From: Actinorugispora endophytica
GTDB lineage: Bacteria; Actinomycetota; Actinomycetes; Streptosporangiales; Streptosporangiaceae
Direction of reading: 5' to 3'
NCBI RefSeq assembly: GCF_004363075.1
Contig: NZ_SNYN01000004.1
Coordinates: 62,001-126,000, forward strand
Length of the DNA: 64,000 nt
The position numbers and the translations under genes were made by a program. Below are positions 1 through 64,000 of the stretch, in pieces. Positions within the stretch are counted from its first letter, which is position 1. Each line of letters begins with the position of its first letter. The notes under the pieces were generated by a model. It searched no databases and was not told the origin of the DNA. It saw only the letters and a list, made by a program, of their open reading frames with translations.

Positions 1-122
1 TGTCCCTGGAGGCCCCCTGGCTGGAGCGGGTGTGGGACATGGCAATGGCGCCCGACGGCACGCTGTTCCTGGCGGCGGACACCGGCGTCCACGCGCTGAG
101 GCCGCTCGGAACGGTGCCGTAG
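1..122 (+). CDS. C-terminal end of a propeller-like protein (partial)
   Basis: The reading frame enters the window at base 3 and ends at the TAG at 120-122, giving about 39 residues. It contains WDMAMAPDGTLFLAADTG, which resembles one blade of an NHL/SMP30-type beta-propeller or sugar-lactone lactonase-like repeat. The rest lies outside the window, so length, localisation and function cannot be judged. It converges with the APC permease gene that ends at 155. Confidence 0.55.
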   Translation, partial: SLEAPWLERVWDMAMAPDGTLFLAADTGVHALRPLGTVP

Positions 123-154
123 GGCGGTTCCGGCGGTGCCGGCTGGCCCGGGAC

Positions 155-2134
155 TCAGCCGACGTGGATGTGGGGCCGGAGCAGAGGGTCCGGCTCCGCC
201 TCGCGGAGCACCTCGCGGGTCACCGGAGCGGTGTCGCCCTCACCGAGCAGCACGTACCGGGCCAGGTTGGTCACCGGTCCGCCCTCGGACCACTGGAAGT
301 AGCAGTGCGGGGTCCTTCCGGTCGCGTCGCGCAGGCACAGCAGGATCGCGGCGAGCGCGTTGGGGACCACGGGGCTGTCGGCGCGCAGGATCCGGTACCC
401 GGCGACCTCGGCGCCGCGGACCCGCAGCACGCTGGCGAACTCCGAGGGGTCCTGGACCGTGATCTCCAGGAACAGCGTCCGCACGTGCGGGGGGATCGGG
501 TTGAGGAGGCGCTGCTCCCGCTCCTTGCCGTGGTACTCCCAGAAGTCCCCCGCCTGGCGCTTGTTCGCGATGACGTGCAGTGGGCCGTGCCGGGCCGCGT
601 CGGTGACGAACCGGCGCGCGGCGTCGTCGAACTCCAGGACGTCGGCGCGCAGCTCGGTGCTGCGGATCACCCGGGAGACCAGGGAGATCACGATGATCCC
701 GGTGACGAACGCGAGCGAGATCGCGATGCCGTCCGGTTGCGCGACGGCGTTGTCGACCAGGGCGTAGCCGAAGACGAGCGTCACGGCGGAGAAGCCGGCG
801 GTCGCCGCGTGCCGCCTCCTGCGGCGCGCGGTCAGGGTCACCGCGACCGCCGCGGACACCAGCATCGCGAGGACGCCGGTGGCGTAGGCGCCGGCCTGGG
901 CGTTGACGTCGGCGTCGAACAGGACCGTGATGAGGAGGGCCACCGCCGTGTAGACGAGGACGACCGGCCGTACGGCCTGCCCCCAGGCCGGCGCCATCCC
1001 GTAGCGGGGCAGGTAGCGGGGGACGATGTTGACCAGTCCGGCCATCGCGGAGGCTCCGGCGAACCACAGGATCAGGATCGAGGCGATGTCGTAGGCCGTG
1101 CCGAACCCCTCGCCCAGGAGCGCGTGGGCGAGGTAGGACAGCGCGCGGCCCTCGGCCCGGCCGCCCCGCTCGAACTCCTCCGGCGGGATCAGCACCGCGG
1201 TGACGAACGTGCCGGCCAGGAGGAAGACGCTCATGACGAGCGCCGCCGCGGTGAGCATCCGCCGGGTGTTGGCGACGCGCTCGCGCAGCCGCAGCCGCGG
1301 GGTGGCGCCCCCGGCGCGCACGAGCGGCATCATGCTCACCCCGGTCTCGAAGCCGGACAGGCCCAGGGCCAGAAGTGGGAACGCCAGCACCACGCTGAGC
1401 ACGATCGACGCGGGATCACCGCCGCCCGTGGCGAGCACCGCCCGCCACCAGCCGTCGAGGGAGCCGGGGACGGCCGCGATGTGCCGCACCGCGGCCGCCA
1501 CCACGAGGGCGTTGAGGGCGAGGAACGCCGCGACCACCGGAACCGCGATCAGGATGGCCTCGGTGAAACCGGTGAGGAACACCGAGCCGAGCAGCGCCAG
1601 CAGCACCAGTGTGGTGAGGACGGGCCGCTCCCGCACCGGCTCGGGGGTGAACGGGTTCTCCACGATGTGGGCGGTGGCGTCCGCGGCGGACAGCGTGATC
1701 GTGATGATCCAGGCCGTCGCGACGAAACCGAGCAGGCACAGCACGAACAGCTTGCCGCGCCACACCGGCAGCAGGCTCTCCAGCATCGCCACCGACCCCT
1801 GCCCGTTGGGGCTCTCCGCCGCGACCCTGCGGTACATGGGGAGCATCCCGGCCAGGGTGGTGGCCACGATCAGCAGTGCGGCGAGCGGGGAGAGCGCGCC
1901 CGCCACGAGCACGGCGATGCCGGGCAGGTAGCCCAGAGTGGAGAAGTAGTCCACGCCGGTCAGACACATGACCTGCCACCAGGGGTGCTGCCGGTCGGGG
2001 TGCTCCTTGGCGGCGGGGCCGGGGACCTGGTCGACCCGGTTGCGGAGCAGCCAGCGCGTCACCTTCCCCGAAGGAGGGCGGGAGCGGACCGTGCTCTCCC
2101 ACCGCCGTGGCATCTCACCCGGTCGCGTGTCCAT
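155..2134 (-). CDS. APC-superfamily amino-acid permease with cytoplasmic C-terminal domain
   Basis: A 659-residue integral membrane protein, probably an amino-acid or cation-coupled transporter in the cytoplasmic membrane. The N-terminal third has the APC-type start [16 protein letters not shown] followed by about 12 hydrophobic segments up to roughly residue 490; the last ~160 residues are soluble ([24 protein letters not shown], ending PHIHVG), as in the long actinobacterial APC permeases. The ATG at 2134 is preceded on the minus strand by a GAGGAG ribosome site. It stands alone, with no substrate-binding or catabolic partner nearby, so the substrate is unknown. Family assignment is firm, substrate not. 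Confidence 0.8.
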
Positions 2135-2229
2135 GAGCGGGACTCCTCACCGCGGGGCACGGCACCCCGCCGGAGGTCTCCTACCCCCAGAGGCCCCCGG
2201 CTCGCGGTCCGCGGGGCCGGGTTCCCCGG

Positions 2230-2580
2230 TCAGGCCGTCGGGATCTCGCGGAAGTCCCCGCTGGTGGTCTTCTCCGGTGCGGCCCTCAGCCAGACGTGCC
2301 CGCCGTCGTGGGCCATCCCGTCCGGGCCGGAGTACTTGGCGGCGAACCGCGCCTCGACGTCCGCGAGGGCGTCGACCGGCCCGCCGGTGCGCGGCTCCTC
2401 GCCGACGACCTCGACGGTGCCGTTGAACCGCACTCCGCGCAGCCGGAATGATCATGGGCTTTCCGCCCTTCAAGGCCCCGAAACGGGCAGAAAGCTCAAG
2501 ACCGCTAACGAAACCCCCACACAACAGGTTCCCTGGGTGCGCCGCTCGGCGAGGAAGGCGTCGACCTCGTCCGGGGCCAT
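2230..2580 (-). pseudogene. PPOX-class (flavin/F420-type) protein, internally deleted and interrupted
   Basis: The 5' end (ATG at 2580) encodes MAPDEVDAFLAERRTQ, the typical start of small pyridoxamine-phosphate-oxidase-fold proteins, and the 3' end (to 2230) encodes RLRGVRFNGTVEVVG then the characteristic tail with KYSGPDGMAHDGGHVWLR and REIPTA. About 55-60 residues that should lie between are missing and replaced by the family A palindromic element at 2447-2519, in which the frame from 2580 runs into a TGA. A 67-codon ORF from 2433 could still be read but would lack the flavin-binding core. Intact relatives are about 140-150 residues. I read this as a dead gene. Confidence 0.75.
2447..2519. 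repeat. Family A dispersed palindromic repeat, copy 1
   Basis: About 73 bp that match, in inverted orientation, the element at 12121-12192. The core is an imperfect inverted repeat with GGGCTTTCCGCCC in one arm and GGGCAGAAAGC in the other. It lies exactly in the gap of the broken PPOX gene, with gene-like coding sequence resuming directly on both sides, so it was acquired with or after an internal deletion. No transposase is encoded; it could be a MITE-like or REP-like element. Confidence 0.7.
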
Positions 2581-2820
2581 CGCGATCCGCCGTCCGCGCC
2601 GCTGCGGTCGGAGCTGTCCGTCCACGGGCGCTCCCCCGGCCGGGTCGTCGAAGCGGGACCACTGCGGCCCCCTTCGGCGGGCCGCAGGAGAAGGCTGTCC
2701 GAATTTCGCTCGGTTCTGGAAAACGCGATCGCCTGGCCTTCGGATTCTCAGGTGCTGAGATCATTCATTGCCCGTCCGGGGCCGAGTCAGTATGCTTCCC
2801 CGGGTGCGTGGATATCCCTG

Positions 2821-2837
2821 TTGGCGCTTATCGCCAA
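2821..2837. promoter_or_regulatory. Inverted repeat upstream of the EctC-like cassette
   Basis: TTGGCG and CGCCAA form a perfect 6-bp inverted repeat around a 5-bp spacer, about 70 bp before the first gene of the cassette. The surrounding 2581-2907 stretch holds no gene and is noticeably more AT-rich than the flanks. A second short palindrome, GGTACGGTACC, sits at about 2861-2871 with a possible -10 (GATAACT) after it. The position suits a transcription-factor operator; no regulator gene is in the cassette. Confidence 0.4.
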
Positions 2838-2907
2838 TTAATCGGAATCGGCCGATCCAGAGGTACGGTACCCGATAACTGACCGAAACACGCAGTGGAG
2901 TCCGATA

Positions 2908-3294
2908 ATGCTCGTTCGCTCGCTCGCCGACGTCGCGGGGTCGAAATTCGATGTCGACTGGGGAAACGGGACCAGTGTGCGGCTGCTCACGGCGGCCGAC
3001 GCGATGGGGTTCACCGTCTGCCACACGGTCGTCCGCGCGGGAACCTCGTCGTACCTGCAGTACAGGGCGCACCGGGAGGCGTGCTTCTGCGTCTCGGGCG
3101 CGGGGACGATCGAGGACGACCAGGGCGTCGAGCACCGGATCACCCCGGGGGTCCTGTACGCCCTCGACGAGGGCGACCGCCATCACCTGCGCGCGGAACC
3201 GGGCGAGGACCTGGTCCTGCTGAGCGTTTTCAACCCTCCGCTCGAAGGAACGGAGCGGCACCTGCTCGACCGGGTCGAGGCCTCCTCCTACTGA
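2908..3294 (+). CDS. Ectoine-synthase-like cupin (solo EctC homologue)
   Basis: At 128 residues it has the length of EctC, the iron-dependent cupin that closes the ring of ectoine from N-gamma-acetyl-diaminobutyrate. The metal ligands known from EctC structures are all present at matching positions: Glu57 in AHREACFC, Tyr84 in LYALD and His92 in DRHHLRA; Arg25, Thr40 and the VFNPPL strand are also kept, while the cysteine just before VFNPP is Ser. No ectA, ectB or ectD is near. Instead it leads a five-gene cassette with an adenylating ligase, so it probably cyclises a different amide or amino substrate. GGAG lies shortly before the ATG. Family strong; substrate unknown. Confidence 0.85.
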   Translation: MLVRSLADVAGSKFDVDWGNGTSVRLLTAADAMGFTVCHTVVRAGTSSYLQYRAHREACFCVSGAGTIEDDQGVEHRITPGVLYALDEGDRHHLRAEPGEDLVLLSVFNPPLEGTERHLLDRVEASSY

Positions 3295-3312
3295 CCTCCA
3301 AGGCGGCCGAAC

Positions 3313-4875
3313 GTGAAATTCCACGAGTACTTCGAGAGTAACGCCGACGCGTTCCCGGAAAGAACGGCGGCGACCTTCGACGGGAAAAGCGTCGTTTACG
3401 GGGAACTGGACGCCCTGGCCGAGCGCCACCGCGCCGCCCTGGTGGGGCACGGGGCCCGCCCGGGCGACAGGGTCGTGCTGTACGCGGAGCTCTCGGCGGA
3501 GGCGGTCGCCGCCGTCATCGGGATTCTGAAGGCGGGGTGCGTCGTGGTCACGACCCACCCGTCGTTCGACCGGAGGAAACTCGTCCACCAGGCCAGGGAG
3601 GCGGACGCCGCGTTCCTGGTGACCGACCGTCCGGACGTTTTCGAGGGGGTCTTCGACGAGACGCCCCTCGACGCGGTCCTGCCCCTGGGCGGCGGACCCG
3701 AGGCGGAGCCGCTGCTCCGGCGGCGGCCCCCGGCCGTGCCCCGCAGCGACGACGCCGGAATCCCGCTGGAGGGAGAGCTGGCCGCGCTCTTCTACACGTC
3801 CGGCTCCAGCTCGGCCCCCAAGGGGGTGGCCGTCAGCCACGGCAACATGGTCGCCGCGTTCGAGGCGGTGACGTCGTACCAGGCCAACACGGCCGACGAC
3901 GTCGTCCTGACGTTCACGCCGATCGGCTCGGACTTCGGTTTCCACAACGTCATGATGCCGCTGGCCTTCGGCGGCCGCGTCGTGGCGTGCCGGGCCCTGC
4001 CCGAGGACCCGCGCGCGCTGATCGACCTGGTCGACCGCGAGAGGGTCACCGGCATACACGCCTTCCCCCCCGTGCTGGCGCGCCTGTGCGGCCTCGACGA
4101 CCTGCACCGGTACGAGGTGCCCTCGCTCCGGTACGTCTCGAGCAGCGGGCAGCGGCTGCCGGTCGAGCACATCAGGAGGCTCAGGGACGCGTTCCCCCGC
4201 GTCCTGATCCACTCGATGTACGGCCTGACCGAGTGCAAGAGGGTCGCCTACCTCCCGCCGGACGAGATCGACCGGCACCCGGACTCGGTCGGGCGGCCGC
4301 TTCCCGGGGTCCGCGCCCACATCGTGGGGGACGACGGCCGCCCCGTCACGGAACCCGGCGCCGTCGGGGAGCTCGCGGTGGCCGGGGACCTGGTCATGCA
4401 GGGCTACTGGAGGAGGCCCGAGCTGACCCGCCGGGTGATCCGGCGCGACGTCCTCGGCGAGTCCAGGCTGCTCCTCACCGGCGACCTCTTCCGGAGGGAC
4501 CGGGACGGCCTCCTGTACTGGGTGGCCCGGCGGGACGAGGTCTTCGCGCGCTCGGTGTTCAAGGTCGACCCGCACGAGGTCGAGGCGCGGATCCGCGAAC
4601 TCCCCGGCGTGGCGGACTGCGCGGTCGTCCCGGTCGCCGACGACTCCGCCGGGAGCGTCCCGGTGGCCTGCGTCGTCCCGCGCGACCGCGCCGGGGTGGG
4701 GGAGAGGGAGGTCATCGACCACTGCGCGGAGCGGCTCGACTGGCACATGGTCCCGGCGAGGGTCGTCTTCCACCGGAGGCTGCCGCTGACCGCGTCGGGG
4801 AAGACCGACAGGCGGGCCCTGGCCCGCGCGCTGGAGGAGTCCGGACGGGACGGGGCGAAGGGAGGGGCGCGGTGA
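3313..4875 (+). CDS. AMP-forming ligase / freestanding adenylation enzyme
   Basis: A 520-residue member of the acyl-adenylate superfamily that would activate a carboxylic or amino acid as an AMP ester for thioester or amide formation. Visible core motifs: A3 FYTSGSSSAPKG (160-171), A5 MYGLTECKRVAYLPP (from 302), A7 LLLTGDL (386-392) and A10 LTASGKTDRRAL with the catalytic Lys497. The TECKRVAYLPP signature recalls carrier-protein ligases of the prolyl-ACP type and exosortase-associated ligases. The A8 loop reads ARRDEVFARSVFKVDP and lacks the usual IK step. It follows the EctC-like gene by 18 bp and overlaps the next gene by 4 bp. AGG arginine codons cluster here (around 4171-4190), unusual for the window. 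No carrier protein is visible beside it. Confidence 0.85.
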   Translation: MKFHEYFESNADAFPERTAATFDGKSVVYGELDALAERHRAALVGHGARPGDRVVLYAELSAEAVAAVIGILKAGCVVVTTHPSFDRRKLVHQAREADAAFLVTDRPDVFEGVFDETPLDAVLPLGGGPEAEPLLRRRPPAVPRSDDAGIPLEGELAALFYTSGSSSAPKGVAVSHGNMVAAFEAVTSYQANTADDVVLTFTPIGSDFGFHNVMMPLAFGGRVVACRALPEDPRALIDLVDRERVTGIHAFPPVLARLCGLDDLHRYEVPSLRYVSSSGQRLPVEHIRRLRDAFPRVLIHSMYGLTECKRVAYLPPDEIDRHPDSVGRPLPGVRAHIVGDDGRPVTEPGAVGELAVAGDLVMQGYWRRPELTRRVIRRDVLGESRLLLTGDLFRRDRDGLLYWVARRDEVFARSVFKVDPHEVEARIRELPGVADCAVVPVADDSAGSVPVACVVPRDRAGVGEREVIDHCAERLDWHMVPARVVFHRRLPLTASGKTDRRALARALEESGRDGAKGGAR

Positions 4876-5903
4876 GCGAGGAAGCGCTGGAGCAGGGGAG
4901 CCCCCTGCGGGACTACGTCGAGGGCTCCGCCATGACCGCCCTGGTGGAGGAGTTCGACTCCCTGGCGACCGGCCGCAACCAGATCCCCGCCCGGCCGGTC
5001 CGCTCCACCGTCAGGGACCGGGTCCACGACCGGGCGCTGCTCGACTACCAGGACATGATGACCGAGCGCTCCGGGCCGCTCTTCCGGCACTTCCTGGCGA
5101 GCGTCCCGGGCATCCTGGAGGAGATGTCGCGCGTGGGCACGGTGCTGTCGCGCCTGGCCGAGCGCTGGTCCGAGCAGGAGGGCCGCGGCCTGACCTTCTA
5201 CGAGGGCGACGCCTTCGACGGGACCAACGGGCGCACGCTGGCGGCCGTGTCGCGGGGGCGGATCACGACGCTGACGTCCTCGCCCAACCGCGCGAACGAG
5301 CCCTGGTTCCGCACCTTCGCGGACCCCGCCGTCTCGCGGTACTTCCCCGGGTCGCTCTTCGAGCTGACCACCGACGTGCTGCGCGGGAGCGAGGAGTACC
5401 GGCCGTTCCGCGACGGCGTCGACTTCTTCTACGAGACGGCCGCGTTCCAGTTCTACGGAAGGGACCGCGACCGGCAGGTCGCGCACGTCGCCGACTTCCT
5501 GCGGCCCGACGGGATCGCCTTCTTCCTGGAGAAGCTCGACCACCCGGACCCGGCCGAGTACGAGCGCAGGGAGGACGTCAAGGACGGCGTCCACAAGGCG
5601 CTGTACTTCTCGCCCGAGGAGATCGAGTGGAAGCGCGGGCGGATGCTGTCCCGGATGAGCGACGGCCAGGTGACCCTGGAGGAGCTGGCCGGCGTGCTGG
5701 GCCGGTTCTTCGACCACGTCTTCCTGATCTGGAACGGGACGAACTTCTACGAGGTCGCGGCCTCCAACAGCGCCGGGAGACTGCGCGAGTTCCTCGAGGT
5801 CTCGGGGCAGCCCGTCATCCCCGACCAGTTCTGCTGTGAGACACCGGTCGTCCGCCGCATCGGAGGGCGCCAACAGGAGGAGGAACCGTGGCAGACGACG
5901 TGA
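4872..5903 (+). CDS. Putative SAM-dependent methyltransferase of the EctC-like cassette
   Basis: A 343-residue protein starting at a GTG that overlaps the ligase stop codon (GTGA arrangement), so translation is coupled. The middle looks like a class I methyltransferase: a degenerate motif I FYEGDAFDGTNGRTLA near residue 115, then LTSSPNRANEPWF, VDFFYETAAFQFYGRDR and the post-motif strand FLRPDGIAFFLEKL. The long helical N-terminus and the C-terminal tail (PVIPDQFCCETPVVRR) are not familiar. The weak glycine loop leaves open that it no longer methylates. Its place inside the operon suggests it modifies the product of the ligase or cyclase. Confidence 0.65.
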   Translation: MSEEALEQGSPLRDYVEGSAMTALVEEFDSLATGRNQIPARPVRSTVRDRVHDRALLDYQDMMTERSGPLFRHFLASVPGILEEMSRVGTVLSRLAERWSEQEGRGLTFYEGDAFDGTNGRTLAAVSRGRITTLTSSPNRANEPWFRTFADPAVSRYFPGSLFELTTDVLRGSEEYRPFRDGVDFFYETAAFQFYGRDRDRQVAHVADFLRPDGIAFFLEKLDHPDPAEYERREDVKDGVHKALYFSPEEIEWKRGRMLSRMSDGQVTLEELAGVLGRFFDHVFLIWNGTNFYEVAASNSAGRLREFLEVSGQPVIPDQFCCETPVVRRIGGRQQEEEPWQTT

Positions 5904-7012
5904 CCCCGCAGGCGGGGGAGCGGATCGACGCGCTGGCCGGGAGGTGGCGGGAGCGGGCCGCCCGCACCGCGCGGACCGGGACGCTGCCCGCGGAGACGCT
6001 GGAGGAGCTGTTCGACGCGGGCCTCCTCCAGTTGGCCGCCGCCGAGCGGTACGGCGGCCTCGGCGCGGCCTGGCCGGTCCTGGCCGACGCGGCGCGGCGC
6101 GCGGCGCGCGCCTGCCCGTCGACCGGGTGGACGGTCGGCGTCGTCGGCGCGCACGCCGGCGTGGCGAGCCGGTTCCCCGACGCCGCGGCCGGGGCGCTCT
6201 TCGCGGACGGGCCCCGGCAGCTGTTCGCGACCGCCTCCGTCACCGCGAACGGCGTGGTCGAACGGGTGGAGGGCGGCTTCCGGATCGACGGGGAGTGGCG
6301 GTTCTGCTCGGGGATCGACCACGCCTCCTGGGTGATCGTCAACGGCGCCTGCGCGAACGCCCCGGAGGAGGGACGGCTCCTCCTCCCGGTCCCGGCCGAC
6401 CGGGTGCGCGTCTCGGACACCTGGCACGTGACGGGGATGTCGGGGACGGGGTCCAGGAGCGCCGTCCTGGACGACGTTCTTGTTCCGGAGAAGTCGGTCG
6501 CCCCTCTCGGCGCGTGCTTCGGGGAGCGCTGGACGGGACGGGCGGGGGAGGACGGCTACCTCCTGGAGGTCCCGTTCACCGACTACGTGAACAGCGTGGT
6601 CATCGGCCCGATCCTCGGCTGTGCCGAGGGCGCCTACCGCGAGTACGCGGCCTCGGCGCGGGCCTCGGGCCGGGCCGACCAGCCCGCCGTCCAGATGGGG
6701 CTGGCGGAGAGCGCGGCGGAGCTGGCCTGCGCCGGGCACCTGTACGACGCGGTGGCGGCCACGCTGCACGCCGCCGGGACGGAGCGCCGCGCGCTCTCGC
6801 CGAAGGAGGCCGGGACGGTCAGGCGCGACCGCGCCTACCTCGCCCGCCTGTGCGTCGACGCGGTCCAGCGGCTGGTGGCGCTGGCGGGCACGGCCGCGCA
6901 CTCCGAGGACGCGGTGCTCTCCCGCCACTGGCGGGACCTGCAGATGATGGCGGCGCACCGCGACGTGAGCTGGGCGGCCAACTACCCGGCCTTCGCGGCG
7001 GTGGACGCCTGA
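5888..7012 (+). CDS. Acyl-CoA-dehydrogenase-fold flavin oxidoreductase/monooxygenase
   Basis: A 374-residue protein of the acyl-CoA dehydrogenase superfamily, closest in layout to the two-component flavin monooxygenases (HsaA/KijD3-like group D) rather than to beta-oxidation enzymes. It shows LQLAAAERYGGLGAAWPVL, WRFCSGIDHASWVIVNG and DTWHVTGMSGTGSRSAVL (GMSGTGS loop of this group). The beta-oxidation catalytic Glu context is absent. It starts at a GTG with the strong AGGAGGAGG site and overlaps the upstream gene by 16 bp. Likely role: hydroxylation, N-oxidation or desaturation of the cassette product; the reductase partner would be elsewhere. Confidence 0.75.
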   Translation: MADDVTPQAGERIDALAGRWRERAARTARTGTLPAETLEELFDAGLLQLAAAERYGGLGAAWPVLADAARRAARACPSTGWTVGVVGAHAGVASRFPDAAAGALFADGPRQLFATASVTANGVVERVEGGFRIDGEWRFCSGIDHASWVIVNGACANAPEEGRLLLPVPADRVRVSDTWHVTGMSGTGSRSAVLDDVLVPEKSVAPLGACFGERWTGRAGEDGYLLEVPFTDYVNSVVIGPILGCAEGAYREYAASARASGRADQPAVQMGLAESAAELACAGHLYDAVAATLHAAGTERRALSPKEAGTVRRDRAYLARLCVDAVQRLVALAGTAAHSEDAVLSRHWRDLQMMAAHRDVSWAANYPAFAAVDA

Positions 7013-7014
7013 CC

Positions 7015-7048
7015 CCCTTCCCCGCCGGTCGCGACCGGCGGGGAAGGG
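7015..7048. terminator. 34-bp perfect palindrome after the flavoprotein gene
   Basis: Two 17-bp arms (CCCTTCCCCGCCGGTCG and its exact complement) meet with no spacer, 3 bp after the stop codon. There is no T-run. It could be a transcription attenuator that lowers expression of the MFS gene beginning at 7081, or an mRNA-stabilising hairpin. Confidence 0.6.
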
Positions 7049-7080
7049 CCGGTGACCGCACGAGAGAAGGCCTACGGACG

Positions 7081-8304
7081 ATGCCGACCCGCCACGCCGG
7101 CCTCCCGCGCGCCGCGAGGGGGCGGCTCGCCGGCGGGTTCCTGCTCTTCCTCCTCTCCTCCTTCGGGCAGACGTTCTTCGTCTCGCTCTTCTCCGACGAC
7201 ATCCGCGCCGACCACGGCCTCTCCCACGGCGGGTTCGGCTCGCTCTTCATGCTGGCGACCCTTGCCGGGGCGCTGGCCCTGACGAGGGTCGGCGGGGTCG
7301 TCGACCGGTGGAGCGCGCGCACGGTGGTGCTGGTCTCGGTCCCGGCGCTCGCGCTGGGCGCGGCGGCGATGGCGCTCGCGACGCACGTGCTGACGCTCTT
7401 CCTCGCCCTGTTCGTCCTGCGCCTGTTCGGGCAGGGGATGATGACGCACACGTCCTTCACCCTGATGGGCCGGTGGTTCGACCGGGGGCGGGGGCGCGCC
7501 ACGTCGGTGGCCGCGCTGGGCCTGAACGCGGGGGAGGCGCTGCTGCCCCTGGCGGTCGTCGCGGTGGCCGCCGCCGCGCGGTGGCGCGAGGTGTGGTGGC
7601 TGGCGGCCGCCGCGGTGCTCCTCTCGCTCTGGCCGCTGGTCGCACTGCTGGGAGGGGGGCGCGGGCCCGGCGGCCGTCCCGGGGAGCGGCCCGCGCGCGG
7701 CGCCCGCGACCGGACCCGCCGGGAGGCGCTGCGCGACCCGGGCTTCCACCTCCTCGTCGCGGCGATGGCGGCCCCGGCCCTGGTCGGCAACACCGTCTTC
7801 TTCCACCAGGCCCACCTGGGGGAGCTGCGGGGTTGGCCGCCGGAGGTCCTGGCGTCGGCCTTCACCGCCTACGCGGCGGTGACGGTCGTCGCGAACCTGG
7901 CGGGCGGCCACCTGGTGGACCGGTTCACCGCGCTGCGGACGGTGCCGTTCTACCTGCTGCCGCTCGGCTGCGGGCTGCTCGTGCTCGCCGCGGTGGACGA
8001 GCCGTGGGGCGCCTTCGCCTTCATGGCGCTGTACGGCGTCACCAACGGGCTCTCGCTGGGCCTGTTCGGCGCGGTGTGGCCGGAGATGTACGGGACGGCG
8101 CACCTGGGGGCGATCCGCTCGGTGGTGGTGGCGGTCCTGGTGTTCGCGTCGGCCGCGGGCCCGGGCGTCACCGGTCTTCTGATCGACGCCGGGGTCGCCT
8201 ATCCGCCCCAGGTCGCGGCGCTGGGCGCCTACTGCCTGGCCGCGTCCCTCGCCGCGGCCGCCGCCACCCGCGCCCGTCGGGGGAGCGGCTCCCGTCCGCG
8301 CTGA
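7081..8304 (+). CDS. MFS transporter, probable product exporter of the cassette
   Basis: A 407-residue, 12-segment major facilitator protein, with the loop 2-3 motif region GGVVDRWSART and a central hydrophilic stretch (GRGPGGRPGERPARG, about residues 195-215) dividing two six-helix halves. The ATG at 7081 lies 68 bp after the flavoprotein, on the far side of the 34-bp palindrome. Being the last gene of a small biosynthetic-looking operon, it most likely exports the product or confers self-resistance. The hairpin at 8325-8346 would end the transcript. Confidence 0.8.
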   Translation: MPTRHAGLPRAARGRLAGGFLLFLLSSFGQTFFVSLFSDDIRADHGLSHGGFGSLFMLATLAGALALTRVGGVVDRWSARTVVLVSVPALALGAAAMALATHVLTLFLALFVLRLFGQGMMTHTSFTLMGRWFDRGRGRATSVAALGLNAGEALLPLAVVAVAAAARWREVWWLAAAAVLLSLWPLVALLGGGRGPGGRPGERPARGARDRTRREALRDPGFHLLVAAMAAPALVGNTVFFHQAHLGELRGWPPEVLASAFTAYAAVTVVANLAGGHLVDRFTALRTVPFYLLPLGCGLLVLAAVDEPWGAFAFMALYGVTNGLSLGLFGAVWPEMYGTAHLGAIRSVVVAVLVFASAAGPGVTGLLIDAGVAYPPQVAALGAYCLAASLAAAAATRARRGSGSRPR

Positions 8305-8324
8305 CGGGGAGGGCCTGCCGAACT

Positions 8325-8346
8325 CCCGTGCGGCCTCCGGCACGGG
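8325..8346. terminator. Hairpin between convergent MFS and metalloprotease genes
   Basis: CCCGTGC and GCACGGG pair around an 8-base loop, 20 bp after the MFS stop codon. No T-run follows. It is placed to stop transcription from the cassette side; the minus-strand gene ends 140 bp further on. Confidence 0.45.
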
Positions 8347-8485
8347 GCCGGCGCGCGGGTGGACGGACCGGACCCCGGGCTTGTCCGGTCGAGGGGATCA
8401 CAGGGGCGTCCGGACGGACGTGGGGCCGGGGGCCGGTTCGCGGCACCTCCTCCGGATACCGAACGACCCCCGCGCCGGAGCTTCC

Positions 8486-9355
8486 CTAGGCGGACACGGC
8501 CTGGAAGCTGGCCAGCGGAGGGCCGTAGACGAGTTGCGAACCGGCGCGGTCGACGTCGGTGATCGCGAGGTCGCGCGCCCCCACGCCGCCGCAGAAGTAG
8601 TGCATGACCGACTTGGGGTCGTAGGCCGTCAGGTCCAGGGTCCCCGTGGCGTCCTCGTCGGGGCACACCGCGGGCGCGCCCGAGCTGATGTGCTCGTGCC
8701 GGAATCCCAGGGAGTGTCCGAGCTCGTGCCGGAGCACCCCCACGTGGTCGAAGTCGGTGTCGTGGTACGACGGGTCGATGAGCACCCGGCGCCGGTGGGC
8801 GGGGTCGTTGGGGAAGAACGCCGAGGCGATGAACGCCCCGTTGGCGTTGATGTGCCGAACGGGGAACAGGACCTCGGGCGGGCGCAGGGACTCGCTGCCG
8901 TCGGCCGAGTCGACGTACCGGAACTCCACCCCGCAGGTCATGGACCAGTCGCCGGTGGCCAGCAGCATGTTCTCCACCACCTCCTCGTACCACTCGCTCC
9001 TGGGGAACGTCCGCCGGAGCACGCAGTAGCTGAGAACGGTTCCGGGCGCCCAGCGGACGAGCTTCCCGCCCTCGACGATGCCGATGAGCGCGCTGGGCTG
9101 GCCGACGGACCCGCCGATCGCGGTCTGGGCGAACCTGGCCCTCTCCACCAGCCGGGCGGTCTCGCGCAGCGCCCTCTGGGCCTCCTGGTAGAGGTCGAAC
9201 TCGTCGGCGTCCAGGAGCAGGTCGCCTTCGACGGGGTGCAGGACCTCGTCGTCGACGGAGACGCCCGTCCGCCGGAGCTCCGGCGACGGGGCGCCGTCCG
9301 CGGTCCTCGCGCCGGGGACGACCGGGGTCTCACGTTCCGTTGCCCTCTCCACCAT
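8486..9355 (-). CDS. Matrixin-like zinc metalloprotease (metzincin)
   Basis: A 289-residue protein with the full metzincin zinc site HELGHSLGFRH (His210, Glu211, His214, His220) and a Met-turn at SVMHYF (Met251). It should be a zinc-dependent endopeptidase. Upstream of the catalytic region are about 100 residues with FRYVDSADGSES and VLIDPSYHDT, as in M10/M57-type enzymes. No signal peptide is obvious at the N-terminus, which is unusual for this fold, so it may act in the cytoplasm or be exported by a non-classical route. Its start lies inside the end of the 91-residue gene (26-bp overlap), suggesting a coupled pair such as protease and inhibitor or chaperone; that is inference. Confidence 0.8.
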   Translation of the reverse strand: MVERATERETPVVPGARTADGAPSPELRRTGVSVDDEVLHPVEGDLLLDADEFDLYQEAQRALRETARLVERARFAQTAIGGSVGQPSALIGIVEGGKLVRWAPGTVLSYCVLRRTFPRSEWYEEVVENMLLATGDWSMTCGVEFRYVDSADGSESLRPPEVLFPVRHINANGAFIASAFFPNDPAHRRRVLIDPSYHDTDFDHVGVLRHELGHSLGFRHEHISSGAPAVCPDEDATGTLDLTAYDPKSVMHYFCGGVGARDLAITDVDRAGSQLVYGPPLASFQAVSA

Positions 9356-9605
9356 TTCCCTGTCCCTTCTCCAGGAGGTCGGGGCGGTGCATGCGAACCC
9401 ACTCCACCACGACCTGGTCGTGCTCCATGAGCTGGTCGCCCCGCGCGACCCAGAACCTCTCGCCGTCGACCTCGACGACGGGGAGGGCGCCGCGCCACTC
9501 GACGAACTCCGGGATCGTCTCCACGAGTCCGCGGATCCCCGGGTGCCCGTCCAGGAGTCGCCCCTCGGGTGTCCGCCAGACCTCTCCGCGGTCCTCGTCG
9601 CTCAC
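9330..9605 (-). CDS. Small hypothetical protein coupled to the metalloprotease
   Basis: A 91-residue acidic protein (MSDEDRGEVWRTPEG..., core VVEVDGERFWVARGD) of unknown family, with no membrane segment or signal peptide. It starts at GTG 9605 with GAGGGG a few bases upstream, and its last codons overlap the metalloprotease start. The small size, immediate upstream position and overlap suggest a dedicated partner of the protease. I do not recognise the family. Confidence 0.6.
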   Translation of the reverse strand: MSDEDRGEVWRTPEGRLLDGHPGIRGLVETIPEFVEWRGALPVVEVDGERFWVARGDQLMEHDQVVVEWVRMHRPDLLEKGQGNGGEGNGT

Positions 9606-9736
9606 TCCACACCCCTCGGCTCCCCCTGATGGCCATGCTTCGCGGTCCGCCGCGCCGTGTCAGCCGCCTGCGCGTCTGGAATCCGCAAAGGTTCCGAAAC
9701 CGGTTCCCGGGGGCCCGATCGGGAAGAGGGCCGGAC

Positions 9737-10828
9737 ATGGGAGACGAAGGGACCCCGTCCCGGGGCGGTCCGACGCCCGCGAGGCTGCGGAGGTGGCGCC
9801 GCATGCTGGCCGAGGAACGGGAGGAGGTCCGGGTCTACCGGACGCTGGCCTCCCGGCGCGACGGGGAGGAGCGGGAGATCCTGCTCGGGCTGGCCGACGC
9901 GGAGGAGCGCCACGTCGCGCACTGGGAGGGGCTGCTGGGCGGGGACGCGGGCAGGCCGCGGCGCGGCACCCCGCGGATGCGGCTGCTGGCCTTCCTGGCC
10001 CGGTGGCTCGGCTGGGTGTTCGTGCTGGCGCTCATGCAGCAGGCCGAGAGCCGTGCGCGCCGCGACGCCGACGTGCCGCCCGCGATGGCCGCCGACGAGC
10101 GCGTCCACGCCGAGGTGGTGCGGGGCCTGGCCGCGCGGGGGCGGACGCGGTTGTCGGGGACGCTGCGGGCCGCGGTCTTCGGGGTCAACGACGGGCTGGT
10201 GAGCAACATCGCGCTGGTCCTCGGGGTGATCGGCGGCGGCGCGGGCACCCGGGCCGTGCTGCTCACCGGGCTGTCCGGGCTGCTGGCGGGGGCGCTGTCG
10301 ATGGCGGCCGGGGAGTTCGTCTCGGTGAGCTCGCAGCGTGAGCTGCTGGCGGCGTCGGCGTCGGACGAGACGGCGCGGGACCTCGTCTCCGAGCTGGACG
10401 TCGACGCCAACGAGCTCGCCCTGGTATACCGGGCCCGGGGGATGCCCGCCGACGAGGCGCGGCGCCACGCGGACGCGGTGCTGCGCCGCCGGTCCGTCCC
10501 GGCGGCGGCCGCCCCCGGTTTCGAGGGCTTTGACGTCGTCGGCAGCGGGGCCGGCGCGGCGTTGTCGAGTTTCCTGTTCTTCGGCGCGGGCGCCGCGGTC
10601 CCGGTGCTGCCGTTCCTGCTCGGGCTGGAGGGGGCCGTCGCGGTGGTGGCGGCCGGGACGCTCACCGGCGCCGCGCTGATGCTCGTCGGCGGGGCGGTGG
10701 GGGTGCTCTCGGGAGCGCCGCCGCTGCGCCGCGCGCTGCGCCAGCTCGCGATCGGCGCCGCCGCCGCGGCGGCGACCTACCTGCTGGGACTGGCGTTCGG
10801 CGCGGCCGTCGACGCCGCGGGCCGGTGA
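9737..10828 (+). CDS. Ferritin-like/VIT1-CCC1 membrane iron or manganese transporter
   Basis: A 363-residue fusion. Residues about 15-130 form a ferritin-like (erythrin/rubrerythrin-type) domain with a spaced Glu/His pattern (LAEEREEVRVYRTLASR, DAEERHVAHWEG); the remainder is a VIT1/CCC1 transporter with GVNDGLVSNIALVLG and GALSMAAGEFVSVSSQ followed by three or more C-terminal membrane segments. This is the MbfA (Er-VIT1) architecture, in which the ferritin-like domain binds or oxidises iron and the membrane part exports it. The ATG at 9737 has AAGAGG before it. It stands alone, divergent from the 91-residue gene. Confidence 0.85.
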   Translation: MGDEGTPSRGGPTPARLRRWRRMLAEEREEVRVYRTLASRRDGEEREILLGLADAEERHVAHWEGLLGGDAGRPRRGTPRMRLLAFLARWLGWVFVLALMQQAESRARRDADVPPAMAADERVHAEVVRGLAARGRTRLSGTLRAAVFGVNDGLVSNIALVLGVIGGGAGTRAVLLTGLSGLLAGALSMAAGEFVSVSSQRELLAASASDETARDLVSELDVDANELALVYRARGMPADEARRHADAVLRRRSVPAAAAPGFEGFDVVGSGAGAALSSFLFFGAGAAVPVLPFLLGLEGAVAVVAAGTLTGAALMLVGGAVGVLSGAPPLRRALRQLAIGAAAAAATYLLGLAFGAAVDAAGR

Positions 10829-11083
10829 CGCCGACCGGGGCGGGCACGGCGCGGCGCCGGCGTCAACACCGCCGGGGGATCGCTTTTCCAAACACTCTCC
10901 CAAGGAATTCCAGAAAGAATCACAAAGTCGGGGCGGGTCCGTCGGCCTGTCGTGGACAGTGCTCTTTCCGGGGGATACGTTGGGATTACCGGGAAGCCGG
11001 CCATTGAATTAAATCTCGAATCGATTATCGGTTCGGGATTCTGTTCTGCTGATTTCCGTTCCGGCGGACAAAGAGGGATCCTA

Positions 11084-12106
11084 ATGGCCTCAGGACCAGA
11101 GGGCGCCGTGCGCGGCAGCTCCTACGCGGAGCTGTCCCGGCAGATGAAACGGGCGGGACTGCTCGAGAGGAGAGCGGGCCACTACGCGGTCAGGATCGCC
11201 GTCAACGCCGCGTTCTACGCGGGCTGCTGGACCGCGTTCGCGCTGATCGGCGACTCCTGGTGGCAGATGGCGACGGCCGTCCTCCTCGGCGTCGCCTTCA
11301 CCCAGTCGGGCTTCCTCGGCCACGACGCGGGGCACCGCCAGGTGTCGGCCTCCCGGCGGGTCAACGACGCCGTCGGCCTGCTGCACGGCAACGCCATGAT
11401 CGGCATCGCCTACGGGTGGTGGGTCGGCAAGCACAACCGGCACCACAGCCACCCCAACGAACTCGGCCACGACCCCGACCTCGCCATCGGCGTGCTCGCC
11501 TTCGACGACCACCAGGTGCCGGACAAGCGCGGCCTCACCCGCTTCACGGTGAAGTACCAGGCGTTCCTGTTCCTGCCGCTGCTGCTGCTCGAAGGGTGGA
11601 GCCTGCACTGGGAGAGCGCCAAGGCGGCGTGGCGGGGCGAGGGCCGCCGTCCCGTCCTGGAGCGGGCCCTGCTGCTGGGCCACGGCGCGGCCTACCTGGC
11701 GGCGGTGCTCCTGGTGCTCCCGCCCGGCAAGGCCGCCCTGTTCGTCCTCGTGCACCAGGGGGTCTTCGGCCTCTACATGGGGTGCTCCTTCGCGCCCAAC
11801 CACAAGGGCATGCCGGTCCTGCCCTCGGGCACCAGGATGGACTTCCTGCGGCGCCAGGTCACGACCTCGCGCAACATCCGCGGCCACTGGCTGACCGACG
11901 CCGTCCTGGGCGGGCTCAACTACCAGATCGAGCACCACCTGTTCCCCAGCATGCCCAGGCGGAGCCTGCGCAGGGCCCAGCGGATCGTCCAGGAGCACTG
12001 CGAGGAGCACGGAATCGCCTACACGTCGACCACCTTCCTCGGTTCCTTCCGGGAGGTCTTCAGCCACCTGCACGCGGTGGGCGCCCCCCTCCGGAGCGGC
12101 TCCTAG
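11084..12106 (+). CDS. Membrane fatty-acid desaturase
   Basis: A 340-residue membrane di-iron desaturase that would introduce a double bond into acyl chains. The three histidine boxes are clear: HDAGH, HNRHH (in WVGKHNRHHSHPNELGHDPD) and QIEHH (in NYQIEHHLFPSMPR), the Q-E-H-H form typical of front-end-type desaturases. Two hydrophobic pairs lie between boxes. The start at 11084 is chosen because AGAGGG sits 7 bases upstream; the frame is open further but lies in the AT-rich 10870-11080 leader. No electron-transfer partner is adjacent. Confidence 0.85.
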   Translation: MASGPEGAVRGSSYAELSRQMKRAGLLERRAGHYAVRIAVNAAFYAGCWTAFALIGDSWWQMATAVLLGVAFTQSGFLGHDAGHRQVSASRRVNDAVGLLHGNAMIGIAYGWWVGKHNRHHSHPNELGHDPDLAIGVLAFDDHQVPDKRGLTRFTVKYQAFLFLPLLLLEGWSLHWESAKAAWRGEGRRPVLERALLLGHGAAYLAAVLLVLPPGKAALFVLVHQGVFGLYMGCSFAPNHKGMPVLPSGTRMDFLRRQVTTSRNIRGHWLTDAVLGGLNYQIEHHLFPSMPRRSLRRAQRIVQEHCEEHGIAYTSTTFLGSFREVFSHLHAVGAPLRSGS

Positions 12107-12120
12107 GAGACCTCCGGCGC

Positions 12121-12192
12121 GGGGGTTTCGTTGGCGGTCTTGGGCTTTCTGCCCGTTCCGGAGCCCGGAAGGGCGGAAAGCCCAAGATCATT
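12121..12192. repeat. Family A dispersed palindromic repeat, copy 2
   Basis: About 72 bp matching the element in the PPOX pseudogene at 2447-2519, in opposite orientation. The internal inverted repeat is CTTGGGCTTTC ... GAAAGCCCAAG with an inner GCCC/GGGC pair. Here it sits harmlessly between the convergent desaturase and the large minus-strand gene and may act as a two-way terminator. Confidence 0.7.
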
Positions 12193-12224
12193 TCGGGCGG
12201 GGGCGGCCCCGGCCCTCCCGGCCG

Positions 12225-15200
12225 TCAGGCGGAGCGCGCCGCGTTCCAGGCCTCCTCGAACAGCTCGTGGGGCGGTCGGTGCGCCAGGCCGGGCTCCAGC
12301 AGGGACCGGTCCCGGTGCGTGGCGCCCGGGAGGAGCGGCAGGAGCGCCCGCTTGCGCTCCTCCGTGACGAAGCCGGTGTGGAAGGGGGAGTACACCCGGG
12401 CCAGCGGGCCGGGCAGGACGACCGACCGCCCCTCGACCACCAGGTCCGCCTCGGTCTCGCGCTCGGGGCGGGGCACGACGGCGCCGGAGCCGAGGAGTTC
12501 GCGCTGGGCGCGCCCGTGGCGCTCGGGGGACCAGCCGTTCCAGGTCCGCACGTGGTCGTCGGTCGGCACGGCCAGCGCGGCGAGCTGCAGGTACAGCGCG
12601 GCGGCGTCCTCTCCCACGCCGATCCCGGCGCCGACCTCGGCGACCAGGCCCGGCGCGCTGTGCAGCGGGTTCAGCTCGTAGCCGCCCTCGGGCACCGGTG
12701 TGGCGGCGGCCCGCTCGGCCAGCCGGGTGTACCCGTCGCCGAACAGCAGCTCCCGGTAGGCGCACAGCAGCGCGAAGTCACCGTAGGAGTCGGCGAGGAG
12801 GCGGCGCTTGGTCGCGACCTCCGGCTCGTCCCACCGCTGCTCCAGGAGCGCGGGGCGGAAGAGCAGTTCGGTGGGGTAGCGGGGGTGGACGCCGACGATG
12901 AACACCCCGTCGTCGTAGACCGCGTGGGTGCCGTCCCGCAGGGTGCGCGGCCCGAAGACCTCCCGCGCGACCCGGTTCTGCTCGGCCTGGGTGCGCGCCA
13001 GGTGCACCCAGCCGCACCTGACGACCAGGCCCGGGTCGCTCAGCCGCTCGCGGGCCAGCGCGAGCACGGTCGGCAGCTCGCGCCGGGCGCGGTGGCCGGC
13101 GGGGAGCCGGACCGCCGCCCAGGAGACGAGCTGGGCCGTCTCCTTCAGGTTCGACCGCAGCCACGCCGAGGGGAGGCCGGGCTGGCGGTAGGGCGCCAGT
13201 TCCACGGTGGAGTCGGGGGCGCGGGTGAGGGCGGCCGCGCGTCCCGGCGCCTGGAGCCTGGAGAGGACGGCCGGGCCCGCGTAGCGGGGGGCGGCGGCCG
13301 CCGTCGCGGCGTCGACGAGGTCATGGGGATCGCCCTCCCCGTGCCAGGCCGCGGCGACCCGGTCGACCGCGTCGTCCAGGCCGCCCTTGTCCCACAGCGG
13401 GGCGGGGCCGCCGGGCGGCACGACGGCCGCGGCGAGCCGCAGCCGCTGGGCGCCGTCCAGGCGCCCCAGGCGCGCGAGGGCGGCCTTGGTGTCGCGCACG
13501 GTCAGCTTCAGCGCGCGGCGCCGGAGGTCGGTCAGCGGCTTCTTGGAGTCGCCGCCCAACGGGAAGCCGTTGAGGACGAGCGCGGCCGCCGCGGGGGTGA
13601 CGCCGATCCGCTCGCCGAGCCGCTCGGCGGCGGTCCGGGCGGGCTTGCCCCAGGGGAGGGGGCCGCGCCGGTCGAGCTCGCCGAGGAAGGCGGTGATCCC
13701 CTCGGCCGTCGCCCACCCGGGATCGACGTCGCGGACGAAGGCGGTGCGGCCGCTCAGCGGATCGGGGGCGCCGGGCGCGGGTGAGCGGCGCAGGAACCAG
13801 CGGACGCCGTCCCCCGGGTACCCGCTGACCTCGACGGGGTCGGGGCCGAACGCGCTCGAATGGTTCGCGTAGTCGACCCGGTGCAGCACGGCGGTCCCGT
13901 CGCCCTCGGGCGGTTCGCCCACGAGGGCGCCGTACTGCCACCCCCGGCCCGGGTCCGCGACGGGGGGCAGTTCCGCCCAGGCGCGCAGGAACGCCGCCAG
14001 GGCGGCCCGCTCCTCGGGGGACGCGGCCGCGGACGCGGCGCGCAGCGCCACGGCGCCGACGTACGCGAGAAGCGGCCCCCAGGGCACCTCCAGGCGCGGT
14101 TCCTCCGGGGCGGCCTCCTCCGCTTCCCCGCCGCTCAGCAGCGCGGCCGCGCCGCGCAGCGAGGCCAGCGTGGAGTAGCGGTCCTTCGGGGAGCGCTTGC
14201 TGTAGGGGAGGCGAAGGAGCAGGCCCTCCAGCGCGCTGTCGAGCTGGGCGTCGGTCCCGGGCGGGGGCGTGCTCACGGCCGGGCCGCCGCCGGCCTCCCC
14301 GGTCTCCCCGGCCTTCGGCGGGGCCGGGGGCGCGAGGTCGGGGTGGACGCGGGCGACGACGGGCGCCAGCGCGGGGAACTCCAGCAGCTGGGCGCGGGTG
14401 AAGGGCGCGGGCTTCCCGCGCCGGTGGCCGCCGCGCCCGGTGGGAGGCTCGGGCGCGCCCTCGAAGGCGGCGACCTCGCGCTCCAGGAGCGCGCCGAACC
14501 GGGGGTCCGCGGCGAGGTGGGCCAGGGGGCGGCGGGCCTCGCCGGAGCGGTGCCACTCGGTCAGCGAGAGGTTCCGCACGGGGTGGGCCAGCGGGATCCC
14601 GTGCTCCAGGACGACGTCCAGGACGTTGGCGTCCACCGGGTCGTCCTCGGCGGCGGCCAGCCGCAGCCCCCGCCCCCCGGCGACGAGCGCGGGGGCGAGG
14701 AACGCCACCAGCTCCAGCACGGCGGCCGACGCGTGCGACGGGGTCGAGCGCAGCGGGACGAGCCAGTCGTCGCCGAGCCAGTCGGCGATCGGGACCCCCG
14801 GGCTCAGGACCCCCTCGCGCAGCCGCCGGGCCACGACCGGGTCGGCGAGCAGCCTCTTCAGGAGGCCGCTGCCGTGGACCTTGGAGTCCAGGAACCACAG
14901 TCCGCCGCCGCCCCGGCACAGCAGGCGGCGCAGGAACGCGTCGTCGGCGCGGGCCAGCCGGGTCATCGCGGGGGCGTGGGAGCGCCAGAAGGAGACCGAT
15001 CCGGAGTGCCCCCCGTCGGCGAAGAAGTCACCGAGGTTGCGCACGTCCTCCTCGGCGGTGTCCAGGCCGGCGGCCCGCGCGAGGCGGCGCAGGTCCCGGA
15101 ACGCGGTGGTCTCGCTGTCGGACGCCCACCGCACCCGCGACCGGTACTCCGCGTAGGCGGCGGCGGGGCCCTCCCGCTCGGCCACCGCGTCGCACAGCGG

Positions 15201-16376
15201 CCCCAGGTCGTCGAGGCCCTCGGCCAGCAGCGCCCGCCGCAGCTCCAGGTCGCCGGTCATCCCCGCTTCGGCGAGCGCCTCCTTGGCGGCGGCGCGGCAC
15301 CGCGCCGTCCAGTGCCAGTTGCCCGCCTCCCGGAACACGTTCTGCGCCTGGGCCCAGAAGGCGGGGAGGTGGGAGAAGGGCAGGCGGCGGGCGAAGTAGC
15401 GCAGGGTGTCGAAGCTCCGCCCGGGCTTGTCGCCCGCCTCCTCCAGGGCTCTGGCGAAGACGCCCGGGGACGTGAGGGCGGTGTCGGCGTGCTCGGGGTC
15501 GCGGACCAGCGCCCAGGCGGGGTAGCCCAGCAGCGCCGACCGGCGGGTGGCGGCCACCGCCGGGCCCGGCTCGGGCGCGGCGCAGCCCAGGCGCCGGGCC
15601 ACGACGTCCAGGACCAGGCCGTCGGTGTCGGAGGCCAGGCGGACCACGGGGCGGTCGCCCAGGGAGGGGTGCCGGTAGACGCGGGCGCGCACGGCCTGCT
15701 CGTCCGGATGGCCGGGGGCGTCCACCGACAGCGCGGTCCGCTCGTGGACCGGCGCGGCCAGCGCGTCCAGGAGGAGGCCGCGCGGCATGCCGGAGCGGGA
15801 CTCCAGCGGCCGGTCGGAGCGCAGGAGCTGGTCGGTGCCGGGCTCGGAGCCCAGTTCCAGGACGAGGTCGCGGACGTCCTCGAGTTCGGGGATGTGCTGC
15901 GGGTGCGGGAAGACGAGGTGGTCGGTCTCCAGCCAGGCGGTCTCCGCGTCCAGGGTGAGCACGCCGATCCGGCCTCCGGCGTCGATCCCGCGCAGCAGGC
16001 CGACGGTCGTGAGCGGGGCGCCGGGCGCGTCCCCCGCCCGGGTGCCCACGGCCGAGTCCCGCAGCACGCCCCGCCAGGCGGGGTCGGCCCACACCCGGCG
16101 CAGCAGCGGGACCGGGACCGGCCACGAGCCGCGCGTCCACGCCCGCGCCTGGCGCAGGCAGGCGGCCGCGTGCTCGTCCAGCCAGGTCTGGAGCGCGCCC
16201 AGCCGCCGGGCGGGCTCGGAGTCGGCGACCTGCTTGGGCAGCCGCTTCAGCACGCGTCCCCGCGCGTTGCGGCACCGCAGCCCGCCGTCGCCCAGCGCCA
16301 GCTCGTACCCGTCGGGGCCCGGAAGCCAGACGGCGTCGTCGTTCTCGGTCGTGTCCAGGGGGTTCGTCGAGGTCAT
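12225..16376 (-). CDS. Very large hypothetical protein (1383 aa)
   Basis: An uninterrupted 1383-codon gene from ATG 16376. No signal peptide, membrane segment or nucleotide-binding motif is seen. The protein has an N-terminal region with WLPGPDGYELALGDGGLRC, a proline-rich linker near residues 670-710 (APPKAGETGEAGG), and a C-terminal half with RRALKLTVRDTKAALARLG and VYDDGVFIVGVHPRYPTELLF. Its composition recalls long actinobacterial proteins often labelled DNA-binding or DUF4132-like, but I cannot assign it. No Shine-Dalgarno is visible; CATACT 8 bases before the ATG could be a -10 for a leaderless mRNA. Codon use looks native. It stands between family A and family B repeats. Confidence 0.75.
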   Translation of the reverse strand: MTSTNPLDTTENDDAVWLPGPDGYELALGDGGLRCRNARGRVLKRLPKQVADSEPARRLGALQTWLDEHAAACLRQARAWTRGSWPVPVPLLRRVWADPAWRGVLRDSAVGTRAGDAPGAPLTTVGLLRGIDAGGRIGVLTLDAETAWLETDHLVFPHPQHIPELEDVRDLVLELGSEPGTDQLLRSDRPLESRSGMPRGLLLDALAAPVHERTALSVDAPGHPDEQAVRARVYRHPSLGDRPVVRLASDTDGLVLDVVARRLGCAAPEPGPAVAATRRSALLGYPAWALVRDPEHADTALTSPGVFARALEEAGDKPGRSFDTLRYFARRLPFSHLPAFWAQAQNVFREAGNWHWTARCRAAAKEALAEAGMTGDLELRRALLAEGLDDLGPLCDAVAEREGPAAAYAEYRSRVRWASDSETTAFRDLRRLARAAGLDTAEEDVRNLGDFFADGGHSGSVSFWRSHAPAMTRLARADDAFLRRLLCRGGGGLWFLDSKVHGSGLLKRLLADPVVARRLREGVLSPGVPIADWLGDDWLVPLRSTPSHASAAVLELVAFLAPALVAGGRGLRLAAAEDDPVDANVLDVVLEHGIPLAHPVRNLSLTEWHRSGEARRPLAHLAADPRFGALLEREVAAFEGAPEPPTGRGGHRRGKPAPFTRAQLLEFPALAPVVARVHPDLAPPAPPKAGETGEAGGGPAVSTPPPGTDAQLDSALEGLLLRLPYSKRSPKDRYSTLASLRGAAALLSGGEAEEAAPEEPRLEVPWGPLLAYVGAVALRAASAAASPEERAALAAFLRAWAELPPVADPGRGWQYGALVGEPPEGDGTAVLHRVDYANHSSAFGPDPVEVSGYPGDGVRWFLRRSPAPGAPDPLSGRTAFVRDVDPGWATAEGITAFLGELDRRGPLPWGKPARTAAERLGERIGVTPAAAALVLNGFPLGGDSKKPLTDLRRRALKLTVRDTKAALARLGRLDGAQRLRLAAAVVPPGGPAPLWDKGGLDDAVDRVAAAWHGEGDPHDLVDAATAAAAPRYAGPAVLSRLQAPGRAAALTRAPDSTVELAPYRQPGLPSAWLRSNLKETAQLVSWAAVRLPAGHRARRELPTVLALARERLSDPGLVVRCGWVHLARTQAEQNRVAREVFGPRTLRDGTHAVYDDGVFIVGVHPRYPTELLFRPALLEQRWDEPEVATKRRLLADSYGDFALLCAYRELLFGDGYTRLAERAAATPVPEGGYELNPLHSAPGLVAEVGAGIGVGEDAAALYLQLAALAVPTDDHVRTWNGWSPERHGRAQRELLGSGAVVPRPERETEADLVVEGRSVVLPGPLARVYSPFHTGFVTEERKRALLPLLPGATHRDRSLLEPGLAHRPPHELFEEAWNAARSA

Positions 16377-16406
16377 GGCGGAACAGTATGCACACCCCGT
16401 ACGACG

Positions 16407-16481
16407 CCCCCTCGCCGATCTTGACCTTTCCGGGGTCTCAACCGTCTCCGAGCCCCCGGAAAGGTCAAGATCGGCGAGGGG
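16407..16481. repeat. Family B palindrome, copy 1 (between divergent genes)
   Basis: Core GATCTTGACCTTTCCGGGG pairs with CCCCGGAAAGGTCAAGATC; the basal stem CCCCTCGCC/GGCGAGGGG is complementary too, giving arms of about 28 bp. Unlike most copies, it lies between the 5' ends of two divergent genes (starts at 16376 and 16551), so it is not simply a terminator. Confidence 0.85.
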
Positions 16482-16550
16482 GGCACCGGTAGGCGGCGAC
16501 GCGCGGCAACCGCTGGTCAGGGAGCCCTTCCCGGGGGCAGAATCGGGGCC

Positions 16551-17972
16551 ATGCCGATCCGCCACGCCCCACTCGCACCGCACCCCGACCGGTTGCTGCC
16601 CGCGGACCCGGGGGTCCGCGCGATCGCCCGCCGACTCTACGAGGAGGTGCGCGCGGCCCCGATCGTCTCCCCGCACGGGCACGTCGACCCGCGGCTGCTG
16701 CTCGACGACGCGCCGTTCGGCGACCCGGCGTCGCTGCTCGTGACCCCCGACCACTACGTGACCCGGCTGCTGCACGCCTCCGGGGTCCCGCTGGAGGAGC
16801 TCGGGGTCGGGCGGGGGCCGCTGCCCGAGGCCGACGCGCGCCGGGCGTGGCACCGGCTGTGCGCGCGCTGGCACCTCTTCCGGGGCACGCCGGTGCGGTA
16901 CTGGCTGGAGTCCGAGCTCGCCGAGATCTTCGACGTGCGGGTCCGCCCCTCGGAGGACACCGCCGACGCCGTCTACGACCACGTCGCCGAGCGGCTGACC
17001 CGGGACGCCTACCGGCCGCGCGCGCTGTTCGACCGCTTCGGGATCTCGGTCCTGGCCACGACCGACGACCCGTGCGACGACCTGTCCGCGCACGCCGCGC
17101 TCGCCGCCGACCCCGCCTGGACCGGCCGGGTCGTCCCCACCTTCCGCCCCGACCGCTACCTGGAGGCCGCCCGCCCCGAGTGGGCCGGGGACGTGGCCCG
17201 CCTGGGCGAGGCCGCCGACACCGACACCGGGACCTACCCGGGCTGGGTCGCCGCCATGGAGGCGCGCCGCCGGTACTTCGCCGAGCACGGCGCGACCTCG
17301 GCGGACCACGCCCACGAGGACGCGCGCACCGACCCGCTGGACGCCGCCGAGGCCGACCGGATCTACCGCGCCGCGCTGGCGGGCGCCGCCGCGCCCGGCG
17401 AGGCCGTGGCGCTGCGGCGGCACATGCTGCTGGAGATGGCCCGCATGTCGTGCGAGGACGGCCTGGTCATGACGCTGCACCCGGGGGTGCGGCGCGGCCA
17501 CCACCGGCCCACGGACGCGCGCTACGGACCCGACACCGGCCACGACATCCCCCTGCGCACCGAGTTCACCGACGCGCTGCGGCCGCTGCTGGAGCGGTAC
17601 GGCACCCACCCCGGCCTGCGCCTGGTGCTGTTCACCGTCGACGAAACGGCCTTCTCCCGGGAGCTGGCGCCGCTGGCCGGGTTCTACCCGTCGGTCTACG
17701 TCGGCGCGCCGTGGTGGTTCCTCGACGCGCCCGAGGCGATCCGCCGCTACCGCGCCGCGGTCACCGAGACCGTCGGGTTCTCGCGGACCTCCGGCTTCAT
17801 CGACGACACCCGGGCGTTCTGCTCCATCCCGGCCCGCCACGACATGTCCCGCCGCCTGGACAGCGGGCACCTCGCGCAGCTCGTCGCCGAGCACCGGCTC
17901 GACGAGGACGAGGCTCTCGAAACACTCGTCGACCTCGTCGGGGACCGCCCCCGGGAGGTTTTCCGGCTGTGA
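16551..17972 (+). CDS. uxaC: Glucuronate isomerase
   Basis: A 473-residue enzyme of the UxaC family, which interconverts glucuronate/galacturonate and fructuronate/tagaturonate as the first step of uronate catabolism in the cytoplasm. Length matches the family. Visible signatures are the N-terminal metal site SPHGHVDPRLL, DHYVTRLLHASG, ATTDDPCDDL, and the C-terminal VGAPWWFLDAP and GFIDDTRAF. No uxaB, uxuA, kdg genes or sugar transporter are adjacent, so the downstream steps must be encoded elsewhere. The frame is clean and the start ATG follows a GGGGC-rich leader without a strong ribosome site. Confidence 0.92.
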   Translation: MPIRHAPLAPHPDRLLPADPGVRAIARRLYEEVRAAPIVSPHGHVDPRLLLDDAPFGDPASLLVTPDHYVTRLLHASGVPLEELGVGRGPLPEADARRAWHRLCARWHLFRGTPVRYWLESELAEIFDVRVRPSEDTADAVYDHVAERLTRDAYRPRALFDRFGISVLATTDDPCDDLSAHAALAADPAWTGRVVPTFRPDRYLEAARPEWAGDVARLGEAADTDTGTYPGWVAAMEARRRYFAEHGATSADHAHEDARTDPLDAAEADRIYRAALAGAAAPGEAVALRRHMLLEMARMSCEDGLVMTLHPGVRRGHHRPTDARYGPDTGHDIPLRTEFTDALRPLLERYGTHPGLRLVLFTVDETAFSRELAPLAGFYPSVYVGAPWWFLDAPEAIRRYRAAVTETVGFSRTSGFIDDTRAFCSIPARHDMSRRLDSGHLAQLVAEHRLDEDEALETLVDLVGDRPREVFRL

Positions 17973-18244
17973 GCGGGCTCCGCGGGGACGGGGCGCCGCC
18001 GGGCGGATGCCGCGCGGGGCGGTCCGCGCGCTGGCCGCCTGGCCGCCTGGGCGCACCACCTGCGTGGCGGCTCCCCGGTCACCGACCCGCACGCCGACGA
18101 CCCGGGCGGCCGGGCGGCCGGACCGCTCCCGGGGGCGGCCGCCTTCGGAGTGTCTCGGGTCCGTTTCTCCCCCCGTGCTGTTCCGACGGCTCCAAGCGGC
18201 GGCTCCAGCCCGGGTCCGGCCGGGGCGGCCGCGCTCCGAGCGCC

Positions 18245-18787
18245 TCAGCGCCCGTCGAACCTCAGGTCGGGGATCGCGGCCAGGTCGATGCCGTAACGGG
18301 CGTAGACCCTCGTGGTGTTCTCGCCGGTCAGGTCGTCCTCGCCGTAGCCGAGCAGGGCCGCCACGCGCACGACCTCCGCCCGGTCGGCGGCCTCGATCTC
18401 CAGGTAGGGCGGGATGCGCGGCCAGAAGTCGATCTCCAGCCGCGCGCCGTCCAACAGGAAGCTGCGGCGCCGGTTCTCCTGGTACGCCTTGGGCCGGTAG
18501 CCGAGCTTGCCCAGCAGGGCGTCGGCGGTGTCGAAGTCCCCGACGGAGGTCTCGGTCTCGCGGGTGCCGCCGATGTCGTCGGAGTCGATCTCCTTGACCG
18601 TCAGCGTGACCTCCTCGCCGTTGTCCCGCAGCCTGATCCACCGGGACGGGTCGGCGGGGTCGATGTCGTAGACGTAGCGGCGCTGCAGCGCCTCGCCGAC
18701 GGTACTCCCGCCCTTGTCCAGGATGCGTCGGGCGGTGGATTCGGGGTCGACGTCGAGGACCTTGGCCTCGTACTCGATCTCGGTCAC
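18245..18787 (-). CDS. CYTH-domain protein (class IV adenylate cyclase / triphosphatase-like)
   Basis: A 180-residue triphosphate-tunnel protein. The N-terminal EIEYEAKVLD carries the ExExK signature; RRYVYDID, WIRLRDNGEEVTLTVKE and LEIDFWPRIPPYLEIEAAD supply the alternating charged strands of the tunnel. Members hydrolyse inorganic or thiamine triphosphate or make cAMP. The GTG at 18787 is chosen because GGAGG lies 9 bases upstream and the conserved domain begins at once; the frame extends further but with no family similarity. It is followed on the same strand by nothing close. Confidence 0.82.
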   Translation of the reverse strand: MTEIEYEAKVLDVDPESTARRILDKGGSTVGEALQRRYVYDIDPADPSRWIRLRDNGEEVTLTVKEIDSDDIGGTRETETSVGDFDTADALLGKLGYRPKAYQENRRRSFLLDGARLEIDFWPRIPPYLEIEAADRAEVVRVAALLGYGEDDLTGENTTRVYARYGIDLAAIPDLRFDGR

Positions 18788-18836
18788 TGGTGGAAACCTC
18801 CGTGTCGACGTGGGTGCGCGCGGCCGGGGACGGATT

Positions 18837-19419
18837 CTACGGGTGATGCCAGGACGGGCCCTTCGGGTCGCCAAGCCAGACGCGGTGTTCGTCCGCGTCG
18901 ACCGTGAGGCCGAACTCGGTGGCGGGCGGCCCGCCGTGCTCCCGCCACCACCGGTGGACGGCCTCGAACTCGTCCCAGAGGCGGCGCGGGCCGCCCTGCT
19001 CGCCCCGGTTCGGGCGCAGTCTGGCCCATGACGGGCCGTCGAGTGCCGAGAGCCACACCAGCGGCGGTCCGCCGGGGGGCGCCCCGCATGCCGAATCGCC
19101 AGGCCGGGACCATGAGCGCCAGCGGGAGCGCCCGCGCGCCGTCGAGGACCAGGCGCCGCGGGTCCTGATCGACGCGGCGCGCGGTCGCCGCCTCGGCTCC
19201 CAGGTCGTGCGGGCGGCCGTGGTCACCGCGCTGGCCGCGCAACCACATGAACGACAGGGGGCGGGTGAACGGGCCCTCGGCGGTGCCGTCGCGCACGGTG
19301 AGACGGGTCAGCAGACCGCCCGGCATGCCGGAGGAGGGCGCCCACGGGCACACCACCAGACCGTCGTCGCGGGTCTGGCCGATCCAAGGGGCGGGAATCC
19401 GCGAAACCGCGCACGTCAA
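18837..19419 (-). pseudogene. Remnant of an actinobacterial protein-isoaspartate-type methyltransferase
   Basis: Two adjacent frames together give the C-terminal half of the methyltransferase often found with FxLD-type peptides: first (from 19419) CAVSRIPAPWIGQTR, GGLLTRLTV and FTRPLSFMWLRGQ, then after a frame change near 19100, LDGPSWARLRP, GPRRLWDEFEAVHRWWREHG and FGLTVDADEHRVWLGDP to a stop at 18837. The SAM-binding N-terminus is missing; sequence stops resembling the family at about 19420, where the truncated regulator begins on the other strand. A frameshift plus a 5' deletion makes it non-functional. Confidence 0.65.
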
Positions 19420-19472
19420 GACGACCCGATCGCGCGCTGGTCGCCCAGCGCAGGGCGCTGGAAACGCACTAC

Positions 19473-20084
19473 ATGAGTTGGTGGCGCCAGCTCGCCGGGG
19501 GCACCCGCGCCCGCCAAACGGCGGCCAGGGACCTGGAGGGGCGGACCCACCGATTCCGTATCTTCGAGTCCGCGTGCGTACCCGGCCTGCTCCAGACCCC
19601 CGACTACGCCTGGTACATGATCCGCCGGGGTATCCATCTGCACAGCGCCCCCAATGATCTGGAGGCCGGAGTCCGTGTCCGAATGGAGCGCCGCCGAATC
19701 CTGGACGAGCCGGACCGGGTGTTCGACATGCTCATCTGGGAACCCGCACTGCGGATGAGCCTGAGCCCGCCAGGCGTCATGGTGGGACAGATGGACCACA
19801 TCGCCGACGTCATCAGGCGCGGTACCGTCGGCATCGCTATCCTGCCCACCGAAGCGCGGGTCTCCGTCGTCCCCTCACACGGCTTCTGGATCTTCGACGA
19901 CGACCGGGTTCTCGTCGAGACCATCGGTGCGGAGCTGTGCCTCACCGACGACGACGCGATCACCCCCTACCGCAAGGTGTTCGCCGAGCTGTCAGGGGCG
20001 GCGGTGCGCGGTTCCGAAGCGCTGCGGATCGTGGCGCGGGTCCGCCACGAGTTCGCTGCCGGCCCGACGGGGGCTTCCCGGTGA
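19473..20084 (+). pseudogene. DUF5753 regulator lacking its helix-turn-helix
   Basis: The 203-residue frame carries the C-terminal ligand-type domain of the Scr1-family XRE regulators: FRIFESACVPGLLQTPDYAW, MERRRILDEPDRVFDMLIWEPALR, MVGQMDHIADV and IGIAILPTEARV. The N-terminal XRE DNA-binding domain (normally about 75 residues) is absent; upstream codons read ALVAQRRALETHY and no HTH. The TGA overlaps the first base of family B copy 2. Together with the truncated methyltransferase on the other strand it marks a deletion scar. It may still be translated but cannot bind DNA by itself. Confidence 0.7.
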
Positions 20085-20138
20085 TCTTGACCTTTCCGGG
20101 GTCTCGACCGCGGTCGAGACCCCGGAAAGGTCAAGATC
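20083..20138. repeat. Family B palindrome, copy 2 (perfect 56 bp)
   Basis: Two 28-bp arms, starting with GATCTTGACCTTTCCGGGG, are exact reverse complements with no loop. The left flank (CCCGGT) is that of copies 5 and 6, the right flank (CGGCGAGG) that of copy 1, so the base is not complementary. It overlaps the stop codon of the truncated regulator. Confidence 0.9.
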
Positions 20139-20304
20139 GGCGAGGAGGCCGTCCACGCGCGCACGCCGCGGCGGAGGACAGATCATGGAAACCGCTTGCC
20201 ACCGCGAGCGGGGCCGCGCCTCAATGAGAGGCTGTGGGAACCGGGAAACCACACCGACCGGCGCCCCGGAACCGGCGCGCCGCACTACAGGAGGACCGAG
20301 TCCT

Positions 20305-21762
20305 ATGACCATCACACCGCCCCCCTCGACCGCGCAGATCGGCGTCACCGGCCTGGCCGTCATGGGCCGGAACCTGGCCCGGAACCTCGCCCGGCACGGG
20401 TACGCCGTCGCGGTGCACAACCGGTCCCACGCCCGCACCCGGTCGCTGGTGGACGAGCACGGCGGCGAGGGCGTGTTCGTGCCCGCCGAGTCCATGGCGG
20501 ACTTCGTGGCGGCCCTCGAGCGGCCGCGCAAGGTCGTGGTCATGGTCAAGGCGGGCGGCCCGACCGACGCGGTGATCGACGAGCTGATCCCGCTGCTGGA
20601 GCCGGGCGACATCGTGGTCGACGCGGGCAACGCGCACTTCCCCGACACCCGGCGCCGGGAGGCCGAGCTCAAGAAGCACGGCCTGCACTTCGTGGGAACG
20701 GGAGTGTCCGGCGGCGAGGAGGGCGCGCTCAACGGCCCCTCGATCATGCCCGGAGGGTCGAAGGAGTCCTACGCCGCGCTCGGGCCGATTCTGGAGGACA
20801 TCGCGGCCCAGGTCGACGGGGAGCCGTGCTGCGCGCACGTCGGCCCCGACGGCGCGGGCCACTTCGTGAAGATGGTGCACAACGGCATCGAGTACGCCGA
20901 CATGCAGCTCATCGCCGAGGCGTACGACCTGCTCAGGCAGGGCCTGGGCGCGTCCGCCGCCGAGATCGCCGGGATCTTCGCGGAGTGGAACACCGGCGAC
21001 CTGGAGTCGTACCTGATCGAGATCACCGCCCAGGTCCTGGCGCACACCGACGCCGAGACCGGCGCGGCGTTCGTGGACGTGGTCCTGGACCAGGCCGAAC
21101 AGAAGGGCACCGGTCGCTGGACCGTGCAGAACGGCCTGGACCTGGGCGTGCCGATCACCGGCATCGCCGAGGCGACGTTCGCCCGCGCCCTGTCGGGGTC
21201 GGTGCCCCAGCGCGCCGCCGCCGCGGGCGTGCTGCCCGCCAGCACCGAGGAGTGGGCGGTCCCCGCCGGGGACCGCGACGCCTTCGTCGAGGACGTGCGC
21301 CTGGCCCTGTACGCCTCCAAGGTCGTGGCGTACTCGCAGGGCTTCGACCAGATCGCGGCGGCGTCCGAGGAGTTCGGCTGGGACATCGACCGAGGCGAGG
21401 TCGCGCGGATCTGGCGGGGCGGGTGCATCATCCGCGCGCGGTTCCTCAACCGGATCACCGAGGCCTACCAGCGCGACGCGGACCTTCCGCTGCTGCTGGC
21501 CGACGAGTACTTCACCGGCGCGGTCGGCAACGGCGTCGCCGCGTGGCGGCGCGTGGTGTCCGAGGCCGCGTTGCACGGCGTGCCGGTCCCGGCGTTCGCG
21601 TCCTCCCTGGCGTACTACGACGGCGTGCGCGCCGAGCGGCTGCCCGCCGCGCTCATCCAGGCCCAGCGCGACTTCTTCGGCGCGCACACCTACCGCAGGG
21701 TCGACCGCGACGGGGTCTTCCACACGGAGTGGTCGGGGGACCGCGCGGAGGAGAAGCGGTAG
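20305..21762 (+). CDS. gnd: 6-phosphogluconate dehydrogenase, decarboxylating
   Basis: A 485-residue enzyme converting 6-phosphogluconate to ribulose-5-phosphate with NADP reduction (oxidative pentose-phosphate pathway). The Rossmann loop GVTGLAVMGRNLARNLARHG, the substrate site GTGVSGGEEGA and NGPSIMPGG, the catalytic KMVHNGIEYADMQ and the C-terminal IWRGGCIIRARFL and YYDGVRAERLPAALIQAQRD are all present; the length is that of the long homodimeric form. GGAGG precedes the ATG at 20305. No zwf or pgl neighbour is seen. Confidence 0.95.
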   Translation: MTITPPPSTAQIGVTGLAVMGRNLARNLARHGYAVAVHNRSHARTRSLVDEHGGEGVFVPAESMADFVAALERPRKVVVMVKAGGPTDAVIDELIPLLEPGDIVVDAGNAHFPDTRRREAELKKHGLHFVGTGVSGGEEGALNGPSIMPGGSKESYAALGPILEDIAAQVDGEPCCAHVGPDGAGHFVKMVHNGIEYADMQLIAEAYDLLRQGLGASAAEIAGIFAEWNTGDLESYLIEITAQVLAHTDAETGAAFVDVVLDQAEQKGTGRWTVQNGLDLGVPITGIAEATFARALSGSVPQRAAAAGVLPASTEEWAVPAGDRDAFVEDVRLALYASKVVAYSQGFDQIAAASEEFGWDIDRGEVARIWRGGCIIRARFLNRITEAYQRDADLPLLLADEYFTGAVGNGVAAWRRVVSEAALHGVPVPAFASSLAYYDGVRAERLPAALIQAQRDFFGAHTYRRVDRDGVFHTEWSGDRAEEKR

Positions 21763-21847
21763 CGGGACCGCTGTCGGAGGCGGACGAGCGGGCGGTCCGG
21801 CGGCCCGCCTCGGACCGGGGGAGGCGGGCCGGCCGGACGCCCGTGCG

Positions 21848-21925
21848 TTTCCTTCGGTGATCTTGACCTTTTCGGGGTCTCAACCACGGTTGAGACCCCG
21901 AAAAGGTCAAGATCACCGAAGGAAA
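21848..21925. repeat. Family B palindrome, copy 3 (38-bp perfect arms)
   Basis: The longest copy: 38-bp arms with a 2-bp loop. The core has TTTTCGGGG/CCCCGAAAA instead of TTTCCGGGG/CCCCGGAAA, a matched double change, and the stem is extended by TTTCCTTCGGT/ACCGAAGGAAA. It lies 85 bp after gnd and just before the TCAT operator. Confidence 0.9.
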
Positions 21926-21956
21926 ACTTCGCGGGGGCACCGGAGGGGACCTGCGC

Positions 21957-21985
21957 GGATGAGGAGATCTTCATCCTCGTTTCAT
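21957..21985 (+). promoter_or_regulatory. TCAT-repeat operator of the two-component/polyphosphate locus, site 1
   Basis: GGATGAGGA, then TCAT at 21971 and TCAT at 21982, that is, two half-sites 11 bp apart, as expected for an OmpR-type regulator binding one turn per subunit. The same arrangement (GGATGAGGA, TCAT 14 bp after its first base, next TCAT 11 bp on) recurs at 24627-24666. It lies 35 bp upstream of the first gene. Confidence 0.6.
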
Positions 21986-22019
21986 GTGGCCCTTTTCCTG
22001 GTGGGGGATGCTCGCTCTC

Positions 22020-22391
22020 ATGAGATCCCTGCACCGCGCCGTTCTGATCGGTGTGCTGGCCGGCGCCGCGCTCGTGGTCGCGGCCGTGCTCTGGCTGGCG
22101 GGTGCCGAGGGGCCGCAGACGCCCGGGGAGGTCGTCGTGGGGGAGTCCCCCGCCCTGGGGGGATCACCGTCCGCGGACCCCTCCCCGGGCCCGGCCGACA
22201 ACGGCGTCGTGTCCCCTCCGCCGGTCGTCACCGACGGCGGTCCGGACGACGACTCGGACGACGACGGCCCGAGCGGCGGCCCGAGCGGCGGCCCGAGTGG
22301 CGGTTCGGACGACGGTCCGGACGACGACGGTTTGGACGACGACCTGGATGACGACGACGATGACGACGACGGGGACCACGATGACGACTGA
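22020..22391 (+). CDS. Small Asp-rich exported or membrane-anchored protein
   Basis: A 123-residue protein: a basic start MRSLHR, one hydrophobic helix (AVLIGVLAGAALVVAAVLWLA), a Pro/Ser linker, Gly-Pro-Ser repeats and a C-terminus made almost wholly of Asp with one His (about 25 Asp in the last 45 residues). It would be anchored with the acidic tail outside the membrane. Start 22020 is preferred for GGGGG 12 bases upstream; in-frame ATGs at 21984 and 22008 are alternatives, the first inside the operator. It overlaps the histidine kinase gene by 11 bp, so it is probably an accessory that binds divalent cations or polyamines for the sensor. Confidence 0.7.
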   Translation: MRSLHRAVLIGVLAGAALVVAAVLWLAGAEGPQTPGEVVVGESPALGGSPSADPSPGPADNGVVSPPPVVTDGGPDDDSDDDGPSGGPSGGPSGGSDDGPDDDGLDDDLDDDDDDDDGDHDDD

Positions 22392-23892
22392 CCGTCCCCG
22401 GACCGGCCCTCCGGAGGAGGCCCCGGCGGCCGGGCGCCGCCCCGTGCCCGCCCGGATCAGGATCATGGCGTGGGTCGTGCTGCTCATGGCGGCGGTCCTG
22501 GTGCTGGTGAACGTCGTCGTCTGGCGGGCGCTGGACACCGCGGCCACCGACCGGGTGGACCGCGCCGTCAGCCAGGAGATCAGCGAGTTCCAGGAGTTCG
22601 CCGCGGTCGGGGTGGACCCCCGGACCGGGGAGCGGTTCACCGACCTGGACAGCCTGTTCCGGGTGCACCTGAGCCGCCAGTACCCCGACCGGTACGAGGT
22701 CATCTTCGGCCACGTCGACGAGGACCCCGGCGCGACCACGCCCACCGGTCGGATCCGCCAGGGGCAGGAGCCGCTGTTCGACGTGTCCGCCGACCCCGGG
22801 GCCCTTGAGGACATCCTCGGCGCGCCCGGGGCCCGGGGCCGCCTCGACACCCCCGAAGGGGCGCTGTCGTGGGAGAAGCTCAGGGTGTCCCCGCCCGAAG
22901 GGTCCACCGCCCCGGCGGGCTGGTTCGTCATCGGCTACTTCACCGACGCCGACCGGGTCGAGACGAACCGGACCCTGCGCACGCTGGCCCTGGTCAGCCT
23001 CGGCGGTCTGCTGCTCGCCGGGACGGCCGCCTGGTGGGTGGCGGGAAGGATCCTGGCCCCCATCCGGCTGGTGCGCCAGACCGCCGCGCAGATCACCGAG
23101 GAGGACCTGACCCGCCGCATCGACGTGCCGGGCAACGACGACGTGTCCGCGCTCGCCGAGCAGTTCAACGCCATGCTCGACCGGTTGGAGGAGGCGTTCT
23201 CCACGCAGCGCCGCTTCGTCGACGACGCCAGCCACGAGCTGCGCACCCCCATCACCATCGTGCGCGGCCACCTGGAGCTGATGGGCGACGACCCGCAGGA
23301 GCGCGCGGAGGTGCTGCGCCTGGTCACCGACGAACTGGACCGCATGGCGCGCATCGTCGAGGAGCTGCTGCTGCTGGCGAAGGCGCAGCGACCGGACTTC
23401 CTGCACTGCTCCGAGGTGTCGCTGGCGGAGCTGACCAGCGACATCGACGCCAAGGTGCGCGCGCTCGGCGACCGGGACTGGCGGCTCGACGAGGTGGGGG
23501 AGGGCACCGTCCACCTGGACCCCCAGCGCGTCACCCAGGCCATGGTGCAGCTGGCGAGCAACGCCGTGAAGTACACGGGGCCCGAGGACACCATCAGCGT
23601 CGGATCGGCGCTCTCGGAGCCGGCGGCCGGGCAGGGCCCGGTGGTGTCGTTCTGGGTACGGGACTCGGGGACCGGGATCGCGCCGCAGGACCAGGCGGTG
23701 ATCTTCGACCGGTTCTCCCGGGGCGGCACCGCCGCGGCCCGCGGCGACCGGCCGGGCGCCGGGCTGGGCCTGGCCATCGTCCGGGCCATCGCCGACGCCC
23801 ACCACGGCGACGTCCGGGTGCGGTCGGCCCCCGGCGCCGGGGCGGCGTTCATCCTGACCTTCCCCGTGGACGAGAGGAGCACCCGGCCGTGA
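22381..23892 (+). CDS. Sensor histidine kinase (HisKA, HAMP)
   Basis: A 503-residue transmembrane kinase: segment 1 at about residues 29-50, an extracytoplasmic sensor of roughly 150 residues, segment 2 at about 200-222, a HAMP linker (PIRLVRQTAAQITEEDL), the H-box FVDDASHELRTPITIVRGH, N-box LASNAVKYTG, G1 RDSGTGIA and G2 GAGLGLAIV. It autophosphorylates on the H-box His and passes phosphate to the regulator encoded next, with which it overlaps by 4 bp. The stimulus is unknown; cation, phosphate or envelope state fits the neighbours. Confidence 0.92.
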   Translation: MTTDRPRTGPPEEAPAAGRRPVPARIRIMAWVVLLMAAVLVLVNVVVWRALDTAATDRVDRAVSQEISEFQEFAAVGVDPRTGERFTDLDSLFRVHLSRQYPDRYEVIFGHVDEDPGATTPTGRIRQGQEPLFDVSADPGALEDILGAPGARGRLDTPEGALSWEKLRVSPPEGSTAPAGWFVIGYFTDADRVETNRTLRTLALVSLGGLLLAGTAAWWVAGRILAPIRLVRQTAAQITEEDLTRRIDVPGNDDVSALAEQFNAMLDRLEEAFSTQRRFVDDASHELRTPITIVRGHLELMGDDPQERAEVLRLVTDELDRMARIVEELLLLAKAQRPDFLHCSEVSLAELTSDIDAKVRALGDRDWRLDEVGEGTVHLDPQRVTQAMVQLASNAVKYTGPEDTISVGSALSEPAAGQGPVVSFWVRDSGTGIAPQDQAVIFDRFSRGGTAAARGDRPGAGLGLAIVRAIADAHHGDVRVRSAPGAGAAFILTFPVDERSTRP

Positions 23893-24548
23893 CCCGGATC
23901 CTGATCGCGGAGGACGAGGACCGCATCGCGTCGTTCGTGCGCAAGGGGCTGAGCGCCAACGGCTTCACCAGCGTCGTGGTCGGCACCGCGGGCGATGCCG
24001 TGGACTACGCCCTCACCGGCGACTTCGACCTGATGGTGCTCGACATCGGGCTGCCCGACGCGGACGGCTTCACCGTGCTGCGGCGGCTGCGGGAGGCGGG
24101 GTCGGCGCTGCCCATCCTCATCCTCACCGCGCGCGACGGGGTGCGCGACACCGTCAGCGGCCTGGAGATGGGCGCCGACGACTACATGACCAAGCCGTTC
24201 CGCTTCGAGGAGCTGCTGGCCCGGATCAGGCTGCGGATGCGCGCCGAGCGCGGCGTCGAGACGACGGTGCTGCGCGCCGGGGGGCTCGCGCTGGACCTGC
24301 GCACCCGCAGGGCCTCCACCGGAACCGACACGATCGACCTGACGGCCCGCGAGTTCGCGCTCCTGGAGCTGTTCCTGCGCAACCACGGCCAGGTGCTGTC
24401 GCGCCAGCAGATCCTCTCCCACGTGTGGGGCTACGACTACGACCCGGGCTCCAACGTGGTCGACGTCTTCGTCCGCGCGCTGCGCAAGAAGATCGGCGGG
24501 GAGCGGATCGAGACCGTACGCGGAATGGGGTACCGCCTCGTGAACTGA
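23889..24548 (+). CDS. OmpR-family response regulator
   Basis: A 219-residue regulator: receiver domain with the acidic pair EDED, phospho-acceptor Asp in LMVLDIGLPDADG and Lys in YMTKPF, then a winged-helix domain (IDLTAREFALLELFLRNHGQVLSRQQIL, VVDVFVRALRKKIG, VRGMGYRL). GTG start inside the kinase stop region. It probably binds the TCAT direct repeats that precede both this operon and the DUF4956/VTC genes. A hairpin (24569-24587) after its stop separates the two units. Confidence 0.92.
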   Translation: MTRILIAEDEDRIASFVRKGLSANGFTSVVVGTAGDAVDYALTGDFDLMVLDIGLPDADGFTVLRRLREAGSALPILILTARDGVRDTVSGLEMGADDYMTKPFRFEELLARIRLRMRAERGVETTVLRAGGLALDLRTRRASTGTDTIDLTAREFALLELFLRNHGQVLSRQQILSHVWGYDYDPGSNVVDVFVRALRKKIGGERIETVRGMGYRLVN

Positions 24549-24568
24549 GCCCCGAGGTTCCACCGGGC

Positions 24569-24587
24569 CCCGCGGAAGCCGCGGGGG
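24569..24587 (+). terminator. Hairpin after the response regulator gene
   Basis: CCCCGCGG and CCGCGGGG pair around AAG, 20 bp after the TGA. GC-rich flanks (GGGCCGGCC repeats) follow, with no T-run. It would reduce read-through into the DUF4956/VTC pair, which has its own operator. Confidence 0.5.
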
Positions 24588-24626
24588 CCGGCCGGGGCCG
24601 GCCGGGGCCGCCGGACCGGGACCCCC

Positions 24627-24666
24627 GGATGAGGATCTCCTCATCCGCCGCTCATCGGCGGCTCAC
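24627..24666 (+). promoter_or_regulatory. TCAT-repeat operator of the DUF4956/VTC genes, site 2
   Basis: GGATGAGGA at 24627 then TCAT at 24641, TCAT at 24652 and TCAC at 24663, three half-sites exactly 11 bp apart. The first 30 bp have the same geometry as site 1 before the two-component operon. The last half-site touches the ribosome site of the next gene, so activation from further upstream transcription or repression are both possible. Confidence 0.6.
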
Positions 24667-24682
24667 CGAGGGGGGACAGCCT

Positions 24683-25267
24683 GTGGTCATGAGCATTTGG
24701 TACGCACTCCTCGCCGACCTCGCGTCGGTCGTCGTTCTCGGCTATCTCCTCTACTTCCGCCGGCACGGGCGCCGCGACCTGCTGCTCGCCTACGCGGCGC
24801 TCAACGTCGGGGTCTTCGCGGTCACCGCGGTGATGCTCGTGGCGAGCATCGAGCTGGCGGTGGGCTTCGGGTTGTTCGGCGTGCTGTCGATCATCCGGCT
24901 GCGCTCGGACCAGATCACCCAGGGGGAGATCGGCTACTACTTCGTGGCGATCGCCCTGGGACTGATCAACGCGGTCGCCGCGAGCACGCCCGTGGTGCTG
25001 GCCGCGCTCAACGTGGTGCTGCTCGGCGTGCTGTTCGCCGCGGACCACCCCCGGGTGCTTCCCCGCACCAGCAGGCGCGTCGTCACCCTGGACGTGGTGC
25101 ACCGCAACCCCGACACCCTGCGCGCCGACCTCGAGGCGCGGCTCGGCGGCACCGTCCACCACGCGCTCGTCACCGACGTGGACTACGTCCGCGACCTCAT
25201 GGTGGTCGACGTGCGGTTCCGCGAGGGAGCCGCGCGGCGGACCCCCGTCCGGGCGGGGGAGCGGTGA
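24683..25267 (+). CDS. DUF4956 membrane protein
   Basis: A 194-residue protein with about four membrane segments in its first 120 residues (WYALLADLASVVVLGYLLYF, LAYAALNVGVFAVTAVML, FGLFGVLSIIRLRSDQI, AIALGLINAVAAS) and a soluble C-terminal domain of about 70 residues. FGLFGVLSIIRLR is the hallmark of DUF4956. This family is regularly encoded beside VTC-domain proteins, as here, and probably forms the membrane part of a polyphosphate-making complex. GTG 24683 has GGGGG 7 bases upstream; ATG 24689 is an alternative. The end overlaps the next gene by 4 bp. Confidence 0.82.
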   Translation: MVMSIWYALLADLASVVVLGYLLYFRRHGRRDLLLAYAALNVGVFAVTAVMLVASIELAVGFGLFGVLSIIRLRSDQITQGEIGYYFVAIALGLINAVAASTPVVLAALNVVLLGVLFAADHPRVLPRTSRRVVTLDVVHRNPDTLRADLEARLGGTVHHALVTDVDYVRDLMVVDVRFREGAARRTPVRAGER

Positions 25268-26019
25268 CGGCGCCCGCCGGACTGGGGGCGCTGCGCCCCA
25301 TGAGCCTGGAGCAGGTCAACTCCCTGGCGTCGCTGACCATGCGCGCGTGCCGCAAGTACATCGCCCCCGCGGACCTCCTGACCGGACTCGTCGAGCGCCT
25401 CGAACCGGACTTCGGCGTCCTGTCCGACGGGGAGCGCACGTCGTTCCGCTACTCCTCCACCTACCTGGACACGCCCGACCTGCTGACCTTCCGGCACCAC
25501 AGGCAGGAGCGGCGGCGCAGGTTCAAGATCCGCACGCGGACCTACCTGGACTCGGCGCTGACCATGTTCGAGGTCAAGCTCAAGGGCGGCCGGGGCGCCA
25601 CGGACAAGCAGCGCGTCCCGCACGACGGCCGCCCCGGCGAGCTGACCGCCGAGGCGCGCGCGTTCCTGGGCCGGACGCTGCGCGACTACGGCGCGGACGT
25701 GCCCGGGGCGCTGCTGCCGGTGGCCACGACGGACTACCGGCGCAGCACGGTGGTGGCGTTCTCGGGACGGGAGCGGATCACCTGCGACTCCGGGCTGGTG
25801 TGCTCCTACGGCGGCCACTCGGCCGCCATGCGCCCGGACCTGGTGCTGCTGGAGGTCAAGACCCTGGAGGGGACGACGGACACCGAGCGGCTGCTGCACC
25901 GGCTCGGCCTGCGCCCGGTGAGCTTCAGCAAGTACGGGGCCGCGGTGGCCGTCATGAACCCCGGTGCGGGGGCCAATCGTTGGAGGCGCCCGCTGCGGCT
26001 GTGCTTCGACCGCCTGTGA
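25264..26019 (+). CDS. VTC-domain polyphosphate polymerase-like protein
   Basis: A 251-residue triphosphate-tunnel protein of the VTC family. In yeast Vtc4 this domain makes polyphosphate from ATP inside a basic tunnel. The corresponding features are here: RYSSTYLDTPDLLTFRHH, the very basic RRRRFKIRTRTYLDS, FEVKLKGGRG, DYRRSTVVAFSGRERITCD, LLEVKTLEG and the final SFSKYG. It lacks the SPX domain and membrane segments, which the co-transcribed DUF4956 protein may supply. Expression probably follows the adjacent two-component system. Confidence 0.85.
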   Translation: MTAPAGLGALRPMSLEQVNSLASLTMRACRKYIAPADLLTGLVERLEPDFGVLSDGERTSFRYSSTYLDTPDLLTFRHHRQERRRRFKIRTRTYLDSALTMFEVKLKGGRGATDKQRVPHDGRPGELTAEARAFLGRTLRDYGADVPGALLPVATTDYRRSTVVAFSGRERITCDSGLVCSYGGHSAAMRPDLVLLEVKTLEGTTDTERLLHRLGLRPVSFSKYGAAVAVMNPGAGANRWRRPLRLCFDRL

Positions 26020-26110
26020 GCGGCCCGGAGGCCCCCGCCCGGCCGCCCGGCCGGCGGCCGGAGTGAACCCGGCGTCACTCCCAGGATTCCCAGACTTCTC
26101 GGAGTGATGT

Positions 26111-26135
26111 GTTTGTGACCCAAATGAGGGGGCAT
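26111..26135 (+). promoter_or_regulatory. Possible SigB/SigF-type promoter
   Basis: GTTT at 26111-26114 and GGGCAT at 26130-26135 are 15 bp apart; the general-stress consensus in actinobacteria is GTTT, 14-17 bp, GGGTAT. It lies 143 bp upstream of a SigB-family sigma gene, so autoregulation is plausible. Confidence 0.45.
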
Positions 26136-26277
26136 GCGAGGATCAGGTCCGAAAGCGCGGCCTTGAACACTCCAGCGGTCCCCACCGTCTTCCGTGCCCC
26201 CTGGGCGCGGGTCGCTCGCAGTCCGGAGCGCGGACGGCGGACCCCCGTCGGAGAAAGCCTGCGAAGAGGAGCCCGAG

Positions 26278-27111
26278 ATGAACACCAGGAACACAGCGGT
26301 ACGCCCTCGTATCCCAGCCCAGCGCCGCGGCGGGGACAACCGTCCGCCCGCCCGCCAGCCCGCCGGTACCGGGCAGGCCGAGAAGCTGCTGGCGGCGTTG
26401 GCGGCGAACCGCAAGAACGAGGAGGCCAGGGAGAGGATCCGCGGCGAGCTCGTGGAGCTGTACACGCCGCTGGTGCGGCGCGAGGCGCGCCGGTACCGCA
26501 ACCGCGGCGAGCCGATGGACGACCTCTACCAGGTCGGGATGCTCGGCCTGATGAAGGCCATCAGGGGGTTCGACCCCTCCTACGGCAAGCCGTTCGTCGC
26601 CTACCTGCTGCCGATGGTCACCGGCGAGCTCAAGCGGCACTTCCGCGACACCACCTGGGCGGTCCGGGTGCCGAGGGTCCACCAGGAGAAGCGGGGCGAA
26701 CTGAACAGGGTGATCGCCGAGTTCACCCAGCGGCACGGCCGGACGCCCACCACCAAGGAGCTCGCCAAGGCGATGGACATGGAGGTGGAGGCCATGATCG
26801 AGCTGATCGACGCCTCCTCGGCGTACAGCGCCCTCTCGCTCGACATGCCCTTCGGCGAGGCCGACGACGAGTCGGCGCTCGGCGACACGCTCGGCGGCGT
26901 CGACGGTGACCTGGAGAACGTCGTGGACCGCGAGTCGCTCAAGGACGCCCTGGACCGCCTGCCCGAGCGCGAGCGGCGCGTGGTGCTGCTGCGCTTCTTC
27001 GGGAACAAGACGCAGAGCGAGATCGCGGCCGCCGTGGGCCTGTCCCAGATGCACGTGTCGCGCCTGCTGTCCCAGACCCTGCGCCAACTGCGCCGTGAAC
27101 TGCTCGTATGA
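26278..27111 (+). CDS. SigB/SigF/SigG-family RNA polymerase sigma factor
   Basis: A 277-residue group 3 sigma factor of the stress/differentiation type. Region 2 is clear (ELYTPLVRREARRYRNRGEPMDDLYQVGMLGLMKAIRGFDP, with FVAYLLPMVTGELKRHFRD), followed by region 3 (VPRVHQEKRGELNRVIAEF) and region 4 with the recognition helix (LPERERRVVLLRFFGNKTQSEIAAAVGLSQMHVSRLLSQTL). AGAGGAG precedes the ATG at 26278. No anti-sigma or anti-anti-sigma gene is adjacent, so control by partner switching would involve distant genes. Confidence 0.93.
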   Translation: MNTRNTAVRPRIPAQRRGGDNRPPARQPAGTGQAEKLLAALAANRKNEEARERIRGELVELYTPLVRREARRYRNRGEPMDDLYQVGMLGLMKAIRGFDPSYGKPFVAYLLPMVTGELKRHFRDTTWAVRVPRVHQEKRGELNRVIAEFTQRHGRTPTTKELAKAMDMEVEAMIELIDASSAYSALSLDMPFGEADDESALGDTLGGVDGDLENVVDRESLKDALDRLPERERRVVLLRFFGNKTQSEIAAAVGLSQMHVSRLLSQTLRQLRRELLV

Positions 27112-27223
27112 GGCGGATCCGACCGCGCGCCCCGCGCCACGGGGAGCCGGGCGCGGAATACGCGCGGGGCCCGGCGGGGTTGTGGAGACGGAAACGATCA
27201 TGAACTGACGACATGGAGCACGT

Positions 27224-28048
27224 ATGACTACCGTCCCCGAGATCACTCTGAACAACGGCGTGCGCATTCCGCAGCTGGGGTTCGGGGTGTGGCAGGTGGG
27301 CAACTCCGAGGCCGTCACCGCGGTGGGCACCGCCCTTGAGGCGGGGTACCGCAGCATCGACACCGCGGCGCTGTACGGCAACGAGGAGGGCGTCGGGCAG
27401 GCCGTGCGCGACTCGGGGCTCCCCCGCGACGAGGTGTTCGTCACCTCCAAGCTGGCCAACTCCGACCACGGCTACGACAGCACGCTGCGCGCGTTCGACG
27501 CCACCATGGACAGGCTCAAGCTGGACCGGCTGGACCTGTACCTGATCCACTGGGTCCAGCCCCGCCGCAACCAGTACGTCGAGACCTGGAAGGCCTTCGA
27601 GCGGCTGTACGCGGAGGGCCGGGTGCGCGCGATCGGCGTGTCCAACTTCCACGAGCCGCACCTGAGCAGGCTCTTCGAGGAGACCGGGATCGTCCCGGCG
27701 GTCAACCAGGTCGAGCTGCACCCGGCGCTCGTCCAGGAGCCGCTGCGGCGCTTCCACGCCGAGCACGGCATCGCCACCGAGGCGTGGAGCCCGCTCGGCC
27801 AGGGCAAGCTCCTCCAGGACCCGGTGGTCGCCGCCGTCGCGCGGGCGCACGGGGTGAGCCCGGCCCAGGCGATCCTGCGCTGGCACATCCAGCTCGGGAA
27901 CGTGGTCATCCCCAAGTCGGTGACCCCCGAGCGCATCCGCGCCAACTTCGACGTGTTCGGCTTCGAGCTGACCGGGCAGGAGATGGCCGAGATCTCCGGC
28001 CTCGACAGCGGCCGCCGCTTCGGTTCGAACCCCGACGACATGAACTAG
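27224..28048 (+). CDS. Aldo/keto reductase
   Basis: A 274-residue NADPH-dependent reductase of the AKR superfamily (2,5-diketo-D-gluconate reductase-like group). The catalytic set is present: Asp in SIDTAALYGNEEGVG with its Tyr, Lys in VTSKLANSDHG, His in LYLIHWVQP; the cofactor site is IPKSVTPERIRANFDVF. Substrate cannot be told. It follows the sigma factor by 112 bp and may be stress-controlled by it, which is inference. The 44-bp palindrome at 28203 ends the unit. Confidence 0.92.
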   Translation: MTTVPEITLNNGVRIPQLGFGVWQVGNSEAVTAVGTALEAGYRSIDTAALYGNEEGVGQAVRDSGLPRDEVFVTSKLANSDHGYDSTLRAFDATMDRLKLDRLDLYLIHWVQPRRNQYVETWKAFERLYAEGRVRAIGVSNFHEPHLSRLFEETGIVPAVNQVELHPALVQEPLRRFHAEHGIATEAWSPLGQGKLLQDPVVAAVARAHGVSPAQAILRWHIQLGNVVIPKSVTPERIRANFDVFGFELTGQEMAEISGLDSGRRFGSNPDDMN

Positions 28049-28202
28049 GACGTTCGTGCGAGGACCCGCCCGGCCCCGATCGGCGGGGTGGCGGGATGAT
28101 CCTCCCCCGGGCGTCGGCGGTGGTCCGGGGCCGCGCGGCGTCCGCGCGGCCCCGCCGGGCCCCGGGGCGGGACCGTCCGGCGGGGCCGCCGTGTCCCAGG
28201 GG

Positions 28203-28246
28203 CACGGGAAGGGGCCGGGGTCCGCGGACCCCGGCCCCTTCCCGTG
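28203..28246. terminator. 44-bp perfect palindrome between convergent genes
   Basis: Two 22-bp arms (beginning CACGGGAAGGGGCCGG) are exact complements with no loop. It sits between the aldo/keto reductase and a 52-residue minus-strand gene whose stop codon begins 4 bp away, so it would serve as a bidirectional terminator. Confidence 0.75.
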
Positions 28247-28250
28247 TGGG

Positions 28251-28409
28251 TCAGGCCAGCTCGCGGCGGCGGGTGGCCCCCGCGAGAGTGGCGTCGATGC
28301 CCCGGCGGGCGACGCGGACGGTGTACACGACGCCGCCCGCGACGATGCTGACCGGGATCGCGAGGATCGCGACGAGCGCGATCAGTTCAGGAATTCCGAG
28401 TGCTCCCAT
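28251..28409 (-). CDS. 52-residue single-pass membrane peptide
   Basis: Starts MGALGIPELIALVAILAIPV and continues SIVAGGVVYTVRVARRGID, one hydrophobic helix (about residues 7-30) then a basic cytoplasmic tail ending RRRELA. Codon pattern is coding-like (GC-rich third positions) and the ORF fits exactly against the terminator palindrome. Small tail-basic membrane proteins like this are common in actinomycetes but have no assigned function. Confidence 0.6.
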   Translation of the reverse strand: MGALGIPELIALVAILAIPVSIVAGGVVYTVRVARRGIDATLAGATRRRELA

Positions 28410-28536
28410 GCGCCCATCCTAGGGACAGGCGGGGCCGGAGTCACCGCGGCCCGGGGTCCGGAGGCCCGGGAGCCCGCGGGGAGGGCTCGTGCCGAGGTCC
28501 ATACGGGCAGCGTATTCGCCGGGACCGCGCGCCGCG

Positions 28537-29415
28537 CTACAGGTATCCGAGCCGGGACAGCTCCGGGCGGGCCACGGACTGCACCTCGGCGCGCTGCCCT
28601 GGGTCCAGGCGGGTGCGCCAGGAACCGGTCCCGTCGTGGTCGGCGCGCACCAGCTCCACCGAGGACACGCGCGCGCCGGTGAAGTCCGAGAGGCGTTCGG
28701 CGGTCTCGACCTCCTTGCCCGGGACCTCCTCGTACCGCAGCGTCAGCAGCCGGTCGCCGGGCAGCTCCCCGCGCAGCTTCGCCGACAGCCGCACGGCGCT
28801 GCGCCAGCGCAGCGCGCACTTGGCGGCCAGCGACAGGCGCGGGTAGTCCTCGCGCTCCTCCTCGGTCTCCACCCCGAAGAACGGGTTGGGGAACTCCTCC
28901 TCCAGGTTGGCCAGCCCCGGCTTGAACCAGGTCAGCGACTGCTCGTCGTCGAGCATGTCCGCGACCGCGTCCCGGCCGTCCCGGATGATCTGGACGAACG
29001 CGGCGTCGTCGAACGCCCGGGCCAGCGCCGCGGTGCTGTAGAGCAGATCCGGTCCGGCGTCGCCGTAACGGGTGGTCCGCGCGGCGTGCTCGCAGGGCTC
29101 CGCGGCCAGGCGGGCCGGGACGGGGCCGCCCGGGCAGCGCGGACAGGTGCGCGGGGTGAGCTGCCAGGACTCGGCGAGGGCGTCGCGCAGCAGGGTCGCG
29201 CTCCCCGAACCGTTGGCGTGCGCGATCGACGGCCGCCGCGCGAACGCGTACACCGCCTTGAGGACGCTGGGGTGCCCGGCGCTCACATGGAAACCGGGGG
29301 CACGGCGCAGCGCCCGGGCGACGAGGCCCACACCCGAGTGCGGCGCGCCCAGCACGAAGACGGGACGGTCGACCTTCGTCCCGTTGACCACGAGTATGTA
29401 TGGCGGCTGTTTCAT
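28537..29415 (-). CDS. Sulfotransferase family protein
   Basis: A 292-residue protein with the sulfotransferase fold. The PAPS 5'-phosphosulfate loop is FVLGAPHSGVGLVARALRR near residue 20, the 3'-phosphate region is AAFVQIIRDGRDAVADML, and RLLTLRYEEVPGKEVETAERLSDFTG is the usual C-terminal strand-helix. An insertion around residues 100-125 holds CPRCPGG and a further PCEHA, a possible zinc knuckle not usual in the family. Acceptor unknown. The ATG at 29415 has no clear ribosome site; it is divergent from the sirtuin gene. Confidence 0.78.
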   Translation of the reverse strand: MKQPPYILVVNGTKVDRPVFVLGAPHSGVGLVARALRRAPGFHVSAGHPSVLKAVYAFARRPSIAHANGSGSATLLRDALAESWQLTPRTCPRCPGGPVPARLAAEPCEHAARTTRYGDAGPDLLYSTAALARAFDDAAFVQIIRDGRDAVADMLDDEQSLTWFKPGLANLEEEFPNPFFGVETEEEREDYPRLSLAAKCALRWRSAVRLSAKLRGELPGDRLLTLRYEEVPGKEVETAERLSDFTGARVSSVELVRADHDGTGSWRTRLDPGQRAEVQSVARPELSRLGYL

Positions 29416-29612
29416 CAGTGGTCTGATTTTGGCATGTTTGGGAGACTTCGCGGGGCGGGGGGAGTGCGGAGCCCCCGGACCGCAGGCGCGAAGACGCCGC
29501 CCGGCCGGTCTTTCCCCCTGGTCCGGGCGCTGCCACATCAGCGATCTGGTGTGCGGACGGAGCACATCGCTGAGACAATGTCCGGGTGCCCCACTCGGAG
29601 AAGGAGACCGTG

Positions 29613-30383
29613 ATGGCTGCCACCGCGAGCACAGCCGACGTCGGAGCCTGGCTGGCCGACAGCGACCGGGTGACGGTTCTGACCGGAGCCGGGGTCTCCA
29701 CCGGGTCCGGCATCCCCGACTTCCGGGGGCCCCAGGGCGTGTGGACCCGCGATCCGGGCGCCGCCGCGCTGTTCGACTTCGACGTCTACCGCTTCGACGC
29801 GGACGCGCGGCGCAGGGTCTGGCAGATGCGCCGGACCAACCCCGCGCTGACGGCCCGGCCCAACGCCGCCCACCTGGCACTGACCGACCTGGACCGGGCC
29901 GGGCGGCTGTGCGCCGTCATCACCCAGAACATCGACGGCCTGCACCAGAAGGCGGGAACGGACCCGGCCCGCGTCATCGAGGTGCACGGCACCGTCCACT
30001 GGGTGGTGTGCCTGTCCTGCGGCCTGCGCACCCCCAGCCCCGAGGTGCTGGAGCGGCTGGAGGAGGAGTCCGACCCGCGCTGCCTCGCCTGCGGGGGCAT
30101 CCAGAAGACCGACACCATCTCGTTCGGCCAGCGGCTGGACCCCGGCGTCCTGCGGGCCGCCGTGGCCGCCGCCGAGGAGTGCGAGGTGTTCGTGGCGGCC
30201 GGGACCTCCCTGTCGGTGCACCCCGCGGCGGGCCTGTGCGACGTGGCCGTGGACCGGGGCGCGACCCTGGTGGTCGTCAACGCCGAGCCCACCCCCTACG
30301 ACGCGGTCGCCGACGCGGTCCTGCGCGACCCCGCCGAGACGGTGCTGCCCGAACTGGCGGGAATGGCGCTGGCCGCGCGCTGA
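29613..30383 (+). CDS. Sir2-type NAD-dependent protein deacylase
   Basis: A 256-residue canonical sirtuin: [15 protein letters not shown] (NAD loop), [11 protein letters not shown], catalytic His in EVHGTVHW, two CxxC pairs for zinc (CLSCG, CLACGG), and [11 protein letters not shown]. It should remove acetyl or acyl groups from lysines using NAD. AAGGAG 6 bases before ATG 29613 sets the start. With intact zinc site and normal length it looks like housekeeping rather than a defence NADase, despite the neighbouring NACHT genes, with which it converges at a small hairpin. Confidence 0.93.
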
Positions 30384-30411
30384 CCCGCGAAGCGGCCCGG
30401 CGGCTCACGAC

Positions 30412-30438
30412 GATCCCGACCCCGGGGTCGGGACCATC
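30412..30438. terminator. Hairpin between sirtuin and NACHT genes
   Basis: CCCGACCCC pairs with GGGGTCGGG with no loop, bordered by GAT and ATC. It fills the 57-bp gap between the convergent genes ending at 30383 and 30441 and can serve both. Confidence 0.6.
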
Positions 30439-30440
30439 GG

Positions 30441-33374
30441 CTACCAACGGCCCGCCAGGACGCCGCGGATCGCCTCCACGTGGTCGTTGTGCTCGTCGGC
30501 CAGGCGGCGCACCGAGGCGCGGGCGCTCCTGGCGACGCCGATCGGGCGGACGTGGCGGGTGGCGACCGGGACCAGGCGCGCGCCGAGCCGGTGGACGTGG
30601 CCGCGCAGCTGGCGCAGCAGGAACACGGTGAACCGCAGCCGGTCGTCCGAGGCCAGGCCGTCGGCCATGGCGAACGCCTGCCCGTAGCAGGCGACCAGCT
30701 CCTCGTCACCGGTCTCGGCCGAACCGAACGCCAGCGTCAGCAGCGCGCCCGCGCCGGACACCCCGCCGGGCGGCCGCGCCGTCACGTCCCCGCCGAACAG
30801 CCGGGTCAGCGGCTCCAGCGCGTGCAGCAGCCGCTGCGTCCCGGTGTCGGCGAGCAGCGCCGCGTCGCGCGCCACGGGCCCCAGGTCGGTCTGCGTGCCC
30901 GGGTCGGCCTCCAGTGGCGCGCCGCCGTCCGGGTGCACCACGAGCGCGCCGCCCTCCCAGCGGACCTCCAGCGCGTGCGTCAGGCCCGTCCACTGCTCGG
31001 GCGGCAGCTGCGACTTCCACAGGTGCGCCAGCGACCGCCACCGCACCGGGGCGTCCCGGCCGAAGAGCGCCCGCAGCGGAACCCCGCCGCCGTGCACCGC
31101 CACCAGCGCCAGCATCAGATTCGCCGTGTACACCGCGTCGCGCGCCGCGTCGCCCGGCTCCGCGGGCCGGTAGCCGCCGTAGTGCGCCTCGCGCCGGTGC
31201 CGCCCCGCGTCGCGCAGCAGTTCGGCCAGTGCCAGCCGCAGCTCGTCGCGCACCCCGGGGGCGAGCAGCCGCAGCCGCTCGGAGAGGAAGCGCGGCACCT
31301 CGCCCGACACCGACAGCGGGGTGAAGGACAGCAGCGCGTACAGGAACGAGTCGTCCAGGGGAGCGGGGCGGACCGAGCGCAGCTCGCGCACGCGCGCCTC
31401 GGCCAGCTCCGCCAGCTCCTCGGCGACCAGCCGCGCCACCAGGTAGTCGCCCAGCACCGGGTCGGTGAACGCCACACCGGGCGGTCCGCCCGGGGGGCCG
31501 CCGGCGTCGCGCGTCACGCAGCCCAGTCGCAGGGGGTCCAGCGGCCGCGCGTAGTTCGACGGCCAGCGCACGAGCTCGGCCCGGTCCGCGGCCACGGTCT
31601 CCTCGCCCACCCCCCGGCCCGGCCGGTTGAACAGGGACACGGCCATCAGCGACGCGGTCAGCAGGGCCAGCTCGATCCGCCCCGAGCGCACCGCCGGGTC
31701 GCTCACGGCGGCGACCGGACGCCCGGTGGCCGCCGGGTCGGCGCGGTCCGCGATGTCGGCGAGCATGCGCAGCCAGCGCTCGTACAGCGCGGTCTCGCGC
31801 AGCGGGGCGCTCAGGCGGCGCAGCGCGTTGCCCACGCCGTCGTACACCGCGAGCAGCAGCAGGGGCAGCGGACGCCGCGCCAGGGGAAGGTGCGGGTCCA
31901 GCACCCCCCGGTCCAGCGGCAGCACCCCGTTGTGGTGGAAGTGGCTGGCGTTGACCCGGTTCCACAGGTCCAGCCACGTCGCGAGCTGGGCGTCGGTGAA
32001 GTCCTCCAGCCGCACCGCGACGCTGTCCGCGGGGAACCGCACCCGGGCGGCGGTGGAGTCCCGGCAGGTCAGCACGACCGCCACCGGGTCGGGTCCGGCG
32101 GCGCGCTCGCGCTGGAACCGTGCCATCCCCTCCAGCAGGCCGCTGCGCGAGGCGCTCGAACAGGTGGTCAGCTCCTCCAGCCCGTCCAGGACCAGCACCG
32201 GCAGCGCGTCGCAGTTCCCGCCGCCCGCGGCGGCCAGGGCGTGGTCGAGCCGGTCGGCCAGGGCGTGCGGCCCCGCGTCCTCGGGCAGGTCGCGGCAGCT
32301 GACGCGCACCGCCGTGAAGTCGCTCTCGGGCAGCCGCGCGGCCAGGAGCGCGGTCAGCGTCGACTTGCCCGACCCGGCGGGCCCCAGCACCACCAGCGGG
32401 TGGGTGAGCGCGCGCGGCGAGGTGACGTGGCCGATCAGGAACTCGGCCAGGTCATCGCGGGGCGCCGAGTGCCCGTGCCACCAGGACTCGTCGTGCGGCA
32501 GCGCCGCGGGGGTGACCTCGGCGGCGCGGAAGCACGGGTTCACGTAGGAGACGGCCAGCGGAGGCACGTGCGTGCCGCCCGCCTGCGAGGGGACGGGGGC
32601 GTTCAACCGCTCCTGGTGCGAGCGGGCCAGCGCGCCCCGGACGGCGCTGGGCACCCGGCCGGTGCTGATCGACTGGAGCCGGTGCTGCAACCGGGTCAGT
32701 CCGATCGGGGTCTCGGGCAGCGTCGCGTGCCGGGGCCGCGCGGTGTGCAGCGAGGCCCACGCGCCGAACTCGGGGAAGCTCGCGGCGAGCTTGTCCCGCA
32801 GCTCCTCGTAGCGGCGCACGCAGCGGTCCGCGAGCGCGGAGCCGAGGCGGTCCGCGATCGCGTCGCGGTGCGCCTCGTCCAGCTCCTCCCACAGCGGCAT
32901 GTCGCGCAGCACCGAGGGCAGCTGCTTGCAGCGCCGCAGGTAGAAGCGGCGAACGCGGGCGCGCCCGTCGGCGGTCGCGCGCTGGGGGCGCGGCAGCGGC
33001 GGGGCGGACACCACGAGCAGCGCCACGAACCCGCCGAGCCGCTTGTGGTCGGCGACCCCCGAGGCCGCGGTCTCGTCCAGGCCGCCGCCGAGGCGGAACG
33101 GGAGCTCGGTGTCGTCCAGCGCCTCGAAGAACGCCGTCACCACGATGACGCTGTGCGCCGCCGCGATCCGCCGGGTGCGCTCCACCCGGCTGAGCAGGTG
33201 CGCCTCCCGGTCCAACCGGTTCAGCACCCGGTGCGCGAACCCCACGAGGTGGGTGCGCGCGTCGAGCAGGTCCGTGCCCTCGTCACCGGTCAGCCGGTCG
33301 ACGAGACCGACCACGCGCGCGTCGTCCGCGCCGAGGAGACGGATCGCGTCGCAGTACCGGACGGGTTCGCGCAT
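30441..33374 (-). CDS. NACHT/STAND ATPase, second of a tandem pair (977 aa)
   Basis: A 977-residue STAND NTPase of the NLR-like kind. Residues 1-95 form a helical N-terminal domain (VRYCDAIRLLGADDARVVGL, VIVVTAFFEALD) matching that of the next gene and resembling the NACHT N-terminal helical domain 7 group. The NACHT core follows with Walker A GPAGSGKST (331-339) and Walker B LPVLVLDGLEEL (about 390-402), then winged-helix-like and long helical C-terminal parts (PLSVSGEVPRFLSERLRLLA). No enzymatic effector such as TIR or nuclease is seen. Likely role: ligand-triggered oligomer in phage defence or signalling; no partner shows this. ATG 33374 lies 128 bp after the upstream paralogue. Confidence 0.82.
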   Translation of the reverse strand: MREPVRYCDAIRLLGADDARVVGLVDRLTGDEGTDLLDARTHLVGFAHRVLNRLDREAHLLSRVERTRRIAAAHSVIVVTAFFEALDDTELPFRLGGGLDETAASGVADHKRLGGFVALLVVSAPPLPRPQRATADGRARVRRFYLRRCKQLPSVLRDMPLWEELDEAHRDAIADRLGSALADRCVRRYEELRDKLAASFPEFGAWASLHTARPRHATLPETPIGLTRLQHRLQSISTGRVPSAVRGALARSHQERLNAPVPSQAGGTHVPPLAVSYVNPCFRAAEVTPAALPHDESWWHGHSAPRDDLAEFLIGHVTSPRALTHPLVVLGPAGSGKSTLTALLAARLPESDFTAVRVSCRDLPEDAGPHALADRLDHALAAAGGGNCDALPVLVLDGLEELTTCSSASRSGLLEGMARFQRERAAGPDPVAVVLTCRDSTAARVRFPADSVAVRLEDFTDAQLATWLDLWNRVNASHFHHNGVLPLDRGVLDPHLPLARRPLPLLLLAVYDGVGNALRRLSAPLRETALYERWLRMLADIADRADPAATGRPVAAVSDPAVRSGRIELALLTASLMAVSLFNRPGRGVGEETVAADRAELVRWPSNYARPLDPLRLGCVTRDAGGPPGGPPGVAFTDPVLGDYLVARLVAEELAELAEARVRELRSVRPAPLDDSFLYALLSFTPLSVSGEVPRFLSERLRLLAPGVRDELRLALAELLRDAGRHRREAHYGGYRPAEPGDAARDAVYTANLMLALVAVHGGGVPLRALFGRDAPVRWRSLAHLWKSQLPPEQWTGLTHALEVRWEGGALVVHPDGGAPLEADPGTQTDLGPVARDAALLADTGTQRLLHALEPLTRLFGGDVTARPPGGVSGAGALLTLAFGSAETGDEELVACYGQAFAMADGLASDDRLRFTVFLLRQLRGHVHRLGARLVPVATRHVRPIGVARSARASVRRLADEHNDHVEAIRGVLAGRW

Positions 33375-33501
33375 GCCACCACCGAGAGGTAACCGGAGGC
33401 CCGGGGTTGTCGAGGAACGGCCCCTCGGCGGGGGTCTGCCGAGCTTGCCGGGACCATCATGACTGGTGTCGCGCTGGTTTGGCGTGCTTTGGGGATTTTT
33501 C

Positions 33502-36500
33502 TCAGGCGGATCCGGAGGAGCGGGAGGGGCCGCCGTTCTCTCCCTGAGAAGGTCCGCCGGTGCTCCTCCACTGGCCGGAGGGGAGTTCACGGGTGACGTC
33601 GGAGTCATCGAGGAGGTCGTTGGCGGCGGCGAGGCCGCAGACGCGGTCGAGGTCTTCGGACGCCTGCAAATGGGGCCGGAGCGCATCCAGAACAGGCCTG
33701 ACGTGCCTGCTGGAGAGCAGGGGGCCGCTGACGACGGAGGTGACCCTGCGCAGGTACCCCGAGACCGTCTCGCGCAGGAGGCCGAGGGAGATCTCCGCCG
33801 GAGGGCTGTAGTCCTCCCCGCCGGAGGACGAGAGAAAGCGCGCGAAGTAGCCGAAGTCCTCCGCGGCCTGGCGCAGCACGGTCAGCTCCAGGCGTCCCAG
33901 CCGGTCGTTTCCGAACAGCAGCCGCATGTACCGGAGGTTCCTCCTGCGGTCGGAGAAGAGGCTGCCCGCGGAGCCGACCGGTGCCAGACGCAGTTCGAGC
34001 ACGTCGTTGACCTCCGTCCACGCGACCTTTCCCGTCCGGAGGGAGCCGTGCGGGGGGATCGACGCGTCCAGGTCCACGGCCGCCGGGTCCGCCGAGGCCG
34101 GGTCGGGATCGTCGAGCAGCCAGCTCCCCAGGTCCGTTCCCACGTGCTTCAGGTAGGGCCCCAGCATCAGCACGGCGCGGCTCACCGAGCCGTGCGCGCG
34201 CGTCGCCATCGACCGCAGCAGCCGCGAGGTGATCCCGTCGTAGGGGACGGTGATGTCGTAGGGGTTGGTGACGTCCAGCGCCTCGGCGACGTCGGAGCGC
34301 AGCTCGAAGCCCACGCACTCGCCCACGTTCACCGGGTCCTCGGGCTCGCGGCACAGCACGGTCCTGGCCCCGATGTTCTCCCAGAAGCCCAGATGCCGAA
34401 CGCGCACGGTGTCCAGGAAGCCGTGCCACTGGTCGCCGGGCATGGCGCGCCAGACGCCCGAGACGTCCCGCCAGTCCTGCCACGGGCGGGCCGAGCCCGG
34501 GTACAGCTCGGCCAGGTCCACCTCGTCGGCGACCAGTACCAGCAGGGTCACCAGGTTGGCGGTGTGGGCGGCCAGGCGCTGCACGACGGTCGCCCGGTAC
34601 GGCTGGTAGTCGAGCACGGACTGCCCGGTGCGCGGGTACGGCGCGGCCTGGAACAGCTCCACCAGGAGGGCGCGGTACGCGGCCCGGTCCCCGCCGACGC
34701 GCCGCTCGAGCAGGTCGGCGGCGAACTCCACGACGGCGGCGCGCCCCGCGATCGCGGCGAACGAGGACAGCGCGTAGAACCGGCTGGTGTCCAGCGGGGC
34801 GGGGGAGCGCCTGCGCGCGGCGTGCTCGCGGTCGGCCACCAGGTCGGAGAGCTCGTTGACGAGGGTGCGGGCCACCAGGTACTCGCCGAAGGTGGCGTGC
34901 AGGAACTCGTACACGCTGCGGCGCCCGTCCCGTTGGACGGCGCCGGCCTCGTGCACGAAGAAGAAGCGGCCCAGCACCTGGTCGGCGGGGGCGATCCGGC
35001 CGCCCAGACCGGGGTCGGCCACGTGCACGGCGGTCTCGGGGAACAGCGCCGAGAGGTCCCCGCCGAGCTCGTCGGAGGTCACCGACTGCCGGTGCCGGAC
35101 GAACATCGCCATGGCCACGACCTCCAGGCGGCGCAACTCGTCCTCGACCGCCCGGCTCAGGCCGTCCGCGTCCAGGTGGGAGTGGTGCTTGCGCACCTCG
35201 CGCTCGGCGAACGCGGTGAGCAGCCGCTCGTACAGCTCGCCGCGCCCGAACGCGGCCCCGCCCTGCTGGAGCGCGTTGGCGTCGGTGTCGAAGACCAGCA
35301 GCATGAGCAGCAGCAGCGGCTGCTCGGCGAGCTCCCGGTAGCGCAGCGCCGTCTCCAGTGGCAGCGGGCGCAGGCCGCGCGCGGTGAGCTGGGCGGTGTT
35401 GGCCCTGTTCCAGACCCCCAGCAGCCGCCTGATCCGGTCCTCGTCGAAAGGGGCCAGCCTGATGACCGGCGTGCGCGCGGGGAAGCGGGCGCGCTCGGCG
35501 ACCACGGTGCGGCTGGTGACGATCACCGCGACCGGGCTGCCCATGTCGGCCTGCCGCTCCTGGAACTGCTGGACCTGCTCCAGGTAGTCCGACCGGTTCA
35601 CCCCGGTGGCCTGGAGCAGCTCGTCGAAGCCGTCCAGGATCACCACGGGCAGCGCTCCGGGCGCGGAGTCGCACAGCTCGCGCCAGGAGACGCGGGTGTT
35701 CAGGGTGGCCGAGACCCCCTCCTCGACCTGGACGCGGATCGGCGCGTCGGCCTGCACCGAGCGCAGCTTCACCCGCAGCGGCAGGAAGTCGCCGGAGGGC
35801 AGCCGGGCGGCGAGCATCCGGGTGAGCTGGGACTTGCCCGCCCCGGGATGGCCCAGCAGCACGATCGGCCGGAGGTGGCAGTCGCGCTGGGTCAGCAGCG
35901 AGACCAGCAGCGGCTGGAGGTCGTCGTAGCGGTGCGCCTTCTCCCACCAGTCGTCGGCGGACGGCTGCGCGTTGGGCCCGGTGAACCGCAGCCGTCCGCC
36001 CAGGTTCAGGTAGGCGTGGCGGACCGGGGGCAGCACCGCGCCCTCGGGGGCCTCGACCGAGGGCAGCATCGGCTTGTCCAGGACCGCCTGGTAGTACCGT
36101 TCGAGCTCGGTGAGCCTGCGCCGGGTGCCCGGGGCGGCGAGCGTGCCCCGCAGCAGCTCCTCCATCCCCGCGAGCCCGACGCGCATCTCGTCGACGTGCT
36201 TCCGGGTTTCGTCGTGCTCGGCCAGGTTCGCCCAGACGCCGAATTCCGGTACGTCGGCGGCGAGTTTTCGGTACGACTCGGCGTAGCGGCGCTGGGCGAG
36301 GGCGGGCAGAGGGGCCAGGGAGTCCTCGACCCGCCCCCGGGCGGTGTCGCTGAGCCCCTCCCACACCGCAAGGCCGCGGACGAAGGGGAGCACGGAGGCC
36401 TCGGGGGACCACACGGCGAGCGCGGACCCGTCCCCGTGCGCGGCGGGCGGCAGGGGGGCGGGGGCGAGGCCGTACCCGTTCACCGCGTCCGTGAGCAGCG

Positions 36501-36849
36501 CGTACTGCTCGTCCCTGGTGAACTCCAGGTCTGCCGGCTTCAGGGGCGACCCCGGCTGGTCCAGGACCTCGCCCAGGGCCTCGAAGAACGCCGTGATCCG
36601 CAGGATCTGGTTGGCCGCCTCGATCCGCTCGGTGCGGTCCCACCGGCTCACCCCGGTGATCTTCTCCCGCATCCCGGTGATAGCCTCGCGGCCGTGCCGC
36701 AGCACCTGTTCACGCAGGCCGAACAGGTCGGGGACCCCCAGCATCCCCAGCGTGCCGTCGGCCAGCCTCTCGGCGAAGTCCAGGAGCGCCGAGTCGTCCT
36801 TGCCGAGGACGCGCAGGGCATCGGTGTAGGAAAGGGTCTTCTTCACCAC
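33502..36849 (-). CDS. NACHT/STAND ATPase, first of a tandem pair (1115 aa)
   Basis: A 1115-residue paralogue of the following gene. N-terminal helical domain LSYTDALRVLGKDDSALLDF and ILRITAFFEALGEVL; shared linker KLAADVPEFGVWANL; Walker A GHPGAGKS (333-340); Walker B VVILDGFDEL (402-411); RFFFVHEAG and YEFLHATFGEYLVAR typical of NACHT winged-helix regions; then about 400 residues of C-terminal sensor (VLMLGPYLKHVGTDLGSWLLDD) that differ from the paralogue. The C-terminus is polar and disordered (GGPSQGENGGPSRSSGSA). GTG 36849 with GGAAGG upstream. As in bacterial NLR-like proteins, the C-terminal part probably senses and the N-terminus acts. Confidence 0.85.
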   Translation of the reverse strand: MVKKTLSYTDALRVLGKDDSALLDFAERLADGTLGMLGVPDLFGLREQVLRHGREAITGMREKITGVSRWDRTERIEAANQILRITAFFEALGEVLDQPGSPLKPADLEFTRDEQYALLTDAVNGYGLAPAPLPPAAHGDGSALAVWSPEASVLPFVRGLAVWEGLSDTARGRVEDSLAPLPALAQRRYAESYRKLAADVPEFGVWANLAEHDETRKHVDEMRVGLAGMEELLRGTLAAPGTRRRLTELERYYQAVLDKPMLPSVEAPEGAVLPPVRHAYLNLGGRLRFTGPNAQPSADDWWEKAHRYDDLQPLLVSLLTQRDCHLRPIVLLGHPGAGKSQLTRMLAARLPSGDFLPLRVKLRSVQADAPIRVQVEEGVSATLNTRVSWRELCDSAPGALPVVILDGFDELLQATGVNRSDYLEQVQQFQERQADMGSPVAVIVTSRTVVAERARFPARTPVIRLAPFDEDRIRRLLGVWNRANTAQLTARGLRPLPLETALRYRELAEQPLLLLMLLVFDTDANALQQGGAAFGRGELYERLLTAFAEREVRKHHSHLDADGLSRAVEDELRRLEVVAMAMFVRHRQSVTSDELGGDLSALFPETAVHVADPGLGGRIAPADQVLGRFFFVHEAGAVQRDGRRSVYEFLHATFGEYLVARTLVNELSDLVADREHAARRRSPAPLDTSRFYALSSFAAIAGRAAVVEFAADLLERRVGGDRAAYRALLVELFQAAPYPRTGQSVLDYQPYRATVVQRLAAHTANLVTLLVLVADEVDLAELYPGSARPWQDWRDVSGVWRAMPGDQWHGFLDTVRVRHLGFWENIGARTVLCREPEDPVNVGECVGFELRSDVAEALDVTNPYDITVPYDGITSRLLRSMATRAHGSVSRAVLMLGPYLKHVGTDLGSWLLDDPDPASADPAAVDLDASIPPHGSLRTGKVAWTEVNDVLELRLAPVGSAGSLFSDRRRNLRYMRLLFGNDRLGRLELTVLRQAAEDFGYFARFLSSSGGEDYSPPAEISLGLLRETVSGYLRRVTSVVSGPLLSSRHVRPVLDALRPHLQASEDLDRVCGLAAANDLLDDSDVTRELPSGQWRSTGGPSQGENGGPSRSSGSA

Positions 36850-36901
36850 GGGGGGTCGCCTTCCGACGGCTGCGGGTGCGGGATCTCATTGTGTCCAGAA
36901 C

Positions 36902-36925
36902 GTGACGATTGCCCAAACTCGTCAC
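36902..36925. promoter_or_regulatory. Inverted repeat between NACHT and VOC genes
   Basis: GTGACG and CGTCAC face each other across 12 bp in the 133-bp divergent gap between starts 36849 and 36983. The geometry suits a dimeric repressor or activator; no regulator gene is adjacent. Confidence 0.35.
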
Positions 36926-36982
36926 CGGGCACTAGCCAATGCGGTCGACGTTTCCCCCCAGATCACCCCCAAGGAGGCGATG

Positions 36983-37366
36983 ATGCCGTCGCTGATCCGT
37001 GCCGTCACCTTCGACTGCGCCGACCCCTACGCGCTCGCGGAGTTCTGGTCCAGGGCCCTCGGGCGCTCCATCGACCCCGACTCCGGGCCCGGGGGCGACG
37101 AGGCGTCCATCAGCGCCGCCGACGGCGAGCCGGGGCTCCTGTTCCTGCGCGTCCCCGAGGGAAAGGCGGCCAAGAACCGCCTGCACCTGGACCTCGGGCC
37201 CGGCGGGGAGGCCACCCGGGACGGGGAGGTGGAGCGGCTGATCGGGCTCGGCGCCGCGTTCCTGTCCGACCACCGGACCCCCGATGGCCGGGGCTGGGTG
37301 GTGCTCGCCGACCCCGAGAACAACGAGTTCTGCGTCGAGCTGGGGGACGCCGAACTCGAACGCTGA
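36983..37366 (+). CDS. VOC-superfamily glyoxalase-like protein
   Basis: A 127-residue protein with two beta-alpha-beta-beta-beta modules: AVTFDCADPYALAEFWSRALG and NRLHLDLGPGG then WVVLADPENNEFCVEL. This is the glyoxalase_6-like layout common in actinobacteria, usually of unknown substrate. ATG 36983 is chosen (AAGGAGG 5 bases upstream); ATG 36980 is too close to that site. Divergent from the NACHT pair. Confidence 0.85.
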   Translation: MPSLIRAVTFDCADPYALAEFWSRALGRSIDPDSGPGGDEASISAADGEPGLLFLRVPEGKAAKNRLHLDLGPGGEATRDGEVERLIGLGAAFLSDHRTPDGRGWVVLADPENNEFCVELGDAELER

Positions 37367-37409
37367 CGGGCGGCCCCGGCGCTCCACGCCGAGGCCGTGC
37401 GGCCGGCGG

Positions 37410-38081
37410 CTACGGCAGGCGCCAGTCCATCGGTTCGACTCCCTGCTTCTCCAGCAGGGCGTTGGCCTTGCTGAACGGGCGCGAGCCGAAGAAGCCGTTG
37501 TGCGCCGACATCGGGCTCGGGTGGGTGGACTCCACGCACGGCACGTTCGGCATGAGCGGACGAAGGTTGCGGGCGTCGCGCCCCCACAGGATGGCCACCA
37601 TCGGCTTGTCGCGCGCGGCCAGCGCCCGGATCGCCTGGTCGGTGACCTCCTCCCAGCCCTTGCCCCGGTGCGCGCCGGACTTGCGCGGCGCGACCGTCAG
37701 AACCCTGTTGAGCAGCAGCACCCCGCGCTCGGTCCAGGGGGTCAGGTCCCCGTTCGACGGCATCGGCAGGCCGAGGTCCTGGGTGTACTCGGTGAAGATG
37801 TTGCGCAGGCTGCCGGGCAGCTTGGCGTCGGGAGACACGGAGAAGCTCAGCCCCACGGCGTTGCCGGGCGTGGGGTAGGGGTCCTGGCCCACCAAGAGCA
37901 CCCGCACGTCGTCGAAGGGCTGCTGGAACGCGCGCAGCACGTTCTCCCCGGCGGGCAGGTAGGTGCGGCCCTCGGCGACCTCCTTGCGCAGGAAGTCGCC
38001 CATCCGGGCGACGCGGTCGGCCACCGGCTCCAGAGCCTCGGCCCAGCCGCTCTCCATGATCTCGTTCAACGGTCTCGACAT
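37410..38081 (-). CDS. ung: Uracil-DNA glycosylase
   Basis: A 223-residue family 1 enzyme removing uracil from DNA in base-excision repair. The water-activating loop [17 protein letters not shown], the DNA minor-groove loop with [20 protein letters not shown] and [10 protein letters not shown] are all intact. It lies downstream of the TPR kinase gene on the same strand, separated from it by family B copy 4. Confidence 0.97.
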
Positions 38082-38158
38082 GGCTCAGAACCCTAGCGGC
38101 GGACGGGGACAGCGGCGGCGGTTCCACCGCATCCGCTCCCGCTGTCCGTTCTCCCGCC

Positions 38159-38214
38159 GATCGTGGCCTTTCCGGGGCCTCAACCGCCTCCGAGACCCCG
38201 GAAAGGCCACGATC
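38159..38214. repeat. Family B palindrome, copy 4 (GTGGCC variant)
   Basis: GATCGTGGCCTTTCCGGGG pairs with CCCCGGAAAGGCCACGATC: relative to the consensus, TTGACC/GGTCAA has become GTGGCC/GGCCAC on both arms. One inner pair is G-T. It lies 69 bp after the kinase stop and 78 bp before the ung start. Confidence 0.85.
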
Positions 38215-38282
38215 CGCGTGGCGTGGGGCCGAAGGACCCACCCGAAGCACCGGCACGCGAATCATCCCGCGCCGGAGACTCC

Positions 38283-39890
38283 CTAGCGCGTCCGGTCCTG
38301 CCAGCGGGTCAGGCGGGACCTGGTCCTGGCGGTGCGGGGGTCGGCGGCGCCGTACAGGCGGATGTGGTCGGCGAGGAGCTCGTGGTAGTGGCGGGCCGCC
38401 TCGTGCGGGCGGCCCGCGAAACCGGTGTAGGCGGCCAGGTAGTGGCGGGCGGTGAGGGTGTCGGAGGCGTCGGGGCCCAGAACGCGGGCCATGTCCGGGA
38501 CGAGCGCCTCCAGCAGGGCCACGGCGTGCGGGTGGTCGCCGGACTCGCCGACGTCGAAGGCCAGGTACAGGCGGTTGGTCAGCACCCTGGAGGAGTCCGG
38601 CCCGTGCGCGGCGACCAGGTCGACCAGCAGGTCCTCGCGCTGGGCGGCGGCCTCGGCGCGCCTGCCCGCCCGGCCGGTGTTGACGGCCTGGTAGTGGCGG
38701 ACGGTCTGGGTCTCGGGGTGGCCGCGGCCGTAGACCCGGTCCAGGACGGGCAGCAGCTCCCCGAGCAGCGCGGCGGCGCGGTCCGGATACCCCGCCTTGC
38801 CGGTCAGGTACGCGTGGCGGCGGCGCGCCTTGAGGGACTCCGGATGCTCCGCGCCGTACACCGCGTCCAGCTCGTCCAGCAGCGCGCCGACGCGCCGCAC
38901 GGCCTCGTCGAGGTCTCCGTCGGCGGCGGCGCCCCGCGCCTCCTCCAGGGCCGCGTCCAGCCTCCGGCGCCGCGCGGGGTCCACCGGCGGGACCGGCTCG
39001 GTCGGCCTCCTCGCCGGAGCGGCCTCCCGCGCGGCGGGCGCCTCGGCGGCCGCGAAGGACAGCAGCCGCGCGCGCACCTCGTCGGCGCTGCCCGGCCGCT
39101 GCCCGGGGGCCTTGGCCAGGAGCGCCAGCACGAGTCCGGCGAGCTCGGGGGGCAGGTCCGGGCGCAGCGCCGAGGGCGGGGGCGGCGGCTCCATCAGGTG
39201 CATCCGCAGCACCGGCATCGGGTCGCGGCCCTCGAAGGGCGGCCGGCCGGTCAGCATCTGGAACAGCACCGCCCCGAAGGAGTACAGGTCGCCCGGCGCC
39301 CCCACGGGCAGCGCCTGGATCTGCTCGGGCGACATGTACAGCGGGGTGCCGATCAGGTCCCCGGTCCGGGTGAGTCGCCTGCTCTGGAGGGCGGCCTCGT
39401 GGAAGCCCGCGATGCCGAAGTCCAGCACCTTGACGGTTCCGCCGTCCGGGGCGTCGGAGCCGACCGCCATGAGGTTGCCCGGCTTGATGTCGCGGTGCAC
39501 GATCCCCGAGGTGTGCGCGGCGGACAGCCCCGCGCACACCTGCGCGCCCCAGCGGGCGGCCAGCGGGACCGGAAGCGGGCCCCGGTCGCGCAGGACCCTG
39601 TTCAGGGGGAGGCCCTCGACCAGCTCCATGACCGCGTACACCGTGTCGGAGTCGGTGCCGTAGTCGTAGAGGATGACGATGTTGGGATGCCCGGCGAGCC
39701 GGGCGGTCACCCGGGCCTCCCGCCGGAAGCGCGCGACGGTGTCGTCGGTCTCGACGAGTTCGGGGCGGACCAGTTTCACCGCGACGGGTCGGTCCAGCCG
39801 CTCGTCGACCCCCCGCCAGACCTCGCCCATGCCGCCGATGCCCAGTCTCTCGGTCAACCGGTACCGGCCGTCCAGTACGCGTCGCGCCAC
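38283..39890 (-). CDS. Ser/Thr protein kinase with C-terminal TPR-like repeats
   Basis: A 535-residue soluble Hanks-type kinase. Kinase domain (about 1-275): glycine loop LGIGGMGEVW, AVKLV Lys, HRDIKPGN catalytic loop, VLDFGIAG, and SPEQI. Residues about 320-530 hold repeated 42-residue units (AVYGAEHPESLKARRRHAYL, VYGRGHPETQTVRHYQAVN, VLGPDASDTLTARHYLAAY), the tetratricopeptide type seen in actinobacterial signalling and STAND proteins. No membrane segment. GTG 39890 has GGAGGG upstream. It is divergent from a second kinase gene. Confidence 0.92.
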   Translation of the reverse strand: MARRVLDGRYRLTERLGIGGMGEVWRGVDERLDRPVAVKLVRPELVETDDTVARFRREARVTARLAGHPNIVILYDYGTDSDTVYAVMELVEGLPLNRVLRDRGPLPVPLAARWGAQVCAGLSAAHTSGIVHRDIKPGNLMAVGSDAPDGGTVKVLDFGIAGFHEAALQSRRLTRTGDLIGTPLYMSPEQIQALPVGAPGDLYSFGAVLFQMLTGRPPFEGRDPMPVLRMHLMEPPPPPSALRPDLPPELAGLVLALLAKAPGQRPGSADEVRARLLSFAAAEAPAAREAAPARRPTEPVPPVDPARRRRLDAALEEARGAAADGDLDEAVRRVGALLDELDAVYGAEHPESLKARRRHAYLTGKAGYPDRAAALLGELLPVLDRVYGRGHPETQTVRHYQAVNTGRAGRRAEAAAQREDLLVDLVAAHGPDSSRVLTNRLYLAFDVGESGDHPHAVALLEALVPDMARVLGPDASDTLTARHYLAAYTGFAGRPHEAARHYHELLADHIRLYGAADPRTARTRSRLTRWQDRTR

Positions 39891-40209
39891 GTCACCCTCC
39901 AGTAGAACCCCGGAGCGCCACCGTATCGGGCGGTGGCCGGATCGGGCCGAATCGGGTTGTCAGACGGGGAAGAGGCTCGGATCGTTATGCGCGCGGTCTA
40001 TCGTGATCTCCGCGCGCGGGTGTGTTCGGGAATCCGTTCCGGGCTCGCGGCCCCCAGAGTGATGCTCGCGGTGAACCGGGCGGTCCTCGCGGACCGGCCC
40101 GCGAGCGCCGCCTTGCGGGCCGCGCGGGGGCGCCCGAAGGGGTCCCTTCCCGGACGGGGCCCGCGGCCACCGCGCGCAGTCGGCCCCCGAAGCGGAAGTG
40201 GATAGTCCC
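39891..40209. other. Divergent intergenic region between two kinase genes
   Basis: No ORF with coding character and no RNA gene is seen in these 319 bp. The left half is comparatively AT-rich and contains TTGTCA and TCGTTAT about 27 bp apart, a weak promoter candidate for the plus-strand kinase. The right half is GC-rich with GGCCCGCG-type runs. Confidence 0.4.
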
Positions 40210-42258
40210 GTGAGCTCTGCGCTTTATGTCGGTCCGGACTCCCAGCCGGACAAGTACCGCCTGGTCCGGTCGGTGGGACGGGGCGGTGAGGCCACGCTCT
40301 ACCTCGCCGAGGTGACCCTGGCCGGCCAGACCGAGCCGGTCGTGGTGAAGGTCCTCAACGCGGACGTCGCCGCCACCCCCGAGCAGTTCGCGGAGCTCAG
40401 CGGCCGGTGGAGCGAGCAGGCCGAACTGCTGCGCTTCATCACCCGCCTCGGTGTGGTCGGCGTGCGCGAGCACTTCGAGGGGGCGCCCGAGCACCGGGAG
40501 GGCACGTCGGGGGAGCTGGCCGACCGCGCGCTCTACCTCGTCATGAACTACGTGGAGGGTGTGGACCTGCGCGACTGGCGGGCCGAGCACGCCGTGGACG
40601 GGCCCAGGGGCCAGCGCGTGGCGCTGGGCTACCTGGAGCAGGTCGCCGAGGTCCTGGACGTGCTGCACTCGGGCAGGGCCACCCCGTCCAAGCGCCCGGT
40701 CGTGCACGGGGACCTCTCGCCCGGCAACGTCATGATCAACGAGGACGGCCAGGCCATCCTGGTGGACTTCGGCCTCAGCAGGATCGCCGCCCGGCACCTC
40801 ACCGCGCGGCCGTGGTTCACCCCCGGCTACGCGGCTCCCGAGATCTTCAACGGGGAGTACTCCCCGGCCGGCGACCGGTACGCCTTCGGCGCGATCGTCT
40901 ACTTCGCGCTGTCCGGGATCGAGCCGCCGCCCTCGCCCGAGCAGCTGCGCGCGGCCTTCGGAGAGTTGCCGGTCATGGCCACGGCAGGTCCCGACCAGCG
41001 CGAGCGCGTCATGGCCATGTTCTCCGCCGAGGCCGCCGCGCGCCCCGCCGCGCTGGACTGGATCAAGGCGGTCCGCTCGGTCAGCACCTCCGCCCCGTGG
41101 AGCGGGCCGGTGTCCGACCCGGGGACGGCGTCGACCGCGGCGGGGTCGGCCCCGTGGAGCGGCCCCGCGGAACCGACCGGGGGGCGACCCGCCGAGGCGC
41201 CCGGAGGCGTCCTTGACCAGGAGGCGCGGTCCGCCGAGGCGCCCGTCCAGCCCCCCGCGGGGCCCCGGGTGAGCGGGCCGCCGCCGCAGAGCAGGCCCGC
41301 CCAGCCGGCCCAGAGCGCGTCCGGCGGGCTGCCGAGCGGTCCCGGCCAGGGAGCCCCCGCGGGGCCGCCGTCGGGCGTGCCGCCGCAGAACACGCAGTTT
41401 GGCGGCCCGGGACCGCAGCGTCCGGTCGGCGGGCTGCGCGGCGTCCCGGCGCCGCCTCCTCCGCCGCAGCCCCAGCAGCAGCACTCCGGTTCGATGCCCA
41501 CGGCCCCGATGCCCCCGGTGCCCCCGGTGCCCGGTCCGCCCAGCGGCCCGCAGCAGGCGTGGGCGTCCACGCACGAGATCGGCGGCGGGGGGCGTCCGGT
41601 CCGGAAGAAGTCCAGGAAGCCGCTGATCATCGGAACGGCGGTCGTCGTCGTGCTGGCGATGGCCGGGGCCTCGGTCGGGACCGTCTACGTCATGGACTGG
41701 TGGGAGCGGACCAACGCGGCCGCCGTCGTACCGGAATCGAGCCCGGGGGCGGAGCAGGCGGGGGAGGAGCAGTCCGCGGCCTCGCAGCCCGGGACCTCCG
41801 ACCCGTCCCCGGGAGCCCCGGCCTCCGAGGCGCCGGTGCGGCCCGAGAGCGACGAGCGGTACCTGGCCACGATGGACGGCGTCGACTCCTCCTACGGGGG
41901 CGAGCTGGAGAGGGGCAACGTGAACGTCAACACCGAGACGTACACGCGGGCGCTGGTCGACGACCTGGACTGCTACTCCGACCAGCAGTGGAGCGAGTAC
42001 AACCTGGACCGCTCCTGGACGGGCTTCGACTCGGTCGTCGGGTTGAGCGACACCTCCGACGCCGACGCCTCGATCACCTTCAGCGTGATCGTGGACGGCG
42101 AGGAGCTGTACAGCGAGACCGCCAAGCTCGGCACCGAGCTGGAGGTGGACGTCGACGTCACCGGGGGGCTGCGGATGCGCCTCCAGGTCGAGCCGGGCGC
42201 CGACTGCGAGGACGCCGACATGACCGCGGTGTGGGGCGACCCCAGGCTCACCAAGTAG
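40210..42258 (+). CDS. Transmembrane Ser/Thr kinase with extracellular NPCBM-like domain
   Basis: A 682-residue protein: kinase domain (about 1-280; GRGGEATLYLAE, VVVKVL, DFGLS, APEIF), a 160-residue Pro/Gly/Gln-rich linker, one membrane helix (KPLIIGTAVVVVLAMAGASV, near residue 480), and an extracellular domain (DERYLATMDGVDSSYGGEL to the end) resembling NPCBM/NEW2 carbohydrate-binding modules with two Cys. The catalytic loop is VHGDLSPGN, with Gly for the Arg of HRD, so it does not need activation-loop phosphorylation in the usual way. GTG 40210 is preferred over 40198, whose ribosome site would be too close. Probably senses a cell-wall sugar. Confidence 0.85.
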   Translation: MSSALYVGPDSQPDKYRLVRSVGRGGEATLYLAEVTLAGQTEPVVVKVLNADVAATPEQFAELSGRWSEQAELLRFITRLGVVGVREHFEGAPEHREGTSGELADRALYLVMNYVEGVDLRDWRAEHAVDGPRGQRVALGYLEQVAEVLDVLHSGRATPSKRPVVHGDLSPGNVMINEDGQAILVDFGLSRIAARHLTARPWFTPGYAAPEIFNGEYSPAGDRYAFGAIVYFALSGIEPPPSPEQLRAAFGELPVMATAGPDQRERVMAMFSAEAAARPAALDWIKAVRSVSTSAPWSGPVSDPGTASTAAGSAPWSGPAEPTGGRPAEAPGGVLDQEARSAEAPVQPPAGPRVSGPPPQSRPAQPAQSASGGLPSGPGQGAPAGPPSGVPPQNTQFGGPGPQRPVGGLRGVPAPPPPPQPQQQHSGSMPTAPMPPVPPVPGPPSGPQQAWASTHEIGGGGRPVRKKSRKPLIIGTAVVVVLAMAGASVGTVYVMDWWERTNAAAVVPESSPGAEQAGEEQSAASQPGTSDPSPGAPASEAPVRPESDERYLATMDGVDSSYGGELERGNVNVNTETYTRALVDDLDCYSDQQWSEYNLDRSWTGFDSVVGLSDTSDADASITFSVIVDGEELYSETAKLGTELEVDVDVTGGLRMRLQVEPGADCEDADMTAVWGDPRLTK

Positions 42259-42304
42259 GGAAGCTCCGGCGCTGGGGTTGGCCCCGCCACGGTGTCCGTT
42301 CCTC

Positions 42305-42370
42305 CCGGTGATCTTGACCTTTCCGGGGTCTCAACCGTTTCTGAGACCCCGGAAAGGTCAAGATCACCGG
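42305..42370. repeat. Family B palindrome, copy 5
   Basis: 29-bp perfect arms, core GATCTTGACCTTTCCGGGG with the basal CCGGT/ACCGG, and an 8-base loop. It lies 46 bp after the kinase stop codon and 57 bp before the small ATG-led frame preceding the MFS gene. Confidence 0.9.
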
Positions 42371-42519
42371 AGAGAGCGCCAGGAAACGGACGCCTTCCCG
42401 CAGCCCGGGGCCTTAGGATGCCGGGTATGACCTGGCGACATTGACCCTCCCCCGAGTCCGGACTCGCGCGCGGGCTCTACGCCTACGCGTTCCTCGAGGA
42501 CCTCGTCCTCCTCTACCCG

Positions 42520-43593
42520 GTGTACGCGCTGCTGTTCGCCGACACCGGGCTCTCCGCCGCGCAGATCTCCTCGCTGTTCGTCGTCTGGTCGGTCACCTCG
42601 TTCGTGCTCGAGGTGCCGTCGGGCCTGTGGGCCGACACCTTCTCGCGCAGGCGTCTGCTGACGGTCGCGCCCCTTCTGACCGGGGCGGGATACGCGCTGT
42701 GGACCTTCCTCCCCTCCTACCCCGCCTTCGCGCTGGGCTTCGTGCTGTGGGGCGCGGGCGGCGCGCTGCGCTCGGGCACGCTGCAGGCGCTCGTCTACGA
42801 GGAGCTGGCCCGGGCGGGCGCGTCCGACGGGTACGCGCGTCTCATCGGCCGCTCCCAGGCGGTCGGCACGACGGCGGTCCTGCTGGCGACAGCCCTGGCC
42901 GCCCCCGTCCTGGCCGCGGGCGGCTACCCGGCGGTGGGGATCGCGAGCATCGCGGCGACCCTGGCCGGGGCGCTGGCGGGATGGGCGCTGCCCGAGTCGC
43001 GGGGCGGTTCCGAGCGGGCCGGGAGCTACTCGGAGGTGTTCCGCGACGGCCTGGCCGAGGTGCGGGAAAGCCCCGGGGTGCGCGGCGCGCTGGTCCTCGT
43101 GGCGGTGCTCACGGGGGTGTGGGGCGCGCTGGACGAGTACCTCCCCCTGCTCGCGCGGGCCACCGGGGTGGGCGCCGCGACCGTGCCGCTGCTGGTCCTG
43201 CTGGTGGCGGTGGGGAACGTGGCGGGCGGCTGGCTCGCCGGACGCGGCACGCGCTGGACAGCCCCCGCGCTGGCCGCGGCGGCGCTCTGCCTGGCGGTCG
43301 GAGCGGGGTCCGGCCACCCGGCGGGCATGGTGCTCGTGGCCGTGGCCTTCGGGGTCTTCGAGTGGTCGGGCGCGGCCGCCGACGCGCGCCTGCAGGCGCG
43401 CGTGGCGGACCGGGCGCGGGCGACGGTCACCTCGATGGCGGGCTTCGGCTCGGAGGTGGTGGCCGTGCTGACCTACGCCGCCTACGCGCTGGGGTCGGTC
43501 TGGACGTCCCCGGGGCCGCTCTTCGCGGTGGCCGCGGTGCCGTACCTGGTCATGGCGCTGCTCCTGCGGGGAAGGCGGCCCGGACGGTCCTGA
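42520..43593 (+). CDS. MFS transporter with disrupted or unclear start
   Basis: A drug-efflux-type MFS protein (357 residues from GTG 42520): LLFADTGLSAAQISSLFVVWSV, GLWADTFSRRRLLT (motif A), then the usual helices to LLLRGRRPGRS. Family-like sequence is already readable upstream in the same frame (SPESGLARGLYAYAFLEDLVLLYPV), i.e. the first helix, back to 42445, but this has no start codon. The only nearby ATG in frame (42427, MTWRH) meets a TGA at 42442-42444. So either the gene is freshly inactivated, an indel is present, or translation starts at 42520 without most of helix 1. Confidence 0.7.
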   Translation: MYALLFADTGLSAAQISSLFVVWSVTSFVLEVPSGLWADTFSRRRLLTVAPLLTGAGYALWTFLPSYPAFALGFVLWGAGGALRSGTLQALVYEELARAGASDGYARLIGRSQAVGTTAVLLATALAAPVLAAGGYPAVGIASIAATLAGALAGWALPESRGGSERAGSYSEVFRDGLAEVRESPGVRGALVLVAVLTGVWGALDEYLPLLARATGVGAATVPLLVLLVAVGNVAGGWLAGRGTRWTAPALAAAALCLAVGAGSGHPAGMVLVAVAFGVFEWSGAAADARLQARVADRARATVTSMAGFGSEVVAVLTYAAYALGSVWTSPGPLFAVAAVPYLVMALLLRGRRPGRS

Positions 43594-43604
43594 CCCCCGG
43601 CCGC

Positions 43605-44354
43605 CTACTCGCCCCCGTCGGGTTCGGCCACGCGCACCCGGCGCACCCCCTCGGTCTCGGAGAGTGACGCGGCGAGCCGGTTGACGTCGGGTTTGCCGCG
43701 CACCCGCAGGGCCAGGTCGATGGTCGCCAGGCGCTCGCGCTCGTCCCGGCGCTGGGTGTTCACCTCGTACACCACGAACCCCTGGTCGGTGGCCGTCGAC
43801 AGGATGGACCGCAGCGCCCCCCGGCCGTCCTCGTAGTTGACCTGGAGGAGCGAGGGCCCGGGCGCGGCGCGGGTGAGCAGCCGCAGCAGCGGCGGGTAGC
43901 CGAACACGACGAGGAAGTGAGCGGCCGTCACGTACGCCCCGACCAGCCAGAGGCCCGCGCCGCACGCGGTGCCGACGGCGGCCGATATCCACACGACCGC
44001 GGCGGTGGTGAGACCGCGCACCATGTCGCGGCGCACGAAGATCAGCCCGGCCCCGATGAAGCCGATCCCCGAGACGATCTGCCCGGCGACCCGGGAGGGG
44101 TCCAGCATCACGGCCCCCTCGTCGAGGACGTCGCCGAAACCGTACTTGCCGACCACCATGAACAGGGCGGCGCCCAACCCGACCAGGGTGTGCGTGCGCA
44201 GCCCCGCGCTCTTGTTGCGGTACTCCCGCTCCAACCCGATCAGCGAGCACAGGACCAGTGCGCTGAACAGGGCCAGCGCCTGCGGCCAGCCCTGGACCGC
44301 GAGGTCTGTGAGGTTGGTGGAGAAGACGACCGGTATATCCGTTGTCACGCGCAT
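43605..44354 (-). CDS. MgtC/SapB-family membrane protein
   Basis: A 249-residue protein with five or so membrane segments and a C-terminal ACT-like domain ([31 protein letters not shown]). The N-terminal signature [30 protein letters not shown] and the central [16 protein letters not shown] are diagnostic of MgtC/SapB. Related proteins adjust growth in low magnesium and can inhibit the F-ATPase. It ends 11 bp from the convergent MFS gene and is 34 bp downstream... of the GH15 gene end, being the next gene on its strand in reverse order. Confidence 0.88.
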
Positions 44355-44388
44355 GGCTCTCCGGCTACCCGCGCGCGGCCGCGTGGAA

Positions 44389-46200
44389 TCAGTCGGTTTC
44401 GCCGCGCCGGTGGCCGTCGTGGTGGGACAGGTTCAGGGCGGTGGTCACCAGGGGGAAGTGGCTGAACGCCTGGGGGAAGTTGCCGACCTGGCGCTTGATG
44501 CGGGGGTCGTACTCCTCGGCCAGCAGCCCGACGTCGTTGCGCAGGGCGAGCAGCCGGTCGAACAGCTCGCGGGCCTCCTTCTCCCGGCCGATCGACAGCA
44601 GCGCGTTGGCCATCCAGAAGCTGCACGCCAGGAACGCGCCCTCGTCGCCGGGGAGCTTGTCGGCCGTGCCCTCGCGGTCGGTGCGGTAGCGCAGCACGAA
44701 GCCGTCCACCATCAGGTCCTCGCGGATCGCCTCGACGGTGCCGATCACGCGCGGGTCGTCGTAGGGCAGGAAGCCCACCTCGGGGATGAGCAGCAGCGAG
44801 GCGTCCAGTTCGTGGCTGCCGTAGTACTGGGTGAAGGTGTTGCGCTCGGAGTCGTAGCCGTACTCGCACACCTCGGCGTGGATGGTGTCACGCAGGGCCC
44901 GCCAGCGCTCCAGCGGCCCCTCCTTGCCGTGCTCCTCGATCATCCGCACCGCGCGGTCGGCGGCGACCCAGGCCATGACCTTGGAGTGCACGAAGTGCTG
45001 GCGGGGTCCGCGGACCTCCCACAGGCCCTCGTCGGGCTCGTCCCAGCACCACTCCAGGTAGTTGACGAGGGAGCGCTGCAGGCCCCACACGTGCTCGTCG
45101 GCGCTCATCCCGGACCGCGTCGCGAGATGCAGCACGTCCATGACCTCGCCGTACACGTCGAGCTGGTACTGGCCCACCGCGGCGTTGCCGATGCGGACCG
45201 GGCGGGAGCCCTCGTAGCCGGGCAGCCACTCGGCCTCCCACTCGGAGAGCCGCCGCTCGCCGCGCACCCCGTACATGATCTGGATGTGCTGGGGCTCCCC
45301 CGCGACCGCGCGCAGCAGCCAGCTCCGCCAGGCGTGCGCCTCGTCGGTGTAGCCGCTGCGGATCAGCGCCTCCAGGGTGATGGTGGCGTCGCGCAGCCAG
45401 CAGTAGCGGTAGTCCCAGTTGCGCACGCCGCCGAGGTCCTCGGGCAGCGAGGTGGTGGGCGCGGCCACGATGCCGCCGGTCGGCCGGTAGGTGAGCGCTT
45501 TGAGGGTGATCAGCGAGCGCACGACGGCGTCGCGGTACTGGCCCTCGTAGGTGCACTTGTCGACCCACTGGCGCCAGAACCGCTCGGTCTGGGACAGGGC
45601 CTTCTCCGCGTCCAGGTGGTCGCTCTCCTCCACGTGGGAGGGCTGCCAGGACAGCACGAACGGCACGCGCTGGCCCGCGGTCACGGTGAAGTCCGCGTCG
45701 TGCATGAAGTTGTGGCCTTCGAGGGGGACCGGGGTGGTCAGCCAGGCGGAGTCGGGCCCGGCCACGGCCACCACCGCGTTGTCCACCCGGTGGATCCACG
45801 GCACGACGTTGCCGTAGTCGAAGCGCAGCCGGACCTCGGTGCTCATCCGCACGGTCCCGCTCACGCCCTCGACGATGCGCACCAGGTGCGGGTGGCCGCC
45901 GCGCGGGGGCATGAAGTCGATGATCCGCACGGTGCCGTCGGGGGTGTCCCACTCGGTCTCGAGGATGAGGGTCTCGTGGCGGTACCGGCGGCGGGTGGCG
46001 TCGCGCTCGCCCTCGGCGGGGCGGATCCACCAGTTGCCGTTCTGCTCGTCGCCCAGCAGCGCGGTGAAGCAGGCGGGGGAGTCGAAGTGCGGCATGCACA
46101 TCCAGTCGACGGAGCCGTCCCGCCCGACCAGGGCAGCGGTCTGCATGTCGCCGATCATCGCGTAGTCCTCGATCAATCCGGACACGCCGATCACCCCCAT
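44389..46200 (-). CDS. Glycoside hydrolase family 15 protein (trehalase/glucoamylase-like)
   Basis: A 603-residue cytoplasmic GH15-type enzyme. It starts [36 protein letters not shown] and carries [48 protein letters not shown] and [19 protein letters not shown], the standard layout of the actinobacterial family that includes mycobacterial phosphate-dependent trehalase. Trehalose or short alpha-glucans are likely substrates. No signal peptide. The ATG at 46200 is taken rather than TTG 46203. Upstream 46201-46571 contains its promoter. Confidence 0.88.
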
Positions 46201-46571
46201 CAAGATCCCGAATCGTATGCACGCGAACAGGCAGCCGGATACGGAGGGCGCGATGGTGTGACGGCCACACCCGAGCCCCCGTTGGCTCTGCTCCAGGCAA
46301 CGTTAGTCATGCCCGGGACCGTCTGTTGCAACCTGGGCCGCCGCGTAGGTCACGTTCCCAACACAACGCCCGTGAAGTCCTGGTTTCGCAGGGGGGAAAG
46401 ATAAGAAAAATTCCCAACGCCCCCTTCGTGCCAGTTGTCGTTTTCGCGAAGGTGCTGCTCAAACGGTACTTTTGGGTAAGCATATGCGCTGGGAGCAAGA
46501 ACATCCCCCTGTGATCCGAATGCGCCCGAGCGGTGGGAAACCGCTTTCTGGAGAACGGCCGCAGAGCCTGT
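46201..46571. other. Intergenic region upstream of the GH15 gene
   Basis: 371 bp, visibly more AT-rich than the genes around it (for example AAGATAAGAAAAATTCCC near 46400). No convincing coding frame: the 62-codon plus-strand frame at 46326 has no coding character. On the minus strand CATACGAT about 10-17 bp before the GH15 ATG may be a -10. Nothing else recognisable. Confidence 0.4.
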
Positions 46572-47258
46572 TCAGCCCTGTTCCGCCCGGTCGACGTCGA
46601 ACATCGGGATGAACACCTGGGCCAGCGGTCCGATCGCCACCATGAACAGCAGCGTCCCCACACCCACCGTCCCACCCAGCAGGAAGCCCGCGGCCAGGAC
46701 GGTCGCCTCGACGAGGGTCCGGCCCAGCCGGATCGACATGCCGCGCTCGGCCAGGCCCGTCATGAGGCCGTCGCGGGGCCCGGGGCCCAGGCGCGCGCCG
46801 ATGTACAGGCCGCTGCCCACGGCCACGGCGACGATGCCCAGGACGAGCATGAGCGCCCGCGCCGGCAGGGAGCCGGGCTCGGGCAGCCACAGCAGCGAGG
46901 CGTCCAGGGTCAGGCCGATGACCACCACGTTGCTGACGGTTCCCAGTCCCACCCGCTGGCGCAGCGGGATCCACAGCAGGACCACCGCGGCGCCCAGGAC
47001 GATGTTCCAGGTGCCGATCGACCAGCCCGTCCGCAGGTGCAGGCCCTGGTGCAGCACGTCCCACGGGTTGGCCCCCAGGTGCGCGGCCACCTGCATGGCC
47101 GAGCCGAGACCGAACAGGTGGAGCCCGAGGAGGAGCTGGATGAGCCGGCGCGGCCGGGGGGAGGGCAGGAGCGGGGAGACGAACATCCGCGAGAGCAGGC
47201 CGACAGGATCGGACGATTGGCGCGAAACGGTGTTTTCGGGAGGATCGAACTGGGCCAT
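46572..47258 (-). CDS. YczE-type membrane protein
   Basis: A 228-residue protein with about five membrane segments: LLLGLHLFGLGSAMQVAAHLG, ANPWDVLHQGLHLRTGWSIGTWNIVLG, GARLGPGPRDGLMTGLAERG and LLGGTVGVGTLLFMVAIGPL. The NPWDVLHQG and GPGPRDGLM signatures define the YczE/YyaS group. These genes are repeatedly found divergent from a MocR regulator (YczR), as here at 47319. Function of the family is not settled. The ATG at 47258 lacks a clear ribosome site; the mRNA may be leaderless. Confidence 0.85.
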   Translation of the reverse strand: MAQFDPPENTVSRQSSDPVGLLSRMFVSPLLPSPRPRRLIQLLLGLHLFGLGSAMQVAAHLGANPWDVLHQGLHLRTGWSIGTWNIVLGAAVVLLWIPLRQRVGLGTVSNVVVIGLTLDASLLWLPEPGSLPARALMLVLGIVAVAVGSGLYIGARLGPGPRDGLMTGLAERGMSIRLGRTLVEATVLAAGFLLGGTVGVGTLLFMVAIGPLAQVFIPMFDVDRAEQG

Positions 47259-47267
47259 GGAGGCAAT

Positions 47268-47302
47268 ATTGGCGTGATAGAACGGGGTTTGACAGGGCCA
47301 AT
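47268..47302. promoter_or_regulatory. Likely MocR operator between yczE-like and MocR genes
   Basis: ATTGGC at 47268 and GCCAAT at 47297 form an inverted repeat with 23 bp between them, inside the 60-bp divergent gap. TTTGACA (about 47288) would give a -35 for one side. MocR dimers bind paired sites in such gaps. Confidence 0.5.
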
Positions 47303-47318
47303 CGAGGAAAGTGGCGCC

Positions 47319-48746
47319 ATGGCGGTCGGCGAGCGACGGATCAACGGGCACCTGCTGGCCAAGCTGATCGGGGCGAGGGCGCGGGAACGGCCCTACTACC
47401 TGGGAATCGGCCGGGCCGTCAGCGGGCTGGTCCTGGACGGGCGCGTGCCCACCCACACGAGGCTGCCCGCCGAGCGGGACCTCGCCCTGGCGCTGCGCGT
47501 CAGCCGCAACACCGTCACCGCCGCCTACACCTGGCTGCGCGAGAACGGCTACCTCGACAGCCGCCAGGGGGCGGGCAGCTGGACGGTGCTGCCCGACAGC
47601 GGCGGGGGCAGCCCGCTGTTCGCCCCCGAGTCCGAGCACATCGACCTCGCCCTGGCCGCGCCGCCCGCCGTCGAAGGCCTCGCCGAGGCCGCGCGCCTGG
47701 CCGTGAGCCAGCTCTCCGCGCACGTGGGCGGCCAGGGCTACGCCGCGCTGGGGCTGCCCGAACTGCGGCACGCCATGGCCCGCCGCTACGTCGAGCGGGG
47801 CCTGCCCACCAGCCCCGACCAGATCTTCGTCACCAACGGCGCCCAGCAGGCCGTGGCCATGCTCATGGAGATGCTGGTCGACCCCGGCGACCCGGTCCTG
47901 GTGGAGTCGCCCACCTACCCGCACCCGCTGGCCACGGCGCGGAGCCTGGGCGCGCGGCTGCGCACCGTCGGGGTGGCGCCCGGCGGGTGGGAGATGGAGT
48001 ACGCGCTGGACGCCTTCCGGCAGTGGCGGCCTCGCGCGGCCTACCTGATCCCGGACTTCCACAACCCCACCGGCGCGCTCATGGACGACGCCGAGCGCGC
48101 CGCCGTGGTGGCCGAGGCACGCCGGACCGGCACCAGTCTGGTCGTGGACGAGAGCGTCGCCGAACTCGCCATCGACGCGGGCGACCAGCCCGCGCCCATG
48201 GCCGTCCACGACACCGACGGCCGCGTCTTCACCGTGGGCGCGGCCACCAAACTCCTGTGGGGCGGCCTGCGGATCGGCTGGATCCGCAGCACCCCCGCGA
48301 TGGTGTCCCGGCTGCGCCTGCTGCGCCAGCGCCTCGACCTGGCCTCCCCCGTCGTGGAGCAGCTCATCGTCACGCGCCTGCTCGCCGACGTCACCCGGGT
48401 GCGCGCCGAACGCAGCCGCCAGCTGCGCCGCAACCGCGACACCCTCACCGCGGCCCTGCGCGAGCACCTGCCCGACTGGCGCTTCACCACCCCCGGCGGC
48501 GGCCTGGTGCTGTGGGCCAGGATGCCGCACCCGGTCGCCACCGCCCTGGCCGCGGCCGCCGAGCGCTACGGCGTGCGCCCGGCCCCCGGGCCGGTCTTCG
48601 GCACCGAGGGCACTCTGGAGCACTACGTGCGCCTGTCCTTCACCCAGCCCCCCGAGATCCTGCGCGACGCGGTGCGCCGCCTCGCCGACGCCTACACCGA
48701 CACCGTCACCCGCCCCGCCCCGCAGCCCAGGGACCTGTACGTCTAG
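47319..48746 (+). CDS. MocR-family regulator (GntR HTH plus aminotransferase fold)
   Basis: A 475-residue regulator. Residues about 15-85 form the GntR winged helix (LPAERDLALALRVSRNTVTAAYTWLRENGYL); the rest is a class I aminotransferase domain with GQGYAALGLPELRHAMA, PDFHNPTGALM and the PLP-lysine region TVGAATKLLWGGLRIGWI. Such proteins bind PLP and control the divergent gene, here a YczE-type membrane protein; the pairing is known from Bacillus YczR/YczE and actinobacteria. Family B copy 6 lies 38 bp after the stop. Confidence 0.9.
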   Translation: MAVGERRINGHLLAKLIGARARERPYYLGIGRAVSGLVLDGRVPTHTRLPAERDLALALRVSRNTVTAAYTWLRENGYLDSRQGAGSWTVLPDSGGGSPLFAPESEHIDLALAAPPAVEGLAEAARLAVSQLSAHVGGQGYAALGLPELRHAMARRYVERGLPTSPDQIFVTNGAQQAVAMLMEMLVDPGDPVLVESPTYPHPLATARSLGARLRTVGVAPGGWEMEYALDAFRQWRPRAAYLIPDFHNPTGALMDDAERAAVVAEARRTGTSLVVDESVAELAIDAGDQPAPMAVHDTDGRVFTVGAATKLLWGGLRIGWIRSTPAMVSRLRLLRQRLDLASPVVEQLIVTRLLADVTRVRAERSRQLRRNRDTLTAALREHLPDWRFTTPGGGLVLWARMPHPVATALAAAAERYGVRPAPGPVFGTEGTLEHYVRLSFTQPPEILRDAVRRLADAYTDTVTRPAPQPRDLYV

Positions 48747-48783
48747 GGAGTCCCCGGCGCGGGGGTGTTTCGGACTCCGCCTC

Positions 48784-48849
48784 CCGGTGATCTTGACCTT
48801 TTCGGGGTCTCAACCGTCTCTGAGACCCCGAAAAGGTCAAGATCACCGG
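48784..48849. repeat. Family B palindrome, copy 6
   Basis: 29-bp perfect arms with the TTTTCGGGG/CCCCGAAAA variant and the CCGGT/ACCGG base, loop of 8. It lies between convergent genes ending at 48746 and 48884, where it can act as a two-way terminator. Confidence 0.9.
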
Positions 48850-48883
48850 ACAGGGGTCCTGTGGTCCGCGCGATCCGGGAGGA

Positions 48884-49606
48884 TCACCCGGTCGGCTTCT
48901 CCGCCCGGGGCTGACGGGCTGTCGGCGACGCCTGGGGGGCGGCCGGGCGGTAGCGGCGCTCGGGACGGCCGGTCGCGCCGTAGCGCAGGCGGACCAGGGC
49001 GCTGCCCGAGTCCACCAGGTGCTCCAGGTAGCGCCGGGCGCTCACCCGGGACAGCCCCACCAGTTCGCCGCACTCGGTCGCGGACAGGTCGCCGCCGCAG
49101 TCGCCGAGCGCCTTCGCCACCAGGTCCCGGGTCTGCTCGGTCAGGCCCTTGGGCAGCGGCCCGCCGCGGCCGCCGCCGAACATGCGGTCCACCTCGGCCT
49201 GGCCGATCTCGGGGGAGGTGGACAGGCGCTGGTCGAGCTGGCGGTAGCGGTCCAGCCGCTCCCACAGCGCCTCCGGGGAGAACGGCTTGATGAGGTAGTG
49301 CACGACGCCGCCGCGCATCGCCGCGCGGATCGTGCCCACGTCCCGCGCCGCCGTCACCGCCAGCACGTCCACGGCCGGGCCGGGGCGCTCGCGCAGCCGC
49401 CGCAGCACCTCCAGGCCCGACATGTCCGGCAGGTAGACGTCCAGCAGCACCAGGTCCGGGCGCAGCCGGTCCGCCGCCGCCAGCGCGTTCGCGCCGGTGT
49501 GCGCCTCGCCGACCACGGTGAACCCGGCCACCCGTTCGACCAGGCCCCGGTTCACCCGCGCCACCATGAAGTCGTCGTCCACGACGAGTACCGCCACGTC
49601 GTTCAT
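48884..49606 (-). CDS. CitB/DcuR-type response regulator
   Basis: A 240-residue regulator: receiver with VLVVDDDFMV, Asp in LVLLDVYLPDMSG and Lys in YLIKPFSPEALWERL; the C-terminal half has the helix-turn-helix of the citrate/malate group (LSATECGELVGLSRVSARRYLEHLVDSG, LRYGATGRPERRYR). It overlaps the kinase gene by 4 bp (ATGA). It should activate the divergent tctCBA genes in response to a carboxylate. Confidence 0.92.
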   Translation of the reverse strand: MNDVAVLVVDDDFMVARVNRGLVERVAGFTVVGEAHTGANALAAADRLRPDLVLLDVYLPDMSGLEVLRRLRERPGPAVDVLAVTAARDVGTIRAAMRGGVVHYLIKPFSPEALWERLDRYRQLDQRLSTSPEIGQAEVDRMFGGGRGGPLPKGLTEQTRDLVAKALGDCGGDLSATECGELVGLSRVSARRYLEHLVDSGSALVRLRYGATGRPERRYRPAAPQASPTARQPRAEKPTG

Positions 49607-51246
49607 GTCAGCGTCATCCCCGTCGTCTCGTCTTGTCGGGAGCGGTCGGGCCGCTCGTCCAGCGGCAGGCGGGCGGTGAACACCGCGCCGCCGTCGTTGC
49701 GGACCCGGACCGAGCCGCCGCGCCGCCGGCAGATCAGCCGGATGATGGCCAGGCCGAGGCCGCGCGGGTCGTCCGTGCCGGACCGCTTGGTGCTGAAGCC
49801 CTGCGCGAAGATCGCCTCGGACAGGTGCGCGGCCACGCCCGGCCCGGTGTCGGCCACTGTGACCACCGCGTCGCCGCCGTCGGAGTCCACCGTCACGCGC
49901 ACCGCGCCGCCGCCCTGGCCGCGCATCGCGTCGAGGGCGTTGTCGACCAGGTTCCCGACCACCGTCACCAGGTCGCCGGACAGGTCGGCGTCCAGCTCGC
50001 CCAGGCCCCGCCCGTCGACGGTGAAGTCCGTGCCGCGCTCGGCGGCCATCGCGGACTTGGCGATGAGCAGCGCGGCCAGCGACATGTCCCGCACCCGGGC
50101 GGTGACCGCCTGGGCGGTGTGCTCCTGGGCGCGCGAGGCGCGCGTGATGAACCGGACCGCCTCGTCGTACTCCTCCAGCGCGATCAGCCCGCCCACGGTG
50201 TGCATCCGGTTGGAGAACTCGTGCGCCTGGGCGCGCAGCGCCTCGGTGGTGTGCCGGGTGACGTCGAGCTCGCGGCGCAGCTCCAGCAGTTCGGTGCGGT
50301 CGCGCAGCGTCGTGACCGAGCCGATCCGCTCCCCGCGCGAGGTCATCGGCATCCGGTTCAGCGTGATCACCCGGTCGGTGAGCAGGACCACCTGCTCGGA
50401 CCCCTCGCCGCCGCCCGAGAGCACCCCGTACAGGTAGGGCTCGGTGACCACCTCGGCCAGCGGGCGGCCCAGGCAGTCCGGCGGCAGGCCCAGCAGGTCC
50501 ACGGCCTGGGCGTTGGCCAGGGTGATCCTGTCCGCCAGGTCCAGGCCCAGCACGCCCTCCTTGACCCCGTGCAGCATCGCCTCGCGCTGCTCGACGGTCG
50601 CCGCGATCTGGCGCGGCTCCATGCCCAGGGTCTGGCGTTTGATCCGGGCGGCCAGCAGCAGCGAGCCCAGGGCGCCGAGCCCGCCCGCCGCGCCCAGGTA
50701 GATCACGAGGTACGGGGTGGCCAGGTCGAAGTGCCGCCACCACGGCGGGAAGTCGCGCGCGGCCGAGACCACGCCGATCAGCTCGCCCTGGTCGCTGAAC
50801 ACCGGCACGTGCGCGGCCAGCGCGGGCGAGTGCTCCTCGGGCTCCCAGGGGTCGGGCTCGGTGGCGCCGGTCCACGCCCGCCCCTCCAGGACCCGGCTCC
50901 CGCCCAGGGGCATGGTCTCGCCCAGGTCGTCGGGGTCGTCGGTGGCGAAGACCAGGCCCCGCTCGTCGGCGATGACGATCGCGCTGATCCCGGTGATGTC
51001 CCGGGTGTTGGCGGCGGTGCTGGTCAGCGGGGTGGCGAGTTCCTGGTCCAGGCCCAGGCGCACCGTCGGCAGCGCGGCCACGTTCTCGGCGACCGAGCGC
51101 AGCCGGGCGCCCTCCACGCTGGTGAAGCGGGTGATCGACTGGTTCATGGACAGTCCCGCCACGGCGGCGAGCACCACCAGCATGATGCCCAGCTGGAAGG
51201 CGAGGAACTGCCCGGCGAGCGTCCACCGCCTGCGCGAAGACCGCAC
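49603..51246 (-). CDS. CitA/DcuS-type sensor histidine kinase
   Basis: A 547-residue kinase with membrane segment 1 (AFQLGIMLVVLAAVAGLSM), a periplasmic PDC/PAS-type domain (ITGISAIVIADERGLVFATDDP, HVPVFSDQGELIGVVSAAR), membrane segment 2 (ATPYLVIYLGAAGGLGALGSL), a cytoplasmic PAS domain (GVKEGVLGLDLADRITLANAQ), the group-specific H-box AHEFSNRMHTVGGL and ATPase motifs VDNALDAM, DTGPGVA and GLGLAIIRLI. Kinases of this type bind di- or tricarboxylates outside the cell. GTG 51246 with AGGAGG upstream. Confidence 0.93.
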   Translation of the reverse strand: MRSSRRRWTLAGQFLAFQLGIMLVVLAAVAGLSMNQSITRFTSVEGARLRSVAENVAALPTVRLGLDQELATPLTSTAANTRDITGISAIVIADERGLVFATDDPDDLGETMPLGGSRVLEGRAWTGATEPDPWEPEEHSPALAAHVPVFSDQGELIGVVSAARDFPPWWRHFDLATPYLVIYLGAAGGLGALGSLLLAARIKRQTLGMEPRQIAATVEQREAMLHGVKEGVLGLDLADRITLANAQAVDLLGLPPDCLGRPLAEVVTEPYLYGVLSGGGEGSEQVVLLTDRVITLNRMPMTSRGERIGSVTTLRDRTELLELRRELDVTRHTTEALRAQAHEFSNRMHTVGGLIALEEYDEAVRFITRASRAQEHTAQAVTARVRDMSLAALLIAKSAMAAERGTDFTVDGRGLGELDADLSGDLVTVVGNLVDNALDAMRGQGGGAVRVTVDSDGGDAVVTVADTGPGVAAHLSEAIFAQGFSTKRSGTDDPRGLGLAIIRLICRRRGGSVRVRNDGGAVFTARLPLDERPDRSRQDETTGMTLT

Positions 51247-51340
51247 GTTGGGTCCTCCTCTCGCGGGCCCCTGTGGCCCACATCACGACGATCACACGCG
51301 GCGCGTCCGCTTGGCGAGTCGGCGGGCCAATCGTCAACAA

Positions 51341-51402
51341 GGTCGTTATGACCACAAAGACCGAAAACACCATTGCCTCCGCAACCGTGACCCAGGTCAC
51401 GG
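51341..51402. promoter_or_regulatory. Two inverted repeats in the kinase-tctC divergent region
   Basis: CCGTGACC and GGTCACGG around CA (51385-51402), and GGTC/GACC around GTTAT (51341-51353), share the half-site GGTC. They occupy the middle of a 310-bp gap with no gene between divergent starts 51246 and 51557. They are candidate sites for the CitB-type regulator or a second factor. Confidence 0.5.
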
Positions 51403-51556
51403 ACGTGGGGCAGGATCAGGCACGTTCCACCCCGACCGTCCGGTGGGCCGGGAACGCGGCATCCCTCCCACTCCCACGCCGCTCCGGCGCGCCCCCTCCC
51501 TTCCCAGGGGCGCGCCGACCGGTCCGCCGGACGCACCACACCATCCAGGAGACGAC

Positions 51557-52573
51557 ATGCCGACACCGGCCCGATCCACCCGCGGTCCCGCTGGGCTCCG
51601 ACTCGGCGCGCTGGCCGCGTCCGCGCTGCTGGCCGCGACCGCGCTCACCGCCTGCGGCACCGGCGCGCAGCAGGAGGGAGCGCCCCTCGCGGGGCTGCGC
51701 ATCATGGTCCCCAACGCGCCCGGCGGCGGCTACGACGTGACCGCGCGCAACGCCGCCCGCGCCATGGAGGACGCCGGGATCACCGGCAACGTCGAGGTGT
51801 TCAACCTGGCCGGGGCGGGCGGCACCGTGGGCCTGGCCCGCGTGGTCGGCGAGGCCGGCAACGGCGAACTCCTGATGAGCATGGGCCTGGGCGTGGTCGG
51901 CGCCTCCTTCACCAACGACTCGGAGGCGACCCTCGCCGAGACCACCCCGATCGCGCGCCTGACCCAGGAGGCCGACGCGATCGTGGTCGCCGCCGACTCG
52001 CCCTACCAGGACCTCGGCGACCTGCTGGAGGACTGGCGGGCCGACCCGGGCGCCGTCGCGGTGGGCGGGGGCTCGTCCCCGGGCGGGCCCGACCACCTGG
52101 CGCCGATGCTGACCGCCGAGGCCGCCGGGATCGACCCCGCCGACGTCAACTACATCTCCTACGACGGCGGCGGCGAACTGCTCGCCGCCGTGCTGGGCGG
52201 GCAGGTCGCTTTCGGCGTCTCGGGCGCGGCGGAGTTCATGGACCAGATCGAGGCGGGCGAGCTGCGGGTGCTGGCCGTGACCAGCGCCGAACCGGCGCAG
52301 GGCCTCGACGGCGTCCCCACCCTCCAGGACGAGGGCCTGGACGTGGACTTCGTCAACTGGCGCGGCCTGGTCGCCCCGCCCGGACTGGACGCCGAGGACG
52401 AGCAGGCGCTGAGCGAGGCCGTCGAGGAGCTCCACGGCAGCCAGGAGTGGAAGGACATCCTGGAGACCAACGGCTGGACCGACGCCTACCTGCCGGGCGC
52501 GGAGTTCGGCGAGTTCATGGACTCGGAGACGCGGCGCGTGGACGACGTCCTCACCGACCTGGGGCTGCTGTGA
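51557..52573 (+). CDS. tctC: TctC: tricarboxylate-binding lipoprotein
   Basis: A 338-residue solute receptor of the tripartite tricarboxylate transporter. The signal peptide ends with a lipobox ([12 protein letters not shown]), so it is a lipoprotein on the outer face of the membrane. Family strands include [56 protein letters not shown] and LAVTSAEP. It delivers citrate or another carboxylate to TctAB. CAGGAG precedes the ATG; the stop overlaps tctB by 4 bp. Confidence 0.93.
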
Positions 52574-53109
52574 CCCCCGCGCCGGCGCCCGAGGCCACCC
52601 GTCCGGCGCCGGAGGCGACCCGGTGGTGGACGGGGCGGGCCGAACTCGGCGTCTGCGTCTTCCTCTACGTCGTCGCCGCGCTCGTGCTCGCCGACGCCGC
52701 GACCCTGGACAGCGGGCTGACCCAGCAGCGCGGCCCCGTCGGCCCGGCCGCGGTGCCCGTGCTGGTCGGCGTGCTGCTCGCGGTGGTCGCCACGCTGCTG
52801 GTCGTGGACGTGCTGCGCGGCGGCACCGGCGCCGCGGAGGACGGCGAGGACGTGGACCCCGACGCCCGCAGCGACTGGCGCACCGTCATCCTGCTGGCCG
52901 CGGCCTTCCTGGTCAACGCCGCCGTCATCGACACGGCCGGGTGGATCGTCTCGGGCGCGCTGCTGTTCTGGGGCGCGAGCTTCGCTCTGGGCAGCAGGCA
53001 CTGGGTCCGCGACCCGCTCCTCGCCGTGGGCCTGTCCCTGGGCAGCTACCTGATGTTCTCCGCGCTGGGCGTGTGGCTGCCCGCGGGCCCGTTCGAGGGG
53101 ATCCTCTGA
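52570..53109 (+). CDS. tctB: TctB: small membrane subunit
   Basis: A 179-residue protein with four membrane helices ([69 protein letters not shown]) and [27 protein letters not shown] at the end, the TctB pattern. It starts at GTG in the tctC stop region and its TGA overlaps the ATG of tctA by one base, so all three subunits are co-translated. Confidence 0.92.
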
Positions 53110-54677
53110 TGCCGGAGACGCTCGACAACCTGATGATGGGCTTCGCCACCGCGCTGACCCCGGTGAACCTGCTCTACGCCCTGATCGGGGTGGCTCTGGG
53201 CACCGCGATCGGCGTGCTTCCCGGGATCGGCCCGGCGATGGCGGTGGCGCTGCTGCTGCCCGTCACCTACGGGCTGGACCCGGCGGGCGCGTTCATCATG
53301 TTCGCCGGGATCTACTACGGCGGGATGTACGGCGGGTCCACCACCGCGATCCTGATCAACACCCCCGGGGAGGCCGCCTCGGTGATCACCGCGGTGGAGG
53401 GCAACCAGATGGCCAAGCGCGGCCGGGCCGCGCAGGCGCTGGCCACCGCCGCCATCGGCTCCTTCATCGCGGGCACGATCGGCACCCTGCTGATGGTGTT
53501 CACCGCCCCGGTGATGGTGTCGCTCGCGCTGACCTTCGGCGCCGGGGACTACTTCGCCGTCATGCTGCTGGCGTTCGTCGCGGCCTGCTCGGTGCTGGGC
53601 AAGTCCCGGGTCCGGGGCTTCGCCTCGCTCGGGATCGGACTCGCCATCGGCCTGGTGGGCCTGGACTCCACCACGGGGCAGTCCCGGCTCAGCTACGGCG
53701 TCCCGCAGCTGGCCGACGGCGTGGACGTGGTCATCGTGGCCGTGGGCATCTTCGCCGTCGGCGAGGCGCTGTGGGTGGCCTCCCGGCTGCGCCGGACCCC
53801 CGCCGAGGTCATCCCGGTGGGCCGGGTGTGGATGGGCCGCGACGACTGGAAGCGGTCCTGGAAGCCGTGGCTGCGCGGCAGCTTCATGGGCTTCCCGTTC
53901 GGGGCGCTGCCCGCCGGAGGCTCCGAGCTGCCCACGTTCCTGTCGTACATGCTGGAGCGCAGGCTCGCCCGGAACCCGGGGGAGTTCGGCCGGGGCGCCA
54001 TCGAGGGCGTCGCCGGGCCCGAGGCCACCAACAACTCCTCGGCCGCGGGCGTGCTGGTGCCCATGCTCACCCTGGGCCTGCCCACCACGGCGGTCGCCGC
54101 CGTCATGCTGACCGCCTTCCAGCAGTACGGCCTGCAGCCGGGGCCGCTGCTGTTCGAGCGCGAGCCCGAGCTCGTCTGGGGGCTCATCGCGAGCCTGTTC
54201 ATCGGCAACGCGATGCTGCTCGCGCTCAACCTGCCGCTGGCCCCGATGTGGGCCCGGCTGCTGCGCATCCCGCGCCCGTACCTGTACGCGGGGATCCTGT
54301 TCTTCGCCGCGGTCGGGATGTACGCGGTGAACGCCTCGGCGCTGGACCTGGTGCTGCTGCTGTTGCTGGGGCTGCTGGGGTTCATGATGCGGAGGTTCGG
54401 GCTGCCCGTTATCCCGCTGGTCATCGGGGTGATCCTGGGACCGATGGCCGAGCTCCAGCTGCGGCGGGCGCTGCAGCTCAGCAACGGCTCCCCCGTCGGT
54501 CTGGTCGAGTCGCCCCTGAGCATCGGGGTGTACGCCGTCATCGGGCTCCTGCTGCTGTGGCCGCTGGTCCGCCTCGCCGTGCGCGGTGCGGCCGGGGGAG
54601 GCGCCGGGCCGGACGCGCGGCGCGAGGACACCGGTCCGGAAGCGGACCGGGAGGCGGAGGCCCGCCCGGGGGTCTGA
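53109..54677 (+). CDS. tctA: TctA: large membrane subunit
   Basis: A 522-residue, roughly 12-helix transporter subunit. Diagnostic loops: [40 protein letters not shown] and the second-half counterpart [48 protein letters not shown]. With TctC and TctB it forms a sodium- or proton-driven carboxylate importer. Last gene of the operon; a charged tail ([18 protein letters not shown]) follows the final helix. Confidence 0.95.
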
Positions 54678-54763
54678 CCCCGCCCGGACGCGCCTTCGCC
54701 GGCGGCACCGACACCGGGGCCGCCGACGGAGGCGCGGCGCCTTCCGCGCCCAGGGGGCGCCGG

Positions 54764-55588
54764 TCAGGCCGACGACACCCGCGCGGCGAAGCGGGCGACC
54801 TCCGCCAGGACCTCCTCGCGGTTGGTCTCGTTGAAGACCTCGTGCCGCGCGCCCGGGAACACCCGGGCCGCGGTGTCGGGCCCCGCCAGCGCGGTGATCC
54901 CGGCCAGCGTGCCGTCCAGGGGCACCAGCGCGTCGTCGGAGCCGTGCAGCCACAGCAGGGGGACGCCGTCCAGGCGGCCCGCCCCGGCGGCGCGCCCCAG
55001 CTCGGTCCGGACCGCCTCCAGGGTGGGTCGCTTGAACGGGCCGTGCCAGACGAGCTCGTCCGCGGCGTAGGCCGCGCCCACCAGCGGGTCCCTGGACAGC
55101 GTCGCGGTGTCGATAGGAGCGTCGGGGATCCCGGGCGCGGCCAGCAGCCGGTCCACCACCGCCCAGCGGCCGAGCACCGGGCCGCTGAGCACCAGGCCCG
55201 CCACGGCCTCGGGACGGGTCTGGGCGTACCGGGCGGCGATCAGCCCGCCCAGCGAGTGCCCCACGAGCACCAGGGGGAGCGAGCGGTAGGCCGAGCGCGC
55301 CTGGGTGACGACGCGGTGCACGTCCTCGACCACCCCCGCGAAGTCCTCGACCAGCACCCGCTCGCCGGACGAGCGCCCGTGCCCCCGGTGGTCCAGGCCG
55401 TAGCAGACCGCGCCGCGTCCGCACAGCCACCGCGCCACGTGCTCGTACCGTCCGATGTGCTCGCCGTAGCCGTGCACCAGCACCACCAGGTGGTCCGGCT
55501 CGCCCTCGACCGCCGCCCACGCCCTGACGTGCCGCCGCTCCGACCCCAGGGGCCCGCCCGGCAGGCTCCACTCACGCGTACTGACCAC
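54764..55588 (-). CDS. Alpha/beta hydrolase, monoacylglycerol-lipase-like
   Basis: A 274-residue serine hydrolase. Oxyanion region VLVHGYGEHIGRY, nucleophile elbow GHSLGG (Ser), Asp in LWLHGSDDALVP and His in GARHEVFNE make a full triad; LDHRGHGRSSGER is typical of the monoglyceride lipase (serine aminopeptidase S33) group. No signal peptide. GTG 55588. Convergent with tctA, divergent from moaA. Confidence 0.9.
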   Translation of the reverse strand: MVSTREWSLPGGPLGSERRHVRAWAAVEGEPDHLVVLVHGYGEHIGRYEHVARWLCGRGAVCYGLDHRGHGRSSGERVLVEDFAGVVEDVHRVVTQARSAYRSLPLVLVGHSLGGLIAARYAQTRPEAVAGLVLSGPVLGRWAVVDRLLAAPGIPDAPIDTATLSRDPLVGAAYAADELVWHGPFKRPTLEAVRTELGRAAGAGRLDGVPLLWLHGSDDALVPLDGTLAGITALAGPDTAARVFPGARHEVFNETNREEVLAEVARFAARVSSA

Positions 55589-55798
55589 GGTGTTCCCCGT
55601 TCCTCGTGCGATCCGACCGGCACCCCAGGAATACCAGGCGGACGCGGCCCCGGAGCGCCCGCCCCGGCGGACCGCGCGCGCGGGGAGGGACGCCCCGAAG
55701 GATCGTGTCGCCGCCGTCTCCTATGGTGGGGAGCGTGACGGGAGCGGCCCCACGTCTCCCGCGCCCTGGCACTGCCACTGTTCTGGGAGGTGACGCCG

Positions 55799-56788
55799 GT
55801 GCTGTCCGATTCCTACGGGAGGGTGGCCACCGACCTGAGGGTCTCCCTCACCGATCGCTGCAATCTGCGGTGCACCTACTGCATGCCGGCCGAAGGGCTC
55901 GACTGGCTGCCCAAGCCCGAACTTCTCACCGACGACGAGCTCAACCGGCTCATCCGCGTCGGTGTGACCATGCTCGGCATCGAGGAGGTGCGCTTCACCG
56001 GCGGAGAGCCGCTGCTGCGCAAGGGCCTGCCCGGCATCCTGGCGGCCACCACGGCGCTGGAACCGCGTCCCAGGACCGCGCTCACCACCAACGGGATCGG
56101 GCTGGCCCGCATCGCCCCCGCCCTGGCCGAGGCCGGTCTGGACCGCGTCAACGTCTCCCTGGACACCCTGGACCCCGAGGTCTTCGAGCGCCTGTCCCGC
56201 CGGCGGCGGCTGCCCGACGTCCTGGCCGGCCTGGCGGGCGCCGCCGAGGCCGGGCTCACCCCCGTCAAGGTCAACACGGTGCTGATGCGCGGCGTCAACG
56301 ACACCGAGGCGGTGGACCTGCTCGCCTACTGCCTGGAGCACGGTTACCGGCTGCGCTTCATCGAGCAGATGCCGCTGGACGCCCAGCACGGCTGGCGGCG
56401 CGACGACATGATCACCGCCGACGAGATCCTGGACCGCCTCGGCGCCGCCTACGACCTGGAGCCCGAAGACGCGCAGGAGCGCGGCAGCGCCCCTGCGGAG
56501 TCCTTCCTCGTCAACGGCGGCCCCGCGACGGTCGGCGTCATCGGCTCGGTCACCCGCCCCTTCTGCGGGGCCTGCGACCGGGTCCGGCTCACCGCCGACG
56601 GCCAGATCCGCAACTGCCTGTTCGCACGCGAGGAGTCGGACCTGCGCGCCCTCCTGCGCGCGGGCGCCGACGACGCCGAGATCGCCGGACGCTGGCGCGC
56701 CGCCGTGGCGGGCAAGCTCCCCGGACACGGCATCAACGACCCCAGCTTCCTGCAGCCGGCGCGGCCGATGTCGGCGATCGGGGGCTGA
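55799..56788 (+). CDS. moaA: GTP 3',8-cyclase, molybdenum cofactor biosynthesis
   Basis: A 329-residue radical-SAM enzyme for the first step of molybdopterin synthesis. N-terminal cluster CNLRCTYC (Cys-x3-Cys-x2-Cys), GGEPLLR, the GTP-side cluster CGACDRVRLTADGQIRNCLF, and the C-terminal GGlike tail PMSAIGG with the essential double glycine. GTG 55799 is chosen because GGAGG lies 9 bases upstream; GTG 55790 would directly abut it. mobA, another molybdenum cofactor gene, is 3.3 kb downstream. Confidence 0.95.
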   Translation: MLSDSYGRVATDLRVSLTDRCNLRCTYCMPAEGLDWLPKPELLTDDELNRLIRVGVTMLGIEEVRFTGGEPLLRKGLPGILAATTALEPRPRTALTTNGIGLARIAPALAEAGLDRVNVSLDTLDPEVFERLSRRRRLPDVLAGLAGAAEAGLTPVKVNTVLMRGVNDTEAVDLLAYCLEHGYRLRFIEQMPLDAQHGWRRDDMITADEILDRLGAAYDLEPEDAQERGSAPAESFLVNGGPATVGVIGSVTRPFCGACDRVRLTADGQIRNCLFAREESDLRALLRAGADDAEIAGRWRAAVAGKLPGHGINDPSFLQPARPMSAIGG

Positions 56789-56910
56789 GGAGCGGGAAAA
56801 CCGGTTGCCGCGCGGGCGCGCGCTCTGGCCTCATAGGGCGTGGCCGGGAGCACGTCCCGGCCGCGCCCGGCGGGCACCGGCCCCGTCGCGCCGTCGAAAG
56901 GAAGGTCGCC

Positions 56911-58098
56911 ATGCCGTACACCGAGAGCCCGGGGGAGCGGGTCCCGATCCGGATGTGGGCCGACCCGCGGGCGGTGGAGCAGGCCGCCATGGACCAGCTC
57001 CGCAACGTCACCACGCTGCCGTGGGTGCACGGCCTGGCCGTGATGCCCGACGTGCACTACGGCAAGGGCGCCACCGTGGGCTCGGTCATCGCGATGCGCG
57101 ACGCGGTCTCCCCGGCGGCGGTGGGCGTGGACATCGGCTGCGGGATGACCGCGGTCAGGTCCTCGCTGCGCGCCGAGGACCTGCCCGACGACCTGGGGCG
57201 GCTGCGCGCCGCGCTGGAGAAGGCGGTCCCCGTCGGCTTCCGGGCGCACAAGGAGCCCGTCGACCCGCGCGGCGTCCCCGGCGTCAGGAGCGGCGACTGG
57301 GACGGCTTCTGGGAGCGCTTCGACTCCCTGGCCGAGGCCGTGCGCCCGCGCCGGGAGCGCGCCGCGAGCCAGATCGGCACCCTCGGCGGCGGCAACCACT
57401 TCCTGGAGGTCTGCCTGGACGACTCCGGCGCGGTGTGGATCGTGCTGCACTCGGGGTCGCGCAACATTGGCAAGGAGCTCGCCGAGCACCACATCGGCGC
57501 GGCCCGCGCGCTGCCGCACAACCAGGACCTGCCCGACCGGGACCTCGCGGTCTTCCTCTCGGGCACGCCCGAGATGGACGCCTACCGCCGCGACCTGTTC
57601 TGGGCGCAGGACTACGCCCGCCGCAACCGCGACGTCATGATGGGCCTGGCCTGCGGCGTGCTGCGCGACGAGTTCCCGCAGGCGCGGTTCGAGCAGTGGA
57701 TCTCCTGCCACCACAACTACGTCGCGGAGGAGACCTACGACGGCGTGGACGTGCTCGTCACCCGCAAGGGCGCGATCCGGGCCGGGCGCGGCGACCTCGG
57801 CATCATCCCGGGGTCCATGGCCACCGGAACCTACATCGTGCGGGGGCTGGGCAACCCCGATTCGTTCAACTCCGCCTCGCACGGAGCGGGCCGGCGCATG
57901 AGCCGCAACAAGGCCCGGAAGACCTTCACCGAGGCCGACCTGGTCGAGCAGACCAGGGGCGTGGAGTGCCGCAAGGACGCCGGGGTCGTCGACGAGATCC
58001 CCGCCGCCTACAAGGACCTCGACGAGGTCATCGAGGCCCAGACGGACCTCGTCGAGGTCGTGGCGCGCCTGCGCCAGGTCGTCTGCGTCAAGGGCTGA
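56911..58098 (+). CDS. rtcB: RtcB-family RNA ligase
   Basis: A 395-residue GTP/Mn-dependent ligase that joins 2',3'-cyclic-phosphate or 3'-phosphate RNA ends to 5'-OH ends. Conserved metal and guanylate sites: GVDIGCGM, TLGGGNHFLE, HSGSRNIG, SCHHNYV and HGAGRRMSR, whose His324 aligns with the guanylated His337 of E. coli RtcB; the tail ends QVVCVKG as in the family. AAGGAAGG before the ATG. No rtcA or rtcR is nearby. Confidence 0.94.
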   Translation: MPYTESPGERVPIRMWADPRAVEQAAMDQLRNVTTLPWVHGLAVMPDVHYGKGATVGSVIAMRDAVSPAAVGVDIGCGMTAVRSSLRAEDLPDDLGRLRAALEKAVPVGFRAHKEPVDPRGVPGVRSGDWDGFWERFDSLAEAVRPRRERAASQIGTLGGGNHFLEVCLDDSGAVWIVLHSGSRNIGKELAEHHIGAARALPHNQDLPDRDLAVFLSGTPEMDAYRRDLFWAQDYARRNRDVMMGLACGVLRDEFPQARFEQWISCHHNYVAEETYDGVDVLVTRKGAIRAGRGDLGIIPGSMATGTYIVRGLGNPDSFNSASHGAGRRMSRNKARKTFTEADLVEQTRGVECRKDAGVVDEIPAAYKDLDEVIEAQTDLVEVVARLRQVVCVKG

Positions 58099-58254
58099 GC
58101 CGCCCGGCCGAGGGCGCCACCGGCTCCCACCAGCGGTCTCCCGATCCCGTTGGGAACCGGCGTTTCGCCGTGCGCGGACAGGGCAGCCGCAATGGCGAAG
58201 CTCCCAACGCCGGGCGACGCGCCCGGTCCGACACCGATCGGGAGGCAGTGGGAA

Positions 58255-58923
58255 ATGGATACCGGCCTGATCATCGGCCTCGCGGTGTTCCTCGGCCTGG
58301 CGGTGATCGCGGTCGCCGCGGTCTTCGCGCTGAAGACGCCGGGGCGCACCGAGCGCCTGAAGGAGAAGTTCGGCCCCGAGTACGACCGCGTGGTGGGCGA
58401 CCACGGCCGCAAGGGCGCCGAGCACGAACTGCTCCGGCGCGAGAAGCGGCACTCGGAACTCCACCTGCGCGAACTCGACCCCGAGGCGCGCGCCTGGTAC
58501 GAGCAGGAGTGGGCGCTGGTCCAGGAACGCTTCGTCGACGACCCCAACACCGCGGTGGCCGACGCCGACCGCCTCATGACCCGGGTGATGGCCGAGCGCG
58601 GCTACCCCACCGAAGACCACGAGCAGCAGGCCGCGGACCTGTCCGTGGAGCACGCCGGGACCATCGGCAGCTACCGGGACGCCCGCGAGACCGCCGAACG
58701 CGGCACCGCCGGCGAGGCGACCACCGAGGAGCTGCGCACCGCCATGGTGCGCTACCGCTCGCTCTTCGCCGAACTGCTGGAGCACACCGAGCCCGGCGCG
58801 CGGCGGCAGGGCAGGCACTCGCTGACCGACGGGACCCGGGGACGGCACTCCGTACCCGGCCCCCGTGAGTCCGAGACCGACCGCGGGGCGTCCGTGGACT
58901 ACGGCCGCCGGGACCTCTACTGA
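58255..58923 (+). CDS. Single-pass membrane protein with FVDDP motif
   Basis: A 222-residue protein: an N-terminal helix (LIIGLAVFLGLAVIAVAAVFAL), then a charged, largely helical cytoplasmic part. ERFVDDPNTAVADADRLMTRVM and the C-terminal RTAMVRYRSLFAELLE recur in the next gene as SGFVDDPRASVAAADALVGQGI and RVALREYRSLLEQM. The two appear to be related proteins, one membrane-bound and one soluble. GGGAGG precedes the ATG. I know no function. Confidence 0.7.
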   Translation: MDTGLIIGLAVFLGLAVIAVAAVFALKTPGRTERLKEKFGPEYDRVVGDHGRKGAEHELLRREKRHSELHLRELDPEARAWYEQEWALVQERFVDDPNTAVADADRLMTRVMAERGYPTEDHEQQAADLSVEHAGTIGSYRDARETAERGTAGEATTEELRTAMVRYRSLFAELLEHTEPGARRQGRHSLTDGTRGRHSVPGPRESETDRGASVDYGRRDLY

Positions 58924-58960
58924 CGCGACCCGCCACACGGCGAACGAGGAGGCGACGACC

Positions 58961-59386
58961 GTGACCGAGCACACCAGAGAGACCAGGGACCCCCGGACCG
59001 ACGCGCACACCCGGGGACGGGAGCACACCGTCCGCACCGTGACGGGCGACGAGGCCCGCGCGGCGGCGCCCGCCCCCCGGCGCGAGGCCGCGACCGGGGC
59101 CGGCGCCGGGACGCGGGAGCAGCGCCCGGCAGGCGACGACCGGTTCGACGCGCGCTGGCGCGACATCCAGAGCGGCTTCGTGGACGACCCGCGCGCCAGC
59201 GTCGCCGCCGCCGACGCGCTGGTGGGCCAGGGAATCGAACGGCTCACCGGCCGGCTCAACGAACGCAGGCGCGAGGTCGAGGCCGAATGGCAGAAGGAGG
59301 GCGGGAACGGCAACGACACCGAACGCCTGCGCGTCGCCCTGCGCGAGTACCGCTCCCTGCTGGAGCAGATGTCCGCCCTGAAATGA
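58961..59386 (+). CDS. Soluble companion protein with FVDDP motif
   Basis: A 141-residue protein with a disordered, charged N-terminus (about 60 residues of Arg, Thr, Glu, Ala) and a helical C-terminal domain shared with the preceding gene (RWRDIQSGFVDDPRASV ... RVALREYRSLLEQMSALK). It starts at GTG 58961 with GAGGAGG upstream, 37 bp after the partner gene. The pair probably form a hetero-complex; function unknown. Confidence 0.7.
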   Translation: MTEHTRETRDPRTDAHTRGREHTVRTVTGDEARAAAPAPRREAATGAGAGTREQRPAGDDRFDARWRDIQSGFVDDPRASVAAADALVGQGIERLTGRLNERRREVEAEWQKEGGNGNDTERLRVALREYRSLLEQMSALK

Positions 59387-59447
59387 CCCGCCCCGCCCAC
59401 CGGGCCGTGGGGCCCTCCCGACCGTCGGAGGGGACCACGGCCCGCGT

Positions 59448-59523
59448 CCTGCCCGCTGGTCGTGGCCTTCCCGGGGTCTCAACCGCCTCCGAGGCCCCGA
59501 AAAGGCCACGACCAGCGGGCAGG
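59448..59523. repeat. Family B palindrome, copy 7 (longest variant base)
   Basis: GTGGCC/GGCCAC variant as in copy 4, but with its own basal stem CCTGCCCGCTG/CAGCGGGCAGG, fully complementary; a few inner pairs are mismatched. It lies between convergent genes ending at 59386 and 59538. Confidence 0.85.
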
Positions 59524-59537
59524 AGGGACGCGGGGCA

Positions 59538-60029
59538 CTAGGACAGGCGCAGGCCGAAGCACAGGAGTCCCAACCCGGGCACCGGGGACCAGTCGCGTTC
59601 GGGGAGGCGGGCGAAGCCCTCCGAGGCGTACATCCGCTGCGCGGCGACCATGTCGGGCTGGGTGGAGAGCACCAGGTGCCTCGCGCCGTCCCGGGCCGCG
59701 CGGTCGACGACGGCGCGCAGGAGCAGCCGGCCCACGCCGCGGCCCTGCGCGGCGGGCGCGACGGCGAGGGCGCGGATCTCGGTCTCCTCCGCCGAGAGGG
59801 CGATCTCGCTGCTCTCCCGGAAGGGCATCAGCGTGGCCGTGCCCACGATCTCGTCCCCGTCCACCGCCACGAGCACCGTGCCGTCCCCCGAGGCACCGAT
59901 CGCGTGCAGCGTGGGGACGTAGTCCGAGTCCCCGGCGAGCAGGCCCTGGCCCACGTAGGTGGTTACCCTGAGATCGCCCACAGAGGGCATTTCGTGGATG
60001 TGCGCGTCGCGAACCAGCATGCGGGTCAT
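59538..60029 (-). CDS. GNAT-family N-acetyltransferase
   Basis: A 163-residue acetyl-CoA-dependent acyltransferase. Strand 4 and the CoA loop read ALAVAPAAQGRGVGRLLLRAVVDRA (Q-G-R-G-V-G), with HLVLSTQPDMVAAQRMYASEGF as the C-terminal motif. The substrate cannot be deduced. Divergent from mobA, with 41 bp between starts. Confidence 0.88.
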   Translation of the reverse strand: MTRMLVRDAHIHEMPSVGDLRVTTYVGQGLLAGDSDYVPTLHAIGASGDGTVLVAVDGDEIVGTATLMPFRESSEIALSAEETEIRALAVAPAAQGRGVGRLLLRAVVDRAARDGARHLVLSTQPDMVAAQRMYASEGFARLPERDWSPVPGLGLLCFGLRLS

Positions 60030-60070
60030 TCAACCGCATCCGGCGGACCCGGCGCGGGGGAGGGGCGGAC

Positions 60071-60616
60071 GTGGACGGCTTCGACGCGGTGATCCTGGCG
60101 GGCGGTGCCGCGCGGCGCCTGGGCGGGGCGGACAAGCCCGGGCTGGACGTGGGCGGGCGCACCCTTCTGGAGCGCGTGGCGGCGGCCGCGCGGGGCGCGG
60201 CGTCGACCATCGTGGTGGGGCCGCGGCGCCCGGTCCCGGCGGCCCGCTACGTCCGCGAGGACCCGCCCGGCGCGGGGCCGGTCCCCGCGCTCCGCACCGG
60301 GCTGGCCGAGGTGCGTGAACCCTGGTTCGCGCTTCTCGCCGCGGACATGCCGTTCCTGGACGCGGAGGCCGTCGAGGCGCTGCGCGCCGCAGCGGCGCGC
60401 GGGGACGGAGCGGTCCTGGCGGACGACCGGGGGCACCCCCAGTGGACGGCCGGGGTGTGGCGCGCGGCGGCCGTGCGCGCGGCCCTGGCCGGATATCCCG
60501 GAAGCTCGCTGCGCGGCCTGCTCGCCCCCCTGGAACCGGTCGCGGTGCCGCTGGCCGAGGCCGCCGTCGACTGCGACACCCCCGAGGCGCTGGCCCGTGC
60601 CCGCGCCCGGTTCTGA
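60071..60616 (+). CDS. mobA: Molybdenum cofactor guanylyltransferase-like protein
   Basis: A 181-residue nucleotidyltransferase: AVILAGGAARRLGGADKPGLDVGG (Gly-rich GTP loop and Lys), LLAADMPFL (metal Asp) and WTAGVWRAAAV. MobA joins GMP to molybdopterin to make the bis-MGD cofactor. It is rather short compared with E. coli MobA but similar to actinobacterial forms. GTG start. moaA upstream supports the assignment. Confidence 0.85.
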   Translation: MDGFDAVILAGGAARRLGGADKPGLDVGGRTLLERVAAAARGAASTIVVGPRRPVPAARYVREDPPGAGPVPALRTGLAEVREPWFALLAADMPFLDAEAVEALRAAAARGDGAVLADDRGHPQWTAGVWRAAAVRAALAGYPGSSLRGLLAPLEPVAVPLAEAAVDCDTPEALARARARF

Positions 60617-60625
60617 GGCCCCGCC

Positions 60626-60865
60626 TCAGCCGTCGAAGTCGGCCAGGGCGACCGTCTCACGCAGAAAGCCGCGGCGGTCCAGAAAACCGGACAGGTATTC
60701 GCGGTGCTCGGAGCAGGCGAGCCAGGTCTTGCGGCGGTCGGGCGTGTGGATCTTGGGATTGTTCCACACCAGGACCCACTCGGCGCTCTCGCGGCAGCCT
60801 TTCCGTGAACACTGCGTATACTCGGGCCCCGAATCCGGAGACGTGCCGTTCGGCCCATTGTGCAT
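60626..60865 (-). CDS. Small conserved Cys/His protein (79 aa)
   Basis: A 79-residue protein with two Cys-containing pairs (QCSRKGC and LACSEH) and the conserved block WVLVWNNPKIHTPDRRKTWLACSEHREYL. The spacing C-x4-C ... C-x2-H suggests a single zinc site. Similar small proteins are conserved across actinobacteria without known role. GGGGG precedes the ATG. Its 5' region contains the C-rich-loop RNA and its terminator, on the same strand, ending 65 bp upstream. Confidence 0.7.
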   Translation of the reverse strand: MHNGPNGTSPDSGPEYTQCSRKGCRESAEWVLVWNNPKIHTPDRRKTWLACSEHREYLSGFLDRRGFLRETVALADFDG

Positions 60866-60930
60866 TCTTTACCCCCAGGTGCAGCAAACCGCGTGGAGCG
60901 GCAAAGAATGGTCAAGATCAGTTATCGCGC

Positions 60931-61045
60931 AAAGAAAAAGCGACGCCGGGTGGCTACGGGGGCAAGCCACCCGACGTCGCGCACGGTGTTCCGACGGGGG
61001 CTCGGGACACCGGCCGTGCGCTCCAGCGGGGGACTGAAGCGCTGA
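60931..61045 (-). ncRNA. C-rich-loop small RNA, 6C-like
   Basis: On the minus strand three consecutive stem-loops can be drawn, each with CCCCCG in the loop: AGCGCTT-side loop GTCCCCCGC (about 61025-61044), loop GAGCCCCCGTC (about 60990-61020) and loop TTGCCCCCGTA (60940-60980). The last stem, GCGACG/CGTCGC with AGCCACCC/GGGTGGCT, is followed by TTTTTCTTT (60931-60939), a textbook intrinsic terminator. Repeated C-runs in hairpin loops are the hallmark of the actinobacterial 6C RNA; here the runs are five C rather than six, so the match is not certain. The estimated 5' end follows the promoter at 61051-61082. Confidence 0.65.
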
Positions 61046-61050
61046 AACCC

Positions 61051-61082
61051 AATCTACACTGCCGATCCCCCGTGTACGTCAA
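61051..61082 (-). promoter_or_regulatory. Promoter of the C-rich-loop RNA
   Basis: On the minus strand TTGACG (61082-61077) and TAGATT or the overlapping TGTAGA (61058-61051) lie 18-20 bp apart. The -35 is close to consensus in a region otherwise lacking such boxes. Transcription would begin near 61044. Confidence 0.5.
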
Positions 61083-61260
61083 GAGTCTGTTACGACGTGA
61101 TCTCGGGAGAGTCCCGCGCTTTCCAGGTTCTTTAGCTCTGAAACACCGACTATCCGACGGCTCCGAGGGGCAGAACCGGAGAAATTTCGGCTAAAGATCC
61201 GTTCTGGCCCGGACCAGCGGGTCGTAAAGAGCCGGACGGAAAACCGGGAGGTCGTGACGG

Positions 61261-61298
61261 CCCCGCCACGGAGCGCAGGGAAGCGCTCCGCGGCGGGG
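61261..61298. terminator. Terminator hairpin downstream of tldE
   Basis: CCCCGCC, then CGGAGCGC facing GCGCTCCG, then CGGGG make a long, slightly imperfect stem with loop AGGGAA. It lies about 105 bp after the tldE stop codon and would end the tldD-tldE transcript. The rest of 61083-61402 shows no gene. Confidence 0.5.
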
Positions 61299-61402
61299 CG
61301 GGCCGCCGACGGTGACGACGAGGACCGGCCCCGGTCCCTTCGTCGATCTTGCCCTTATCCGCGTTATGCGTGCGGGTTTAGGACGGTTAAGGCCCGCGGA
61401 AG

Positions 61403-62812
61403 CTAGGAGGCCCGGCTCACCGTGGACATGTTGAAGTCCGGGACGCGCATGGGCGGCATCGCGGTGCGCGTGAAGTAGTCGCCCATCTCGCGTGAGAGGG
61501 CCGGGACCGTGCGCCCCACCTCGCTCACCCGCTCCAGCAGTCCCACCGGCGACTCGTTGAACCGGAAGTTGTTCACCGCGCCCTTCACCTCGCCGTCCTC
61601 GACCAGGTACACGCCGTCCCGGGTGAGGCCGGTGAGCAGCATGCTGCGCGGGTCCACCACCCGGATGTACCACAGGCAGGTCACCAGCAGGCCCCGCTCG
61701 GTGCCCGCCACCATGTCGTCCAGGGACGCGGTGGCGCCGGGCAGCTCCAGGACCAGGTTGTCGGTGTCCGGCGTCACCGGCAGCGCGGTCAGCACCGCCG
61801 AGTCGTGCGTCTGCACCAGCCGGGACAGCTCCCCGTCGCTGATCCACTCCGACTCGCGGATCGGCAGCCCGTTGTCGAAGGCGCTGATACGCCGCCCCGG
61901 GGAGTCGGCCAGCACGAACGGCGCGCACTCCAGCCCCGGCTCGGCGGGGTTCGAGCGCAGCCGCAGCGGCAGCGGGGACAGCCGCTCGCCCACCCGGGTG
62001 CCCGCGCGCTTGGCCGAGAGGGCGGTGCGCCCCTCGAAGGCGTCCCGCGCGCCCATGCCCCAGTACAGGTCGATCATCAGGTCCGCGACCGCCTCGGGGG
62101 GCAGCAGCGTCTCGTACCGGCCCGCGGGCAGCTCCACGCTGGTGCGGGCCCAGGCGATCCGGCGGCCCAACTCGGCCTCCAGCGCCTCGACGTCGATGTC
62201 GGCGAAGTCCCGGGTGGCCCGCCCCACCCAGGTGGAGTGCCCCGGGTCCGCCGACTTCGCGTTGAGGTCCACCGTCCCGGTCGGCTGGTCGTGGCGCAGC
62301 CGCACCCCCGTGGAGGAGCCGAAGAACGTCGAGTTCAGGGAGTGCTCGGCGTACCCGTACAGCTTCACCCCGGCCTTGGCCGAACGCTCGAAGGCGGTGC
62401 CCAGGTCAGGCGCGAACGTGGAGAACACCCCGATGTCGGTCGCGGCGGGCGGCGCGTCCCAGTCGCCGCCGACCCCCTGGGCCGCGCCGGTGCCGGGGCC
62501 CAGGAGCGGGTGCGCCCCCTCGGCCGGGGGCGCCTCGCGCGCGGCGGCCTCGGCCGAGCGCACCAGGTCCTCCAGCTGGTCGTCGCGCAGCCCGCTGCGC
62601 GAGACCGTGCCCACCGACGTGCCTTCGGGCCCCTCGACCAGGGAGACCACGGTGACCTCGCGCCCCCGCGTGACCCCGTTGGTGGTCAGCGAGTTCCCGG
62701 CCCAGCGGAGGTTGGCCGTGCTGTTCTCGGTCACCAGCACCATGCAGTCGTCGGCGCGGGACAGCTCCAGCACGCGCTCGGTGACGGCCTGGGCGGACAG
62801 GGACTGGCTCAC
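61403..62812 (-). CDS. TldE/PmbA-type metalloprotease subunit
   Basis: A 469-residue member of the TldD/PmbA family without the HExxxH site, i.e. the TldE partner. Typical parts: DDCMVLVTENSTANLRWAGN, TFFGSSTGVRLRHDQPTG, LPPEAVADLMIDLYW, GRRISAFDNGLPIRESEW and VNNFRFNESPVGLLERV. TldD and TldE form a heterodimeric protease that degrades unfolded peptides or matures ribosomal peptides such as microcins. GTG 62812 has AGAGG upstream. It follows tldD by 35 bp. Confidence 0.88.
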   Translation of the reverse strand: MSQSLSAQAVTERVLELSRADDCMVLVTENSTANLRWAGNSLTTNGVTRGREVTVVSLVEGPEGTSVGTVSRSGLRDDQLEDLVRSAEAAAREAPPAEGAHPLLGPGTGAAQGVGGDWDAPPAATDIGVFSTFAPDLGTAFERSAKAGVKLYGYAEHSLNSTFFGSSTGVRLRHDQPTGTVDLNAKSADPGHSTWVGRATRDFADIDVEALEAELGRRIAWARTSVELPAGRYETLLPPEAVADLMIDLYWGMGARDAFEGRTALSAKRAGTRVGERLSPLPLRLRSNPAEPGLECAPFVLADSPGRRISAFDNGLPIRESEWISDGELSRLVQTHDSAVLTALPVTPDTDNLVLELPGATASLDDMVAGTERGLLVTCLWYIRVVDPRSMLLTGLTRDGVYLVEDGEVKGAVNNFRFNESPVGLLERVSEVGRTVPALSREMGDYFTRTAMPPMRVPDFNMSTVSRAS

Positions 62813-62847
62813 AGTTGACCTCTTCGATTCGGGGGAGTGGACGCCGC

Positions 62848-64000
62848 TCACGCTCCGGCCTCCCGCACGGTGTTCAGCACCCGGACCTTCTCGAACAGCG
62901 CGCTCGGGCAGCCGTGGCTGACCGGCGCGACCTGGCCGGGCTGTCCCTTGCCGCAGTTGAACGCCCCGCCCAGCACGTAGGTCTGCGGGCCGCCCAGCGC
63001 GGTCATCGAGTTCCAGAAGTCGGTGGTGGTCGCCTGGTAGGCCACGTCGCGCAGCTGCCCGGTGACGCGGCCGCCGCGGATCCGGTAGAAGCGCTGCCCG
63101 GTGAACTGGAAGTTGTAGCGCTGCATGTCGATCGACCAGCTGCGGTCGCCCACGACGTAGATCCCGTCGTCGACCCGGCGGATCAGCTCCTCGGTGGAGG
63201 GGCCGCGGGGGTCGGGCGCGAGCGAGACGTTGGCCATGCGCTGGATCGGCATGGTCGCGGGGGAGTCGGCGAACGCGCAGCCGTTGGAGCGCTCGTGCCC
63301 GGTCAGCCGCGAGATCCGCCGGTCGCGCTGGTAACCGGTGAGCACGCCGTCGGTCACCAGCTCGAACGAGGAGGTGGCCACGCCCTCGTCGTCGTAGCCG
63401 ATGGTGGACAGGCCGTGCTCGACGGTGCGGTCGCCGGTGACGTTCATGATCGGCGATCCGTACCGCAGCGATCCGAGCCCGTCGGGGGTGGCGAACGAGG
63501 TGCCCGCGTAGGCGGCCTCGTAGCCCAGGGCCCGGTCCAGCTCGGTGGCGTGCCCGATGGACTCGTGGATCGTCAGCCACAGGTTCGACGGGTCGATGAC
63601 CAGGTCGTACTCGCCGGGCTCGACGCTGGGCGCGGCGGCCTTGGCGGCCAGCAGCTCGGGCAGCTCGGCCAGTTCGGCCTCCACCGTCGGAAGGTACTCG
63701 TACCCCCGGCCGACCGGGGGGGAGATCGTCCGCATGCTCTCCAGCCGGCCGTCGGAGGTGGACACGGCCTCCACCACGGGCGCCAGGCGCACCCGCTGCT
63801 GGGTGGTCACGGTCCCGGCGGTGTCGGCGTAGAACTTCTGCTCCTTGGCCTGGAGCAGGCTCGCGTCCACGTGGTTCACCCGCGGGTCGGCCAGCAGGCG
63901 GCGGCTCCAGTCGGCGAGCAGTTCGGTCTTGTCGCGCACCGGGACGTCGAACGGGTCCACCTCGTAGGAGGAGACCCACACGGCGTCGTGGTGCGCGGGT
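62848..64000 (-). CDS. TldD-type metalloprotease catalytic subunit (5' end outside window)
   Basis: 384 C-terminal residues are in the window; the frame is open through base 64000 (PAHHDAVWVSSYEVDPFDVP) so the start lies beyond. The zinc site HESIGH (HExxxH, in LTIHESIGHATELDR) identifies it as the catalytic TldD. Other family parts are LVIDPSNLW, IGYDDEGVATS, RMANVSLAPDPRG and GGAFNCGKGQPGQVAPVSHGCP with conserved cysteines. It is the first gene of the tldD-tldE pair. Confidence 0.9.
   Translation of the reverse strand, partial: PAHHDAVWVSSYEVDPFDVPVRDKTELLADWSRRLLADPRVNHVDASLLQAKEQKFYADTAGTVTTQQRVRLAPVVEAVSTSDGRLESMRTISPPVGRGYEYLPTVEAELAELPELLAAKAAAPSVEPGEYDLVIDPSNLWLTIHESIGHATELDRALGYEAAYAGTSFATPDGLGSLRYGSPIMNVTGDRTVEHGLSTIGYDDEGVATSSFELVTDGVLTGYQRDRRISRLTGHERSNGCAFADSPATMPIQRMANVSLAPDPRGPSTEELIRRVDDGIYVVGDRSWSIDMQRYNFQFTGQRFYRIRGGRVTGQLRDVAYQATTTDFWNSMTALGGPQTYVLGGAFNCGKGQPGQVAPVSHGCPSALFEKVRVLNTVREAGA

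Follow-up and report, generated by a model that had tools for sequence, protein, structure and literature searches.

What does an ectoine synthase-like protein do when it is encoded outside an ectoine gene cluster? Papers of 2018-2019 described such orphan EctCs from a sizeable fraction of ectC-bearing genomes, and the authors called their physiological and biochemical role not yet clear (PMC6344544, PMC5924519). The question is raised again by a 64,000-nt stretch of DNA from Actinorugispora endophytica (GCF_004363075.1, NZ_SNYN01000004.1, forward strand, 62,001-126,000; hereafter, the window), in which the gene of an EctC-like cupin is followed by four further genes on the same strand (Table 1). 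We rate it about an even chance that the five genes form a horizontally moved cassette dedicated to the biosynthesis of one small non-ectoine metabolite that is exported, and the product would plausibly be a cyclic amidine, as judged from sequence for both the chemistry and the product.

Table 1. Features of the cassette (positions are those of the window)
Feature	Position	Strand	Description
EctC-like cupin	2908..3294	+	128 aa, ATG; Fe ligands Glu57/Tyr84/His92, Gly21, Cys38; orphan-EctC side of tree
AMP-forming adenylating ligase, NRPS-A-domain type	3313..4875	+	520 aa, GTG; pocket Asp '235', catalytic Lys
SAM-methyltransferase-fold (MT-fold) protein	4872..5903	+	343 aa, GTG; 4-nt overlap with ligase gene
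HsaA-like flavin monooxygenase, acyl-CoA-dehydrogenase fold	5888..7012	+	374 aa, GTG; 16-nt overlap with MT-fold gene
Perfect 17-bp inverted repeat	7015..7048	.	between flavoprotein and exporter genes
MFS transporter, putative exporter	7081..8304	+	407 aa, ATG

The original prediction of five plus-strand genes at 2908-8304 with internal overlaps was confirmed from the open reading frames. The RNA fold of positions 7008-7062, which span the inverted repeat, has an energy of -37.1 kcal/mol (z -4.5). Scans of positions 2600-8600 gave 0 sigma-70-type promoter sites (0.1 expected) and 0 T-tailed terminator sites (1.4 expected), both scans being uninformative at the local G+C.

The cupin matches the Pfam profile Ectoine_synth with 117 bits (cut-off 27) and the NCBIfam profile NF009806 'ectoine synthase' with 140 bits, above the subfamily cut-off of 128. 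The iron ligands listed in the original prediction are kept in all ten cassette cupins of the loci defined below, as well as in 10/10 other cupins on the same side of the tree; Arg25, Tyr52, His55 and Phe108 are also kept in all ten, and Thr40 is kept in nine. On the other hand, position 21 is Gly in 10/10 cassette cupins versus Trp in 33/33 EctC-group rows, and position 38 is Cys in 10/10 versus His in 33/33. In addition, nine of the ten carry Trp at position 18, and in nine the conserved Cys of EctC (104) is replaced by Ser. In the EctC of P. lautus, position 38 (Asn) touches the substrate carboxylate (PMC6344544). The cupin of the G302 locus (L012) has lost residues 18, 23, 40 and 106, which the other nine keep; in that genome, the cupin step may therefore be decaying or no longer required.

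The phylogeny against true EctC for which the original prediction had called places the cupin outside the EctC group, with a single branch (100/99) that splits 35 rows from 20 cassette or solo rows. The 35-row side comprises 33 EctC-group rows (32 different) and two divergent rows; those EctC rows that come from other genomes (32, of which two from one genome are identical) are tblastn segments, not whole genes, and L066 was trimmed to 130 residues. The absence of ectA, ectB and ectD from the cassette also held, and in the same genome, ectA, B, C and D sit together on contig 1. The window's genome and 5/5 named actinobacterial carriers possess a second Ectoine_synth gene scoring 176-187 bits, versus 109-125 bits for the cassette cupin; this second EctC is called canonical by its score, the ect context having been examined in the window genome alone. 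In G302, the second gene (L062) falls inside the EctC group. Because the host ectABCD lies elsewhere, second EctC-scoring genes exist and the tree is split, the cassette cupin is not the host ectoine synthase. The tree and the alignment show a cupin lineage apart from the host EctCs, with a predicted metal site that is intact and predicted substrate-contact positions that are changed. By the criteria of PMC6344544, applied to the alignment made here, the cupin fits the recognised 'orphan EctC' group, and by analogy it may have ectoine-type activity.

The cupin, ligase, MT-fold and flavoprotein genes occur together in 10/10 loci in which the MT-fold protein is at least 50% identical, namely, the window, L007, L012 and L019-L025. 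In this count, L005 and L071 belong to the G302 locus, L002-L004 and L055 belong to the window, and L056 and L057 match parts of L019 and L023 at 100% identity, each locus being counted once; L006/L013 (G179), with a weak match of 51 residues (E 4e-4), was left out of the ten, and L001 was left out of the locus counts. In 7/7 actinobacterial loci, all five genes, including an MFS gene of the window type, share a strand and keep the same order. The three rhizobial loci keep four of the genes; their cupin gene is transcribed divergently, together with that of the exporter, an MFS protein of a different type that is common to all three. An MFS protein, the putative exporter of the original prediction, adjoins in all ten loci but is of two kinds, which indicates that an exporter is retained but not its kind. 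The rhizobial cassette cupins group with non-cassette rhizobial cupins (97/93), and their genes are transcribed divergently, so that the history of the cupin may be separate from that of the other three genes.

The ligase, MT-fold and flavoprotein trees give matching groupings, with two weak branches (58 in the ligase tree and 12 in the flavoprotein tree), and the ligase and MT-fold proteins are fused in two relatives (862 and 841 aa), one of which is carried by L021. When the first 14 kb of the window were compared with the actinobacterial loci (just 9 kb for L022), no additional shared gene was found at 80 bits or more. The recurrence of the gene set in other genera and in another phylum is more than chance. 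The set is compact and rare, and occurs in certain actinobacteria and, with a different exporter, in certain relatives of rhizobia. The proposal that an EctC relative outside an ect operon is the centre of a conserved and self-contained pathway is supported.

The ligase matches the Pfam profiles AMP-binding (264 bits) and AMP-binding_C. An Asp in the pocket ('235') and a catalytic Lys ('517') are present in 10/10 ligases, the positions presumably being those so named, as recognised by motif. No carrier protein was found among the five shared genes by Pfam or by locus comparison. The AGG-rich codon use of the ligase had been read as a hint of acquisition. The enrichment is real: AGG accounts for 16 of the 58 Arg codons (0.28), versus a mean of 0.091 over 20 automatically chosen long open reading frames of the window, the ligase among them, and the share of the ligase is the highest of the 20. 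As proof of acquisition, however, it was rejected, since the AGG share in the ligases of relatives is 0.04-0.16 and the GC3 of the ligase is 0.96, similar to that of the window. Transfer is better supported by the patchy distribution of the cassette and by its flanks, which the loci do not share.

The MT-fold protein gave no match to Pfam or NCBIfam at E <= 0.001, its best profile match being CmoA (E 0.0013). Its model (pLDDT 84) has a Rossmann-type methyltransferase fold, the nearest folds being CmoA/YecO (Z 20.0, 2.8 Å, 222 residues) and CysG/BelI (CysG, Z 19.3, 2.6 Å, 209 residues); the latter two we take to be the O-methyltransferases of cystargolide and belactosin. This fold is common, and 999 of the 1000 chains aligned to the model reach a Z of at least 8. 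The SAM motifs were judged by sequence position, with strands taken from the predicted model. The motif-I region reads Y-E-x-D-A-F-D-G in the 10 cassette proteins, with Asp113 replacing the glycine of motif I in all of them, and the acid expected after strand 2 is absent in 13/13 MT-fold proteins, which have Thr or Ser there. For the protein earlier labelled methyltransferase-like, the combination of a CmoA-like fold with unusual SAM motifs makes methylation a tentative assignment. Distant relatives lie on small E. coli plasmids, with an adjoining LysE-family translocator in the one examined. Others are carried by rhizobial plasmids, where their neighbours are an MFS protein and an AraC regulator (two examined).

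The flavoprotein matches Acyl-CoA_dh_2 with 67 bits, and its best NCBIfam match is HsaA, with 187 bits (cut-off 450). Its best PDB matches are 3afe, 'Hydroxylase, putative' (E 8.8e-38); 2rfq, '3-HSA hydroxylase, oxygenase' (E 9.7e-37); and XiaF, 5lvu (E 3.2e-30). Thus, the acyl-CoA-dehydrogenase fold assigned originally is correct, but the protein is most like the HsaA-type two-component monooxygenases and not a dehydrogenase. No flavin reductase partner is present among the five cassette genes. The exporter candidate matches Pfam MFS_1 with 119 bits.

In the pathway that we propose, the carrier-free, A-domain-like ligase would adenylate an alpha-amino acid and couple it to an amine. The MT-fold protein would modify the substrate or the product of the ligase, most simply by methylating a carboxylate or amine with SAM as the donor; this step may be wrong in kind because the usual SAM motifs are missing. 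In the EctC-like cupin, the metal would bind the amide carbonyl, an amino group would attack, and water would be lost to give a cyclic amidine, a cyclisation that is suggested by homology and by the metal ligands. The HsaA-like monooxygenase, together with a flavin reductase from elsewhere, would add oxygen, and the MFS protein would export the product. The order of the MT-fold, cupin and monooxygenase steps is a guess.

Alternatively, the cupin might act on a primary carboxamide, glutamine or glutamine amide, to give a five-membered aminopyrroline, and the ligase would then couple that acid to an amine or amino acid. We consider this unlikely: the EctC of Halomonas elongata converts L-glutamine to ADPC, with very low efficiency (PMC5924519), and a stand-alone ligase with no adjoining carrier gene fits coupling after ring closure, but the ADPC equilibrium favours glutamine (PMC5924519) and Cys38, present in 10/10 cassette cupins, is hard to reconcile with a pocket that takes up a free alpha-carboxylate, though Arg25 is kept. 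A similarly low probability is assigned to chemistry other than cyclodehydration, for instance reverse hydrolysis, isomerisation or an N-N/N-O rearrangement for which the ligase and the monooxygenase would supply an O-aminoacyl hydroxylamine. ADPC formation by EctC is reversible (PMC5924519), and the outline of the kit, with its adenylating enzyme, metal cupin and possible N-hydroxylase, resembles that of PyrN-type N-N chemistry (PMC8664883). However, Pfam and NCBIfam both assign the cupin to ectoine synthase, and the zinc ligands of PyrN-family cupins (Asp63/His65/Glu69/His103 in RHS1; PMC8664883) have no counterpart motif in it. It is very improbable that the cupin serves as a spare or salvage ectoine synthase next to an unrelated pathway of the other four genes, even though the NCBIfam ectoine synthase model accepts the cupin, orphan EctCs retain most ligand-binding residues, and the one from P. 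syringae yielded ectoine in an H. elongata ectC mutant (PMC5924519, PMC6344544). Against this stand the co-occurrence in 10/10 loci from two phyla, the other EctC of the actinobacterial hosts and the changes at positions 21 and 38. A role in ectoine salvage, or an origin from a broken ect operon, was likewise rejected as the main reading, since the actinobacterial carriers own another EctC and the neighbours are conserved.

For the MT-fold protein, the alternative is a SAM-consuming cyclase or 3-amino-3-carboxypropyl transferase, like AzeJ/VioH or nicotianamine synthase, in place of a methyltransferase; we give it a minor but appreciable chance, somewhat above those of the alternative cupin readings. 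The Asp in place of the motif-I glycine (10/10) and the Thr/Ser in place of the strand-2 acid (13/13) are consistent with it, and the plasmid relatives lie beside transporters as if the enzyme alone yielded an exportable compound, but the nearest folds are those of CmoA (Z 20.0) and CysG/BelI (Z about 19). AzeJ/VioH, azetidine-2-carboxylate synthase (PMC11794875), was considered; it is absent from the profile matches up to E 5 and from the fold matches listed, and AzeJ and nicotianamine synthase are not among the best 50 fold entries, absences that decide nothing. An ACC synthase of the GnmY kind was rejected because GnmY is a PLP enzyme (PMC10491745, PMC7277169). As a long shot, less probable again, the MT-fold protein may take the 3-amino-3-carboxypropyl (2-aminobutyrate) unit from SAM, so that the cassette would build the diaminobutyrate-like skeleton that the EctC-like cupin needs with neither EctA nor EctB. 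This would be another, independent way of making ectoine-type cyclic amidines, which the flavin enzyme would then oxygenate and which would be exported to act as an antimetabolite or signal.

The claim that no pathway with this gene set was known is in line with the open-licence literature searched, in which no product was found. In that literature, no anthelvencin/kikumycin-type pathway was found as a precedent for an EctC relative. Within the material searched, the gene set was not found already assigned to a product, and the cupin did not fall within the EctC linked to ectABCD, the two outcomes that the original prediction had named as counting against it. The cassette assigns one branch of the orphan EctCs a fixed, small set of partners, and with this set on a 6-kb fragment, the orphan-EctC question becomes directly testable; the cassette could reveal what these ectoine synthase relatives do. 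If the cupin is a cyclodehydratase, this would imply a metal-cupin route to cyclic amidines beyond osmoprotection and a handle for genome mining.

Comparison with known systems places the individual parts of the cassette. With 14-16% identity, an extra N-terminal helical part and changed SAM motifs, the MT-fold protein differs from its nearest folds, CmoA (carboxy-SAM synthase) and CysG/BelI. The flavoprotein has the two-component monooxygenases HsaA and XiaF as its best matches, but the cassette has no reductase gene, and the score is below the HsaA cut-off. The zinc motif of the PyrN type, [HD]xHxxxE, is absent from the window cupin, and identity as an N-N-forming zinc cupin was rejected because the ligand set of the cassette cupin is the Glu/Tyr/His of EctC type. 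In the L017 cluster of Burkholderia stagnalis and the actinobacterial L065 cluster (G242), an adenylating ligase likewise has an orphan EctC-like cupin and a protein of acyl-CoA-dehydrogenase fold as neighbours; these clusters, however, include a carrier protein (ACP) and a transglutaminase-like protein, the MT-fold protein is not matched, and tblastn of the cassette flavoprotein against L017 and L065 gave no match at 1e-3. With EctC, the cassette cupin shares the Ectoine_synth family, the iron ligands, Arg25, Tyr52, Phe108 and mostly Thr40, and it differs in Gly21 with Trp at position 18, in Cys38, in Ser for Cys (9/10) and in having no ectA, ectB or ectD alongside. Orphan EctC-type proteins lie outside ect clusters and often have Ser at 104 and a Trp shifted by two positions (PMC6344544, PMC5924519). 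The cassette cupins share with those of Czech et al. (2018/2019) the Ser, the non-ect context and the shifted Trp, although by three positions, not two, in the alignment made here. Finally, the consulted parts of the orphan-EctC reports give no pathway (PMC6344544, PMC5924519), whereas the cassette cupin has fixed biosynthetic partners and an exporter.

By re-reading the open reading frames, the five-gene layout of the original prediction was borne out, and Pfam and NCBIfam assigned an Ectoine_synth cupin, an AMP-binding ligase, an acyl-CoA-dehydrogenase-fold flavoprotein and an MFS transporter; for the third product, the methyltransferase (MT)-fold protein, neither collection gave a match at E ≤ 0.001. 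With this third protein as the query, a protein search in 394 genomes of the window's class matched three: the window's own, G302, which carries all five cassette genes in the window's order, and G179, by a 51-residue fragment only. A tblastn search of plasmids (199 records matched) found cassette neighbours also on Agrobacterium vitis plasmid pRvVAR031a. A genome-contig scan with a three-sequence alignment, which rested on two peptide patterns so that its seven loci are no census, added Nocardiopsis ansamitocini, Streptomyces smyrnaeus, Streptomyces sp. CB02400, S. boncukensis, N. alkaliphila, Bradyrhizobium aeschynomenes and Agrobacterium larrymoorei. These seven, G302, A. vitis and the window are the ten loci compared.

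The cupin, ligase, MT-fold and flavoprotein genes are clustered in all ten loci. The seven actinobacterial loci keep the order cupin-ligase-MT-flavoprotein-MFS on a single strand, and in the three rhizobial loci the cupin lies on the opposite strand, adjoining a different MFS protein common to the three (Pfam-checked in L007 only); the window's MFS had no tblastn match in the rhizobial loci at 1e-4. The ligase and MT-fold protein are fused in L012, the G302 locus (862 aa), and in L021 (841 aa), and the groupings agree among the ligase, MT and flavoprotein trees, support dropping to 58 and 12 at two branches. Judged by sequence, the cassette is a conserved unit. Loci L007 and L025 additionally share a RidA-family gene. 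In L012 and L021 the predicted flavoprotein and MFS genes have a 4-nt overlap, and an inverted repeat like that of the window (see table) would have no space between them. The metalloprotease-like gene downstream of the window's cassette, which reaches Astacin at 22.5 bits (cut-off 22.5) and Matrixin at 21.9 bits, under its cut-off, does not recur in the loci related to the cassette.

Coordinates of features in the window and in related loci
Locus	Positions	Strand	Feature
Window	7015-7048		Perfect 17-bp inverted repeat between flavoprotein and MFS genes (genes 4 and 5)
Window	8489-9355	-	Metalloprotease-like gene
L012 (G302)	9469-9855		Cassette cupin gene
L017 (Burkholderia stagnalis)	7215-15208		EctC-like cupin and neighbours
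L065 (G242, actinobacterial)	8128-13108		Orphan EctC-like cupin and neighbours
L008 (Sinorhizobium plasmid)	8001-15992		Solo EctC-like cupin and polyketide synthase genes
L016 (Sinorhizobium plasmid)	9001-18384		Solo EctC-like cupin and polyketide synthase genes
L015 (S. meliloti AK83 pSINME01)	1372-9387		Biotin-carboxylase-family gene and EctC-like cupin pairs
L018 (E. coli plasmid pSCU-106-6)	4297-5689		MT-fold relative and LysE-family translocator
L010 (rhizobial plasmid)	7980-8978		MT-fold relative
L011 (rhizobial plasmid)	7953-8966		MT-fold relative

An eight-sequence MT alignment matched 3 of the 297 genomes of the window's order, the window included, and 1 of the 99 of G302's order, namely G302; a single MT-fold protein as the query matched only the window itself among 41 relatives. 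Beyond the cassette, the window's first 14 kb shares no gene at 80 bits or more with the actinobacterial loci (L022 spans only 9 kb). On these searches the cassette is rare and patchily spread, and its flanks differ; the two observations combined are consistent with horizontal movement. The AGG codons of the ligase had been taken as a hint of acquisition. The enrichment is real (16 of 58 Arg codons, 28%, the highest among 20 long window ORFs), but the relatives' ligases lack it (AGG share 0.04-0.16) and the GC3 of the ligase is native.

The cassette cupin is distinct from the host's ectoine synthase. The window's genome holds ectA, ectB, ectC and ectD clustered on contig 1 (NCBIfam, above cut-off), and all five named actinobacterial carriers have a second Ectoine_synth gene scoring 176-187 bits, with their cassette cupins at 109-125 bits; in N. 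alkaliphila a third such gene scores 131 bits. The second G302 copy falls within the EctC group, and in both rhizobial genomes tested the cassette cupin is the sole Ectoine_synth gene. Ectoine_synth matches occur in 51 of 246 genomes of the class, where scores form a main block at 171-197 bits, with seven places at 113-142 and three below the cut-off. In a phylogeny of 55 cupins, the comparison with true EctC that had been proposed, a branch with support 100/99 divides 20 rows of cassette or solo cupins from 35 others, among them all 33 EctC-group rows (assigned by score and homology), which places the cassette cupin outside that group. The cassette cupins are not monophyletic, the rhizobial ones grouping with rhizobial solo cupins (97/93), and the NCBIfam ectoine-synthase subfamily model accepts the window cupin (140 bits, cut-off 128).

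The metal ligands are intact in all ten cassette cupins, and position 21 is Gly in all ten, with Trp instead at 18 in nine. Position 38 is Cys throughout, whereas all 33 EctC rows have His, and position 106 is Ser in nine of ten; Arg25, a water-mediated carboxylate contact, is retained. In P. lautus EctC the substrate is contacted by Trp-21 and by Asn-38, the latter at its carboxylate, and replacing Trp-21 with Ala reduces activity to 9.7% (PMC6344544). The same study describes frequent Ser at 104 in orphan EctCs and a Trp displaced two positions in some; the displacement is three positions in the cassette cupins, a difference for which gap placement could account. Since the carboxylate contact is lost, a substrate whose carboxylate is already an amide, which the ligase could supply, or methylated would fit. 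We infer every chemical step of the proposed cassette pathway. The G302 cassette cupin has lost the residues at positions 18, 23, 40 and 106, kept in its near relative L021 and the others, and looks as if it were decaying; the remaining four L012 genes are open frames.

The best PDB matches of the ligase are NRPS adenylation domains: linear gramicidin synthetase gave E 3e-77 for two A domains combined and 7e-43 for the best single domain, and the stand-alone 3wvn gave 2e-61. An Asp at the position that binds the alpha-amino group in A domains and the catalytic Lys, both assigned by motif, are found in 10/10 cassette ligases. On the other hand, an acid without an amino group may be the substrate, because the best NCBIfam model is an exosortase-associated acyl-CoA ligase (326 bits, under the cut-off of 592).

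The third protein had been called methyltransferase-like, and its predicted structure (from eight sequences, pLDDT 84) has the MT fold, superposing on CmoA with Z 20.0 (2.8 Å over 222 residues), on the CmoA homologue YecO with Z 19.6, and on CysG and BelI with Z about 19. A 13-sequence profile gave CmoA at E 0.0013, YecO at 0.064 and otherwise chance-like matches, and 5 of 13 members of the family alignment touched Methyltransf_11 at E ≤ 1 (best 0.0008). The usual motif-I glycine and strand-2 acid are missing, however: E-x-D-A-F-D-G follows strand 1 at the usual glycine site, and strand 2 carries no terminal acid. Three distant relatives retain the glycine and likewise lack the acid. Because the fold fits but the SAM motifs are atypical, SAM use is only probable. 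The acyl-CoA-dehydrogenase fold of the flavoprotein was confirmed by its domain call, and its closest PDB matches are HsaA-type oxygenases. HsaA-type oxygenases require a separate reductase.

Distant relatives of the MT-fold protein (about 31% identity) also occur on Escherichia and Salmonella plasmids (25 and 2 of the 199 matched records; five of six listed records measure about 5.7 kb). On pSCU-106-6 the gene adjoins one for a LysE-family translocator, and the two are perhaps a make-and-export unit for an amino-acid-like compound. Relatives at 33-34% on the rhizobial plasmids L010 and L011 have an AraC regulator and an MFS transporter alongside and lie near traR or traA.

Searches of an open-licence library brought up no described pathway of this kind, in keeping with the earlier statement that none was known for this gene set. 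The cassette is real and conserved and apparently undescribed, and should serve well for testing what orphan EctCs do. On rhizobial plasmids, solo cupins lie close to biotin-carboxylase-like (ATP-grasp) or PKS genes: the polyketide synthase genes adjoin the cupin in L008 and lie about 6 kb from it in L016, and the L015 pair is present in two copies with identical protein accessions. In G003, the genes around two orphan-like cupins (L063, L064) offered no comparable lead. Ligation beside orphan EctC is thus recurrent, though not universal, and because it recurs, a common chemistry is supported, not proven. Also annotated in L017 are a HAD hydrolase, an MFS and a pseudouridine-5'-phosphate glycosidase, a combination that would suit a C-nucleoside. 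Compared with the cassette, which is a variant of known pathway types, L017 and L065 represent a second kind of orphan-EctC cluster, in which the cupin accompanies a ligase, an acyl carrier protein (20.0 against a cut-off of 20.8 in L017), an acyl-CoA-dehydrogenase and a transglutaminase-like protein, the last two named in L065 from translation, with no profile.
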